Assembly: GCA_030272155.1 (NCBI GenBank)
Contig: CP126197.1
Coordinates: 3,712,001-3,776,000 of the forward strand
Direction: 5' to 3'
Source: Tetradesmus obliquus
Taxonomy: Eukaryota; Chlorophyta; Chlorophyceae; Sphaeropleales; Scenedesmaceae
Length of the DNA: 64,000 bases
Shown: piece after piece, positions 1 through 64,000 of the stretch
Layout: each line of letters starts with the position of its first letter
Numbering within the stretch: position 1 is the stretch's first letter
Made by a program: the position numbers and the translations under genes
Notes under the pieces: generated by a model
The model's input: only the letters and a program-made list of their open reading frames with translations
Databases searched by the model: none
What the model was told of the DNA's origin: nothing

Positions 1-345
1 TGCTGTGGTGATCACCACACCTGTGACTGGGTCCAGCTTCATGTGCCGCATCCAGCAGCCGCGGTCCGCCAGCAGCACGTTAAGCACCTGCCCTCCCACA
101 CGCAATACATCCAGAAACCAAAAGCCTGAGGCATGTGTGCATTCAACCACAGTATGTGCCCACCTGTGACCGGGTACAGCTTCATGTGCCGCATCCAGCA
201 GCCGCTACTAGCCAGCATGGACAGCACATCATGCGACGTGTGATCATGCAACACGTGTGCATTTCAGACACCTGTGCCCACCTGTGACTGGGTCCAGCTT
301 CATGTGCCGCATCCAGCAGCCGCTACTAGCCAGCATGGACGGCAA
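1..345 (-). repeat. Three decayed copies of PDAT exon 3 end plus splice donor
   Basis: The 3' end of PDAT exon 3 (genuine copy about 404-470, encoding CWMRHMKLDPVT plus the donor) recurs at about 1-75, 165-220 and 285-345, inside the downstream intron. Each copy keeps the exon end and the GT donor but has no acceptor of its own. Flanking intron sequence is copied too. Confidence 0.75.
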
Positions 346-2467
346 ATTTGACAAATGACAAATGATCATGCGCCACGTGCGCGTTTCAGACACCTGTGCC
401 CACCTGTGACTGGGTCCAGCTTCATGTGCCGCATCCAGCAGCCGCGGTCCGCCAGCAGCGTCTGCGCCATGCTCAGCGTGCCCCACAGCCGCTGACGGAA
501 GTAGCTCTGCGCACACTCCTCGCCCTGCCACAGCTCCAGCCCAGAGGTGACAAAGCCTGCGGCACAGCAGGAAATGGGTTATGTGCGCAGCATGGTTTCA
601 GGGTTTCTGCCTCATGCATCCCTGCGTTCTTCCAGTGACAAAGCCTGCAGCACAGCAGCAGCAGCAGGTGGCCATGATGGGGCCTGATGGGGCTGAAACT
701 GCGTCATGCATGCGCTCTCCTCGCCCTGCCACAGCTCCAGCCCAGAGGTGACAAAGCCTGCGGTACAGTAGCAGCAGATCAAGGACAGCACGCAGGATGG
801 ATAACCAGGGTCTTGATCACTCACATTGGTTGTGTCGGGCCCTGACTCTCGGTGTCTCTAGGTTTCTCCCCTTACCTGTTACCTGCGGGCTGGTGGCTGG
901 CTGCCTGCAATGGTGCTGTGCATGCACACCCTTGCTGGTCACGCCAAGCAACCATGTGAGGCAAACAGCAACATCCAAGCAAACCGCAGCATCAGTCTGC
1001 GAGTGGCAGCCTGTTTGAATCTATGCGTTGCAGAGACTGACACACACCTGGCACAATAACAACAGGGTGGTGTGCCTTGAGGCCCTGCTTCGCTGCCATC
1101 TGCCCCGGCCGCGGGCCGTCGTCCCCAATGATGCTGCTGACTGTGTCACTCAGGTTGGCCAACTTTTCAAGAAAGCCGTCCAGGCTCACGTCAAACTGCT
1201 CCACCTGCAAGGCACAGGCGATGAGCATATCATTGCACTCAACACTGCTGTCATCACTCTGCAAGGACATCAGTCACCAGATACGTCAACGATTGACGGC
1301 TGCTATCCAGTCGGGCTCGTGCGGTGTCCTGTTACGTTCAGCCCTGCACTCTAACAAGTTTCAATTCCCTAGTCAGGACGCCAGCCAGCGGGGAGCCTGC
1401 TCTTTGGGTGGCTGCTGCTGCTGCTGCTGCTGCTGGTCGAAGCCTGTTGCATGTAACCTAGCAGCTGGCACTGCTGTGGAACGCAGCACGCAGGGTGGAG
1501 CCAGCGCAGAAGGCTGCTGCTACACTGCATGCCGCTGCTTGTAGCGGGCAAGCCTTGTTAGCAAATAAAAATCCTGCTCAGCAGACCTACCAGTGTGGTG
1601 TTAAGCCGCGAGACGCTGTCGTTGACTGCCGCACGTACGCGCTCATCCTGCAGGAGCAGCAGCGTAACATTGGGCAGGCATGCGTCAGAGCACGCAATTT
1701 ACACCGCAAGCATGCAGCTAAACACCAGGGCATGTTGCTGTGTGTGCATGCACAGCTGGTGAGAGGTGGAAAGCGTCGTACTCAACCCCAGCCCAAGCAC
1801 ACAACAAGCATGCATGTCAGACTCCAGGCGCACCATCACCGGCAGACCACCGTGTGTACTGTGTACAGCGGCACTGCAGGAAGTACTTCGCTGCTGGGCT
1901 GCCAATCAACTTTGCTTGCAGGACGCACGCTAGCATGCGCACTGTTCACCTGCTGTCCGGCTGCATTCTACTAAGAGATACGGCGGCATCCCGGCTGCCA
2001 ACTGCTGCTGAACCAAGCAGCTGCCTTGTGCTTCAGTAGGTGCCAAAGTCACAAGTCAACAGTCTCACCTGTGCAGCCTTTGGGACCCCAAACCCAAGGG
2101 TCACTGCCACCACAGCAAACACCAGCAGCGTAACGCCAAACACTCGCCGCTTCCTGCCCTTGCGTGGCTTTTCCTGCTTCTGGTGCAGCTGCTGCTGCTT
2201 GTCCTGCTTCTGCTTGTGCTGCTTGTGTTTCTTTCCTGCGGCCAGCTTGCTTGCAGGACGCTGTTCTGCAGTGCTCGCCTCATCGTCCTCTGCAGCTTGA
2301 CTGAAGACGGAGTCTGCAGGATGTGCATGCTGCTGCTTAGCTTCCTGGTGCTCTTGCTGCCGCTTCTCCTGCTCCTGCGGGCGCTGATGGTTGTTCTTGT
2401 GCTTTGTTCTCCCTGCGGCGCTGGCTTTGGCCTCCACAGGTGCTGCTGGTGCCTCAACTGCTGTCAT
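1..2467 (-). CDS. PDAT1: Phospholipid:diacylglycerol acyltransferase, 5' part
   Basis: PDAT moves an acyl group from a phospholipid to diacylglycerol, making triacylglycerol at the ER. Three exons are in the window, read leftwards: 2467-2069, 1204-1048 and 556-404; their phases agree. Exon 1 encodes a charged, Q/K-rich N-terminus and one membrane segment near residues 104-126 (RRVFGVTLLVFAVVAV). Exon 2 has FDVSLDGFLEKL and then KQGLKAHHPVVIVPG, the PDAT entry to the alpha/beta-hydrolase domain. Exon 3 has GFVTSGLELWQGEECAQ, YFRQRLWGTLSMAQ and CWMRHMKLDPVTG, all strongly PDAT-like. The catalytic Ser-Asp-His part would lie left of base 1. Intron copies of exon 3 ends surround that exon. The divergent neighbour starts 323 bp away. 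LCAT-like relatives are the only alternative; the short N-terminal membrane anchor favours PDAT. Confidence 0.85.
605..780 (-). repeat. Copies of PDAT exon 3 start plus splice acceptor
   Basis: The first bases of exon 3 (GFVTSGLELWQGEE) with the CAG acceptor recur at about 716-775, and a shorter piece lies at about 633-655. They sit upstream of the real exon start at 556 on the minus strand, so exon 3 has intronic copies of both its ends. Confidence 0.7.
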
Positions 2468-2790
2468 AGCACGTCACCTGGGCTCCTCAAAGAGCCGATG
2501 CTGTGCTTATTGCTGAGCACCAGCAGTAGTAGCTGTGCAGTAGCACCCTTGGACTGTTGCGTCAACGGCTCAACTGCGATCGAACGGACAGCTTCGCCAA
2601 CCCAGTGAAATGCTTCCTTTCCTGCTGGAATGGAATTTCCAGCAGCTCGTGGCTTTCAAGCTTTCACACAACCCCAGCCAGACCGGTTATGACAACCATG
2701 CAGTTTGAACACATACATGGTGTTTGGATACTTCGATCAACTTGCTTTGCACACTGCCAATCTTTCGGGAGTTTGAGCCGCCTGAGCAAG
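2468..2790. promoter_or_regulatory. Shared divergent promoter, PDAT and DHDPS
   Basis: The start codons of the two divergent genes are 323 bp apart, so both 5' UTRs and promoters must lie here. I see no convincing TATA box. The call rests on gene layout only. Confidence 0.45.
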
Positions 2791-5700
2791 ATGCAGCTGC
2801 AAATCACACAGCGCCCAGCACCCGCGCGGCAGTGTAGCAGCAGGCGCCCACTGCGGGTGAATGCTGTTCTAGCAACACCTCTGCCCGAAACACAGAAGCA
2901 GCAGGGAGTGGAGGCGCTGAAGAAGGCGGCACTAATCACTGCTGTCAAGACTCCGTGAGCACTTGATCACACTGCCGTCTTTGCCTTTGGCGCTGCTTGT
3001 CTCACTATCATCATCTTAATGTTTTGTGCACTCTTTCACGGCCTGCTGAGGCCTCACTTCAGAAATAACCCCAGCTGGCAGCTGTTGAGCCAGTTGCAGC
3101 AGACTGTGCTGGCTCGAAGTGCATGTGCATCTGCAGCTGACCATTCTATCTGATCCAGCCTGCTTAGGCCAGTTGCACCCTGCATGTAGTCCTCAGGTGC
3201 TTTGCATGTCACCCTGCATGCATGTGGCTGCCACACTCCCGCCATGCTGATGGGTGACACCACTGCTACCATCTGAGCTCCTGCCCTCATTGTTTTATAA
3301 ACATCTACTGTTGCTGACTCATATGCAGGTACCTGCCCAATGGCAAGTTTGACCTGCGTGCATATGACAGGCTGATTGAGCTGCAGATAGCCAACGGCGT
3401 GGATGGCGTCATTGTTGGCGGCACAACAGGTGTGTGCAGCAGCATTTCAAAAAGGCAAAAGCAGCGGCAGCAGCAGCGCAGAAGCAGCAGTCTCGTGTGC
3501 TTAAACACGCACCAGCAGCACCCGTAGCAACATAAGCAACAGCTTGCATTTGAGCTTGCTTGCGGCGCGGCAGCTTGCATTGTACATTGCAGCAGCGCGT
3601 CACCAGTGCCGCAGCAAATTGTGGCGGCAATGCCAGGCGCCGAGCCGCGCGTGCCTCGGCTTATATGCTAGTACAGTAGCAGCTGTCTGTTGCTGGTGGC
3701 AGGGGTCTGCTGCATAGTTGAAACGCAATGCACATGCCTATATCCTTTGCATTCCATTTCAAACCCCAAATCAATTTCAAATTTTCAAATTGCAGGCGAG
3801 GGCCACCTCATGTCCTGGGATGAGCACATCATGCTCATCGCACACACGGTCAACGCGTACGGCGACAAGCTCAAAGTGATTGGCAACACAGGCTCCAACT
3901 CAACGGGAGAGGCGCTGCACGCAACGGAGCAGGGCTTTGCTGTGGGCATGCACGCAGCACTGCAGGTGCGTCAGCAGCAGCAGCAGCAGTGGTAGCTGGC
4001 GGCTGGCACACATATGAATCAAGAGCTTTCAAGCCAGTTTAGCACAGTTTTGGCTGCAGAGTAAGCCAGCTAGTTTTGGCTGCAGAGTAACTGCTCAAGG
4101 AGGGCCCCGCCATCATCCGCCTCACTTGCTCTTGCGCACGCTGCCAACGTCGACAATGCATTGATCCTCAACAAGCTTTACACCCTTACCACAGCAAGAC
4201 CAGCTTTGGCTGCCACCTCAATGGCACACATGCTTGTCAACCGAGAGCGCTGCCAAAGACAACACCTGCTTCACCTTTCTACTTCCCACCCCGCATATTA
4301 ACCCCTACTATGGCAAAACCAGCATGAGCGGCCGGCAACACATACACTTCTCAACGAGTATGTCTCAATATGCTTGCCAACCCGCAGATCAACCCGTACT
4401 ATGGCAAGACCAGCATGAGCGGCCTGCGTGCACACTTCCAGGCACTGCTCAAGGAAGGCCCAGCCATCATCTACAACGTGCCGGGCCGCACCGGCCAGGA
4501 CATCCCGGATGCGCTGGTGCAGGAGATGGCTGGCCACCCCAACTTCCTGGGCATGAAGGAGTGCACAGGCAACAAGCGCATCGGCAACTACACACAGCAG
4601 GTGCGTGGTGTGGTTATATTAACTTGGAAAGCTTTAGCAGCAGCAGGGAATCCTAAGCTTCTGGGCATGAAGGAGTGCACAGGAAACAAGCGCATCGGCA
4701 ACTACACGCAGCAGGTGCGTGGTGTGGTTGTCAAACATTCATTAGCTGTAGCAGCAGGCCTCTGAGCTGTAGCAGCAGGGCAACGTAACTTCTTGGGCAT
4801 GAAGGAGTGCACAGGGAACAAGCGCATCGGCAACAGGTGCGTGGTGTGGCTGTCGAACATCAATCAGCTGTAGCAGCAGGCTCTTGAGCTGTAGCAGCAG
4901 GGCGACTTAACTGCCTGGGCATGAAGGAGTGCACAGGCAACAAGCGCATCGGCAACTACACGCAGCAGGTGTGTGTTGTGATTGTGATGTGGTTGTCTAA
5001 CATCATTAAGCTGTAGCAGCAGGGAACTGTAACTTCCTGGGCATGAAGGAGTGCACAGGCAACAAGCGCACCGGCAACTACACACAGCAGGTGCGTGGTG
5101 TGGCTGTCGAACACTTTGAGCACGCAGCAGGCGGAGGGGTGTGTGCGATGGATAGGGTGACAGGGCAGTTTGGATTCGTGCTGATGTGTGTGGCAGGGAG
5201 GTTGTCTGATGTTCTTGCAGCGGCAGTGGCAGATGAGGGGCCTGGCATCAGACATGTTCACAGTGGTGTGGTAGGGCTGCCAAACAACCAGCTTCAGCAG
5301 CAGTCATCAGGCATCGCTGCTGCTGACATATGCTGTGCCGCCTGCCGCTTACTCACTGCCTCCCAACAGGGCATCAACTGCTGGAGCGGCAATGATGATG
5401 AGGCGCATGATGGCCGCCACCAGTTTGGCAGCGCGGGCGTAATCTCCGTGACAGCCAACGTCATCCCTGGTGCGTGGTCTGGCGGCACGTGGAGGTGTAG
5501 GAATTGCAGCAGGCAGCAGCAGCAGTCAAAGGCTTGCTTGTAGTGCTGCAGTGCGCCCACGCGCACGCTTGTGGTTGCGCAGCCTAGCACACAACGTGCA
5601 ACACTGCAGCAGTAGACCTGTTTGCTGCTGTGCGTGCGTGCTTGGTTCGTCTCTGCATGCCTGTTTGCCAAGATGATACACGGCTCACCAGACCCCGAGC

Positions 5701-6205
5701 TCAGTACAGAAATGGCAGCCCACACGATCCCTACAACCCAGCGATAAAACTGAATAGCACCTGTGCACGTGTGTCTCTATTCCTTGCAGGCTTGTTTGCC
5801 AAGATGATGCATGGTACACAGGACCCCGAGCTCAAGGCAGCAGTACCCCTCACCATCTCCACAACCGTACTGTAAATCTGACATACCTCTGTGCTTGGCT
5901 GCCACCTTGCAGGCCTGTTTGCCAAGATGATGCATGGCTCGCCAGACCCCGAGCTCAACGCCAAGCTGCAGGACCTCATCGGCTGGCTCTTCTGCGAGCC
6001 CAACCCCATCCCGCTCAATACCGCGCTCATGATGTGCGGCCTCGTGCGGCCCGTGTTCCGGCTGCCGTATGTGCCGCTGAGCCGGGAAGAGCGGGAGAAG
6101 GGAGCGAAGCTGCTGCGGGCGGTGCAGGAGCACATACCCGGCTGCAGCGAGGTGCGGGTGATGGAGGATGACGAGTTTCTGCTGGTGGGCAGCGCACACA
6201 AGTAG
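2791..6205 (+). CDS. DAPA: 4-hydroxy-tetrahydrodipicolinate synthase, plastid
   Basis: The enzyme condenses pyruvate with aspartate semialdehyde, the committed step to lysine in plastids. Six exons: 2791-2954, 3329-3429, 3796-3965, 4388-4600, 5370-5469, 5913-6205 (1,041 nt, 346 aa). The basic, S/R/A-rich N-terminus ([14 protein letters not shown]) looks like a transit peptide. Later motifs are [28 protein letters not shown] (active-site Thr), [21 protein letters not shown] (catalytic Tyr, substrate-binding Arg), [10 protein letters not shown] (Schiff-base Lys), [19 protein letters not shown] and [11 protein letters not shown], as in plant DHDPS. The length is close to plant enzymes. Exons 4 and 6 have tandem copies of their ends in adjacent introns. 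The start chosen is the first ATG that gives a transit peptide; an upstream in-frame ATG at 2695 is possible. Confidence 0.93.
4085..4345 (+). repeat. Decayed copies of DHDPS exon 4 interior and start
   Basis: In intron 3, about 4087-4118 reads like LLKEGPAII of exon 4, and about 4300-4333 repeats [12 protein letters not shown] with an upstream intron-like flank. Both are broken. The genuine exon 4 begins at 4388 after a CAG acceptor. Confidence 0.65.
4645..5092 (+). repeat. Four tandem copies of DHDPS exon 4 end plus donor
   Basis: The last 50-60 bases of exon 4 ([19 protein letters not shown]) and the GTGCGT-type donor, genuine end at 4600, are repeated with ends at about 4714, 4836, 4968 and 5090. 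The period is 114-132 bp. Copy 2 has lost the YTQ codons. The intervening intron sequence is copied with them. No copy has its own acceptor. Confidence 0.85.
5655..5850 (+). repeat. Two decayed copies of DHDPS exon 6 start plus acceptor
   Basis: The start of exon 6 ([15 protein letters not shown], genuine start 5913) recurs at about 5665-5705 and 5788-5840, each after a pyrimidine-rich intron tail. The second copy has the CAG acceptor. Substitutions (SPD to TQD) and loss of reading frame show decay. Confidence 0.8.
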
Positions 6206-7408
6206 AGTAATGATATGATGGTGTTTGAGTATTGTCGGCGTTGTGAGGATTGAGAGGGGTTTGGTGTATGGGTTTGGCAGGGCACATGCGAGGCGGAATG
6301 CCGTAGAACCAGCTACAACGAACGCGATTGCTGCGGCAGCAGCAGCTGTGGCGGCAGCGGCCGTGTAGCACAGGAGGGTGGTCCACTCTGGTTGTGCCAG
6401 CAGATCCTCTTGTGGTGTTGCTTGTACAGCGGAGGCTCTCTGCAATGCCGCAGGCAGCTGCTGTGCTGTGCGCGTTGCAGCAAGATGCCATGACCGTCAG
6501 CAGCAAGCGCGCACGGGCTCAAGCGATGCCTGCGCATCAGCTGTGCACAACAGCTTTTGTTGTTCTGCAATAGCGCTGAGTTTTCTGGGCAGGCGCTGCT
6601 GCGGGTTGTCGGCAGCAGGGCAAGCCTCCGCGCTGTGCCTTGCTTGATAGGCCAGAGATCGATGCGTTTCCATTCCAAAAGCAGTCTCCAACCATCTTAT
6701 GTCTGTTGTGGTCTGCTGGTGGCACCGCCTTAAGGCGGCTGAGGTAGTTTGGTTTCAGACAGATATGCTCTGTTCAGGGTACTGCAAGGCTCTGCTCAAG
6801 GCTTGGGGTTCCTTTTGTGCAGCAAGTTGCACAGCCGGTGCTGGGGTTGTGCATTGAAGCGCACCCAGCATGTGCTGTGTGAAGTTGTGTCTGGGGCGCG
6901 TCCAGTGTGTACAATAGCTTCGCTGATTGTGTGCGCGCGTCGGCAGAAAGGAACTCTGAATTTGATCATCGAGAAAGATGATGCGCACTACAAATAGTTG
7001 TTCTGAACTACGGTGTGACACTGCGCCTGAGGCTGCCTGGTGCCACAACACCAGCCTGTTTGCTCAGGTTTGCGGCGCCTTGAAGGACTCGTCTGGGTTG
7101 CTTGCATGAGGTTGCGATCTCAATCGAGGCCCATTCATCAAGTTGTTGTGGCGGCACGCTGGTCAAGCAGCAGCACACGGCCGCCGCGCCGCGTGTGCAC
7201 TTCTGTGACCGGCGCTTGGCGGAACATTGGAGCGTGCCAGGATCCAGTCCCTGCTAGGTCTGCCACATCATCTGTTTGAGCAGCGTTTTGTGCGTTGCTT
7301 CGGGTAACAAACTGGTACAACCTGTTGTTGATCTCAGCCAGCCTGGCTGAGTAGTACTGGTCATCGTGATCTTTGCAGATCTTCAAGTGCCCGCAACAAA
7401 CTCTCCCT

Positions 7409-7413
7409 TTACA
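7409..7413 (-). terminator. Candidate poly(A) signal for HACD
   Basis: TTACA on the plus strand is TGTAA on the minus strand, the usual chlorophyte poly(A) signal, about 520 nt after the HACD stop. The motif is short, so chance occurrence is possible. Confidence 0.35.
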
Positions 7414-7428
7414 ACTGCACCGAGTGCT

Positions 7429-7433
7429 TGTAA
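7429..7433 (+). terminator. Candidate poly(A) signal for DHDPS
   Basis: TGTAA lies about 1.2 kb after the DHDPS stop. I noticed no earlier plus-strand copy. If used, the 3' UTR is long, which is common in these algae. Confidence 0.35.
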
Positions 7434-7874
7434 CCAGCTGGCCTAGAAGCAGTATGGTCACACTGCACTGCAGCTGCATTCACTGAGTGTATGTATGACT
7501 GACTGAGGGTGTTCATGTTGCACCGCTTTGCACAACCTCCATGCACCTCATGTCCGCAGCCAGCAACACAACTCTCTGTCAACACCTGGCCCGCTGACCT
7601 CGAGTTGCAGGTCATGCATCGCGCACACAAGAGTTTCAGGCACCACAGCCGCGCTGGCGCAGCTTAGGCTGTGTGCACGCAGGCAGCTGCATCTGACTCA
7701 TCCTGAGCAGCCTGTGTGCATGCTTCCGAAGCTCCATCGCCTGCTGCTATTCTCACTCATCTCATGGAGCGCTACCGCCGCAGCTGTTGAGCTACACTAC
7801 ATGCTGCCATGGCTGCCTCCTCGTTATTGCTGCTGGAGCTGCCAATCAGCAACTGCTGCGCTATGGCAGCTTGG

Positions 7875-7909
<35 letters not shown>

Positions 7910-7931
7910 CCGCTGCTGCTGCTGCTGCTGC

Positions 7932-8065
7932 TCAGTCCTCCTTGCCTGCTGCTGCCGCCCGCTGGCCGCCTGCTGCCACTGGTGCCTTCAGCTTCTTGCT
8001 GCGCTGGCGCAGCAGGCTGCTGAAGTTGCCCCACCACAGGTAGGGGTACAGCACCAGCATGATCT

Positions 8066-8120
<55 letters not shown>

Positions 8121-10370
8121 CAGGGTCATTGTCAGCAGCAGCACAAGCCAGCTCAGAGGTAACGGCGAATGCTGTACAGCACACTGCATACTCGCCCCAA
8201 ACTCTATTTTTTGGTGAGCGAGAGCTTTTATTCAACTTTCTTTATATTTGGGTGAATGGCCTCACCTGAATAAATATGGCGTAGTCCCAAGCAAAGTTGT
8301 ACTTGTTGGGCATGTGGATGCTGTACAGGTCGCGGCTGCGCAGGTAGGGCAGGCCCTTCCACAGCAGCAGCATCTCACTGACCACGCCAGTTGGGTACAG
8401 CAGCAGGAATGCATTGTACCTTGAGGAGTAACAACAACAGCAAGGCAGGAGGGCAACAGCAAGCACACATTGTGATACGGCAGCAGCATCGATAGTGTGA
8501 TATCACGCTGACCACACTGGTGGGGTACGGCAGCAGGAACGCGTTCTACCTGCAAGAAGGCATGCAGCAGGCTAAGCAGGTTTGGGATACTGGCTTTGAT
8601 GGATGCGCCGCTTTGGCGGTGTGTTGGGAGCGTAGACAGGAGTGCTTGGGTGTGACAAGGGTGCACTGCAGCATGACCTGATGCCAAACCGCATTAAGCT
8701 AATACAATGCCTGTTATTAAACTAGGGCGGACAATGGCACACCAGATTGTAACAATGACAATGACATGTGTGCTCACCTGAGCCATGTCAGCCAGGCTGG
8801 GCAGGCGTGCAGCAGCTGCAGGCCATACCAAGGGTAGCGGATCATCTGCAGGCCCGGCAGGGTTCAGCAGCAGCAGCAGCAGCAGCCAGGGTTCACCACA
8901 GCCGAGCGCAGCCATCAGCTACAGCTGGTTGAGTGCAGGAGCAAACAAGAGCTGCTGCATTGCCAGCCATATGTGACGACTGTGTGGTGATGTCTTGCGA
9001 TGTCTACAAGGACGTGTACAACAGCAGCACCTGGTGTCACTGCAGGTCTGTGATTTAATTTCTGAATCTCCAGTGCGCGTTGACCAGCCATGCCAGCCTT
9101 TGACTCAGCGTGCAGGGCCTATACCTGGCATGAGTTGCTGCTGCTGGCTGCTGCTGCACCAGTATGGATGCGTATACGTACGGAGAACAGATTGGGCGCT
9201 GCAGCACAACTCGTGGTGTTTACTGCCTGTAGATACGCACCTCCCCAAGGGACCAGACGATGAGCATCAGCGGTGCGCATGACAGGTGCTGCAGCTGCAG
9301 GGCACGCCAGCAACAGGCGGTGTGAGCAGCTGCGGCAACAAGCCTTGCTTGATCGCAAACAGGCGTGTTGAAAGATCCGGGATTGCAGCTGTGTATGCAA
9401 CATGTGTGTCAGGTGTAGCTAGCTCACAATTTGTCGAACAAACTCGTCTCGTCTATTGCTGCCTGATGCTGCTGGAGTTCGTCCTGGCTCCTCTGCTGCC
9501 GCTTCCTCGCTGCTGCTGCTGCTGCCGCTGCTGCTGCCGCCGCTGCTGCTGCCGCCGCTGCTGCTGCCTGGAAAATTCAAAAGCACACCTCAGGGATGCC
9601 GACCGCGAACATGAACAGTGCATTAGCACGCCCCAGCCACTGCAGAAAATTTGTGACAGGGCTGCTAGGCACGATGCCTGCATGGGGTGGATGGATTTAA
9701 TCATAGGGTGGCAAATGTTAGCAAAGCAAAGGTCTGATGCTTGAGAGTGTTTGGGACAGCCGGTATGGGCCGTGGTTGGGTCTTGTCTGTAGGGCAGGGC
9801 AGCTTCCACCAACCCCATCTGAGATGCAGCGCAACGCGTTTAGCTGCAAACGCTGAAATGATTGCCGACGAGTGCTGGCAGAGGCAGGGCTAATGACTGG
9901 GATAATGATATGCCAAATGACAGTAACAGGTAACATCCTCAAGTTGGCGTGCTGGGGTGCCATTCAAGCAAGCACTGCATTGCCAGTGCTGCTGCTAACA
10001 TCAGCAGGGTGTGGCTGCTGCTAAACCTCACCTGTGCCTGCATGCAGGATCTCTGCAAAAGCTGCAAACTGAAGCCACCCTGCATGTTCAACAAGAGCTT
10101 TCATGTTCTGCCACTTTCTCTCGCCTTTCAGCCTGACCCTGTCTGTATGCAGTTGGCAGCAGCGTCAGCAGCAGCAACTGCTGCAGCATTCCACTCACTG
10201 GCATACACGCTGCCTGCCAGGAAGATAGACTGGCGGTCTGGCCCCTTCTGTGCAGCTGACAGGCAAGCTGCTAGGCACAGGGACCACCCAATGCCTTGCA
10301 CTGCATTGTACAGCACCAGGTAGCCCCTGATGGCAGGATGGGCATTGTTGTGGTCTCGATGCTTCGTCAT
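7932..10370 (-). CDS. PAS2: Very-long-chain 3-hydroxyacyl-CoA dehydratase
   Basis: PAS2/HACD removes water from 3-hydroxyacyl-CoA in the ER fatty-acid elongase. Exons read leftwards: 10370-10199, 10079-10032, an unresolved exon starting near 9818, 9639-9589, 9294-9241, 8845-8778, 8419-8266, 8063-7932. Landmarks: GYLVLYNAVQGIGWSL (first membrane helix), AFAEILHAG, WLGRANALFMFAVGIPE, LIVWSLGE then MIRYPWYGL, YNAFLLLYPTGVVSE, and LYSIHMPNKYNFAWDY. YPTGVVSE holds the family's catalytic Tyr and Glu, seven residues apart. The protein is multi-pass. The C-terminus ends GKED and lacks the lysine-rich ER tail of the Arabidopsis protein. About 20 residues near 9650-9820 could not be placed; DGLVEAALPY fits the start of that part. 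Confidence 0.88.
8064..8117 (-). repeat. Intronic CTG tract abutting HACD last-exon acceptor
   Basis: On the gene's sense strand this is a long (CTG)n run ending in CAG, directly against the last exon at 8063. On the plus strand it reads as CAG repeats. It takes the place of the usual polypyrimidine tract. Confidence 0.8.
8505..8562 (-). repeat. Decayed copy of HACD exon start (YNAFLLLYPTG)
   Basis: The minus strand repeats the acceptor and first 45 or so bases of exon 8419-8266, with changes that turn YPTGVVSE towards YPTSVVSV. It lies in the intron just upstream of the genuine exon. Confidence 0.7.
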
Positions 10371-10789
10371 TTTGTCGATAATTGAATTTCAATGCTTACA
10401 ACAACGTAAGTGAGGAGCGGAAAGCGGTGATCAACGCATACAAAAGAAAGCACACAGCTGGCAGCAACACTCGTACTGCGTTATACCCCTGCGCATCGGC
10501 CTGTCATATGACACACGCTTGCCTCGTCCGCCTACTGAGGGTAGGTGCACCTGCCTAACTTCGTCAACAACTTCAGGTTCCCGCAAACCGCCTATGCCAC
10601 GTGATGTGTAGCACTGCACACGTCCTGCCTGGAATCCAACTTCTTGATTCTGGTACCCGGAACCTGGAGCTGCTCCTCACGCCTCGTTCATCTAGAGACG
10701 TGCTATAAACCACGCTCACCAGCTCCACAGCAGCACCACTAGCGAAGCCAGCAGCGACAGCAGCAGCAGGAGCTGAGCACAACACGCCT
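10371..10789. promoter_or_regulatory. Shared divergent promoter, HACD and KHE1
   Basis: The two start codons face away from each other across 419 bp. The region must contain both promoters. No specific element is identified. Confidence 0.4.
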
Positions 10790-13498
10790 ATGGCATCAAC
10801 ACAAGTCAAAGTGCTGGTGCTGCCAGTGCTGCGGCGCTACTGGCTGTTCCATGCGTGGAAAGAGGTGCCACCACAGCCTCCAGGCGTCAAACCAAGCTGG
10901 AGGGACACGGTGCAGTCAAAGGTACTGCCAGGTCACATGCTGCACTGCAGCAAACCTTGGGCCCAGGTTGCTGTCATAATGGCTGGGGTCCTGCTGTCAG
11001 TTGGAGCACCAGTCTGTCCATGTGCTTGCAGGAGAGGAGACAGTAAAGCATTCCAGCCAGCCATACGCTGCAGAAAACAGCAAGCTGTACATGTGTGGCA
11101 ACCGCAGCAGCTTGCACAAGCTCTATAGACACACTCCAGTAGCAGCGGCGGCAGCAGCAGCAGTAGCAAACGGTAAGGGCACCAAAGGTCACCACGTGCT
11201 GGGCTGGCTGTGCTGCTGCTGACGTGTCATGGCAGGTGGTAGCCAGCTTCCAGAGCCAGTGGACCAAGCTGGAGGCAGCGCCACAGGGCACACTGAACCA
11301 CAGGCTCTTCAAGTAAGACAGACAGACTGATGGTGACTAGAACTGGATGCTGCTGCTTGCGAGAGCAGTTCACAACCATTGCTTTTCACTGCTTCGCGTC
11401 AGCAGCCAGAGGCTCTTCAAGTGAGACAGCTAAACGGATGGTGACTAGAACTGGCTGCTGCTGCCTGCAAGAGCAGCGAAATGCACTGCTTTTCATCTTG
11501 ACTGTTGAGATACACAGGGCATAGCACAACGGTAGTACATAAGGAGCATGTAGTGGCAGCTGCCAGTGGCACTGAACTTCGCACGGCTATCTGCCAGATT
11601 GCCAGTGGCAATACAGTTGCTGCCCTCCCACCAGCTGCCACGTTCATCAGCACTAGCCAACAGTGCCCTGCTGCTTGTGTCCAACGCCAGCCCATCCAAG
11701 ACCAATTTTGGATCCTTTTGCACGCCGCAGGTTTGGCCAGTATGTGCTGTCCAAGGTTGACCCCTCGGAGAGCTTCCTCAAGGCGCTGCCGCAGCAGGCC
11801 GACAGCCTGGACATACTGTACCCGGTGAGTTGCTAAGGGGAGATAAGGCGTTTGGCCAGCCTAACAGCAGCTGTAAGGCATGAAAGGCATGGCTTAAGGC
11901 AGCTGGTTCTTGATTGTGTGGTTCTTACTACTGATAAGTGGCACCAGCTGGGCGGGCAAGGCATGAAAGTGCCAGTTCCACTAAGTTAGCGTCTCTTGCA
12001 GCATAGTGGAAACATGCCTGAGGCGTCCTTGTGATGGATGCATACTCAAGGCGCTGCCGCAGCAGGCCGACAGCCTGGACATCCTGTACCCGGTGAGCAC
12101 AGTGATTGGAAGCACAAGGGAGAATGTTTTTGGACAGCCTGATAGCGCCTGCGGGGCACAAAGGATGCAGCTGCTGCTTGAGTGTTTGAGCACACCATTG
12201 TATACAGTGCCATGGCGTGCTGTGCAAGCCAGCTAACCAGAGCAGAGCACCCTTTCTCACCCGCAATGCATGCCTGCTCGCTTGCCTCCCAACCTCCTGC
12301 AACACTCTTTCGCCACCCGTGTCGCTGTGGCGTGCTACGCAGGCCAGCTTACCAGAGCGGTTGGTGCGGCGGCGGCTGCGGCTGCTGGCTGCCAAGGCGC
12401 AGCCGTTCCATGCCAGCAGGTTTCGGATGTGGATCGCCATCCTGCTGCCGCAGATCCCTCTGATCCCGCTGCCGCTGCCGAATGTGACGATATATTACAC
12501 CATCTGGCGCATCGCATCCAACAGATCGGCAGGCAGAGGTGCGGCGTGCGGCCAGTGCACGCAAGTGCCCGGGTGCTCTGTATGCCTTATGCTGTCTATA
12601 TTGCTGAGGTGTTGGTTTCTGGTGGCGTGTTCACACGTGGGCAGCCGCATGTAATGGCAAGCTGCCTGCGCTGCTGCTGCGGAAGTAATGGGCAGCATGG
12701 GCTGTGTTGCAATGCATGCCATTCCTCTTCAGCTGCCAAGTGACGTTTTGCTGCTACGATCTGCATGCAATGCATGCCATTCCTCTTCAGCTGCCAATTG
12801 TGCAAATTGGTGCTGCATTGCATGCAGGTGCTGCTTCGCTTGCCGCTGCGCTTGAGCTGGCCAGCGATGCACAGCGGCTGAAGCTGGCGCAGCAGCTGCG
12901 GCAGCTGCAGCAGCAGGGCGTGCAGCTGCAGCGGGGCAGTTGGGCGGAGCATCTGGCAGCAGAGGCTGACAGGTGAGCCTGCTGCTGCTGTAGATGCTGC
13001 TGCGATACAATATGCAGCACTTGATGTGACTGCAGCAGTGCTGTGTATAACAGGGCAGCACTTGCCACAGTACTGGTCGTGTTCCTGCGTGTGTTGTAGC
13101 ATCACGTGGTGTTTCAACGACATGCGACATGCCTACTTTACATCCAGAGCAACGCCGCCTCATTCTGCATGCCTGTGCTGCTGCAGCTTACAACAACAGG
13201 TGCAACAGCAAAAGGCAGCCAACAGCAGCAGCAGCAGCAGCAGAGAGCAGCCTGCAGAGGAGCAGCAGCCGAGGCAGCTGCCGCTGCCGGTGTTCATTCC
13301 AGACAAGCATCTGGATCAGCTGGTGGAGCCTGCTGAAAGGTATGAGCAGCTGCGTGCTCTTGATGCTGTCGCTTGCACTTGCAGGTGCTGCTGCTGCTGT
13401 CAATCAAGCTGCTGCTGTTTCCGATGACATAACACACCGCGAGCAGACGTCTCCTGCCTAGGTCCAGTTTGGCGTTGCTGACTGCGGCTGACTGACTG

Positions 13499-13548
<50 letters not shown>

Positions 13549-13688
13549 GGCGCAGGCTGCTCAGCCCGCTGCCGGAGTCTGCAGTGCTGCGGCTGGCTGA
13601 ACTGTACGACCAGCACCACCTCATGGAGCACTACAGGGCAGCCAACAGGAAGTGCCTGGAGCAGCAGCAGCAGCAGCAGCAGCAGTAA
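10790..13688 (+). CDS. Mit_KHE1-family (mitochondrial K+/H+ exchange-related) protein
   Basis: Members of this family (yeast and plant proteins linked to mitochondrial K+/H+ exchange) are membrane-associated; the biochemical role is poorly defined. Seven exons: 10790-10921, 11236-11312, 11731-11824, 12343-12538, 12828-12972, 13187-13339, 13556-13688, giving 309 aa with all phases agreeing. Landmarks: RRYWLFHAWKEVPP near the start; APQGTLNHRLFKFGQYVLSK; the core AKAQPFHASRFRMWIAILLP with IPLIPLPLPNVTIYYTIWR, matching the plant PFHKSRYYFWM and PIIPNLPFFFCVWR block; then FIPDKHLDQLVEP and ESAVLRLAELYD. The protein ends in eight glutamines. Exons 2 and 3 have copies of their ends in introns. Confidence 0.72.
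11395..11470 (+). repeat. Copy of KHE1 exon 2 end and intron start
   Basis: The bases from about 11300 to 11370 (exon 2 end RLFK, donor and following intron) are repeated almost unchanged at about 11405-11470. The GT donor is kept as GTGAGA. Confidence 0.75.
12040..12100 (+). repeat. Copy of KHE1 exon 3 end plus donor
   Basis: The last 45 bases of exon 3 (LKALPQQADSLDILYP) and the GTGAG donor, genuine end 11824, recur at about 12046-12092. Identity is nearly complete, so the copy is recent or conserved. Confidence 0.8.
12705..12802 (+). repeat. Short intronic direct repeat in KHE1
   Basis: A segment beginning AATGCATGCCATTCCTCTTC occurs at about 12710 and again at about 12768, both within intron 4. 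Confidence 0.7.
13503..13555 (+). repeat. Intronic CTG tract abutting KHE1 exon 7 acceptor
   Basis: About 14 CTG units run to GGGGCGCAG, the acceptor of the last exon at 13556. The sense-strand CTG orientation matches other acceptors in the window. Confidence 0.8.
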
Positions 13689-14585
13689 CAACAGCAGCCA
13701 TGCACTCAAAGTCAGGGCAGCAGCTGTCATGGTGTTGCTGCACTCTGATGCAGCTTATGCTCCCCATGTTTTACTGCACTGGGCCGCTTGCAAGCCAATT
13801 GGCCATTGCCTGTATTGCTTCAAGGAATCCGAGACGATTGTGCAGGTTGCGCTTACTGATGCTAGTTTCGGGGATAGAGCAGCACAAATCACACTGTCAG
13901 TTGTCTGTTCCAGCACAGAACGGGGGCAGAATCTGTCCAGCCTTGCTGGGGCCCCCATGTAATGATTACTTCATGGATCAGCTGTCAGACTGAGCTTGAG
14001 ATGCAGCCTATGGCTCCTGGCACGTCTATGCGTTTTTTGTGGTTGCTTGATTAGCGAGAAGGGTTCTCGTCACCAGAGTATGAGCTAAGCTGGGGCTGTA
14101 CTTCCGTTGCGAAGGCGGTTGTACGGCACAACTTGGCATGCCGATTGATGGGGTTGTGGTGTGACCTGAACGAAAGCTACTGAGGCTTTATAGACAGTTT
14201 ATACATCGTTTTCCTCCTGCCTGAGATCTAACTGTGCAGCCGCAGCAACGCACCAGGTGATGCTGGCGAGGACTGCCTTTTAAACAGACGTAAAGGCAGG
14301 CCACGTGGTCCAGCAGGTCTCGTAGCACAGTCCATTAATTTCGATTCACAAACAACACATCATTGATGCGCACCTGGTCCGAAAAGAGTTTCTGAAAAAA
14401 CCCAACAGACTTGCACCCTGCAGTGGTGACGAGGCCCCACTTTATAGCGGCAACCAGCAAGGCCTCTCTTCATTGAGGGAGAGTGAGATTCGATATTCAT
14501 AAACGTTCATTATCTATAAACAAAAGAGATCGTTTGGGATTGAGTTGCCGTGATAGTTTCAAGCATTCTTAGGCCATCTCGCAGC
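13689..14585 (+). other. KHE1 3' UTR and zinc-finger gene 5' region
   Basis: No coding sequence is recognised. A TGTAA at 13958-13962, about 270 nt after the KHE1 stop, probably marks its 3' end. The later part, relatively AT-rich around 14320-14560, should hold the promoter of the next gene. Confidence 0.45.
13958..13962 (+). terminator. Candidate poly(A) signal for KHE1
   Basis: TGTAA lies 270 nt downstream of the stop codon, a usual distance for a chlorophyte 3' end. Confidence 0.45.
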
Positions 14586-17495
14586 ATGGTATCGCTGGCA
14601 GAGGCGCCTAGGCCTGGATTGGAGCAAAAGAACTTAGTGATGGTGCGTGACACGCAGCTGCGGCCCGGGCATGCAGTAATTGGCGTGCTGAACTGACTTT
14701 CAACACCATCGTGTCTGCAGGCGTCTGCAGCTACGGCACAAGATGCTCTGGACGATCAGGCAGCGCTTTTCGACAGCGATGAGTTCAGGATGTGAGTATC
14801 ATTAGCTGTGAGCACTCCAAACCTTACTGCATGTCGAAGTCTCAACACTTTTTCGTCTTGCTTGCATCCAGGTACTGCTACAAGGTGCTGCCCTGCGCTA
14901 AGCGTGCTGCACATGAATGGACAACCTGTCCTTGGGCACACCCAGGTGAGCGGCCAGGCGCTCAGCACTGTCGTATATGCAGGAGTCTGTAGCTGGCATC
15001 GTGCCTGCTCACGCCCGACTGCCGCGTTCTTGTTTACAGGAGAAAAGGCTCGTCGCAGGGACCCTCGTGTGTATTCCTACCTGGCCATCCCGTGCCCAGA
15101 CACAAAGGAGGTGAGAGCCACGGCTGCGATGGACACTCTCGATACGTGCAGCTCTCTACCCTACGCTTTTAGTTTTCTGCTATAGTTATTACGACTACAC
15201 ATTGCAATTTTTGCAGTTTCCTGCCTGCTTAGCCAGAGGTTGCTGTTTTCGGAAGCTGCCGTCACGGGTCGGTGCTGTTGTCCCCGAGGCAGTCATGACC
15301 TTCACACTTTGCGTGCGCCTGCAGGGCAAGGAGTGCCCCCGAGGGGATGACTGCCCCAACTGCCACAGGTTGGTGAATCACAGCATGCCAGCACAGCCTT
15401 CTTTCACATACTTGGACGGCGAGCCAGCAACTGCGCCCCAGCCAATGCGCCCCAGCCAATGCTCCCCGAGGCTGTCGCACCTGAATGCAGCAACCTTAGC
15501 ATGCAGCGGTCGCATGCATGAGCACATCTGTCGTAGCTGTGCCGGCACAACGTGTGATGGCTGCATTGTGCTCGCCTGATCTACAGCTGCCAGCAAGTGC
15601 GCGGTTAGCACCTGCAACGGTGCTCCCGCAGTTGCTCTGCATCTGTTCCTGCCTACATGATCCTTCTGCCACTGACAATTGCACTGTCGCCTGCCTGTGC
15701 TTACTTTCCTGCAGCCTGTTTGAGTACTGGCTGCACCCCAGCCGCTACCGCACGCAGCTGTGCCGCAACAATGACGGCAGCCACTGCAAGCGGCAGATCT
15801 GCTTCTTCGCACACAGGTGAGCAGCCGCCGGGGCGACAGCTGCTGTGGACTGGCACTTCAAGAGGCTTCCATAGTAACATGTTACATCCGTCCTGGGCGC
15901 TCTGCTGCTTCACCTTTGCAACTTGTGGCAAGCCTTGTGCATCTCTCATCTTGTTTGCTGCGTGCTGCGCCATCCAATGCATCTGCTGCTGTGTGATGTG
16001 CTCACCTGCTTCCTCACCACGTGCTTTGCACACGATTCGGTTTGGTTTCTTCCTTTCCTGCAGCATTGACGAGCTGCGCGTGCCGGACCACAGCCACCTC
16101 AACATCCCTGATGAGCTGAAGCAGCAGAGCAGCGGCGGCAGCAGCCCCAAGACCGCCACAGCAGCAGCAGCAGCAGCACCGGACAGCGGCAGCAGCAGCC
16201 CCAGCCACAAGGCACACAAGGACCGCCGCGGCGGCAAGAGCAGCGCTGGCAAGGCGCCTGCTGCTGCCAAAGACTGGCATGCCGCTGGCTCCCCAGTGCA
16301 CGCTGCAGGGACTGGCAGCCTGAGCCGCCACCCCTCGCTGCCTGTGCCATGCGCAGAGCACCAGGTGCTGTGCCGCAGCCTGTCTGTTGATGTGGGTGTG
16401 CGCAACGGCAATGCTGGCGGCAGCAGCAGCACACTGGCTCGCATGGCCTCTGGAGGCTTTGGCAGCGGCAGCGAGGCTGCTGCTGCTGGCGGCATGTTCA
16501 GTTGCGCCATGCCAGGTGACCCTGAGGTCCCTGAGCCGCTGCCTTCCCCGCAGCGCGCTGCAGCAATGGCAACAGCCCAGCAGCAGCAGCAGATGCTCGC
16601 GCTGCGCGAGCAGCAGCAGCAGCACCTGGCCGAGGCGTCCCTCACTGCAGCAGCTGCACAGGCGATGTACGAGCACAACATGAACCTGCAGCAGCTGCTC
16701 ATGCTGCAGCAGCAGCAGCAGCAGCAGATCAAGCAGCAGCAGGCCGCCGCCGCATGGGCGGGCTACGGCGCTGCAGCCAATGCAGCGGCTGCAGCAGGCT
16801 TCAGCAGCGAGTATGGCAGTGTGATGTCATCTGCGAGCCCACCGCTGTCACCCGACTCTGCGAGCTTGCTGTCATCGGTGGGCCCGGATGACGCCAACAG
16901 CAGCATGGGCGGTTACACCTCCTACGGCTCATCCTCCTGCAGCTATGTGTCACCCTATGCAGGTGGCAGCAGCATGAGCTGGCAGCGCCAGCCGCTGCCG
17001 AGGACGCTGTCTGGCTTTACAAGCTACAGCCCGCAAGCAGCTCAATGCAATGCGCAGTCGCCCGCTTTCAGGTACCAGAGCCTGGATTCCGGTGTGTCTG
17101 CTGCCGCTGCGGCTGCATCAGCTATGCCTGGCTCGGCTGCCGAGGTTGCTGCGATGCGCTCAAAGCAGCTGCAGCAGGCGGAGATGCTGCGCTACTCGCC
17201 GCAGGCGCGTGCGCAGGCCATGATGGCAATGCATGGCGGCTACGCGCCGCCTGCAGGCAGCATGGGCATGTGCGCGTCCCCGCAGTATGCTGCGCAGCAG
17301 CAGATGATGCAGGCGCAGCAGCAGCAGCAGAATGCGCAGCAGCAGGGTTTGGGTGACCAGCTAAACCTCGGTGATGTGGCTGACCTCGTGGACTCTGTGA
17401 ACCGCGGGGAGCTTGGAGAGTGTGGCAGCCAGGTGCTGACTGGAGTGATTGGGCTGCTGATGCAGCAGCTGCAGCACCAGCAGCTGGCGGCCTGA
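14586..17495 (+). CDS. Arginine-rich tandem CCCH zinc-finger (RR-TZF) protein
   Basis: Plant RR-TZF proteins bind AU-rich RNA and shuttle between the nucleus and P-bodies or stress granules; that role is inferred here from the family. Seven exons: 14586-14642, 14721-14791, 14872-14945, 15040-15110, 15325-15368, 15715-15816, 16064-17495; 616 aa, all phases agree. Order: [36 protein letters not shown] (the arginine-rich element), a first finger C-x8-C-x5-C-x3-H ([20 protein letters not shown]), [15 protein letters not shown], then a second finger C-x7-C-x4-C-x3-H ending CFFAH. The remaining 480 or so residues are Q/A/S/G-rich low complexity, ending [18 protein letters not shown]. The start is the only ATG that splices in phase to the conserved region. 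Large opposite-strand open frames over exon 7 come from codon bias. Confidence 0.9.
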
Positions 17496-20400
17496 GCTTG
17501 CAGGAAATGTGTCCTGCAAGGCATGTTTGCAGGACGGTTTGATGTGGGCTTGCAGGACGCTTCGAAATCCGGTTTCATTGAGTTTGCAGGCATGGGAGTG
17601 GGGAGGTTGCATGTCGAGCGCTTGCTTGGCATGCAAAGAGCTGTTGTGACGCTGAGATGCTGCATGTTATTATGTTCGTTGCATCGGCTGGTCAGTGACC
17701 GGTGCAAAGTAATTTGTGTATAGGATTGTGGAAGGAGCTGGGGGCTGCTTTGGTGGAGCATGGCAGCTTTGGGTGCGGCCCCCATGCGTGGCGGACCTGT
17801 GTGCGTTACATTGACCGCATGTTTGACTTTGTGTTTGACCGTATGGATGCAAGGCGGCTTGTTCAGTGTGGTGGTGCATCAAGCTGAGGTGTGTTCATGC
17901 CTGTGCAATCGATGGCAGGCTGGTGCGCAGCTGAAGCGCAAGGGATGTTCCTCAGCAGGATGTTCCTTGACAGCAGGATTTGCCTCGTTTTGGTTTTGTG
18001 GTCCGGGGCTGCGCAGGGGTACTCAGGCGGGCTTGCAAGGTGCTGTCCTCGCGGCACGTGCACGCTCCTTTCCCTTGAATGCACCTATTATCAGATGCAA
18101 GGGATGACCAGCCTCAGCCCCTGCTGCGCTGAGCTACGCCTGATTGATTGGCAGGCAGGGAGAACTTGGATAGAAATAGATCAGGTTTCATGTGCAACAA
18201 CTGCCGTTGGGAGTAATCGCGTCATACAGTGGGACGCTAGCAGCGACAGTATGCTGCACTGCCATTCTGTGTGTGCATGTACCACCGAGTCCAGCGTTGT
18301 GTGTGGCGCCATACCCTTTCATCTTTGCTCGTTGCATGGCCTAGTATGCTTGTGGCGTGGTGCAGGATTTGCGCCACGCATGGGTTTGCGCCACGCATGG
18401 TTGCGTGCATGCTACATGAGGATGCCCGCATTGGCTTCCCTTTGAGCAAAGGTTCTGTGAAGCTCCAATCGTCACATTGATTCGGTGTTTAGGCTGGTGT
18501 GCATGTGCCAGATGCTGCGCAACACATTGTGCAGCGCCGCGGGTCATAAATCGTCCCTGGGGCACTTACTTTGGTGTATAAAGTTGCACGAGGCGGGCTT
18601 AGGGTATACCCGTAAGGAATGAAAGAAATTAGCGGCGTTGGGACGTTGGGAATCTGCAGTTGTGGACGGTCAGAATGTTGGGGTGCTTGGGCCTGCATGC
18701 AAGCCAAGCATTTTGGTTTCGCTGCTATGCTTTGGAGGCGGGGACTGTAGTAATGTTGTATGGGTGTGTGGGTGCCGGCTGCTGCTGCATGCTGAGCGCT
18801 GCGCCGTCAGCTGCAGCAACAGCTTGATGCAGTGCACACACACATGTGGGTTTCAGTTCTGCATCAGTTGCAACCGACACCCACATATGTGTGCGCACAC
18901 GCTGTTCTCAACGGCGGTGTGTGGGCTGCGCTGTGTGTACGTACAACTACTTCTTTGGAGGTCTCTGAACGGTTGCTATCGCACGATTTGTGGATGGGCT
19001 TTCTGGTGATGCAAGCACAGCAGCCTGTGTGCTTTCCTGCGTCATCTTTCCGCGGCTTGTGCTTTGTTGCTTCTTCCTGCTGCTGTCGTGATGGCCTCAG
19101 CTGTCCATCAGTGGCGTGCTTTCCTGCACTTGTTAGTACAGTACTCCACTGCTTCCCTCTTCACTCCTACTATCATGGGCGACGCATTGGGTGGCTCATG
19201 CTGTTGTGTGGCAGTTTGCGCATGATTCGCACATGCTGTGGCACACGGTTGCGCTGTCAGCCTCTGCTGTGCAGGGATACGCCAGCACAACAGAGCGTGC
19301 GCCACACAACACGGTAGTACATTTGTGGGTGATGCATTTTAGCACGGCAATTTCCGGCCGTGGCACTTTGGTAGTATGACCGGACATGCGTGTGTCATGT
19401 GTGCATGCATTTTTGGCTGAGAGCGCTCGTTGCGTGCACTTGTCTTGTCTTGTATGGCAGTAGTAGTCCTGTGAATGTATGTGCACTGCGTGCTTGCTTG
19501 CCGCGGCAGTGCACACGTATTTGTTGGCACGCACGTCTGCCGTCTAGCACACCTTGCACTGATCTTCCATCCTTCCTCCTGCTCACGCTGCTTCGGCCCG
19601 CTACAGCCGCATATGCTGTAGCAACAGCTGTGCAACCAGTGCCAGCTTCCTGCTGACGAGAAGCGTGCCAGGATTTCGTTGCTGTGGTGCCTATTGGGGG
19701 CTGCTACAGCGGCGTTCACCGCATCCATTTTGAGTGCAGCTTGCTTGAGCATGCAGGCCCGCCTAATCGTCTGATCCTGGCCCCAAGCAGGCATGCTTCC
19801 CATCCACCATCCACCCTCCTCTTCTTGTGCCAGCTGCCAAGGCGGCGGAGTGCACGTCAACATCCTTTGGGGTATTGTGGCAGGAGCAAACATAGCAATG
19901 CAGTGCCATGCAGTAATGCAGGTTGTGATGTGGCACAGCCGCGAGGCGCACGCGGCTGTTCCGTGCGTATTATTTTGCTTGACCATGCTGTCGCGGGTTG
20001 CACAATCCATGCGGGGAGTGTTGCTTGTTTGTGCAGCACCTGCGAACACTTGCATTATCTGATGTGTTAGGCTGGAGTTGAGCTGCGGTTCCTGTTACAC
20101 GTCACCCCTGTTGGGTGCTGTGGAGTCCAGCAGCGCACTCATGCTTGCACACTGCTATCTGCTTTTACTGTGCACTGCCCGCCAGCTTTCAAGCAGCTTC
20201 CTAGCCTTTCACCATCGTCCGTCGTGCATCCCTGCAGTTTCAGTGTTTCAGTCACGGTCAGAGGTTCAGGAGACCCGCGCCATGGCTTATTAGGGTGTTT
20301 GGAAGCTTTCGTGCTTGTCAGAACAGGTGGTGCATTTCACCCCATGCTGTGCCGGCCTCTGGCATATGCATTGTGGCTCGCCAGGGCAAGTGTTCTGTGC

Positions 20401-20892
20401 TAGCGATGATTTTGCTGCAACCGGGGACCGGGGCACATGTGCGTTTGTGCTGGTGCGCGAGTGAGCCCCCATGATTCGTGGGGTGACACCAGTCAACAGC
20501 TGGCAGCATGTCGGCCAGCTCCTTGCAGTTTCTTATCAGCAGATGCTTTGTGCGGGTTTGAGAGTGGCAGAGCATGGGGCTGTTTGAATGCATGTCTTGC
20601 TTGTGCGCTGAGTTTTTGAGCTTCCGCGGCAGAAAGTCTAGCTTTTCTCGTATGTATGAGGCACACAGGAGACATGAGGTCACATGGGTGCTTGACATTG
20701 GGTTGGGATTGCATCGTGGGCTGTGGTTGCACTTCAACCCGCCCTCCGCCGTTGTTTGCATGCAGTCAGCTGGCCACAGGCTGTTTCCTCGTGGCGTGGG
20801 AGGGCTACCTTTCGCCCTCCCTATCTCAAATGTGGGTTACGCATTCTGCGTCACATCACAGGAGCATTGTACTTTGTGTATTTAACATGCAG
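17496..20892 (+). other. No recognised gene; G/T-rich on plus strand
   Basis: I find no domain or convincing exon chain here. The plus strand is rich in G and T, like the introns and UTRs of plus-strand genes in this window, so it may be transcribed rightwards (zinc-finger 3' UTR, or 5' part of the following gene). Fragments such as QLATGCFLVAWEGYLS near 20770-20830 might be coding. An imperfect inverted repeat lies at 18837-18894. Confidence 0.4.
18837..18894. repeat. Imperfect inverted repeat
   Basis: Arms at about 18837-18851 (ACACACATGTGGGT) and 18879-18894 (ACCCACATATGTGTG) are near-perfect reverse complements, separated by 27 bases. Function unknown. Confidence 0.6.
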
Positions 20893-23410
20893 CATATGCG
20901 CTTTCGCCTTGTGGCTGCTGGGCCGCAGCGCTTGGTTGATCCCAGGCAGCTCTGGCTTGCCAGGTTTGTTGAGACACGCAGTGTGTGGGGTCGTGCTGCC
21001 TCAGCTGCACACAGTTTCCCTGCCGCTGCTTTGCAGTGGTAGGCCACGCATTGATCATTGCGGAGTGTCCTCGCAACACGATTTCTACAGGCGCATGCAG
21101 CCCCAGCCTCTGGGCACGTGCATTACAGCGCAGCTGGCCAGAAGAAAAGGCCAGTTGCAACAGCTAGCGCACATGAAGGAACTGCTAGAGACCACAGCGG
21201 CATCCGCACGAGCTGCTGCTGCACTCTGCTTGCCCGAGTTACTGTGTGCTTTGAGCAGCAACGTCAGATATTGATTCCATGCCTGACAGTAGCTGCTTTT
21301 CCATGGGTTCTTTCCACAGTCACTACTACCCTTTCTGTGCTGTTGCTGGACTGCAGTTGCACATGTTTGAATGTTCTTGGCCCTCGTTGCATTGCTGCTA
21401 CGGCCCAAACGCACTGTCGGGTGCTTGCATGCACATGATGCTGCTGCTGCTCTGCAGCTGCCGCTAGTTGTTGTGCTTCCGCTGCAGAGCCTGTTGCTTG
21501 GGAGCGTCGTGCTGTTTGCACCAGGGCCCCAAGCAGACTTGGGTTATTGCTTTGGATATGCTGTGCTGGGCTAATGGCGAGCTTTGGATATGCTGTGCTG
21601 AGCTCACCAATGATGCTGTGTTGAGCCTACTTGCTGTGTGCCAGTGGTGAGGCAATGGTGGCTGATCCTGCAGGGACTTCTTTGCCATGCATAGTGCACA
21701 TGCAGCAACCGGCACCCTTCACTAGGCACACTGCTCAGTCGTGCCAGTGGGCGGGCCTGTTGTTGCCATTTTGGCAGCATTAGTTTGCACGTTTGTGCGA
21801 GTGTTGCATACCGGGCAGGATTTAGACATTACCTCGCATTGCAAGGTACAACGGATGCCAGTGGGTTGCTGTGTTGCCAGCAGGGCAGTGTTGAGCACAT
21901 TCCTGGCTAGCGGGAGCAGGTCAGGTGGATGGCAGGTGTTGGGTTCTGTGTGCTTTCCTGCAGACATGGAAGTTGATTATTGTGTTATTTGGGCTGCACA
22001 ACGTTGCCGCAGATACATACATATAATCTTGGTTGATGTGCAGTTGATGCATTGTGATGGATGATCTAATGCAGGTCTGTGTGTTGCTGTTGCACGTGGT
22101 TATGTGGATTGTGCCATCAGCTGCTTCATGTTGTACTATGTCTTACCAACCTCCGAGGACACCAACCTGGATGGTCTGCATTGGCAGGTGGTTCACATTG
22201 GCAGTTGGTATGCATTGGCAGGTGGGGATGCCACATGCATTTGCAGGTACGCAGTGCTGTGTCCTACATGCATGGCTAGACAGAAGGGGGCCAGCATTGC
22301 TGACTGGTTCTCGTGCCTTTTGGTGTGTGGAAAGGACGGTGTTATCTTGCGCTGCAGTGAGACACGGGCTGTGTTCCCGTCGTGTAACACGTATGCTTAC
22401 AACCTTGAATCGTGAAGCCGCTTGAAATCTCACGTGACTGCTTGTGTTGCTGGTGCATGAAGCCCTTTCTTCATGTGGCAGCAGTACTATCAGGCGGTAA
22501 CTGCGCGGCCGCATGCCTATCCCGGCAGCCAGTTCGTTGCCTGTTTCAGATCCATGCTTCGCAGCCTTTTCAAACTGGTCTGCCCCAAGCTGGCAGGAAC
22601 GCAGGTAACAACAAATTAGAAGGAAGAAAGCAAAGCACTGTCATGCACTGTGAGGCAGCTTGCGGCTTCCTGTTTCAGAGCCACCTACTTTGGTGTAGCT
22701 GCTTGCACTGCGTGACGCACAACCTCTTTCTTCTGTTCATGTCACACAACAAGCTGCAATTTCTATCACGGAATGTATCAAATATCATCTGGGTGAAGCT
22801 CTTCAGGGAGCTCGTTGGTGTACACAAGAATGGCATGTCATGTCACTACTTCCAGCACCTGCACTAGTAGTGCCAGCCTGGCATCAGGCCATACCCTACT
22901 CTGCTTTCTGTATCTCAGCTTGCTGCTCCCTGCCTGCCGACAATCTGTAACACATTCTTCATGGACGAGATGAGCCTCTTTACCACCGAAGTACGTGACA
23001 TGCGCTCCTTGGAGCCCTCATGTCGTCTGTGTGCTGCGGCAGCACTGCTGCCATATCCCTAACAGCGAAGTGCATCTGCTGCTGTACAGCAGTACTGTCT
23101 AGTTTGCCTCCTATCAAAGTTTTCTAGCATCCCGAACACAGGCATCAACACCAGCTGTGAAATTGTTGGCGAAGCCACACTTCGTGGTTCTGCTCCAGTG
23201 CATTTCAAGTGCATCCAGGTTTTTTTGCCAGTGCAGCATGCACCGCATTAAGAATGTGTAATATAATTGAAATGTTGTTCACATGAATGCTTTACAGACA
23301 GGAACGTGGTGACTGTGCCGCTGATCGCTGTGCAAGCAACGGCGAATGATGTGTACAGCAAGCTCATGGACAGGGGAGGCTCCGTAAAGCAGCCATGGGA
23401 GCCTGCCTGA
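20893..23410 (+). CDS. Unrecognised exons; separate gene or 5' part of NLR-like gene
   Basis: Candidate exons: 20893-20963, 21091 to about 21260, 22550-22604, 22679-22792, 22919-22990, 23142-23218 and 23302-23410. Phases agree across 20963/21091 and across 22604, 22792, 22990 and 23218; the gap from 21260 to 22550 is unresolved. Readable pieces are helix-rich: LVDPRQLWLAR, QLARRKGQLQQLAHMKELL, LAAPCLPTICNTFFMDEMSL, PAVKLLAKPHFVVLLQC and NVVTVPLIAVQATANDVY. No family is recognised. The last frame stops at 23408-23410, only 12 bases before the candidate ATG of the next gene. A donor at 23384 (GTAAAG) would instead splice in phase to 23576, making all of this the N-terminus of the NLR-like protein. 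Confidence 0.35.
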
Positions 23411-23422
23411 GCAAAGGGCCCG

Positions 23423-26400
23423 ATGGTGCAGCAGCAGCAGCAGCTGATCAGCCGAGCTTTGCTCAGGAGAAAAAGGTCAACAGTGCATCATTGCGCGTCG
23501 AAAGAGCAGGTGCGTGTCTAGACGTGTGATGAGGAGACCTGCTGATGTGCTTGGTGGTCGCCTTCACCGACTCAGAGCGTGCCACTCTCTGCCACAGAGC
23601 CTGCTGCACCGGCAAAGGCTGCACCCGCAGTTGAAAGGGACCAAGTGAGCCCGGAGCTTCCGGCAGACATTGCATCATGGGCGCCTGGGGATGTCTCCAG
23701 CTGGGCTGCCGCGCTTGGGCTTCCGAAGGCATCCCTCACCGCACTGCAGGTAGGCAGGCCGGGTCAAGGATATCAAGACGCCTACGTATTACCACTTTCT
23801 GCTGCAAGGCGTAGGCTCCTGTGTCTGCTGTAGCCAGCTGAACTTCTACAGGTCACCTGCTGCTGTCCTTATGCCACTGCTGATGGGCCTGTGATGCAGT
23901 GCCTGCGCCCTCATCGCACCTGCTGCTGCTGCAACCTGTCCTGCAGGGGGTTACAGGCCAGCAGCTGCTGCAGTTGAGTGATCACAGGCTGCTGCAGCTG
24001 GGCGTGCTGGATGCAGCAGAGCGCCATGCTCTGCTGGCCACCAGGACACAGCTGCAGCAGGAGCATGCGCCTGATACGGTGCCAGCTGCGCAGCAGCCGA
24101 GCAGCAGCACACAGGCAGCTACCAAGAGCAGCATGCCTACCATCACTGAGCGCTCGTCATCTGGGGCGCTGCCATGGGCGGGTGCTGGCAGCAGGCCAGA
24201 GGAAGCAGGGCTGACTGTTGATGCTCAACCCGACACGCCCAGTGCTAACACTCTCAGCCGGTGCGTATGCGGATGCAGCAGCGTACGTAGCTGCAGCAGC
24301 GGCCTCCGCTGGCATTACTCGCAAGATGCAGTTGGCTGCACCAGTGCTTGTGCGCGCAAGTGATTTGAGCTTGTGCCTGCAGCATGCGCATATGTCCTGC
24401 AGCTGTCCTGCAAGCAGTTGTGCTTTCTTGAACAGGTGCAGCAGCTATGGGATGTCGCGCATGGGAGCTCAGCAGCGTGCAGCATGCCTGCTGCTGCCAG
24501 CAACTGATGAGTCTTGAGCTCAAATAAGCAGCAGCAGGCAGGTTGGCTTGCGGCCAGCCAAACATTCCTCCAAGCTCATCACAGCCAGCACCATCACGTG
24601 TGTCCAGGCGCGTGCACTTGACTGCTTGCTGATGGCATGTGCGCCCTCTCTGCTCCTCTGATGCTGCGGTGCTGTGTAGGTATGCGACTGTCACGCCACG
24701 GCAGGGCAGCCGCTCAGGCGACTTGTCAGGTCCGCTGCAGCTGGGTGTGTCGTTTGCTGGCATGCATCAGCCGCTGGACGATGATGCGGCTGCGCCGGAG
24801 GCAGCTGCTGATAGCAACGTGATTCTCGAGGAGATGAAGGGCATGCAGGTGCTGCGCATCACAGCAAACGGGCGGCTGTTCAGGTGCGCAGCTGGCCAGC
24901 AGCACAGATGATGAGCAGGCGTACATGCAGAAGGGAGCAGAAGTTTTATAAATAGCAACAGAGCAAACATCGAATGCCTGCAGCAACAGCTTGAGTGCTG
25001 GTGCAGAGCATACACCTGCAGTGGCCGTGGAAGCATTTGTGATGCTGTGCAACAGTGGCCGTGTCCGCTGCAGTTGCTGCTGCTGCTTGTTCGGCAGTGT
25101 TGGCAGAGAGGCCTCGCTTGCCCAACCACAGCAGCAGCGTGACATGCCTCAACAGTGCAAGTCACACCCTCCAGCAAATAGGCTGCAGCTGCTGCCAGCC
25201 ATTCTGATGCTTGCGTGCTACCGCGCATGGTACTGCACATGAGGATTGAAGTGTGACCCGCCTTTGTGTTCTGCCTGTTTCGCCCGTTCCGCATGTTTCG
25301 TTGCTGCGCAGGCACAGCAGGCCGGTGCCGATGTCGCTGGTGCCCTACTGCCAGGCGCTGTGCCTGCTGCATGACCTGCGGCGCGGCGCGCACTACCACT
25401 ACGACAACTGCCACCAGCTGCTGCAGCGCTGCGTGCTGGTGCAGGACTACCTGCTGGCGCTGCCGCATGCAGCGCTGCGGCGGCAGACGGTGATGCTGTC
25501 ACAGCTGTCGCTGCTGGTGCAGGATGCGTACGACGTGTTCAGCCAGTTTTCCGAGCGGTGAGCAATTGCAATAGTTTGCTGCTGTGACAGCGGCGTCATG
25601 ACTTTTAGTTGCTGGCTTGGCTTATCATATCTTGAAGTTCTGGGCGTACAGCACTTGCGCAGCTCTTGCAGGAGCAGTGTGAAGCCTGTGTCGCCAATCA
25701 AACATGTCTCTTTGTGTGCGGTCTCGTGTCTGCGCCCTGCAGTGGCTGGCTGCTGCGGCTGCTGAACAGCGTGCGTGACCAGGACGACTTTAACAGGCTA
25801 GACCAGCTGCTGGTGAATGCGATGGAGGCTGCAGGCGCTGATACATCAGAGCAGCCCATTGCAGACCTGCGCAGGCCGCACACGTACGCGCCGCAGCAGC
25901 AGCAGCTGGAGGCTGCGCTAAAGCATTTGGGCGGCATCACCAAGCTGCTGCGCGACCCGCTGTCAGCCACAATTCGGTTGCAGTCGCTGCTGCACCACCT
26001 GCCGTCTGGCTCGAACATCGACACGCTGCTGCAGCAGGAGATCGACCACTACCTGTCCAGCCAGCTGTGGTTCAGCGACAGCGACAGCAGGCCAGGCAGC
26101 AGGGAGAGCAGCTTCTACGTGTCCAGCACCGCCAGCGGCAGCGGCAGCGGCGGCGTCGGGCGCGCAGGCAGCGGCGGCGGCAGTGGTGGCGGCATGCTGC
26201 GGCGGCAGAGGTCGTTGGGGCCTGGCCGGCGGCCGGCCACGCTGTCTGTGGTTGAGCCGTTCATGGTGCTGCGCAATGACACAGTGCGCAGCGAGTGGCG
26301 CGGCGCGTTTGGCGGGCGGGAGCGCGTGACGTGGCGGGAGTTTTGGTACAAGCTGGTGCAGCCGCAGGTGGGCTGGGTGCAGCAGGCCTGCAGTGTGCTG

Positions 26401-29400
26401 TTGGCTGCTGCTCTTGTGGCATTGGCATGGCATGCATGCGGGCAAATTGCTTGAATTTGGCTGTTGATGTGATGTTGCAGCAGCAGTTTGGGATGGTTCA
26501 GGGGCGTGTGCTGACACTGCCTGATGCTTTACTGCGGCTGCCTGCTGTTGTGTCCATCGCGCCGCAGGCGCACATCTGGGGCCTGGACCAGCAGCTGGAC
26601 AAGTTCACGACAGACTACGTGCAGCAGCACCTGCAGTGCGGCAGCCACGGCCTGCTAACAATAGCTGAGCTGGACTTTGCGTTCCCGCCAAACTCTAGCC
26701 CAGCTATGGTCATCCAGGCGAAGCTCAAGGAGCACAGTACCACAGGCAGCGCGCTGCCCACATTCGGATCCAGCGCAGGCAACTTGTCGGCAAAGCGGCC
26801 GCAGGGGGCGGCTGGCTGGCTGCGGGACCTGCGGGTGCTGCAGGAGCCGATTCCGAGGCTGCACAACTTCCCAGAGGTGCGGCTAGCTAGCGCTGACATT
26901 TGATTGAAATGTGACCTTCAATCACAGCTCATTCCAGAGGTGCAGGCAGGGCTGGGGCTGAGGCTAGGCTTGAGGCTGGGTGGTTCGATCGGCGTGTGCA
27001 CTGCTGCCCGGTGCAAGCTGCGAGACGAAGCAGTGGCAGTTGATGGCGCGCCTCACTGGTTGGCTGCTCAGCTGCTCTGCTGTGCTGCTTTATCTGTTTC
27101 CGCAGCTGCGCTTGGACCGCGTGACTGCGTGCAGGCGTGTCCCAACCTCCTGCCTGTTGTGCTACTGTGCTGCGCTGCTGTGCTGCGCTGCTGCTTCCAC
27201 ATGTCTGCTGCTGCAGTTCCCTGTGTACCACGTGCCTCGTGAGGAGGAGGTTGCTGAGCTGGTGCTGGGCATGGCTGACGTCAGCACCAACCTGGTCATG
27301 CTGACCGGGTCCCAGGGGGTGGGCCGCAGCATGCTGGCAGCCAGCATGGCACAGGAGCTGGTGGTATCTCACCACTGGACAGATGCGTACTGGATTGACC
27401 TGCAGGGCGTGAGCAATGTGGTGCTGGCAGGTGCGGGGCCGTGAGGCTGCGAGCGTGCGAGGCGATGTGGCCAGCAGGGCAGCAGTGCTTGCTTGCTGAT
27501 TGTTGCGCGTTCTGAGTTGAACCCGCATGGCCGTGCTGGTGCAGCTAGTAGTTTTGGTAATCAGCAGTAGCAAAGCATTCAGCTTGTGCGCACGTCATGG
27601 CTACTGAAGGAGGCTCTGCAGGCCGGCTGTGCATGTGCATCCACACTCGAGACACTGCTGCATGCCGACTGTACTTTATCGTGCAGGCCAGCAGCTGATG
27701 ACTGGGCTGGGCCTGACCAGCGTGTGCCAGACACGCAGCAGCTGCTAACTTGCTGTGCATCCACAATTGTAACACACTGCTGCATGTCAGCTGTACTTCA
27801 TCCTGCAGGCCAGCAGCTGATGACAGGGCTGGGCCTGACCAGCGATATGCCAGACACGCAGCAGCTGCTAACTTGCTGTGCATTGCACCCAACACACTGC
27901 TGCTTACTGCAATGTATTGTCGTGCAGTCAAGCAGCTGATGACTGGGCTGGGCCTGACCAGTGATGTCCCAGACACTCAGCAGCTGCTAACTTGCTGTGC
28001 ATGGCACCCAACCCACTGCTGCATGTCAACTGTACTTTATCCTGCAGGCCAGCAGCTGATGACTGGGCTGGGCCTGACCAGCGATGTGCCAAACACTCAG
28101 CAGCTGCTGGCTTGCTGTGCATCCACACTTCCAACACACTGCTGCATACTGCACTGTACTTTATCCTGCAGGCCAGCAGCTGATGACTGGGCTGGGCCTG
28201 ACCAGCGATGTGCCAAACACTCAGCAGCTGCTGGCTTGCTGTGCATCCACACTTCCAACACACTGCTGCACACTGCACTGTACTTTATCCTGCAGGCCAG
28301 CAGCTGATGACTGGGCTGGGCCTGACCAGTGATGTCCCAGACACGCAGCAGCTGCTGGCGTGGCTGGAGGGCCGTCCCCGGGAGCGCTTTGGCATTGTGC
28401 TGAGCCACGTGCAGGAGCTGCTGAGCGCGCCGGCTGAGGAGCAACAGGGCTTCCTGGACCTGCTGGATAACATACTGCATGTGAGTGTGAGGCTTTGGCA
28501 TTCTGGCGGATGTTTAAGATCATGTTCCAAAGCAGCGTTGATCAGGGTGAAGCTGGCTGCAGAGATGAGCAGCAGGGCTTCCTGGACCTGCTGGATAACA
28601 TTTTGCACGTGAGTCACATTAGCATGCTTGCTGTATAGTATCAGAGCAGACCGCTGGATGGCATCTTCTGAAGCTGGCTGGAGGGACGGCGGGTTTGCAG
28701 TGTGGATAGCATGCGCGCGTGTTGCGTGACTGGCATGTATTCCTGCCTGTCGCATCCAAGAAACCAACAGCAAGCTTGTGTGATCCTGCTGGTATTGAGC
28801 ATGAACATCTCGCCACTTCAATGTGGCAGCAGGCAGTGGCCATAAGCATGATAACATGCCATGTACGGTACCTTGGTTGGCCTGCCAGGTGGTGCTATGC
28901 TGTTTCCATCCGCAACCTGCTGCTCTGCCTGCGGCCCTGTCTGCTGTTGCTGCAGTCTTCACACAAGCTGCAGGTGGTGGTGGTGTGTGAGGAGCCGCTG
29001 TCGCGCATCACGTACCTTGCGCGCGCAGTGCAAGTGGAGCCGCTGTCAGCAGAGGTGGCGGGGCAGATGGTGCAGCAGGCGCAGGCCAACGTGAAGCAGG
29101 CGAGTTCAGTTTGAACCCATGATCCAAGCTCAAGTGCTGAGGTCACACACTTTGCTTATGTGTATTGCCTGCTTCGTGGTCAACTTGCACGCTGCCTTGC
29201 TCTGCCTGATGTTGCTTACTAACAGCATGAGTAATGCAGCAGTGGCTGACGTGCACATATGTGCATCTGCTGCGTGTCTGCCCTGCAGGAGCACGTGCAG
29301 TGCGTGGTAGGGGCGTGCCAGGGCACTCCGCTGGCTCTGGCTGTGGTGTGCGGGCTCATGCGCTGCGGCTACTGCAGCGCGGCCGACTTCCTGCGCATCT

Positions 29401-32400
29401 ACAGCGACCGCGCGCTGCCGATTGATCATGGCGGCAGCGACGGCAACACCAGCAGCTACCTGCCGTTTGAGAGCAGGCAGACGCACGAGCGGGTGCTCAG
29501 GTATGTTGCCCAACATGCAAGCTCTAGCAGGCAGCAGCAGCTTGTCTGTCTCTCGACACCAGAGTACACCTGTCTTCTGCAAAGTTCTGCACACTGCCTC
29601 TGTTCGCATCTGCTTGCGTGGTGTGCAGGACTGCTACAACACTTCGGCAGGCCTGACAGTCTTGGTTGCTGCTGCTGCTGCCGCCGTGATGGCTGCAGGG
29701 TGCTGGTTGCAGCTGCGATTGCGCTGCCAGATGATCTCGTGACAGGGCTGCTGGTGCTGTCGCTGCTGCCGGCGCCGTTCAGCTTTGAGATGGCGGCTCC
29801 GCTGCTAGCGCTGCCGCTCACCAACAACGAGCGGCGCGCAATCATGCGGCGGCTAGTAAACCTGGGCCTGCTGAGCTACAATGCGTCGCTGCAGTTATTT
29901 ACAATGCACAAGCTTGTGCGGGACGCTGCGCGGCTGCTGGTGCACAACCTAGGTGAGGAGGAGGAGCGTGGCTCGATGGGCAGCATATTTGTTTGTCTGC
30001 GCTGTAGGCAAGGCATGCAGCTGCTGTTATAGATGCACAAGCTGGTCCGGGACGCTGCATGGCTGCTGGTGCACCATTTGGTTGAGGGGCTGGCTGTCCA
30101 GCTGGTCCGTGTGTTTGTGGGTGAAGCGCAAGAACGTGTGCAGCTGCTGCTTCAGGCTGCTTTGTGGCATAAGATGCAGCGTTGTACAAAGTAGCAGCCA
30201 CGGGCAAGCACATGTTGTGCTCTGCTAGTGGTTGTACATGTGCAGATGTGACGCTGTAGCCGCGACTCAGGGCATACATGCACTCTTCTATGCACGTATG
30301 ACTGCTCTGCACCACTGTGGCTTGTCCAACTGTGTGTAACTTCGCTCAATGGATGTGTTGTTTATGTGTTGCACTGTGCAGGCCTGCCGTACAACGAGAC
30401 GCGTCGTCGCTTTGCTGAGCTGCTGGTGTCCTCAGCGCGGCGGCTAGTGCTGCCGCTGATTGCCAAGAACCGCATGCTGTCTGCGCGGCTGGCATGGAGC
30501 CGGCTGTCTGTGCACGTGGTGCAGCTGGTGAACTGGGCCTTCACAGAAGTGCGGGAGGACATGCTGCCGCTGTATGTCAGCATGGCGTGGGACCTCATGC
30601 CGCTGCTGAGCAGCAGCGTCAGCTCCTACACGCTGCAGGGTGCGTGGGGTGTGGTGTGGGGGGTGTAACGGGTTTGGCCTGGAAAGGCGAGGGCTGTTTG
30701 CCTCTCGATTTGTTTAGTGCGTGAGTTGTGCTGCAGATGGTGGCATGTGCCAGATTCTATAAGCACGCTGCATTGTCCTGGCGATGCGCTGCTGCTGCCG
30801 AAGGCTTCTGCCAGGTGGTGCTGGAGCGGCCGCAGTTCTTAGATGTGCCAGTCTGACTGACTTCATGTTCGCCATTCTCTCGGCTGCGCTGCTGCGATAC
30901 TGCCCTGCTGCTGCCATCTGCAGGCTTCTGCCAAGTGGCCCTCGAGCGCGCGCAGTTCCTGGACATGTGTGTCTGACGGACCGCCTGTCCCTCTGCTGTT
31001 GCTGCGCTGCTGCTGCCGCTGCAGGCTTCTGTCAGGTGGTGCTGGAGCGCGCGCAGTTCCTGGACATGACGCTGGACAGTGCGGAGCTGATGATGGTGCT
31101 GGGCGGCCTGCTGGCTGAGTCAGCAGCACTCAAGCGCGCGGACGCAATGCTGCGCCAGGCGCTGGAGTACTTCTGGCGCGAGCTCAAGGGCCCACACCAG
31201 GCGGTGGCGCGCTGCTACAAGGTGCGTGATGCTGTGCAGCGGGGCGCGGCTTGCTCGCGTGGCACGGGTGGAGAAGAGTTGCCGACAGCCCTAGTGCAAC
31301 TGGCAAGTGTGACAAACTCTTGGCAGCACGGCATGGCATGCTGAGGTCAGGCAGTCTTCAGCCAGAAAATATCAAATATCATACATGATAAATGTTGACA
31401 AAGGTTGACCGCTCCTGTAATTGCTGTCTGCATTGCTGCCCTGCAGGAGCTGGGCGCGCTCATGCTCAAGGCCGGCAAGCCATCGGAAGCGAGCAAGCAC
31501 TTGGCGCAGGGGCTGGAGATGCTGGTGCGTGGCAGCTGGCAGCAGCAGCATGCGGGGTGCTTCGTGTGGTGCTTGGTGTGGTCTGTCGCGGCTGGTGACT
31601 TGCGTAGAGCATGCTATCTCCCAGTAGGCGCTGCATGCGAATGCTCGCCTTTTGCTCTCTATGTTCACATCAGGATCAGACAAGTGTTGTGTTGCTATAC
31701 GTGAATTGACAGGTATTGAGAATGCTATGCAACCTGGTGCGTCGCTGCCCCTGCAGGAGACGCTGTATGGCGGCGCCAGCGCGGAGCTGCTGGCAGTGCT
31801 GCAGCTGCAGGTTGAGCTGCTGCGCCGCAGCCGCAAGTATGTGGAGGCTGAGGGCGTGGTCACGCGCGCGCTGGGCATCTGCGGCGCCGCGTACGGCCCC
31901 AACGACGTGCAGGTCGCGGTGTGGAAGAACCAGCTGGCGCAGGTGCGTGGGGCCGTGGGGGACTGTGGCTGCCATCTGTGGCGTAATAGGCACGCATGGC
32001 TTCAATTGCGCCAGTTGCTTGTAGCAGGTGCCTCTGCCAGTTACACTCAGGCAAGTCAATCATGGCTTGACTGACAACCGTGATTGCGCATAGCGTGCGG
32101 CTGTGTGATCAACATGCTCATGTTATATGTGGGTCGTGATAATTGTGTACCTGTTGTGTAGGTGGCGCGCCAGGCGCGGCGGCTGGACTGTTGGAGGCTG
32201 GACATCAATCCGTGGTCAAAATGTATACAAGTTGCTGTGCATGCTCAACCAGTTCACGCTCACAATGAATGTATTTATGTGCAAAACCTGTGCAAAAAAA
32301 CCTGTGCAAAACCTGTGCAGTCTGTTGTGCATCATCAGGTCAGCTCATGCTGACAGTGAACGTGTACGGTTTGTTGTGCAGGTGGTGCGCCAGGCGGCAG

Positions 32401-34898
32401 GCTGGACGAGGCGCAAAGTCTGCAGTTGTAGAAGCCGCATGCTGAAAACTGTATACAACCTTTTGTGCATTCTCAGTTCGTGCTCACAAGGAATGTTTGT
32501 TGTTTGATTTTGCTCATTCTGTGCAGGTGGTGCGCCAGGCAGGCCGGCTGGACGAGGCGCAGAGCCTGGCGCAGGAGGTGCTGGCGCTGCTGCAGGGCCA
32601 GCTGGGCAGCGAGCACCCGCGCGTGGCTGCGCAGCTGATGATGCTGGGGCAGCTGGCCGCGCAGCAGGGCAAGCAGGCGGCGGCGGAGCAGACGTACCGC
32701 AAGGCGCTGCAGGTGTGTGCTGCTGGTGGCTGGTGGCGTGTTATGTTGAGTCCGCTCAGCTGTGTTTTGGTACGGTGGCGTGATTGTGGGCCGCAAAGAA
32801 TGCATGCATGACATGGGATGTTGTGTGCATCTGCAGTTGCTTGTGTTTTGCCTCCTGTCAGTCTCTCCAGCCGTCCATTGCTGAGTTGCTGAGTCATCCA
32901 CCATCGTCTGCTGTCTGCTGCGGCTCCTCATTCACTGCTTCCGCCCGCAGGTGTACCAGTCTGTGTCCGGCCTGCACCACCCGGACACCTTCAACTGCCT
33001 CACTTCGCTAGTTTCGCTGCTGCGCGGCGCGGGCAAGGCCGCACACGCGCTGCCGCTGGCGCAGCGCTGCATGGCGGTCAAGAAGAAGAGCCTCGGGGAG
33101 CTGCACCCAGACACTGCTGCCTCGATGCAAGTGGTGGCGGACGTCATGCTGGACCTGGGCAAGTGAGTATTTGTAGTATATGTATCAAGTGTTGGCAAAT
33201 GTAGATGCGTGTGAGCGGTGCAACGACACAGGAGAACGGCAGTCGAAGACTGAATGGCAGCAGATGCTGGGCAAGGACCGCGCGCGCTGCCGCTCGGCAC
33301 AGCCGCACGTTCCTGCCGCAGTTGTTCGGCACACACTGTGCATGGCAGAAGTGCACTTAGCTGCTGCCCGCTGCTCTTGTTTTTGGCGCAGTTATTCGGC
33401 ACATACTGTGCACAATAGCAGTGCACTCAGCCGCTGCCCGCTGCTCTTGTCCTTGGCGCTGCTGCTGCTGCGCAGGTATGCTGAGGTAGAGTCGCACTGC
33501 AGCCGCGCCGTGTGGGTGTACCAGCAGCTCAACCAGCCCGCCAGCAGCAAGCCCGTTATCGTGGCGACAACCATGCAGGCCCTAGCGCTCGTGCTATTAG
33601 GCCGTGCAAACGAGGCGGAGAAGCTTGCGACGGATTGCCTGGAAGCAGCGCGGCACATGTCTGGGCCTGCTGCGGAGCGCAACAGCTTTGTGGCCAGCTG
33701 CCACAACTGCCTGGGGGAGGTGCTGCGTGAGATGGGGCGGCTGCCAGATGCTGAGGCAGCAGCACGCGAGGGCCTGGCCATGCGCGAGAAGGTGCGGCAG
33801 TGTGGCTTGTGGCTGCTGCCTTTAAGATGCTTGTTGTGGCGGCGATGATGCAGCGATGGCTGTTGACCAATAGGCCACTATGCAATGATTTATTGACCAA
33901 TTGGCCACATGCCAGCCGTCCGCTGCTCTAAAGGTGCTGTGCCTGTGCTGGCGGCGCTCGAGCAGCAATGAACACTACAGGAGCACATGGGCATTGAAAC
34001 ACTTCGCTGATTAGGGGGCTTCGCCTGTGCTGCATTAAACATGATGGCTTGTTGCTGCGCCTTGTGGCCGCATGACCTGGGTGCCAGCCACTGCATCGTT
34101 GCCATCTCACTGCAGACGCTGGGCCACATCCTGCGCATGCCACACTAGCCTGACGCGTGCTGCTGCATGCCGTGCTTGTTGCATTCTGTCGCCGCAGGAC
34201 CTGGGCGCCAGCCACCCCATCGTGGCCATCTCGCTGCAGACGCTGGGCCACATCCTGCGCATGCGGCAGCAGCTAGAGCCAGCGCTGGATGTGGCGCAGC
34301 GCTGCCAGGCGCTGAGGGCCTCGCAGCCGCAGGGCCTGCAGATGGCGGCAGCGCTGCACCTGCAGGTGAGGAAGAGGCTGGCTGGGGTAGTGCGATTGTA
34401 TTGCGATGTTTGGATGATTTGGTTCTAAGGTGTTCAGTTTTTCTGTCAAAGGGTGCCACGCGTGCGAGTGTTCGAGGAGTTTCTTTGGCAAGCGATGCCC
34501 TGTTGAGTAGCAGCCGCACAGCTGCCGCAGCAGCGTATGTTGACACGGTGCTGCTGCTGCTGCTGCTGCTGACGCTGTTCCTACTGTTGCTGCTGCTACT
34601 GCTGCTGCTGCAGGCGCTGATCTACCTGGACATGGGCAAGGTTGAGGAGGCGCTGGCGGCAGGCCAGGCGGCGCTGTCCATCAGGCAGAAGGTGCTGCAC
34701 AACGAGCACCCAGACCTAGCGCACAGCCTTACAGGTGCGTGGAGAGATGCGTGATGTCTCTCACGCGTTGCATGAGAGAATGTGGTGTTGCTTGAGCAAT
34801 CGTGGATCCAATCGCATGGCCCTACCTATTAGGATGTTCAAGCATGCCGTGTTCTACCACATCCTGCCCAGCCTGCTGCTAACAAGCGGTCACCGCCC

Positions 34899-34934
<36 letters not shown>

Positions 34935-37900
34935 CAGTTGTGTCCGAGGTGCTGCTGATGCAGGACAAGCACCACGAGGCAGAGCCGCTGCTATCCCTAG
35001 CTGTGCAGATATTCATCGGGCAGCTGGGCAGCAGCCACCCAGCCACGCAGCGCACACACACGCTGCTCAAGCAGGCCACCAATCCACGCACATCCACAGC
35101 AAGCAGCATGAGCCTCGGCATGCGCATGTCAGGCGCGCTGCACGAAGCCAGCAGCAGCAGGCTGCAGGGCGTGGAGAGCAGGCAGGCAGCTGCGCCGGCG
35201 GCGCCAGCAGCAGCAGCAGCGGCTCCAGCAGCAGACAAGACCGGGTCTACGGCAGAGATGCCGTCATTCGGCACTGTTGCGGTGCAGCAGCCGGAGGAGC
35301 AGCAGCAGCAGGCGCGCGACGTCACTGTGCCAGTGACAGACCGCACTGAGCTTGCTGCTGACGATGCTGACGGCCAGGCGGTTACAGCAGGCGGCTTGAG
35401 CAGCGCTGGCGCAGCAGTGGAGGTTACTGCTGCAGCATTTGCAGGCGGCGCTGCGGCAGCAGCCTCTGGCGCGGCATCGCCGTCGCACCGCAGCTTGAGC
35501 CAGCCTGCCAACATCAGCATCGCGTCAAAGATCAACAACTTTGCTGCTGCTGCTGGCGGCGCCGCCGCAGCTGGCAGCGCGTATGGCGGCTACATGAGCA
35601 TGGATGCAAGCCCTGTAGCTCCTGTGAAGGAGGATGCAGAGGAGGTTGTGCTGCAGCCGCATGCAGCGCCGGCAGCAGCTGCGGCCGCGCAGGATGACAG
35701 CAACGGGCAGCAGCTTGCGCGCGCAGACAGCAGCATGGCGTCTGGCGATGCAGCAGCGCCGGCAGACCCCTCGGAATGGGAGCTGGGGCGGCAGTTTGGC
35801 CAGACGGCGCCGCTTGCGGCTACAGGCGTGGATGATGCTGATGCGGGCCAGCGAGCATACACCAAGGTGCTGCATGAGCTTACTCGCAGGACCTCTCTCG
35901 GCTCGCATGATGGCGCGAGGGATACGCTCGTGACGGCAAACTCAGACGCAGCAGCAGTAGCAGCAGCAGCGGCAGACGAGTCTGTCGGGATGGTGCTGGC
36001 GCCGCCAGTCGTGCCGGAGCCACCGGCGGCAGCAGCAGCGCCTGCTGCGGCGCGCGGGGCGGCGATGAGGGATAGGGATAGCTCGGGCAGCGTTAGCGGC
36101 ATGCTTGGGCGGCAGGCTGTTGCGGAGGATGTGGCAGCAGAGCTGGAGGCTGTTGCAATGGCAGAGGAGGATGATAAGCTGGCGAAGCTCCACCAGGCTG
36201 GTGTGGGTGATATTGATCAGCTGCGGCAGTTCCTGCGCGAGCACGGCTGGCAGCTCAGCAGGCTGAGCAAAGCTGATGACAAGGATGTGGCAGGCGGCGG
36301 CTGGCAGGCTGCACGTAGCGCAATCGCGGCCGGGGCGTTCAGCGGCAGCGGCAGCGCATCCGCAGCAGCAGCAGCGCCGCCCGGCAGGACTGGCAGCCAC
36401 GGCGAGGAGCTGGGCCAGCAGATCGCGCGCGGCGCAGCAGCGGGGAGCCGCGCGGACGGACAGCAGCGGCGGCCGCCGGCGCGGCACTACAGCTTCCTAG
36501 GCCAGGGCCAGCAAGGTGCTGCTGGCGATGCTCTGGGCCTGGCGTCAGTGCAGGAGCTATCATCCGGCGCGTTGCAGCAGCTGGCGCTGAATTCAGCGGA
36601 GCTGCGCGCGCTGCAGGCGAGCCAGCTGGCGCAACCGCAGGGCGCAGCGCAGAAAGCAGGCCAGGGCAGCAACAGGATGCTGCACAGCGTGCCGGCGCTT
36701 GACCAGCAGCTGCGGGCCGCGCAGTACATGCAGCACAGCTTGCCTGAGATGCCCTGGGGAACCGGCTGGCCGGGCCAGGATGGCACGATCACTGAGGAAG
36801 AGGAGGAGGCGGCGGCAGCAGCGGCAGCAGACTTGATGTACCAGCAGATCGCGCAGGCCGAATCTGAGGAGGTGATTGCGCGGCTGCGGGCCGAGCAGGG
36901 CTGGATGAACTCGCAGCAGCAGCAGCAGCAGCAGCAGATGCGGCGCTTCCCGCAGCGCCGTGGCGCGAGCACGATGAGTGCTGCGGAGCTCTCGGGCCAT
37001 GTGCGGCAGCTGCGGCAGCAGTTTGGCCCAGATGCAGCGTTCAGCGAGGAGGACATCATGCTGAGCCTGCAGCAGCAGCTGCCAGGTTACGCCAGGCAGC
37101 AAGGCTGGCAGCCTGGGCAGCCGCGCGGGCGGCGGCGGAGGGACTCCTGGGATGCATCATACGGCCCGACACACCCCATGGCAGCAGCAGCGGCAGCGGC
37201 GGCTGCAGCGTGCGAGTACAATGTGAGCAGTGCCGAGGATGAAGCCGACCTGCGGGCGCGCTTCGAGGCGCTGCAGCAGCAGATGCTGCTGGCTCAGCAG
37301 CAGGCTGGCGCCTGGCACCCGCAGCAGCAGCAGCAGCAGGAGTATATGATGGCGCAGGCAAACCTCGAGCCCTTGCAAAGCTCGTTCAGCGCTGCGCTGC
37401 CCGGATCTGGCGGCCAAGGCTTTGCGCGTGCACAGTCAGCGCAGCTGCCAGCCAGCATGCAGCTGCCGACGCAGCAGCAGCTGCGCGGCACCAGCAGCGC
37501 ACAGCAGTATGGCTCGCTGTCGCCAGCAGGCAGCTTGCAGGCAGAGCTGCCTGGCAGGCCGGCCGGGCATGGCGCAGCGGCAGCAGCAGCGGGTGCGCCT
37601 GGCACGCTGCTGAAGCACCCGAGCAACATCTCCAGCTACTCGGCTGGCTCTGCGAGGTCGCTGCCGGCTGGGCAGCAGGAGCATGCGGCTGCCGCCGACG
37701 CTGCAGCTGCTGAGCAGCAGCAGCAGCAGCAAGCAGCGCAGGCGCCTGATGAGCAGCCAAACATGGCAATGAAGGCACGCAGCGCCCTCGGCATGGCAAG
37801 GCAGGGCTCAACAGGTGTTCCTAGCGATGCAGCAGCAGCAGCAGCAGGTGGTGCTGGCAGTGCTTCTGCAGGCCCCTCAGCACGCGGCGACAGCACTGTG

Positions 37901-40408
37901 TCACCGCCGACAGGCTTTGCAGCTGCATCAAGCGGCAGGTTGGGCCACCACCGTCCCGCCAAGCGCAACGTGTCGTTCAAGCTGAACAAGCACCAGCTGC
38001 ACGCCGCAATGCAGCACCAGCAGCAGATGGAGGACGAGACAGCGGACTCGCTGGAGATGGGCAGCCCCAGGAGTGCAGCAGCAGCAGTGGCAATGTTTGG
38101 CGCTGGCTCTGGCAGGCAGGGCATGGCCGGCTTGCAGCAGCAGCAGCAGCACGTGCCGAGTTCTGGCGGCCGCTCTGCCGGCGGCCGGCCGCGCTCGCCG
38201 CTGATGCACAGCATGGATGAGGCGGCTGCAGCTGCCATGTTCGGCCATGTGGGCTTTGCGCAGCACAGCCCGCACGCCTCGTTCGCGTCGCAACCCATGC
38301 TGCCAGACTCGATCGAGGCCGATAACTTGGAGGCGTATTATTACTCGGGTTCTGAGGCCCGCGTGTCGCCAGGCATGGCAGGGTATGGCATGCCAGGAAT
38401 GCCGCGCCCGCACACAGCCGGCGCTGGCAGCATGCTCGGCATGCAGCAGCAGCAGCGCAACGCCGCGCTCGCGCCGCTGCGCGGCCCGCCCAGCGCCGGC
38501 CGCAACCGGTCCTTCAACAATGGCCCGCAGCCGGGCAGCGCAACTGCCAGCTGGGATGCCGGGGATCCCGCGCGCACGCACCAGCAGCTGCTGCTGCAGC
38601 AGCAGGTGCTGCAGGTGCAGGCGGCGCGGCTGGAGCTGCAGAAGCAGCAGCTGGAGATCGAGCAGCTGCTGAACCAGCAGCAGCAGGAGCAGCAGGCCGC
38701 AAACTCGGGGCAGTGGCCGGCTATGTCCATGGCGCATAGCATGGGTACCCCGATGTCGCCTGCAGCAAACATGCTGCCTATGCCGCAGCAGCAGCGCACG
38801 CCGGCACAGCCGCAATACTACCAGCAGCAGCAGCAGCAAGGCTTTGGTGGTGCAGCGGCAGGGTACCCTAACCCAGCAGGCTACCCGCTGCAGCCAGCTA
38901 CCAGCAGTGCCAGCACAATGAGCATCAGCAGCCCAACCAGCACCATGCAGCAGCAGCACATGCAGATGCCTCGGGGTGGCGTGCTAGAGCAGGTGCTGGA
39001 CAGCTCAGCAGCAGCTGCCGCAGCTGCACCTGGGCAGCAGCAGCAGCAGCAGCAAACAGGCTATGGTCTGCCGCAGATCCTGACGGGTCCTTCCCCGCAG
39101 AGCAGCATGCACACTGGCAGCAGCTACATCCCGTCCAGCCCATCTGCCAGCAGCAGCTTGTCATCAAAGCCTGCGCTGTCACGAGGAGCCTCGGACAACC
39201 AAGAAGCGCAAGTTGCGGCTGCAATGGTAGCACACATGGGCGCTGCACGCCCTGCGCAGCAGCAGCAGCAGCAGCGGCCGGGGTCGCCAGGGTTCGGCAA
39301 GCGCGTCAGCAGCGGCAGCGGTGTAGGACCTGGCAGCAGGCAGCAGCAGCAGCAGCACAGGCTGCATAGCCAGCGCAGCTATGAGGAGCCTGAGATGCTG
39401 TCTGGCACACCAAGCCATACTGCAGGGCCGCCACACATGCAGCAGCAGCATGTTGGCTGGCCTGGTGCGCAAGGGCAGCAGCAAGCGCTGCAGCAGCAGC
39501 TCGCAATGCAGCAGCTCGCCATGCAGCAGCAGCAGCAGATGCCTGGCCGCGCCCCGGGCCGCCAGATGTACCCGCCGATGGGCGTTGCAGCAGCAGGCCC
39601 TGCTGTTGCGTGGCGAGGTGGCATGCAGCCGGGGGGCGCTGCTGCTGGCAGTGCCTCGGGCCCCCTGGGTGGCATGCGCACTCCTGGCAGCGGCTTTGTG
39701 GGCCAGCCTGCAGTTGGCTACTCTGGGCCGCTGGGCCGACCCATGGCAGGCGCAGGCATGCATCCTAGCATGGCAGCAGCAGCAGCAGGCAACGGCCCTG
39801 CAATGCGGGGCCATTCCGGGTTTGCTGGCAGTGGGCCACTGTCAAGGATGGAGCTGCAGCAGCTGCAGCAGCAGCAGCAGATGGCACACCCGAGCTTCCC
39901 CAGCCACCACCCTGCAGCGGCGGCCGCAGGCTGGCAGCAGCAGCAGCAGCAGCTGCAGCAGCTGCAGCACGAGTACTACGCTGCCGCACAGGGCATGGAC
40001 GCGTACGGGCTGCAGCAGCTGCAGCAGCAGCTCCAGCAGCAGCAGCAGCAGCTGCTGCAGCAGCACGAGCAGCCGCCGCCGGGCAGTGAAGATTACGACA
40101 TGTGGGCTGCACCTCCCGATTATGGAGGCAACGCCAGCAACATGGCAACAAGCAGCGGAGTGGGCTCATCCAACCAGCAGCCTGACGGCAGCAGGGGTGC
40201 TGGCAGCTTCTCCCGCAGCTTCATCGCTCCCGGGGGAGGGCAGTACTGGCAGGGGCGGCGCAGCAACAGCTTCAGTAACCTTGAAGGCGTTGCGGCACAT
40301 GCTGCTGCGGCTGGCTCTGCAGGCTCGCTGGGCAGGACAGGCCTGCCGCGGTCCCGCAGCAGCAGCGAGCTTGCGCACGAGGCCGAGCAGCAGCAGCAGC
40401 AGCAGTGA
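23423..40408 (+). CDS. NLR-like protein: SAM, helical region, NB-ARC, TPR, Q/A-rich tail
   Basis: Twenty-two exons join in frame to about 3,415 aa: 23423-23509, 23576-23749, 23947-24260, 24680-24883, 25312-25557, 25743-26367, 26481-26876, 27217-27430, 28296-28480, 28956-29099, 29289-29500, 29699-29952, 30382-30639, 31025-31221, 31447-31524, 31757-31942, 32527-32712, 32951-33162, 33476-33791, 34198-34365, 34614-34734, 34938-40408. Regions by residue: SAM about 61-120 (DVSSWAAALGLPKASL, LLQLGVLDAAERHAL); helical region 262-400; NB-ARC 683-1018 with TGSQGVGRSMLA, VLSHVQ, GTPLALAV and MHKLVRDAA; kinesin-light-chain-type TPRs about 1105-1640 (GPHQAVARCYK, SEHPRVAAQLM, LHHPDTFNCLTSL); Q/A/S/G-rich tail to the end. 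NB-ARC/TPR proteins are STAND signalling ATPases; here key nucleotide residues are changed. Upstream exons (20893-23410) may belong to it. Partner and function unknown. Confidence 0.85.
27687..28295 (+). repeat. Five tandem copies of NB-ARC exon 9 start plus acceptor
   Basis: Copies begin at 27687, 27809, 27928, 28048 and 28172; the genuine exon starts at 28296. The period is 119-124 bp. Each copy has the intron tail with TGCTGCAT and CTGCAG, then about 70 exon bases (QQLMTGLGLTSDVPDTQQLL), then diverges into intron. Copies 4 and 5 are nearly identical to the genuine start; copy 3 has TCA in place of GCC after the acceptor. None has a donor at its end. Confidence 0.9.
28555..28620 (+). repeat. 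Copy of NB-ARC exon 9 end plus donor
   Basis: The exon end GFLDLLDNILH with the GTGAGT donor (genuine end 28480) is repeated at about 28566-28612. Exon 9 therefore has start copies upstream and an end copy downstream. Confidence 0.85.
30025..30080 (+). repeat. Copy of exon 12 end (MHK motif region)
   Basis: The segment encoding MHKLVRDAA and LLVH, genuine at 29904-29952, is repeated at about 30030-30076 in the following intron. The copy keeps MHKLVRDAA, so the Asp-to-Lys change predates the duplication. Confidence 0.85.
30800..30985 (+). repeat. Two copies of exon 14 start plus acceptor
   Basis: The start GFCQVVLERAQFLDM (genuine 31025) recurs at about 30808-30852 and 30925-30970 in the preceding intron, each followed by diverged sequence. 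Confidence 0.85.
32155..32440 (+). repeat. Two copies of exon 17 start plus acceptor
   Basis: The start VVRQAGRLDEAQ (genuine 32527) recurs at about 32161-32205 and 32382-32430, with the same upstream intron flank containing TATACAA and TGCTCA. The second copy runs out of frame after DEAQSL. Confidence 0.8.
33300..33475 (+). repeat. Duplicated intron tail before exon 19
   Basis: About 70 bases ending in CGCTGCTCTTG are present at roughly 33317-33390 and 33393-33465 directly upstream of the exon 19 acceptor. Only the second is followed by the exon. Confidence 0.75.
34070..34145 (+). repeat. Copy of TPR exon 20 start
   Basis: About 65 bases encoding DLGASHPIVAISLQTLGH (genuine 34198-34262) occur at about 34077-34141 in the preceding intron with a few changes. 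Confidence 0.85.
34545..34613 (+). repeat. CTG-rich tract at exon 21 acceptor
   Basis: A run of CTG units with a few substitutions ends in the CAG acceptor at 34611-34613. A second such run, 34903-34937, ends at the acceptor of exon 22. Confidence 0.8.
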
Positions 40409-40558
40409 CAGCTGCAGGGCTGAGGGCTGCAAGCATGTGTGGTGGTGTGGGTTGGGTTGGTGGGTTGGTTGGGCTGGCAAGGGTGTTTTGAATGACCGCA
40501 CTTGCTGAGCAAGGATGAGAATAGCAGCAGCAGCAGCTGTGCTGCAGTGTGTTGGGCT

Positions 40559-40563
40559 TGTAA
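40559..40563 (+). terminator. Candidate poly(A) signal for NLR-like gene
   Basis: TGTAA lies about 150 nt after the stop codon at 40408. Confidence 0.5.
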
Positions 40564-42131
40564 CATGTGCAAGTGGGATTGCTTGCTTGACCTTGGGTAT
40601 GTTGTGTTATGTGTGTTGGCTCTATGACATGTTTGAACTGCCAATGTTTGCATGTCATGTGGCAGCTTTTCGCAGCGCTCAGTCCAGGCGTCAGCAAGCA
40701 GCGCTGACCTACGTACTGCATGCTTCGTAATCGCGTCGATTCTTCATTCTTGTGTGGTTTTCAGGCGTCTGCCGCATGCGGCGAGACCCGCAGCTAGTGG
40801 CTGCTGTTTGCTTGCAGCAGCAAGGATGACTGCTGCACTGCTTGTATGTGGCATGCAGATTCGTGCCGGTAGCATGTACAGCTGCTGCACCCAAAGTGTG
40901 CGCCATCGCTACGCCTCAGGCCTGGTGCGTAGCCGCCTGCTTGCCAGTGCTGTATGGTCACCAGCAGCCAACATGTGAGCGCTGCATGCCTGCAAGAACT
41001 TGTTGTGCTGTGGATAACATAGAGATTGCCTCAAATGCATGCAAGCGGGATGATCATCATCTATGATAGCGATGCAGCTGACAAGGCCCTCTGTTGTGTT
41101 GCCCTGTGGCACTGCGTGCGCTTCGCTGCTGTACTGCAGTGGGCTTTGCGCGATGTGTGCAGTGGTGCCTGCCGTGCGCTCTGTGTGGAGCCGGCAATTG
41201 CAGCTTGCTGCGTGTGGGTGGCTTGCGCATTGCCAGGATGTGGCTGTTTCGCTTGTGAGTGGCGTGACTGCAGCTTTCCTGGTCCGCGCAGCGGTGTGTG
41301 CAGCGCCGCTTTTGTGCAGCATTGCATCGGCTGGGCATCGCCTGGCAGCGAGGGCATTGGTGCAAGACTTGACAGCAGTGGAACCACGGCAGAGTGTGCG
41401 TGTTGCGTAGGTGCTTGCTTGGTGGCTGTGCTGCTCTGTTTATGCCCGTCCCAGATGGTCCCTGTGGAACTCGTAATGGCAGTACTCATCTACTGCAGGT
41501 AGGACACCTGCATGACTCCCAGCGTCCCGATTGGGTGTCTGTTGCAGTGAATGTCAGCTGTGTGCTTGCATAAAGTTGCATGCAAGCAGGCAAGCCACCA
41601 CCACTGGTGGACATAACCCACTGTGTGCTAGTGGCTGGCGTGTGAATGCGTCGTGCTGTGTAAAATTGCAGCCAGTAGGCGCAGCAGCGGCTAGATGGCG
41701 GTGAGTTAGAGCGGCAGCTGCAGCTGGTGCTTGCAGCTGCTGCGTGGTGTGCGAAGATCTGAGCCGCCAAGGCTAGTCATATAGTCATGTGGGTTGCGGC
41801 TGTTGCCGCGCAGTTTTGTGGCTGTTACAGCCACGGTGGTCCCTTCATGAGCACTGTCGAACGAGTGATGTATGTGTATGCGGCTGGAGGATGGGGACAC
41901 TGTAGAAAGCGCAGCAGCGCTTCAGCGCGACTGTATGCTTGGGCTGTGTTGCTTGCACGTGTATCGCAGGCATTGCACAATTGCTGCACGGGCTAGGTGT
42001 TGAGCTGAACGCCAGCTGCCTGGTGTGCTCGGCTCTTCTGTGTTTTTTCTTGTCGACTTTTCACCAGGCGCTCATGCAACAGAGGATGACACACTAGTAC
42101 TGCACAAGGGGTTGTGGGAATGGCCGTGCAT

Positions 42132-42158
42132 GTTGCATGCATGCATAGTGCATGCAAC
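42132..42158. repeat. Perfect 10-bp hairpin
   Basis: GTTGCATGCA and TGCATGCAAC are exact reverse complements around a 7-base loop, in a GCATGC-rich stretch. Function unknown. Confidence 0.75.
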
Positions 42159-42997
42159 CTGCTTGCATGCTGGCTCAACACGTGCATGCAGCACAACCCT
42201 GACAAGTCAAAATGTGCACACCTTGTACAGGATTTGAAGTGGGCATTGCACGGATTCGACATTGCCTTGCCCCTTCAAGTTGAAGCGTCAGTCTCGACTG
42301 CTGACTCAGCTTTGTGGCCTGGCTGTGTTCTCTGATACGCTGTAGCGTGGCAGCTGCAGCACATCTGCTTATGCGTCTTGTTGCTTACCTATCAACCCTG
42401 ACCCTTTTGTGGAGCTACCGCGTCTTGTAGCATCTGGCTGCTCATGCCGTGTTGTGCTTGATTTGAACTGGATTTGATTGCACCGCCTGCCGTGCAGCAT
42501 GATACCATTGCTGCTGGTGTGAAGCAGTGCCATGCATGTTGTTCAACCACCCATCGTGTATCGTTTCTTTGCATCACTCTTAATGTGCCGTAGGGAATAG
42601 GGGGACGAGGTTGGCAGCCTGGCCAATCATTGGCCACGGAATGGTAATCGCTGAAGGCCATGCACAACCTGCTGCGTGGCGTTTGCCGTCAATCGTGTAT
42701 GGTCTACTTCAAAAAGGCATATGAACGGCCCTCTCAAGCTCTATCAAGCTCTTGTGCAACGTATGCACGTAGTGTGGCGCCCGGTTTGAATATTGTTGTG
42801 ACACTGCTCGTGATTCTAAGACCTTCGCCGGCAACAATCCTAATGGTTGAAGCCTAGTTTCAAAAAACAAGACCCTTTGCATCCCTGCTGTCTTGCACAC
42901 CTAGCTGCACTCCTACCTGCACTCCTGCGCTTCTTTGATCCGACGTTCGCTGCTGTGCCCAACTTGATCCCTTTTCCTGTTGTCTTTCACTTTCATC

Positions 42998-44310
42998 ATG
43001 GCCTCCGAGGCGCAACTTGACATCCCAAAGCCCACGATCAAGCGTATAGTTAAGGAGAAGCTTGCTGCTGCTGCAGGCAGCAGTGAGGGCACTAAAGCAG
43101 ATATCCAGCTAAACAAAGAGGCGCTGCTAGCATTTGGAGAGAGTGCTAAGGTGATCAACAGTTGTACTACTCTCCTTGTTGCTGCCTGTGCCTGTCTATG
43201 CTCTGCCATGCCCAGCCCAAGACCACATTGCAGCACCAGCCATGCTGTCTGACACCCTTGCATATGCATCTACTGCAATTCATTTCTTTTTTCTGCCATC
43301 CGCAGGTGTTCATTAGTTATGTGACGGCGACAGCAAACGACGTGTGCAAGGACAAGAAGCGGGCCACACTCAGCGCAGATGATGTGCTGACAGCGCTTGA
43401 GGAGACAGACTTTGCTGAGCTGCTGCCACCACTGAAAGAGGCATATGAAGGTGAGCAGCACCACCCAAACATGTCTGGCATTATTACTCAAGTATCGTCA
43501 ACATTATCAGCAGCAATGGTGGCGGTGGCGGCGGCGGCAGCAGCTGACCGGTGATGGCGAAACAGTCGCAGCAACACAGCCAGTGGCGTGAGCAGTGCAG
43601 GCAGCATTGTCGGCAGCCTCTGTATGACGCAGCTGCACCAGCACCAGCACCAGCACCACCCGTTGCACCACCACCAGCAGCACTCAAATGCCCATCCCCT
43701 GAAGACTCAGTAGGGTGATGCCAGGCCCTGAGTTCACACACAGAGCAGGGACCGCCAAGCACGTAACACACCGAACCAAAGGACGATAGATGCAGCAGCG
43801 TAGCCAGCCATAGGCTGCAGGCCTGCGGCAGCAAGCCTCGTTTGGTGTGCATCTTGCACAGGTGCCCCATGCACAGCTCATTCACATGCTTTTTAGTAAG
43901 AGAGGATAGTTGCACGCGTGGGCGTTTACTCGCATGCTTTTGCTGCCGATGCTGCTGCATGCCGCCTGGCAAAATAGTAACAATGTGTGTATTCTGTGCC
44001 AATGCCGCCAACTTGCCTTGCAGCCTACAAGCAGAGCTTGAAAGTGAAGAAGGGCAAAAAGGCCGAGGTCAGCAGGAAGCGAAAGTCAGCAGGCCAGGCT
44101 GGCGATGGTCCAGATGGCGACACAGCAGCAGCAGCAGCTGGCGAAGGCGAAGGCGCAGACACCAAAGCAGCTGCAGACAAGTCGCCTGCTGATGCTGCTG
44201 ATGCGGCAGACGAGCAGCAAGAGGACGGGGCCGCAGCAGCAGCAGCAGCAGAGGATGAGGACATGGCAGATGCTGAGCAAGAAGCAGATGGTGAGGATGA
44301 AGCAGAGTAA
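42998..44310 (+). CDS. POLE3: DNA polymerase epsilon subunit 3, histone fold
   Basis: POLE3/Dpb4 pairs with POLE4 in the leading-strand polymerase and in some chromatin-remodelling complexes. Three exons: 42998-43150, 43306-43450, 44024-44310; 194 aa, phases agree. The histone fold covers about residues 10-100: IPKPTIKRIVKEKLA, IQLNKEALLAFGESAKVF, SYVTATANDVCKDKK, TLSADDVLTALEETDF, ELLPPLKEAYEAYKQS. A basic stretch (KVKKGKK, SRKRK) follows, then an acidic, Ala-rich tail ending GEDEAE. This is the CBF/NF-YB-like class; the combination ATANDVCKDKKR and the EAYKQSLKVKKGKK helix fits POLE3 better than NF-YB. Confidence 0.88.
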
Positions 44311-44654
44311 GAGGGGCAGCAGTGGTGTCACTGCTATGCTACGCATACGTGGCGCATGTGCTGGCGCCACTGACGCCGCGGCACTGCACGCGGATACATC
44401 TATGCATGTGCTGCGCTGCAGATGCAGAAGGTGGCTGCTAGCAAGTAATGCACTGTGTGTTAGGAGGCAGCCTGCACTCTGTGGGACGTGCTGCTGCACC
44501 AGAGATGCTCGGACAGCCATGGCATGTGGGTGGTTGTGTCCGCCTGCGGGCATGTGTTTATGCCGCTTGCAGGCGTGTAGCGTGGTGCCCTGCGCCAGCC
44601 GCAGGTGCGGTGCCGGGGCTCACAGCAGCACAGTGTGAGCTGTAGCCTGCACAG

Positions 44655-44750
44655 TCATCTATACAGAGATCTGGACAGTGATCTGGACAGTGATCTGCAC
44701 ACTGCACAGTGATCTGCACAGAGAGCTGGACAGTGTGATGCACAGTGCGA
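44655..44750 (+). repeat. Short minisatellite, GATCTGGACAGT-type units
   Basis: Imperfect units of GATCTGGACAGT and GATCTGCACAGT are repeated five to six times, with GATC spacing that varies, downstream of POLE3. Confidence 0.75.
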
Positions 44751-45774
44751 GCTGTGGCCTAGCTATAGCGACAGGGACAGACACAGAGCAGCTGGCACTA
44801 GTGGTGTATGCGATCTCTGTGTACAATCTTTGTGTACGATCTTGAGTCTGGGCATGCATGCATAATTCCCATTGGTGCAGGCCTTCGTGATTGGCCAGCC
44901 TTTGATGTTCTGTCGATGTTGTTGTCACCAGGTGGATGAAGGGTGTGTCGCTCCTTTCTTGCTCTTGTTGGAATGTGGGTGCCCAGCCGCCGCTTGAAGT
45001 GACTGGCTTGCTTTTAAAGCTGGACTCAGGACACCAGGCTTGGGTTGTTGCGCGGCACGCGTAACAGAATGTTAGCAGCCTGCTGCCAGCACTCAGTGAG
45101 TGCACATGTATGCAGGCACAGCCACTGTTGCCATCACGTGACACTTTGGTGGGTTGATGCGTTTGACAGGGAGGCAGAATCCTACCAGCTGACTGTTTAC
45201 ATTCAGCTGCAGTGTTTGGGGCACGTGCACCGGGGCCTACATTCTGTGTAAAGATGGACAGTCTAGCATGAAAAATGCAAAGCTGTGCACCTTCAAGCAT
45301 TGCTTGTCCAGGAGACCCCTGTGTGTTGTTGCACGCACAAGAAGTCCAGCTGCCTTTTTGAAACGCTTTCACTTTGGAGACCCAGTTGCGGCACTGCCGC
45401 AGGTGTGCTGCTGCCACCTCAGCGGCTCAGACAGTGCTGCACGATCAACACGTTGTTTGAGGCTCGTTTGTGGGAAGCAGTTACATGAATCCATCCTCAT
45501 AAGTATTCAAGTTCTACTTCGCCTGATTTGGAAGCCAGCGACAGGCTGACCAGGCAGCATGCCATTGCACACCACACCATTCTTGAACAAAATGGCAGCA
45601 AGTGCACGCGCAGCAGGCGAGCCTGCAGCAATTGCAGATGGATGCTACTGGTGAATGCCAGACGCAGCCGTGAGGGAGGTAAAACCCTACATGTGCCGTA
45701 AAACCTGTGGACAATCACCACATACTAATTGCATAGTATGCAGCGCAGCAGGACAGCCTGCATCGTGCAGAGGC

Positions 45775-46130
45775 TGTTGTTGGCTGTTGGCAGCTGCTGT
45801 GAGAGAGTGAAGACTCAACACGCACGACCGGGCCTGTCGACGACAGCAGCATGTATACAACAAAGCAGGCGATCCTGCAGCACACACCAGCTGCTGGTCA
45901 CTGCCAACTGTGAAAGAGGAAAGCCAGCCAGCCGTGAGAGGAGAAGACACGACAACAGCCGCAGCGTCTGCCACAGCGCGTGGGGAAAGGATGGGCATGT
46001 AAGCAGTGCAGCAGGCCATCCTGCAGCTGAAACAAGCTGTCAAAAGCAGCCGTGAGAGAGGCACATGGCACAGGCACAACCAAACAAGGCCGGTGACCAT
46101 CAAAGGCAGCCGTGAGGAGGAACACACCAA
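45775..46130. repeat. Degenerate repeats around CAGCCGTGAGAG
   Basis: The block GCAGCCGTGAGAGAGG and close variants occur three times at about 45930, 46050 and 46110, with a weaker copy near 45790. Flanks are also partly shared. Confidence 0.55.
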
Positions 46131-48273
46131 ACCAGGACACCACGCCTGTGCGGCCAGCGCTGTATCAGCCGTTACTGGTGCACAAAGCCAACTCCAGGTT
46201 TCAAACACAACTTGAGGCGCTCACAACGCTGCGCGCGCCATAATCTAGGTCCTGACGAGCAAACAAACTCACCACAAACAAGGTCTCAACGAGCACACAA
46301 ACCTGAATCAGCACAGCATGATCTGGAAGCACGCCGGTGCAACATGTGCCAAGCAAACAATCAATCAAGATTCTCGAAATGCAGACCGGAGCTTGCACCA
46401 GCCATACAGCAAACCGTAGCAAGCAGCAGGCAATGTGAATGCGCACATGTAAAGCTCTCACAGCAGGCCCATACAGCGTGACATGGCCGCACCAGTCGTA
46501 TCAGATGCGCCAAGCCTTTTGTATGCAGCAGAACAATCCCTCAGGGTGCAATCTGTGCACCTGGCAGGAAGTATAGCTTCCTGCCAAGCGCGCAGCTCCC
46601 TGATCACATCCACGACGATGAAAACTTTGTCTGCACGTGCTGCCCTGTGGAATCATCAGAAGAGCACAAGGCCAGAAAACAACGGCGACGTGCAGGCTGA
46701 CACTCGAACGAGCTCTGTGTGGAAGGCCCGATTGAGAGGCCACACAGGCACGTTGTGTTGCATGCTCTCACTTTCAGGATACGCCGCAAGCGGTGCAGCT
46801 GCCAGCAGCGTTGCAGACTGATCACTCAGCAACCACACACACATACACACTTCAAACACAGCCAAACCTCGCTCGGTCGGTTTTGCTCTGCCTAATGTAA
46901 CGGCACTCGCCAGGCCAGCAGCACCCACCATGATGCAAGAAAAGCAACGGCAACCAGGAGTCAACACAGGCCACCATAGCGAAACAAAAGCAGCAGCAGA
47001 TGCGCATTGCATGTGCACTCTGCATTCTGCACACGCCCTCAAATCAAGCAAGGCAACTGACAGCTCTGGCTTGCAGTGATAAGACAACCTGCTGCTGCAT
47101 GCACCCTTCTATGCAGATGCATGCTTGGCAGCAGGTGCCCAGCAGCTAAAATCACGAATCAACCCATTCCCTGAACAGTTTATGGAGTCAGCCGCAGTGT
47201 GCAGCTGCCCCTGGCAGCTGTGTTGCCTGGTGGCTGCTACAGCATGCCAGCAGTGGAGCGGAGCATCCAACTCTGAAGCTGCAAGGCAGCGGCCGCCGCA
47301 CCAATCGTCTGGCTGCTGCCGCTTTTGATCCATCACCTGAACGCATGTACAACGCGCAACATAGAAACAGCCGAGGGAATGCATCAGGCTGCTGTTCAGC
47401 CTGTGCCCTTTGCCACGCAAAGCAACACCTGAAGCATCCCAACTGGACCTTGTGCAACAGCTAGCCAAACAAGCAGCAGCTGTCACAGGAAAAGGCGCGC
47501 AGCTGGCCCTAAAAAGCAAAATATACCATACACCCGGCTGCTTATAACGATGCCATCTGTCATGTACTAAACCTGTACGCATCACACTGCAGCCTCGCAG
47601 AGCATCTAGCCTGTCAATATGCATACAAGGCCACACACAGAACTGACCACTGCCAATGGGTTGCTACACATGCTGAGGACGAGTGTGGAGCACGGGCGAT
47701 TTGCCGGTGGCCTGCAAATGAAGGTCAAACATGTTCCAAAGAGGTCAAACATGTTTTGACGGTGCAACAGATGCCGCGCCACGCCACGCCCGGCTCAAAA
47801 CCAAACCAGGCAAATTGACAGCAGGGTAGCCTGCTGCGTTGTGGCATGCACGATAATATTTGTGGTCTACTGAATGCATGATTGCTGTTGGGCACTGCCG
47901 GCAGCAACTAGCAGCGCATGCCAGCAATGCAAATGCAGCTGGCTGCAAGACGGGTCACGGCGTTTTGAATTTGTGTAGTGCAGCAGCGGAGGCAATGCAT
48001 GAACTGCTGATTGGCACACAAGTCAGAACAGCAATGATATCGATCTTCAGGCAGGTGCAGCAGAGCGCCAAATGCAGCAGGATTATATCAGCACAACTGT
48101 GCTTGCTCCCAAGTTGCCGGCAGGCACCGTAAACTGTGCTGCTGTGCTGGGCAAAATTGCCGCACGTGCGTATGACAAACCCCAAGCAAGCGGGGTCACA
48201 GCAAAGCAGGCTTTTGGCATCAATCAGCCGGCCTGCTGTTGCTGCCTGCCGCTGAATGCATGCTCGTGATAAC

Positions 48274-48323
48274 AGTAGCATGATGACAGTATTATGATGA
48301 CAGTATTATGATGACAGTAGCAT
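48274..48323. repeat. 17-bp tandem repeat, about three units
   Basis: ATGATGACAGTATT and following TATG are repeated nearly three times, ending in ACAGTAGCATG. Confidence 0.8.
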
Positions 48324-50084
48324 GCGCAGCGGCTGCCTGTGCCCATCAGCCGCAGGCAGCCAGCAAGAATCTCGGAAGATCACAACCTGCCAGATTCTGT
48401 GTCACAAGCATCTATGCTGGAGGTGCAAGGATGCCCTGCCAGCAACACAATCGATGCCCGGTACCGACAGATTCCATGTGCTTCAAATAGTATTAGTAAT
48501 AGCATACATCAACAACGCGTGTCACGGCTCGAGGCAAAACTGCCTAAGCGTCAGGTCAGGCCAGCAACCCACCCTCCCAACCAGCCACCTAGACATGCTG
48601 CAGTGTTTTTTTGCACGAGCCGCTTTGAGGCATGCAATTCGCTGCAACAGCGCACAAGCAACTCGCTGGCGCTGTGTACAGGCAGACCACTTTAACTGTT
48701 GCCCGGGTGCCCTCGTCCCGCCTTCCAAGTCACCACAACTGCAGGCTTCACATGATAACACCCAAGAGCCTAATTGCTGTTGTCTCTGAGCCTAATAGTT
48801 GCAAACACTTCAGGTACAGTGACAAAGGAGCAAACATGGCCAATAGGCAGGCTACTCGAGCTCTACATTGGGCTGTGTGCAGTGCAGCATGCTGCAGAAC
48901 AGCACCAAGTGCAAACTGCACAGACTTGCCGCCTTGCGCTATATACATACATTGCCCTGATGCCTCGTCTGCCGCAGACATCAAGCATCAAGCAGGTGGG
49001 CATTGGATACTCAGCACTGCCAGCATTTTGCCGTTGTAACACATGCCACAAGATGCGTCAGCAAGCAGGTCTGACAAAGCTCCCAAACTCCCTGCTGCCA
49101 ATGACACTCGACACATACACACACATACAGAGCGACAGGTGGCGGTGCGCTTACTGCACCACTCAATCAGCAGAAGCACAGGTTGCCCTTTGCCTAGCTG
49201 TCCTGCATAAAGCACACACCGTACCATTGAATCACCAACACAAAGAAGGCAGTGTCAGGCAAAACATCTGCTCTGAACAAACCAAAACCAACTCTGAGTC
49301 TGGTACTACTCACAATGAGCCATCCGCCTCCATCCTACTTTGTAGTTTCCAGGAAGATAAGGCACTTCAAAGCATTGCTGAGTTTGCGGAACAGCGGCAA
49401 GATACTATGATACGCCAGTGCATCAAACTATTTGCAAGCAGTGTGTGTGCACATGCTGCTTGCGGAATGCCAGAAGCATCTGCCACAGCATCTGCTGCTG
49501 CACTGCTTGCACGCCACGGGAAGCAAGCATCCAAAGTGGACTGTGTCATCACCATCATGCATTAGCCAAACAGCCAAACATGGAGCTGGGCGGAGCCCTG
49601 CAGCAGCAACATGCCTGCTGAACAAAGGCAAACAGAAACATGCCTCAACTACTCAGCACGCTGGAAGTTTGCCAGCACATTCTGGATTCAACGGACCTGG
49701 AGCAGTTATGCGCTTGCAATGATGCCTCACTGTTTCAATCATTGCTGGCAGATGTAGCGCGTCAACAGGAAGTGCACCCGCACTTGAAATTGCAGTCTGG
49801 CCGCTGGTGGTGCTGCTGCTGCCGCCTTTGCAGGTACACAGCAACGGCACTCGCAGCTCGCTGCACAGTAGTGCAGTGCTGGTAGCGCTGAAGCAGCAGC
49901 AAGGTGGCTGACTCAGCCCAAACTTTCACAAATCACTCACAACACACCGCAGAGCTGCAAGTCGACACAACGCTGCTCCGGTGCGTGTGGCTAGCCTGTT
50001 TGCTCCTACACAGCACCCCTGGCTGCTGCCAATGCGTGCTCTGCAGTCACAGCTGCACAAAGGATGCTGCGTGTACACCTCTGT

Positions 50085-50125
50085 AACACACACATAATGT
50101 AACATAATATAACATAACATAACAG
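50085..50125. repeat. Short AT-rich (ATAAC)n-like repeat
   Basis: ATAATGTAACATAATATAAC and following ATAAC units form a short low-complexity tract. Confidence 0.7.
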
Positions 50126-52394
50126 GACAACATCTGGATGTGAAACAGCCAACAACACTCGACCTCAAACTGAAAGGTTTTGGCAGCTACCGGCAAACAG
50201 AGCAGCGCTCTACCTGGTAGACAGTGCACACAGGGGACGCCAGCGCATACTGCTGCGCAATTGCGCCCCCCGCGTGTTGCCAGTGCAATGTGACCCGCAC
50301 CAAGCGCACTGCCATGGTTGTGGCATGAATGAATGCCAAAAGCATGCTGCAGGCAGGCAGGCAAGCATACTCAATGCCCTCTATGTTTACAATGCACAAC
50401 AGCCACAGAAGTGGTGCAGCCTGCGAGTGCAACAAGGCTTGCAAAAGTCTCCGCGCAAGCCCTTAGCAGCAGAACTTCTCCGCAGTGCCTGCAGGTTTCA
50501 ATGGTTACGCGCATGGTGTGACACGCATAGTAAAGTGTGCATGCGCATTCCGGGATTCACACACACGCCTGATTCAAACCCTAACCGCAGATGCAGGTTC
50601 CAAAAGCACAGAAACTTTCCACCAGCAACAAAAGTATTATATCATACACAGAGCAGCATGCCAGCAGGTCACATAGGATACAATACAGCTGGTCACGTGA
50701 CAACAAGCATGCAGGCAGCACCCATGATGTGTAGGCATACCCGCCAATCGAAGTGACATGCATCCACCAACACCGCGCACCCCAGTGCAGCGAGTTGAAC
50801 GCACCCGCGCTGCATGCTGTGATGTACCCCTATACCCCAATGCCCCCACTTGAAATTATGATGTGTAGCGGTGATGATGCCGAGTCATGGAATGAGATGG
50901 TACCCGTGCGCAGCGATGAAGTCTGTGAGGCATGCAAGAAGTGTGAATGACGATGCGGACACCGCTTCTCTTCTTGTCGAACCATCCCTGTACATGTACG
51001 TGCAAAGCCTTCCCAGCTCAAACAACCCCCCAGCTGCCATGTATGCCCTGCTGCCTTGCGTATGACCTGCAAACGACCCGCGCGTGACAAGCGCTAGCCA
51101 GTAGCAGGTACGCAAGCAGAACTGGCATACAGACATACACCTGCAGACAACCCAACAACGTCCCCAAGCCCCACTTTTCACCAAGCATCTAGCCCAACAC
51201 ACAACCACTCAACTGGGGCGGCCATGCAGCCTACGGCTCTGCAGCGCAACACGCAATGCAGAACTGTGGCGTGCATGCCGAAACAGTTGCCCTAAACCTG
51301 TTTTACGTCACACCAGCAGCAGCACAACAACAACTAGTCAACAATCTGCATCACTACCCACCCTGCAGACGCCTTGCCCCAGAACATAGCGTGCCCCAGT
51401 CTTTGCACTTGCTTGGTGCGCAGATGCAAAAAGCAAATGCACGCTGCCAATGAATGCGGTGTGATCACAATCCGCGGCAGCCAGCAGCAGATGTGCCAGT
51501 GACGCAGACAATGGTGCCCCGAGGCGTAATCGCCAACAGTAGTTGCACACCACGCTGCTACTCATTGCCCACATGCAGCAGACCATCAGCGAAACATGCA
51601 CGCAGCCCAGATCAGTTTGCAAAGTACTTGACCACTCGCAGGCTGCCACACTGCGCTGGTGCGCAGGGAGCAACATGCGACCCCTACCATGCGAAAACTG
51701 CAGAATCTCCTGCCACCACAGCCGCGTCGCGTGCCCAAAACCCCAAACCCCTTGCCTCCGTATCCATGCATGGTTGCCACCAGTATCATGTACAACCGTC
51801 CCTTCCTGCATCTGCAGAAAAGGTAATCTAACACAACCAACCCCCACATACGCCCAGAATGCACTGCAGCACACAGCCCAGTGACCACTTTCCCATGTTT
51901 CCAGAGCCAGCCGCAGAAGCACAGCAGGCACAGGTGCTCACAGGCTCGCACATGCGGCTGCCCTGAATGCACCACACGCGCACCAACGCCTCAATGCATA
52001 CACCTGTGTGCAACCAGCAAGCGCTGCAGCCAAAACAAAAAAGCCCGCTACCCCAGCTCGACCTGAAAGAGTGCTGCACACCACTCCCTGCACCCAGACA
52101 GTTATTCGCATGCTGTGGATGGATTGAGATGCGTCGAGCACCTTGGGCCGTGTAATTTGTTTTCCATGCAGATAGTAATTCATACTTCCAGTGATTATCC
52201 TCACCGCCTCATGAGCACAGCGGTAACAGCCCCCCAGGCAGCAACTCACTGCCTGCGAGAGAAATCCGCATGCTCCAAAATGCTGTAACATACACACGCA
52301 CACATTGGTTTATCTCATCTCAACACACGCCTCTGCAACAGCTCAACAACAGCCCATGACTGGACCCTCCATGCTTGCACCAGCAGCAGCACAC

Positions 52395-53892
52395 TCACGC
52401 AAGCAGCCGCGGGTCGTTCAAGCTCTGCAGAGGCGCCACGTCAGCAGCATACAGCGCAGCAGGGCTCGCGTAGATCTCACTCACTGCATACGGCCGGCCG
52501 GCGGCTCGAGCCGCCGCCAGCGCAGACTGCAGCGCCAGCAGCCACTGCATTGGCAGCTTCAGAGATGCCACGCTGTGGCCGGTGAGGCATTGCAGCGCTG
52601 CTTCGCTGCTTTTGAGGCCCAGCAGCAGCTGCGCTGCCGCAAACGCAGCAGCAGCGAGCTCGCTCGGCTTGAACGGCAGCAGGTTGTATTCCAACAGGCT
52701 TGCCTCTGCCAGGTAAGCTGTCAGCCAGTACAACTGACGGTACTGCTGCCGCCGCTGCTGTTGCTGCTGCTGCTGCTGCATGTCGGCGGCAGCCGCGGGG
52801 TCTGCTGCGCCAGCGGCTGCTTCTGCTTCTGCTTCTGCTGAGTCCTGCATTGCAGCCGCCAGTAGCTGCATGCTTCGATGCACGAAGGCCTTGGCTGTCA
52901 CAATGCGAGCCAGATTGTAGTCTAATGTGCGCAGCACGCGGACCTCCAGCAGCACGAGCAGCTGCTGCGGCGCTGATGCATTGTGCTGTAGCTCTGGGGG
53001 TGCATCGCTCGGCATGCGCACAAACTGCGCGAAGCAGTGCACCGACGGCACACACAGCTGCTCGTACTTTGCTGCAAGCCACAGGCAGGCGACGCCCAGT
53101 GGCTGCAGCAGCAGCACGTGTGTTGGCTGCGCAGCAAGGTACGCATCAAAGCATGCTACAGCTGTGAACAGGGACTCTGAGTGGAGGCCAAGCGCTGCTG
53201 CTGCTGCCACCATAGTGTCGATGGCTGCTGCGCGCTGCTCAGGAGTCATGCCGCTGTGCGCTTGTGTGGATTCAAGGTAGAAGCAGCGGCCAGGCTGGTT
53301 TTCCTGGAGGACGCAAGTGCAGGGCAGCAGCAGGCAGGTAGCAGTCAGGCTTTATGTATACTGACTGCAAGCATTCTAGCCGCTGGGGTGTGGGTTGTGT
53401 ACGGAGGCTGGTGCAGGGGTGGTGTGAGGGTGGATGCAGGCTGGTGCGACAGGCGGCTGACAGCACAAGACACACATGCAGATGCATGCTAGAAGACAAC
53501 GGCATTAGAAGCCCGTGCTGCTGCTTTTGTATGCCAGCTGGCTACTTATGCCTGACTGGTCTGCTGGTGCACCCTCTGGCTGCCAGTGCAATGCATCCTA
53601 GGTGCTGCTGCTGCGCCCTTGCGCCGACCATATCGTGGCGTGCGTTTGGTTCCAATCCAATTAAACAAATAAAATGCAAATAAAACAAATAAAACAAATA
53701 AAATCCAATTAAACAAATAAAATGCTTGGTGTAATCAATTGCAGCAGCCTGCCGCATCACCTGCATGCCAAACATGTGCGCATCAAGCTCCTTGTCGGAA
53801 CTCGCTGCAAGGTGGCCGTGCTTCACGTCCATCCCCACAGGCGTTGCAGGCACATGGCCTGCAGCAGCAGCAACAAGCCACAGGCAGCGCAT
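52395..53892 (-). CDS. Cyclin, A/B-like with two cyclin boxes
   Basis: Cyclins activate cyclin-dependent kinases in cell-cycle control. Two exons are supported: about 53892-53761 (start uncertain) and 53303-52395, joining in phase. The first exon gives SDKELDAHMFGMQ, like the start of the cyclin N box. The second gives YLESTQAHSGMTPEQRAAAID, ESLFTAVACFDAYLA, GVACLWLAAKYEQLCVPSV, EVRVLRTLDYNLARI (N box), then after a Q-rich insert YLAEASLLEYNLLPFKPSEL and AAAFAAAQLLLG (C box). YLAEASLLEY fits the YLAELSLLDY signature of A-type cyclins. The usual MRxxLxDW is replaced by MTPEQRAAAID; Arg and Asp are kept. The TGA stop overlaps a good donor (GTGAGT), so the end may be spliced further. No destruction box is visible in these exons. 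Confidence 0.75.
53657..53723. repeat. AT-rich AACAAATAAAAT repeat in cyclin intron
   Basis: Units of CCAATTAAACAAATAAAAT and ACAAATAAA repeat several times in an otherwise GC-rich intron. Confidence 0.85.
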
Positions 53893-55619
53893 GTTGTACT
53901 GTTATACAGTCCTGAGTGCAGGCTCTTGTATGGTGCGCATGTGTGTGCACCCAACCTTCAGCAATCCAGGCTGCTGGTGCTTGCACTCTGTACTGCACGT
54001 GTACAAGTACAGCGGGCCCGACAGTGCTAGTTCAGGGTGCAAATAAATGCTTACTTGTAAGAATGGACGCCTCGGATGAACCCGATGAGAAGCAACCAGA
54101 CTCTTGGCAGGACAGGTCGGCAGGAAAGCGCCCCTGAGGGGTGCACGCCTGCAAACCATTGCGAGCAGCAACAGACCAAAACCGTTTCTAAGACACGACG
54201 CCTGAATATTTATGTGTAACATGCGCGCTGCTGCTTGCCTCTGTTACAGATACAAACTGGCGCGCAAGTGATTCACAACAATGGGGGCGATCACCGGCAT
54301 CAGGAGGCTGCGATGAGATCATACGACAGCCATTTTTGACGTTTTAGAGCCGTCAGCTGACAGAGCGCGCTTGAGCACGATGCATGGCCTCATGAGTGGT
54401 CTGCTGACGGACGCACCCTGTATCTCCGGCGCTATCTTGTGATCTCAGCCCCGCACCTGGTCGCAAGCACCGTTTGCTTTGAGCTCTTCATTGATGCAGC
54501 TCTCGCACGCCTTGTCAGTCTCCATAGGGGCTCCGCTGCCCACGCTGGCCTAGCCTAGCTCCTGGACGTGCGAGACGCCTCTAGGATGCGTTTATTTGCA
54601 GGCAAATCGAAACATTGATTGCACGGATTAGCTGACTTGCGGTACAGTCTATCTTTGAAAAGGAGTTGCGTGTTGGTCCCTGCCCGATCTACGTTGGCTT
54701 GTCCCTGCCTGCACTCTTCCTGACTTGCAGTGACCTTTAACAGCCCCGACCTTGCCATACGTGACCATTCACGGCTGCCGCGTGATCAAGGTCGGGAGTC
54801 ATCGCTTGACCTATAAAGGTCAAAGGGTCGTCACTGGCCTTAAATGCTCACGTACGGCGACCAGAAGCTGCTCTAAGTATTGCAACGCAGTTCTTCAAGA
54901 TTACGAGCGGCTAGTTCAACATGCCAGACACGCAATCCGAATGGCCAGCACAGGCGCTGTACAGGGGCAGACAATGTCAACAACAGAGCACCAACACATG
55001 ATCTTGATCGCAACATTGCTTGCAGCAGCTCATCTTCACCCTATTGAAAAAGAAACAGGTTGTCGGGCTGGGCCTACCAGCAGCAGCAGCCAGTAGACCT
55101 GTGCCACTGCCGCTCATCGCTGATTGGAACAGGGCCCAGAAGCAATCCGCTGCTCTCTGCGTGGCTTCGTACACCAAATCAAAGCACTTAGCATTTTGAG
55201 GCTTGGATGATACCATCTTTTTGTGTGCCCGTGCAAGATGCACGATGTTTCAGCACATATGTAGGTGTCACCCGGTGCATGCTGTCAGTGACCGCCAACA
55301 CTTCAGGCCCCAGCCAGAGGTTTCAAGGGTGGGCATTGATGAGACGATGAGAAGTATGAACTCTGCAACGGCTTTGGTGTCTCAATGCAACTGGATGTGC
55401 CTTTGATCTCGTCCCCGTCATAAGGAGTTCGTCGAAAGCAAAAATTCTCCAACTCACCGCGGGCCTCGTGCCAACGTTCATGCAGCAGAATTCATGAACA
55501 CGACTTGAGCTGCACACTTGCTGATGTCTGCGCGCTGTCAAGGAGGCACAACAGCAGCAGCAGACTAGCAGCAGCAGCAACTAGTAGCACGTGGCTGATT
55601 GATGCAGAGCAAGGCAGCC
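53893..55619. other. Cyclin upstream and membrane-gene upstream region
   Basis: No recognised gene. Further cyclin 5' exons may lie at 53,900-54,200. A 114-codon open frame on the plus strand at 54752-55096 has no visible domain or splice context and is not called. The two flanking genes are divergent, so both promoters should be here. Base composition is more even than in the flanking genes. Confidence 0.4.
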
Positions 55620-56707
55620 ATGTATAGACTAGAGTTTGTCAGCCATCAGTACAGCGCGAACCGGCTTTCGCAGCTGGACAGTGCGTGGTGGGTGCTGTAC
55701 ACCGTGATGACTGTTGTGGGCAAATGGTAAGTCATTGCGGTCACAGCGTACCAGGCAGGTTGCATATGAGGCTGCACTGCCAACAACTACATACTACTTA
55801 ACACAACGTGTAGTGGCAGACATCTGCTTGCTTCTGCAGCTGAGCTGAGCAGCAAAATGGCATGCAGACAGCCCAGAGACAGTAGCCTGCTAAACTGAGC
55901 ACGGACATTTAAGATCCTGCACTTACAGTGCAATCATCTGCAGCAACTTCGTTGTATCCCGACACCACAAGCTGCTGCTGCTGCTGGTCTGCTGCTTTGC
56001 AGGGTGCTAGTGACAGAAAACGAACAGGGCATCTTCGACGCGGCCATTGTCGTTGCGCTGCTGCTTCTGTTTGTGAAGCTGTGCCTGCCGCGTGTGTATG
56101 CACAGTGGCGGGCAGCAATCGTCTTCGTCTTCCACCTGATTCTCACAACGCTACGCGCGTGAGTTCCATCAGCAGACATGCCGGCTAACTTAAACGGCAG
56201 CCGCATAGTTGTTGCATGTTTGTAACTAGCCTGCTTGCCGCACTCCAGATCAGTTGCAGTCCCTCGACGCTAAGAAACACCCGCTGCCGCCAGTTTTGCA
56301 CCGTCAAACTGCAAAGCCGGCAAGTTTGTGGCACAAAGCACCAGCAACGCAAGCCGCCAAGCGGCCAGGGTGCTCACTTTGCTCCCGCCTCAGCAGCACC
56401 TAGTGGCAGTGCAACCGCTTGCAGACACTGCACACCACACAGCAGCAGGCGGTGCAATGTATATTGCTTTGCTGGCAGCCCATTTGCGCTCAACCACTGC
56501 TGGCACGTGCCACTCACACTGGCATCACGCCCGGCTCGCTGCTGCCTGACACTGTGTTTCAACCCTGCTGCTGTACCCTGCAAACCCAAAACCCTAAACC
56601 CAGCATGGCTGTGTTCAGCATGGCCCCGAGGCAGGCTGTGCACTGGCGGCCCTTCAGGCATGCCACTGAGGTGAGGCAGCATGCTCAGGTGTATGCATTG
56701 TCAGCAT

Positions 56708-56739
<32 letters not shown>

Positions 56740-56826
56740 GCAGCGGCAGCGGCAGCGGCAGCAGCAGGCCCTTCAGGCATGCCACTGAGGTGAGGCAGCA
56801 TGCTCAAGTGTATTCATTGTCAGCAT

Positions 56827-56867
<41 letters not shown>

Positions 56868-57109
56868 GCAGCGGCAGCAGCAGCAGCAGCAGCAGCAGGC
56901 CCTTCAGGCATGCCACTGAGGTGAGGCAGCATGCTCCGCGCAGGACAGTGAGCCAGCATAGCTGTAGCGTGTTTGGTGCAGCATGCAGGACAGTGAGCCA
57001 GCCCAGCGCTGGTATGTTGGCTGCAGCTCGCCCGACAGTGGAGCCTGCGGGTGGGATGGTGGGCAGCGAGGTAGCAGCGCACACATTGCGACAGATGCGC
57101 AGCTGACAC

Positions 57110-57152
<43 letters not shown>

Positions 57153-60100
57153 CAGGTGGGCAAGCAGGACACGCTGATGTTCTACCTCTCTACAATGCTG
57201 GGCACCACAGGTGCGGCAGCCGCCAAACGCACTCCTGCTGCAGCCCCAATGCTGACGTGGTTTGAGTGAATTGCTGCAGCCTAATACCCCTGCTTCTGTC
57301 TCCCCTACCACACATGATCAGCACCTCACCGTGCGCAGCATCCCCTCTGCTTCAAGGAGGACAGCATCCCCCTTAAAAAGAAAAATCCACAGCCAGCAGG
57401 CCCCTGGGGGCTCAGGAACTTTATTGATATCCGTCCCTCTCAACAACCTCTTTGGTGATCCGCGCATGTGCTTGCAGGACAAGATCACATGCTGCTGCTG
57501 CCTTGCCAAACACATCATGAGCATGCACTGTCCGCAGCGTTCCCTCTGCTCAACAACCTATCTGCTGATTGGCGCATGTGCTTGCAGGACAATGTCACAT
57601 GCTGCTGCTGCCTTCCCAATCACATCATGAGCAGGCCCTGCCTGCAGCATCCTCTCTGCTCCACGACTGGCCATCCAACCGCCGCTGCCTTTGCTGCCGG
57701 CATTCCCTTTTTTGCTTGCAGGAGGATCTCACCGCCTGCTAGAGATGCTTGGGCTTCAGCAGTCAGTGCGCAGCAACGCCATCATCACCTGCTACTACGT
57801 CGCAATCCAGCTCTTTGCAGGCATGCATGGCTTCCGCATGGGCTACGCAAACGGGCTCTTCTTTTTGGTGCACGAGGGGTTTGATGGGGTTACCTCGCTG
57901 GTTGATACACTGCTGGACTGGCTCGTGCTGCTGCCGACACGGCCCCAAGCTACATGCAACAGGTGTGAGGCCTTTGGCAGTGTTAGCAGCTGCAGCGGCA
58001 GCAGCTGTGGTGCGTTGGCGGCCCTGTAGTAGTTTGCAGATACCCTCAGCACCATTATACATGCTGAACTCTGTAAGGACCAATCATGCATGCATATGCA
58101 GTGCTTGGTTGCTGTGCCTGCAGCTGATCAAAGCGTTGACTACAAGCATTCTAATCCTGTCTATCTATCTCTGTCTGCGCTGTGCTGCATTACTGTGCTG
58201 CAGCTGCCCCGGAGTCAGCCTGTACATTACAGTGCTGCTGTGGTCTGGCGCAGTCATGCCACTGTACGTGTTGTTTGTTTTGGAGCAGGCAGCATATGCC
58301 CGCTACACAACAACGCGCAGCACAACACAGCAGCCGCCGCAGCAGCAAACTCAAAGCCTGGGCAGCGGCGCGCAGCAAGTAGCTTTGGACGCGCCCTCCG
58401 GCAATGCAGAGCAGCAGGAGCAGCAGCGGCACAGCAACGCTGCAGCATTACAAGCAAATCCCCAACAGCAGCAGCAGCAGCAGGGCGGCAGCCGATGCCG
58501 GTGGCATTGCTTCACGTCACTTCCAGCACATGACTTTTCGGACGTCCTGCCGCCGCATCTGCAGCTGCCGCAGCAGCTGACAGATGCTCTGCAGCAAGAT
58601 GCTCAAAAAGGCAGCCTTCTCACAAGGTGGACGCTGCACCTGCTGGTACTGATTGCGGGGCTGTTGCTGTGTTGGTGCATTGCCACCCTCGGCACGGAGT
58701 TGCTCCGGCATTCCCTGACATCTGCTCAGCTTGAATACCTGTGCCCGCGTGGCCCCAGAGTGCCATTCCTAATAGCTGCCCAGGTGTATGATGCGTGACA
58801 TCGTAGCCTGCAGCTCTGTTTGTTTCTGCTCTGCTGCTGCAGTACACGCTGTATGCTGGTCAGTCAAATGCCGTGCTGCATGTGGAGGGAACCAGGGGAG
58901 GTTTTGTACTTAGCGACATTCGCATGACAGGATCCTGCAGGGGTTTTGCAACGTAGTTACTACCCCTCTTCTACACAAGAGGGAGGGGAGGGGGGGAGTC
59001 ATATGAGTGCCGTTTCTGATAGCGGCCCAGGTCTATGACGCGTGACATCGTATCCTGCAGGGGAAGTTTTGTACTTAGCGACATGCGCAGGATTAATGGC
59101 CAGGGCGAGTTTGGTGCGAGGTCAGCCACGTGGCGGGTGATATGAGTGTGTGTCAGTCAAGGTGGTGGCAAACTTGTAGCTGTGTTTGGAACGTCTGAGG
59201 AACTTTTTGAAGCGGTATGCATCCTGGCTGATGTAGTAAAACAAATTACAGGAGACTCTGTTGGGAACAGCAGCAGCGGATGGGTGTTTAGCCGCCGGGC
59301 GTTGCTGGACGTGTTTGGTTTGGCGCTAGCTTGTTGAAAGCAAAGCGTCGTGCGTCATCCAACATTCGCCTTTCTTGTGGCCGCAATCTTGCATGCTAAT
59401 AGCTCATGCAAGCACAAGGATGGGTGTGCACTATGCGCTGATATCAGGGTGCACACGGGTACGGTGGTGGCAGAGGCCATGCTGTGACAGTGTTTGAACA
59501 GGTGCTGCTTGTGAGAGCGCAGCAGGCTGATCTTGTGTTCTGAATACTGTGACAGAGCCGGTCAGCAAGGATTGTACACAGCAGCATTTGCATGTTTTGC
59601 GTCTGCTGGTGTTGCATATGCACTGCAGTGCTGCCAAGACCAGCAGCAGCACTCTTCATCGTGGTCGCTGCTGCTGCATGTAGCCTGTCGTATGGCAGTG
59701 TGCTGAACAAACTGCTTGAGCCTGTGTGCAGTAGGCAGTACATGCCAGGTGACGTGCGCGTGTACATGCACGTACATGCAGATAGTGTGTGCACACGCAT
59801 GCAGATAGTGCATGTGCATGTGGATAATGTGTGCATGTGCCTGGCAGTTCCCTTTTTGTTCACCAGGCAGCGCTGGCAGGGTCTTTGGACATATATATTT
59901 TTTGTTACCAGGGCAAGTGATGTGATCATGTGCATGTGCAACACATTTGACAATGCAAGGCATGACTTTACACTTGCCTGATGTACCGCACAGGCATAGC
60001 ATAACCCTGCACTGTGCATGAACAGGATCTGTTCTGCAAACACCATGCATGTGCGTCTTTACTGACCCCTGCGCCAGACGCTCACAAAATGCAGTGCCGC

Positions 60101-60617
60101 GGGCCCATACTATGGCTAGTAGCATTCTGTTTTTTTTACCAGCCAGATACACATTTGTGCTAAGGACAGCTGCGCGGCGCATCCAGCAGGCCGGCAGCAC
60201 CGTGCTGCAGGTGACCTGCCACGGTAGGGAATGATTGGTGCCAATGCTGCAGCTGCGTGCTGTGTTGGCTGCACATGTTCTCTTGTGTTTGTTTAATCAA
60301 CTGCAAACTGTGCTGGAGGCTGCATGCATACAACTACTACGTAGTTGCTCATCGTCTGATTGGGTCATGTGTTGGGTGCCTGATCGTGCTTGCTCCTTCC
60401 ATCTCAGTCTGCTGACGTCAGCGTCGACGTTACTTTGGCCTGTGCCTTCAGGGTTGACCTCATCGACGCAGTCAATGCCCGTGATTGGGCAGTATGCGAA
60501 AAGGCAACTTTAGTCAGTAACGCAGTGACGGCATGGCAGCTTTTTGAGCATCATGTGCATGTCTGGCAGCGCAATGTACAGCAATGTTTTGGTGGCTGGG
60601 AAAGCAGGCTGCCCTGA
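55620..60617 (+). CDS. Unrecognised multi-pass membrane protein
   Basis: I do not recognise the family. Ten exons join in phase to 567 aa: 55620-55726, 56003-56158, 56604-56670, 57156-57210, 57722-57962, 58102-58783, 58843-58858, 59629-59730, 60143-60210, 60408-60617. Hydrophobic spans: AWWVLYTVMTVVG, AAIVVALLLLFVKLCL, AAIVFVFHLILTTL, AIITCYYVAIQLFAGM, LTTSILILSIYLCLR, VSLYITVLLWSGAVMPLYVL, LLVLIAGLLLCWCIATL and ALFIVVAAAACSLSY. A Q/T/S-rich loop lies within exon 6. The C-terminus (LRTAARRIQQAG, VDLIDAVNARDWAVCEKATL) looks soluble. A TGTAA lies about 63 nt after the stop. The joins through the 16-nt exon 7 (donor GTCAGT) and exon 8 are the weakest; the protein could end in exon 7 at 58956 instead. 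Confidence 0.55.
56586..56602. repeat. Telomere-like CCCTAAA motif in intron 2
   Basis: AAACCCAAAACCCTAAACCC resembles two units of the plant-type telomere repeat, just upstream of the exon 3 acceptor. Two units can arise by chance. Confidence 0.4.
56645..56935 (+). repeat. Exon 3 end copied twice around CAG/CAT tracts
   Basis: PFRHATE plus donor GTGAGGCAGCATGCTC (genuine exon end 56670) recurs with ends at about 56790 and 56922. Between copies lie TCATCATCA and long GCA/CAG runs (about 56714-56767 and 56846-56898), each ending GCAGGCCCTTC. The unit is 120-132 bp. Confidence 0.9.
57113..57155 (+). repeat. CTG tract at exon 4 acceptor
   Basis: About 13 CTG units lead directly into GGCAG, the acceptor of exon 4. 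Confidence 0.85.
57430..57665 (+). repeat. Tandem intronic repeat with acceptor-like CTTGCAG
   Basis: A unit of about 115 bp containing CAACAACCT, GCGCATGTGCTTGCAGGACA and ATCACATGCTGCTGCTGCCTT occurs twice, with a partial third. GCTTGCAG matches the genuine exon 5 acceptor at 57714-57721, so these look like copies of the intron 4 tail. Confidence 0.7.
59005..59100 (+). repeat. Copies of exon 6 end and exon 7 region
   Basis: About 59009-59048 repeats the exon 6 end (VPFLIAAQ) and its donor from 58760-58803. About 59059-59090 repeats sequence from about 58899-58935, just after exon 7 (TTTTGTACTTAGCGACAT). Both are in the following intron. Confidence 0.75.
59755..59850. repeat. Tandem TGCAGATAGTG and TGCATGTG units
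   Basis: Several ATGCAGATAGTG- and GTGCATGTG-like units occur in an intron of the membrane-protein gene, giving alternating purine-pyrimidine sequence. Confidence 0.6.
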
Positions 60618-60679
60618 TCTGCAGGGAGGGGCGGCACCACGTAGTGCAAAGGGGACACTGCGTGCCTTTGCAAATTGCT

Positions 60680-60684
60680 TGTAA
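60680..60684 (+). terminator. Candidate poly(A) signal for membrane-protein gene
   Basis: TGTAA lies about 63 nt after the stop at 60615-60617, which supports that exon as the true 3' end. Confidence 0.5.
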
Positions 60685-61054
60685 CGCTGACATGTTGTTG
60701 CACTGTTGTGGCGGGTAGGGCAGGCAGCCTGCTAAGTTAGCTTGGTGTCCTCTACATGTATGATAGGAAAAAATATATGATCAGTGACACATGTAACAGA
60801 TCCATCCTGACACCTCCATAGACACAACATCCCTTTGCAGCTGTACAAGATCAATGGACATAACCATACCCTGCTGCTGCAGCAGCAGCAATAGCAACCC
60901 TGACACGTGCTACAGCCAGTTGCACAACAGGACTCCTGCGACCCTGGCAAATCAGCCGCTGCGGCTGCCAGCTGTGCACATGCAAGCGCTATGCAGCTGC
61001 TGCAGCCCGCACTGCAGCTGCCGCACAGCTGTACATACATACTATGCAGCAGCA

Positions 61055-61235
61055 GCAATTGCAACAGCGCAAAGATGCTGCTGGTGCTGGCGATGGCAAT
61101 ACAGCCGACCGTGCCAGCGCTATGCAGCATCTGCAGGCTGCAGCGCAGCCACATACATACTCAGGCACTGCAGCAGCAATTGCTACAACGCTCAGATGCG
61201 GGTGCTGGCCATGGCGCTGAAGATCAGGCTGTCAA
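61055..61235 (-). repeat. Two copies of AXR1 last-exon end in its 3' UTR
   Basis: The stretch around the AXR1 stop (plus strand TACAGCGCAAAAATGCTGGT, at 61347) recurs in altered form at about 61062-61105 and 61184-61232, with the same CATACATACTATGCAGC-type flank. Spacing is about 120-160 bp. Confidence 0.75.
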
Positions 61236-61345
61236 AAGCGCAGAAGTTGCGCAGTAGCTGGCAGCTGCAGCTGCCTAAAGTCACAAAGTAAAACTGCTGC
61301 CGCAAAGCTACATGCATACTATGCAGCCGCTGCGGCAGCAGCTTG

Positions 61346-61834
61346 CTACAGCGCAAAAATGCTGGTGGTGCTGGCCATGGCGTTGTAGATGAGGCTGCCG
61401 CTGAATGGCACAAACTGCTGAGTGAGCAGCTTGATGGCTTCCTGAGCAGCCATGCCTCCCATGACTGAGGCCACCACATGAAGCTCCGCAGCACCCAGCC
61501 TGCACAGCATTCAATAGAAGATAGATCAAAGGCAGCAGCAGAGCAGGGTTGGGCAGGAAGCGTGCATGTCATAGGTTCAAACAGCGCAGCGCAGAAAGGT
61601 AGTGGGTAGGCTTCCAACACTAGTTCACACACCACATAGTATAACAAATGACAACTTTGTAACATGTCATCCTGCTCACCTGCACATCTCCGCCACGTAG
61701 TCGTCCTGCACCTGCCCCGATGATGCCCCAAGCTCGCCCAGCAGCTGCTGCGCGGCCTGCTTCAGCAGCGGCACGTCATCCTCAACAGTGCTGTCATGCG
61801 CCCCGGGGTAGCGCCCGTGCGTGGCCGCAAACCT

Positions 61835-61870
<36 letters not shown>

Positions 61871-62798
61871 GCGGCAGCACGCCAGGCGCTGTTGGTGACT
61901 TGGCGCTGTTGCCTGCTGGTGCAACTGCAGACAATGAAGCTTTGCTCAAAATTGTACTGTCAGTACAATCCCATCCTCGACACACATCTCACACCTACAT
62001 CTCACATCTCCCTACTAACCAAACAAAGTTGCAGCTGCCTTGTGACCAAACCACGGCCTGGCAGACACATACGTAAGTACACAAACAGCACCATTGCCCA
62101 CCTGTCACAGGCCCGCAGCAGCAGGTACAGGTTGGCGTTGGCTGCGCTGCCTTCCTCAGACAGGGCAGCAGCCAGGCTGGCGCCGCGCCCTGCTGCTGCA
62201 TCGCTGCTGCACTCCTCCGCAAGCGTGCGGTACCTGCATGCCAGATACAGTGCGATCAATGCAGTAATATGTTGCAATTTGTAGTGTTATCTTCCCAAGT
62301 GCAGTCAGCTGAACTGCATCGCTGCTGCACTCCTCCGCAAGCGTGCGGTGCCTGCATGCCATGTGAACATTGAGCAAGAATTATATGCAATCAGGGAGCA
62401 AGCTGCAGCTGCTGCAGACATAGAACTTAGCTATGAAGGATAGCTGCCCTGTGTTGCAGCGTTGCGGCGTTGATAGCTTGCTGACACAGGCCATCGACAT
62501 GCACAAGCCAAAACGCTGCAACACGCAGCAGCAACACCGCACAAACACAGCACGCACCAGCAGCAAACTCCAACAAACCTCTTATGCTACCAACATACGC
62601 AGCAGCAGCAGCAGCAGCAGCGCGCACCTCACAACGCGGATGTTGCGTGCGTTGCGGCAGAAGTGCCGCACATCACTGCTGGCTATGGCACGGCCTGGGC
62701 TGCCCAGTGCCCCCAGCAGTGCTGCCAGGTGGCCCTCTACTGCTGCCACATCAGCATCAGCCTGCCGGCGGTACAGCCGCTGCAGCTGCAGGTACAGG

Positions 62799-62836
<38 letters not shown>

Positions 62837-63185
62837 GTGATGACGCAAAGTAAAGAGCAGCATGAGGTGATATATGCATGGTTGTAATTAGGATGTTGCG
62901 CGTTGACAATGACAAGCAAGAGCAATGCGCGTGTTGCCCCTCCAGCCACCTCAGCTACCTGTCCAGCACGCAGGCGATCACATTCACACCACCTACCTTC
63001 AAGACCCCCACGAATCACGAGCACAGCACACATTACGGCCCTACAGCGTACTGGCTGTGCCACATGTACTCAACACATATAAACACAGCCACACTGCTCA
63101 TCCAACACATACACTCACTCTGTTGTGGCGTGCATGTCTGGGATGTTGCCATCCAGCGGCAGCCGGCCTCCACCCTCGCTAGCCT

Positions 63186-63223
<38 letters not shown>

Positions 63224-63367
63224 GGTGATCCACTAACAGCTGCAGTGTGCCACACATGTCTTCTGCCAGCATAACATCCATCCGTCTACACAGCAATAGC
63301 TTGCTTCTGGCCCATCTGCTGCTGTCACTGCGGATGCCTTGTGACGCTGCCACTGCCACTGTCGCCG

Positions 63368-63411
<44 letters not shown>

Positions 63412-63522
63412 ACTCACCACAAATTTGCGGAGCGCTGCCACCAGCAGCCAGAAGTCTGGGGTTGAGGGTTCCAGGTTTTGCGCCTTGGGGTCTTCCAGGA
63501 TGACCCGCACCTCAGATGCTGC

Positions 63523-63563
<41 letters not shown>

Positions 63564-63859
63564 GGCATCAGCAATGGCACACAGCTGCACGATGTGCAGG
63601 CCTCCTTGTCACAAGCTTGTCGACAGTGCTAGCTGTAGGTCAGGCACTTGAGCAGCTGGATGCATTTGTGGTGGCATGTTTGTTGCTAAAAATCACACAC
63701 CTGCTACAGGCAGTGTGCAGTAAAAATGCTGCATGCATGAACAGTTTTGATCATTGTAATCAAATGCATGTACTCGGTGCTTGCTGCAGGCCTCACGTGT
63801 GTTGGGGCGTGTCCAGGCATGGAAGGCTGACTTGAGTGCCTCGTCAAAGTTCTCCTCCT

Positions 63860-63898
<39 letters not shown>

Positions 63899-64000
63899 GT
63901 GATGCCGCCAGCATCATGCGTGGAGGGTGGCTGCAGATACCCACTTGCAGCCTCACAGAAGGTGCTAGAGGGCCGCCCGAGCCACAGCAGCGCACACCGC
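61346..64000 (-). CDS. AXR1: NEDD8-activating enzyme E1 regulatory subunit, C-terminal part
   Basis: AXR1/NAE1 pairs with ECR1/UBA3 to activate NEDD8, which modifies cullins and so controls SCF ubiquitin ligases. Seven exons in the window, read leftwards: 63857-63797, 63518-63418, 63183-63119, 62798-62628, 62233-62102, 61832-61680, 61499-61346; 278 codons, all phases agree. Landmarks: EENFDEALKSAFHAW; VRVILEDPKAQNL and PDFWLLVAALRKF; LPLDGNIPDMHATT; LYRRQADADVAAVEGH; HFCRNARNIRVVRYRTLAEE; LYLLLRACDRFAATHGRYPG; DDYVAEMCRLGAAELHVVA; GGMAAQEAIKLLTQQFVPF; ending SLIYNAMASTTSIFAL. The N-terminal adenylation half is beyond the right edge. Five of the exons have CTG runs against their acceptors. Confidence 0.9.
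61834..61870 (-). repeat. CTG tract at AXR1 acceptor
   Basis: Sense-strand (CTG)n ends at the acceptor of exon 61832-61680. Similar tracts lie at 62799-62836, 63184-63223, 63519-63562 and 63858-63896 before other AXR1 exons. Confidence 0.85.
62300..62365 (-). repeat. Copy of AXR1 exon start plus acceptor
   Basis: About 50 bases from the start of exon 62233-62102 (RTLAEECSSDA) and its acceptor recur at about 62315-62358 in the upstream intron. Confidence 0.85.
63368..63411 (+). repeat. CTG microsatellite inside AXR1 intron
   Basis: About 14 CTG units on the plus strand lie just after the AXR1 donor at 63418. On the sense strand this is CAG, the opposite of the acceptor-side tracts. Confidence 0.85.

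Follow-up and report, generated by a model that had tools for sequence, protein, structure and literature searches.

Does the unusually large gene at this locus encode an immune receptor of the NLR kind, or a protein that has put the same building blocks to another use? The window, by which we mean the whole analysed stretch of 64,000 nucleotides from Tetradesmus obliquus, holds a gene that joins a SAM domain, an NB-ARC segment, TPR repeats and a very long low-complexity tail. To our knowledge, experiments on NLRs have been confined to flowering plants and a few other organisms, and what is known of NLR-like proteins in green algae comes almost entirely from genomes. The locus is a real gene of rare architecture, a variant of the STAND/NLR kind, and a corrected start codon together with an altered nucleotide switch are the two main results. 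The reading that we prefer, to which we give a probability of roughly 40%, is that the predicted protein would be a membrane-anchored SAM-STAND-TPR scaffold that has lost its ATP switch, and it might perhaps serve in stress or cell-death signalling.

The gene model comprises the following segments:

23395..40408, + strand, whole gene, 22 exons, 3,385 amino acids
23395-23509, 23598-23749, 23947-24260, 24680-24883, 25312-25557, 25743-26367, + strand, exons 1 to 6
26568-26876, 27217-27430, 28296-28480, 28956-29090, 29289-29500, 29699-29952, + strand, exons 7 to 12
30382-30639, 31025-31221, 31447-31524, 31757-31942, 32527-32712, 32951-33162, + strand, exons 13 to 18
33476-33791, 34198-34365, 34614-34734, 34938-40408, + strand, exons 19 to 22

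All 21 introns are bounded by GT and AG and the joined frame of 3,385 codons has no internal stop, which bears out the 22 exons of the preliminary description, whereas its length of about 3,415 residues has to be revised. The end of exon 10 is uncertain by 9 nt, the chosen donor being GTGAAG at 29091. Since neither a stop nor a frameshift interrupts any exon, the gene does not look decayed. Within this frame the order proposed earlier (SAM, helical region, NB-ARC, kinesin-light-chain-type TPRs, long Q/A-rich tail) holds, and Pfam and hhalign domain matches back the description of an NLR-like protein with SAM and TPR. A Pfam search with the assembled protein, which had been suggested as a check, matched the TPRs (TPR_12, E 1.6e-55), found SAM_2 over its cut-off in the isolated segment only and left NB-ARC just below.

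The start had been placed at 23423. Read from there with the same exon 1-2 splice, the frame runs into a stop after 45 codons, and this start was rejected; the true start is the ATG at 23395, 28 bases upstream, which opens the frame that reaches the SAM domain and is preceded by an in-frame stop at 23347 with no ATG between. The new N-terminus reads:

23395..23415, + strand, N-terminal MGACLSK, N-myristoylation consensus MG-X-X-X-S with Cys4, a possible S-acylation site

MG-X-X-X-S/T is the N-myristoylation consensus, and S-acylated cysteines adjoin it in RPS5-type NLRs, according to the available part of the report (PMC11467418). In the window and five regions of the same genome, 4,306 frames led by ATG were examined, and MGxxxSK opens five of them: three NLR-like ones (in the window and on contigs C12 and C6) and two more from the C6 region. 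Next to three other NB-ARC genes of the genome, open frames begin with MGCVGSK (C12), MGCIASK (C6) and MGGLCCK (C1, 1.94 Mb), starts that were placed by eye; the splice program begins its C1 1.94-Mb model at that MG, its C6 model upstream of MGCIASK and its C12 model downstream of MGCVGSK. For the NB-ARC loci at C1 0.26 Mb and on C11 no acylation-type start was placed. The three genes concerned (C12, ~2.01 Mb; C6, ~2.75 Mb; C1, ~1.94 Mb) carry LRR-like repeats as judged by eye. These predicted starts suggest that a green alga may possess a small group of acylated NLRs.

Two features follow the N-terminal motif:

23669..24054, + strand, SAM domain, residues 63-125, exons 2-3
25312..25860, + strand, helical region, exon 5 and start of exon 6

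The SAM_2 model matches the isolated segment at E 7.2e-6 (26.5 bits, cut-off 20.5) and the same segment within the long protein at E 0.0012 (19.5 bits). The helical region may possibly be MLKL-like as well as helical: MLKL_N weakly matches residues 318-371 across the exon 5-6 junction (E 0.0096-0.013, 15.5-15.9 bits, under its cut-off of 27), and a single-sequence structure model of exon 5 alone shows three helices at pLDDT 65. None of 19 fold matches to the exon 5 model reaches E 0.001, and a PDB sequence search with the region gave no match at E up to 10. Kinship with the helical bundle of two NLRs of the same genome was considered and is unsupported (hhalign 15.0, shuffle maximum 23.4).

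The central segment is the following:

27217..30491, + strand, degenerate NB-ARC including the winged-helix part, residues 656-1025, exons 8-13

In Pfam it is matched by AAA_16 (8.7e-6) and NB-ARC (4.8e-5), each under its cut-off, the latter by little (23.2 bits against 23.5). Aligned by hhalign with a profile of five NB-ARC domains of the same genome, it gave 95.0% probability and E 3.6e-8; the 253 aligned columns begin at the P-loop and extend into the winged helix. A repeat run scored 58.0, whereas none of 100 shuffles exceeded 21.6 and five further segments of the giant protein scored 8.6-18.7. The only PDB sequence match at E up to 10 was the plant NLR NRC4 (E 0.5). Thus the significance of the NB-ARC match, on which the preliminary description depended, is upheld in profile comparison despite the narrow Pfam shortfall, and its sequence places the segment as a homolog of NB-ARC domains.

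The motifs of the nucleotide switch lie within it:

27307..27330, + strand, Walker A GSQGVGRS, lysine replaced by arginine (codon CGC), departing from GxxxxGK[ST]
28388..28411, + strand, Walker B position FGIVLSHV, acidic residues absent, placed by its spacing to the VVVVCEE strand
29895..29924, + strand, MHD position MHK (in LFTMHKLVRD), departing from MHD

As read from the sequence, the Walker A and MHD positions are altered. The arginine codon, CGC, and the lysine codon AAG have a different base in each position, so that one wrong base would not account for the change. At Walker B the acids are probably altered too; hhalign sets LLDNIL (28460-28477) at Walker B instead of IVLSH. For comparison, a Pfam search of the genome gave 11 NB-ARC matches, one of them the giant gene, and five other loci were modelled, their sequences being joined by hand from open frames and splice-program models; weak matches on C3 (17.4 bits) and at C1 2.82 Mb (14.0 bits) were left aside. 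GK[ST] and the first Walker B aspartate are kept in all five. At the MHD place three read HD, one VDG, and the NB-ARC-TPR gene among them VHK, at the end of the drafted part; MHK may therefore not be peculiar to the giant gene.

Two described cases concern changes at the Walker A lysine. In the plant NLR PML5 a Walker A Lys-to-Arg mutation abolished cell death and large complexes and kept self-association, and the mutant protein was mainly cytosolic (PMC11467418, in the part available). SAMD9 proteins have Gly at this lysine site, and the accessible text of PMC5445408 allows for NTP binding without hydrolysis. Both cases bear on the scaffold reading. The effects of the PML5 mutation on cell death and complexes speak for it; on the other side, the cytosolic PML5 mutant implies that loss of the lysine could accompany loss of the membrane hold, and a possible NTP binding by SAMD9, whose P-loop is changed, weakens the claim that the switch is lost (PMC5445408, as far as its available part goes).

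The C-terminal half is made up of two parts:

30639..35086, + strand, kinesin-light-chain-type TPR array, residues 1075-1612, exons 14-22
35087..40405, + strand, low-complexity tail rich in Ala, Gln, Gly, Ser and Pro, 1,773 amino acids

The array, for which about 12 repeats are estimated from its length at 42 residues each, has kinesin light chains as its top PDB matches and supplies the C-terminal repeat superstructure that belongs to the definition of an NLR. That the array reaches into exon 22 follows from PDB matches extending to residue 1598, the tail exon taken alone giving no TPR in Pfam. The tail, scanned in three pieces, gave no Pfam domain at E up to 0.01. Prion-like domains of the yeast type are Asn/Gln-rich with Tyr and have little Ala. 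The tail, described earlier as prion-like, contains 19.2% A, 13.5% Q, 1.7% N and 1.7% Y; being Ala/Gln/Gly/Ser-rich and poor in Asn and Tyr it is not clearly prion-like, and on composition alone a domain of the yeast type is unsupported. A second Q/A/S-rich open frame of 476 codons lies at 16062-17489 (no Pfam match at E up to 0.05), so the tail is not the only such stretch of the window.

Taken together, these parts allow a mechanism to be proposed for the scaffold. The N-terminus would be myristoylated and probably S-acylated, fixing the protein to a membrane, while the SAM domain might self-associate and the NB-ARC segment might serve as a nucleotide-independent core for oligomerisation and regulation. 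The groove of the TPRs would bind a peptide or partner, and the tail may space or concentrate clients. Binding at the TPRs would then bring SAM domains and helical regions together on the membrane and set off a signal, most likely into a stress, immune or cell-death pathway. The immune side of this proposal has three sources: the relationship to NLRs, the resemblance to SAMD9, and the other NB-ARC genes of the genome, namely those with LRR-like repeats (by eye) and the one on C11 that has a TIR match just upstream.

The same parts could also form a working algal NLR-type receptor, in which a ligand of the TPRs would trigger ATP-driven NB-ARC assembly and the helical region would be a membrane-attacking four-helix bundle of the MLKL, HeLo or RPW8 kind. 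An N-terminal module followed by NB-ARC and repeats is the NLR layout, the weak MLKL_N match crosses the exon 5-6 junction, plants have acylated NLRs of the RPS5/PML type (PMC11467418, available part), and NB-ARC genes with canonical P-loops occur elsewhere in the genome. However, changes affect the Walker A lysine, the MHD aspartate and probably the Walker B acids, and for the helical region MLKL_N stays under its cut-off, the comparison with the two resident NLRs is below the shuffle maximum, and both PDB search and exon 5 fold matching are empty at their thresholds. We regard a working receptor as rather unlikely. The more general suggestion of an algal immune or stress receptor, made in the preliminary description, is possible from the domain content, and it is made doubtful by the altered NLR switch motifs and because no relative of known function was found.

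About as probable as a working receptor is a more specific proposal, that the gene encodes a membrane-tethered pseudo-ATPase NLR of algae, whose SAM domain would polymerise on the membrane without nucleotide switching, which would have arisen independently of animal SAMD9, and which would act as helper or brake for the canonical NLRs of the same genome.

A scaffold of cilia or basal bodies resembling nephrocystin-3 (N-myristoylated, with a STAND NTPase and kinesin-light-chain-type TPRs, the SAM domain being a partner-binding module) appears unlikely. TPR_NPHP3 reaches 133.8 bits on the TPR part (cut-off 100), NPHP3 itself is N-myristoylated and carries TPRs (PMC6678300, in the part available), and radial-spoke exons in the genome indicate that at least one ciliary gene has been kept. 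Against this, one of 14 prokaryote control genomes likewise has a match to TPR_NPHP3 above the cut-off, and a portion of another NB-ARC-TPR gene of the same genome scores 86.6 bits with it, so an NPHP3 label resting on TPR_NPHP3 was discarded as unspecific; NPHP3_N is weak (E 0.12, 13.1 bits, cut-off 24.8) compared with AAA_16 (8.7e-6) and NB-ARC (4.8e-5).

The gene model was examined by a splice/codon dynamic program, the training set of which was the giant gene itself. At intron penalties of -12, -15 and -18 it recovered 19 of the 22 exons exactly, and at a low penalty 17, with many small extra exons; exons 1 and 2 were missed (the alternative first exon being 22961-22990) and the tail was cut once. 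With a codon table from the TPR part, the called frame scored highest in 12 of 13 earlier exons and was free of stops in all 13, exon 1 scoring higher in another frame and exons 1-2 having a weak coding signal. The tail exon is open over 1,822 codons, against maxima of 718 and 667 in 200 order-1 and 200 order-3 simulations, respectively. Past the stop codon lies:

40559..40563, + strand, TGTAA, likely poly(A) signal, 151 nt past the stop codon

TGTAA, which we take to be the green-algal poly(A) signal, also occurs in introns 8, 12, 13 and 14. From intron 8 into exon 9 (27625-28359), a 124-bp unit carrying the acceptor and the first part of exon 9 stands six times in tandem, and the copy number could affect splicing; at lower intron penalties the program took three 69-nt repeat copies as in-phase mini-exons. 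Partial copies of exon edges with their splice sites were noted, mostly by eye, in other introns (28555-28610, 30798-31024, 32150-32526, 33290-33475, 34040-34197). Draft models on C13 and C4 include exon-like repeated segments too, which may be a genome-wide habit. That the model has merged at least two genes or an alternatively spliced one, for instance SAM and helical region upstream and NB-ARC-TPR downstream, could be argued from the intronic TGTAA, the weakly coding exons 1-2 that the program passed over and the decoy splice sites within repeated intron segments, but is quite improbable given phases that agree across 21 introns without a stop, an MLKL_N match spanning one exon junction, an hhalign NB-ARC match spanning four (exons 8-12) and PDB matches to another TPR protein that extend to residue 1598, inside exon 22.

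Searches for relatives covered the genome itself (104.66 Mb, 17 contigs) and several collections. All 13 matches of the NB-ARC part to its own genome fall within the giant-gene locus; the helical part had eight, four in the locus and four elsewhere at E 0.07-2.3. This search for close copies is blind to distant relatives, and the NB-ARC genes found by the Pfam model do not appear in it. Neither the genome nor the collections searched, in which eukaryotes are few or missing, yielded a close relative: in the genome contig collection none of 12 pattern matches and in the viral contig collection neither of two was confirmed, the phage collection had no match for 131 bases of DNA, and one outside match, an AAA ATPase of a Streptomyces plasmid, was weak (E 5e-3). 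As these collections are poor in eukaryotes, the absence says little on the spread of the gene among algae.

Further loci were noted in the genome. At C11:2595891-2602000 a TIR match, NB-ARC and LRR-like repeats (by eye) stand in a row, the TIR match just upstream of NB-ARC reaching 24.1 bits (cut-off 21.3) with one internal stop; a stronger TIR match is at C8:3125664. In a draft model at C13:1804001-1824000, TPRs and an extended Q/S-rich stretch accompany a part that by eye resembles a protein kinase; the model also runs through a SecA-like upstream part (by eye) and probably represents two genes. Pfam scanning of the neighbourhood gave:

4379-6202, + strand, dihydrodipicolinate synthase (DHDPS)
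43300-43473, + strand, CBF/NF-Y histone-fold protein
52404-53261, - strand, cyclin

These neighbours were considered as partners and set aside; in nine of the 39 high-scoring window segments, those that were scanned, no effector was present.

Among described proteins, animal SAMD9 is, by analogy, the nearest analogue. SAMD9/SAMD9L of animals and some bacteria share with the giant protein a SAM domain (N-terminal in vertebrates), a STAND-like NTPase whose Walker A lysine is replaced, and a TPR array, a likeness drawn from descriptions in the available part of PMC5445408. SAMD9 has in addition AlbA_2, SIR2-like and OB-fold domains, which Pfam did not find in the giant protein (E up to 1 for the first 1,611 residues, E up to 0.01 for the tail); the lysine site holds Gly in SAMD9 (GGT/S signature) and Arg here, and the family is reported absent from plants. 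NB-ARC-TPR proteins of bacteria, fungi and algae, including the TPR proteins of the FxSxx-COOH system (NCBIfam NF040586), likewise have an NB-ARC-type STAND followed by TPRs, to which the giant protein adds SAM, the acylation motif and the long tail, its P-loop being degenerate. FxSxx_TPR (NF040586) gave 192.3 bits on the TPR part alone, the family cut-off being 300, and the NB-ARC part had no NCBIfam match. The NB-ARC-TPR gene of the same genome (C1, ~263-268 kb) has NB-ARC followed by kinesin-light-chain-type TPRs and, in draft, VHK at the aligned MHD place, but unlike the giant gene it keeps a canonical GIGKST P-loop and an LDD Walker B, and no SAM domain was noticed in it.

The acylated plant CC-NLRs of the RPS5 and PML group carry LRRs, not TPRs. 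They share the MG-X-X-X-S/T start with a nearby Cys and NB-ARC, as the accessible text of PMC11467418 describes; unlike the giant protein, they have a working P-loop and MHD and no SAM. Nephrocystin-3 has an N-myristoylation-type start (myristoylation being predicted here), a STAND NTPase region and kinesin-light-chain-type TPRs in common with the giant protein, whose NTPase region is closer to NB-ARC/AAA_16 than to NPHP3_N and which has SAM and the tail besides. Of related arrangements, NB-TPR has been reported from bacteria and brown algae and NB-LRR from chlorophytes (PMC7145615), a SAM_Ste50p domain from fungal NLRs (PMC9815663), and in a streptophyte alga three of five tested CC-type domains caused cell death in a plant (PMC11218826), each according to the part of the source available. 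The full order of SAM, helical region, NB-ARC, TPR and tail was not found in the open literature among the matches listed in a small search, which agrees with the earlier statement that no described protein has it; that statement has to be qualified, since SAM with STAND and TPR (SAMD9), SAM on fungal NLRs and NB-TPR had already been described in the available parts of these sources.

The giant gene would provide a naturally occurring case in which to ask whether an NB-ARC still functions in the absence of the very lysine that experimenters turn to arginine to kill plant NLRs. Moreover, if the acylation-type starts of this and other NB-ARC genes of the genome prove correct, the anchoring of NLR-like proteins in membranes would date back as far as the green algae.
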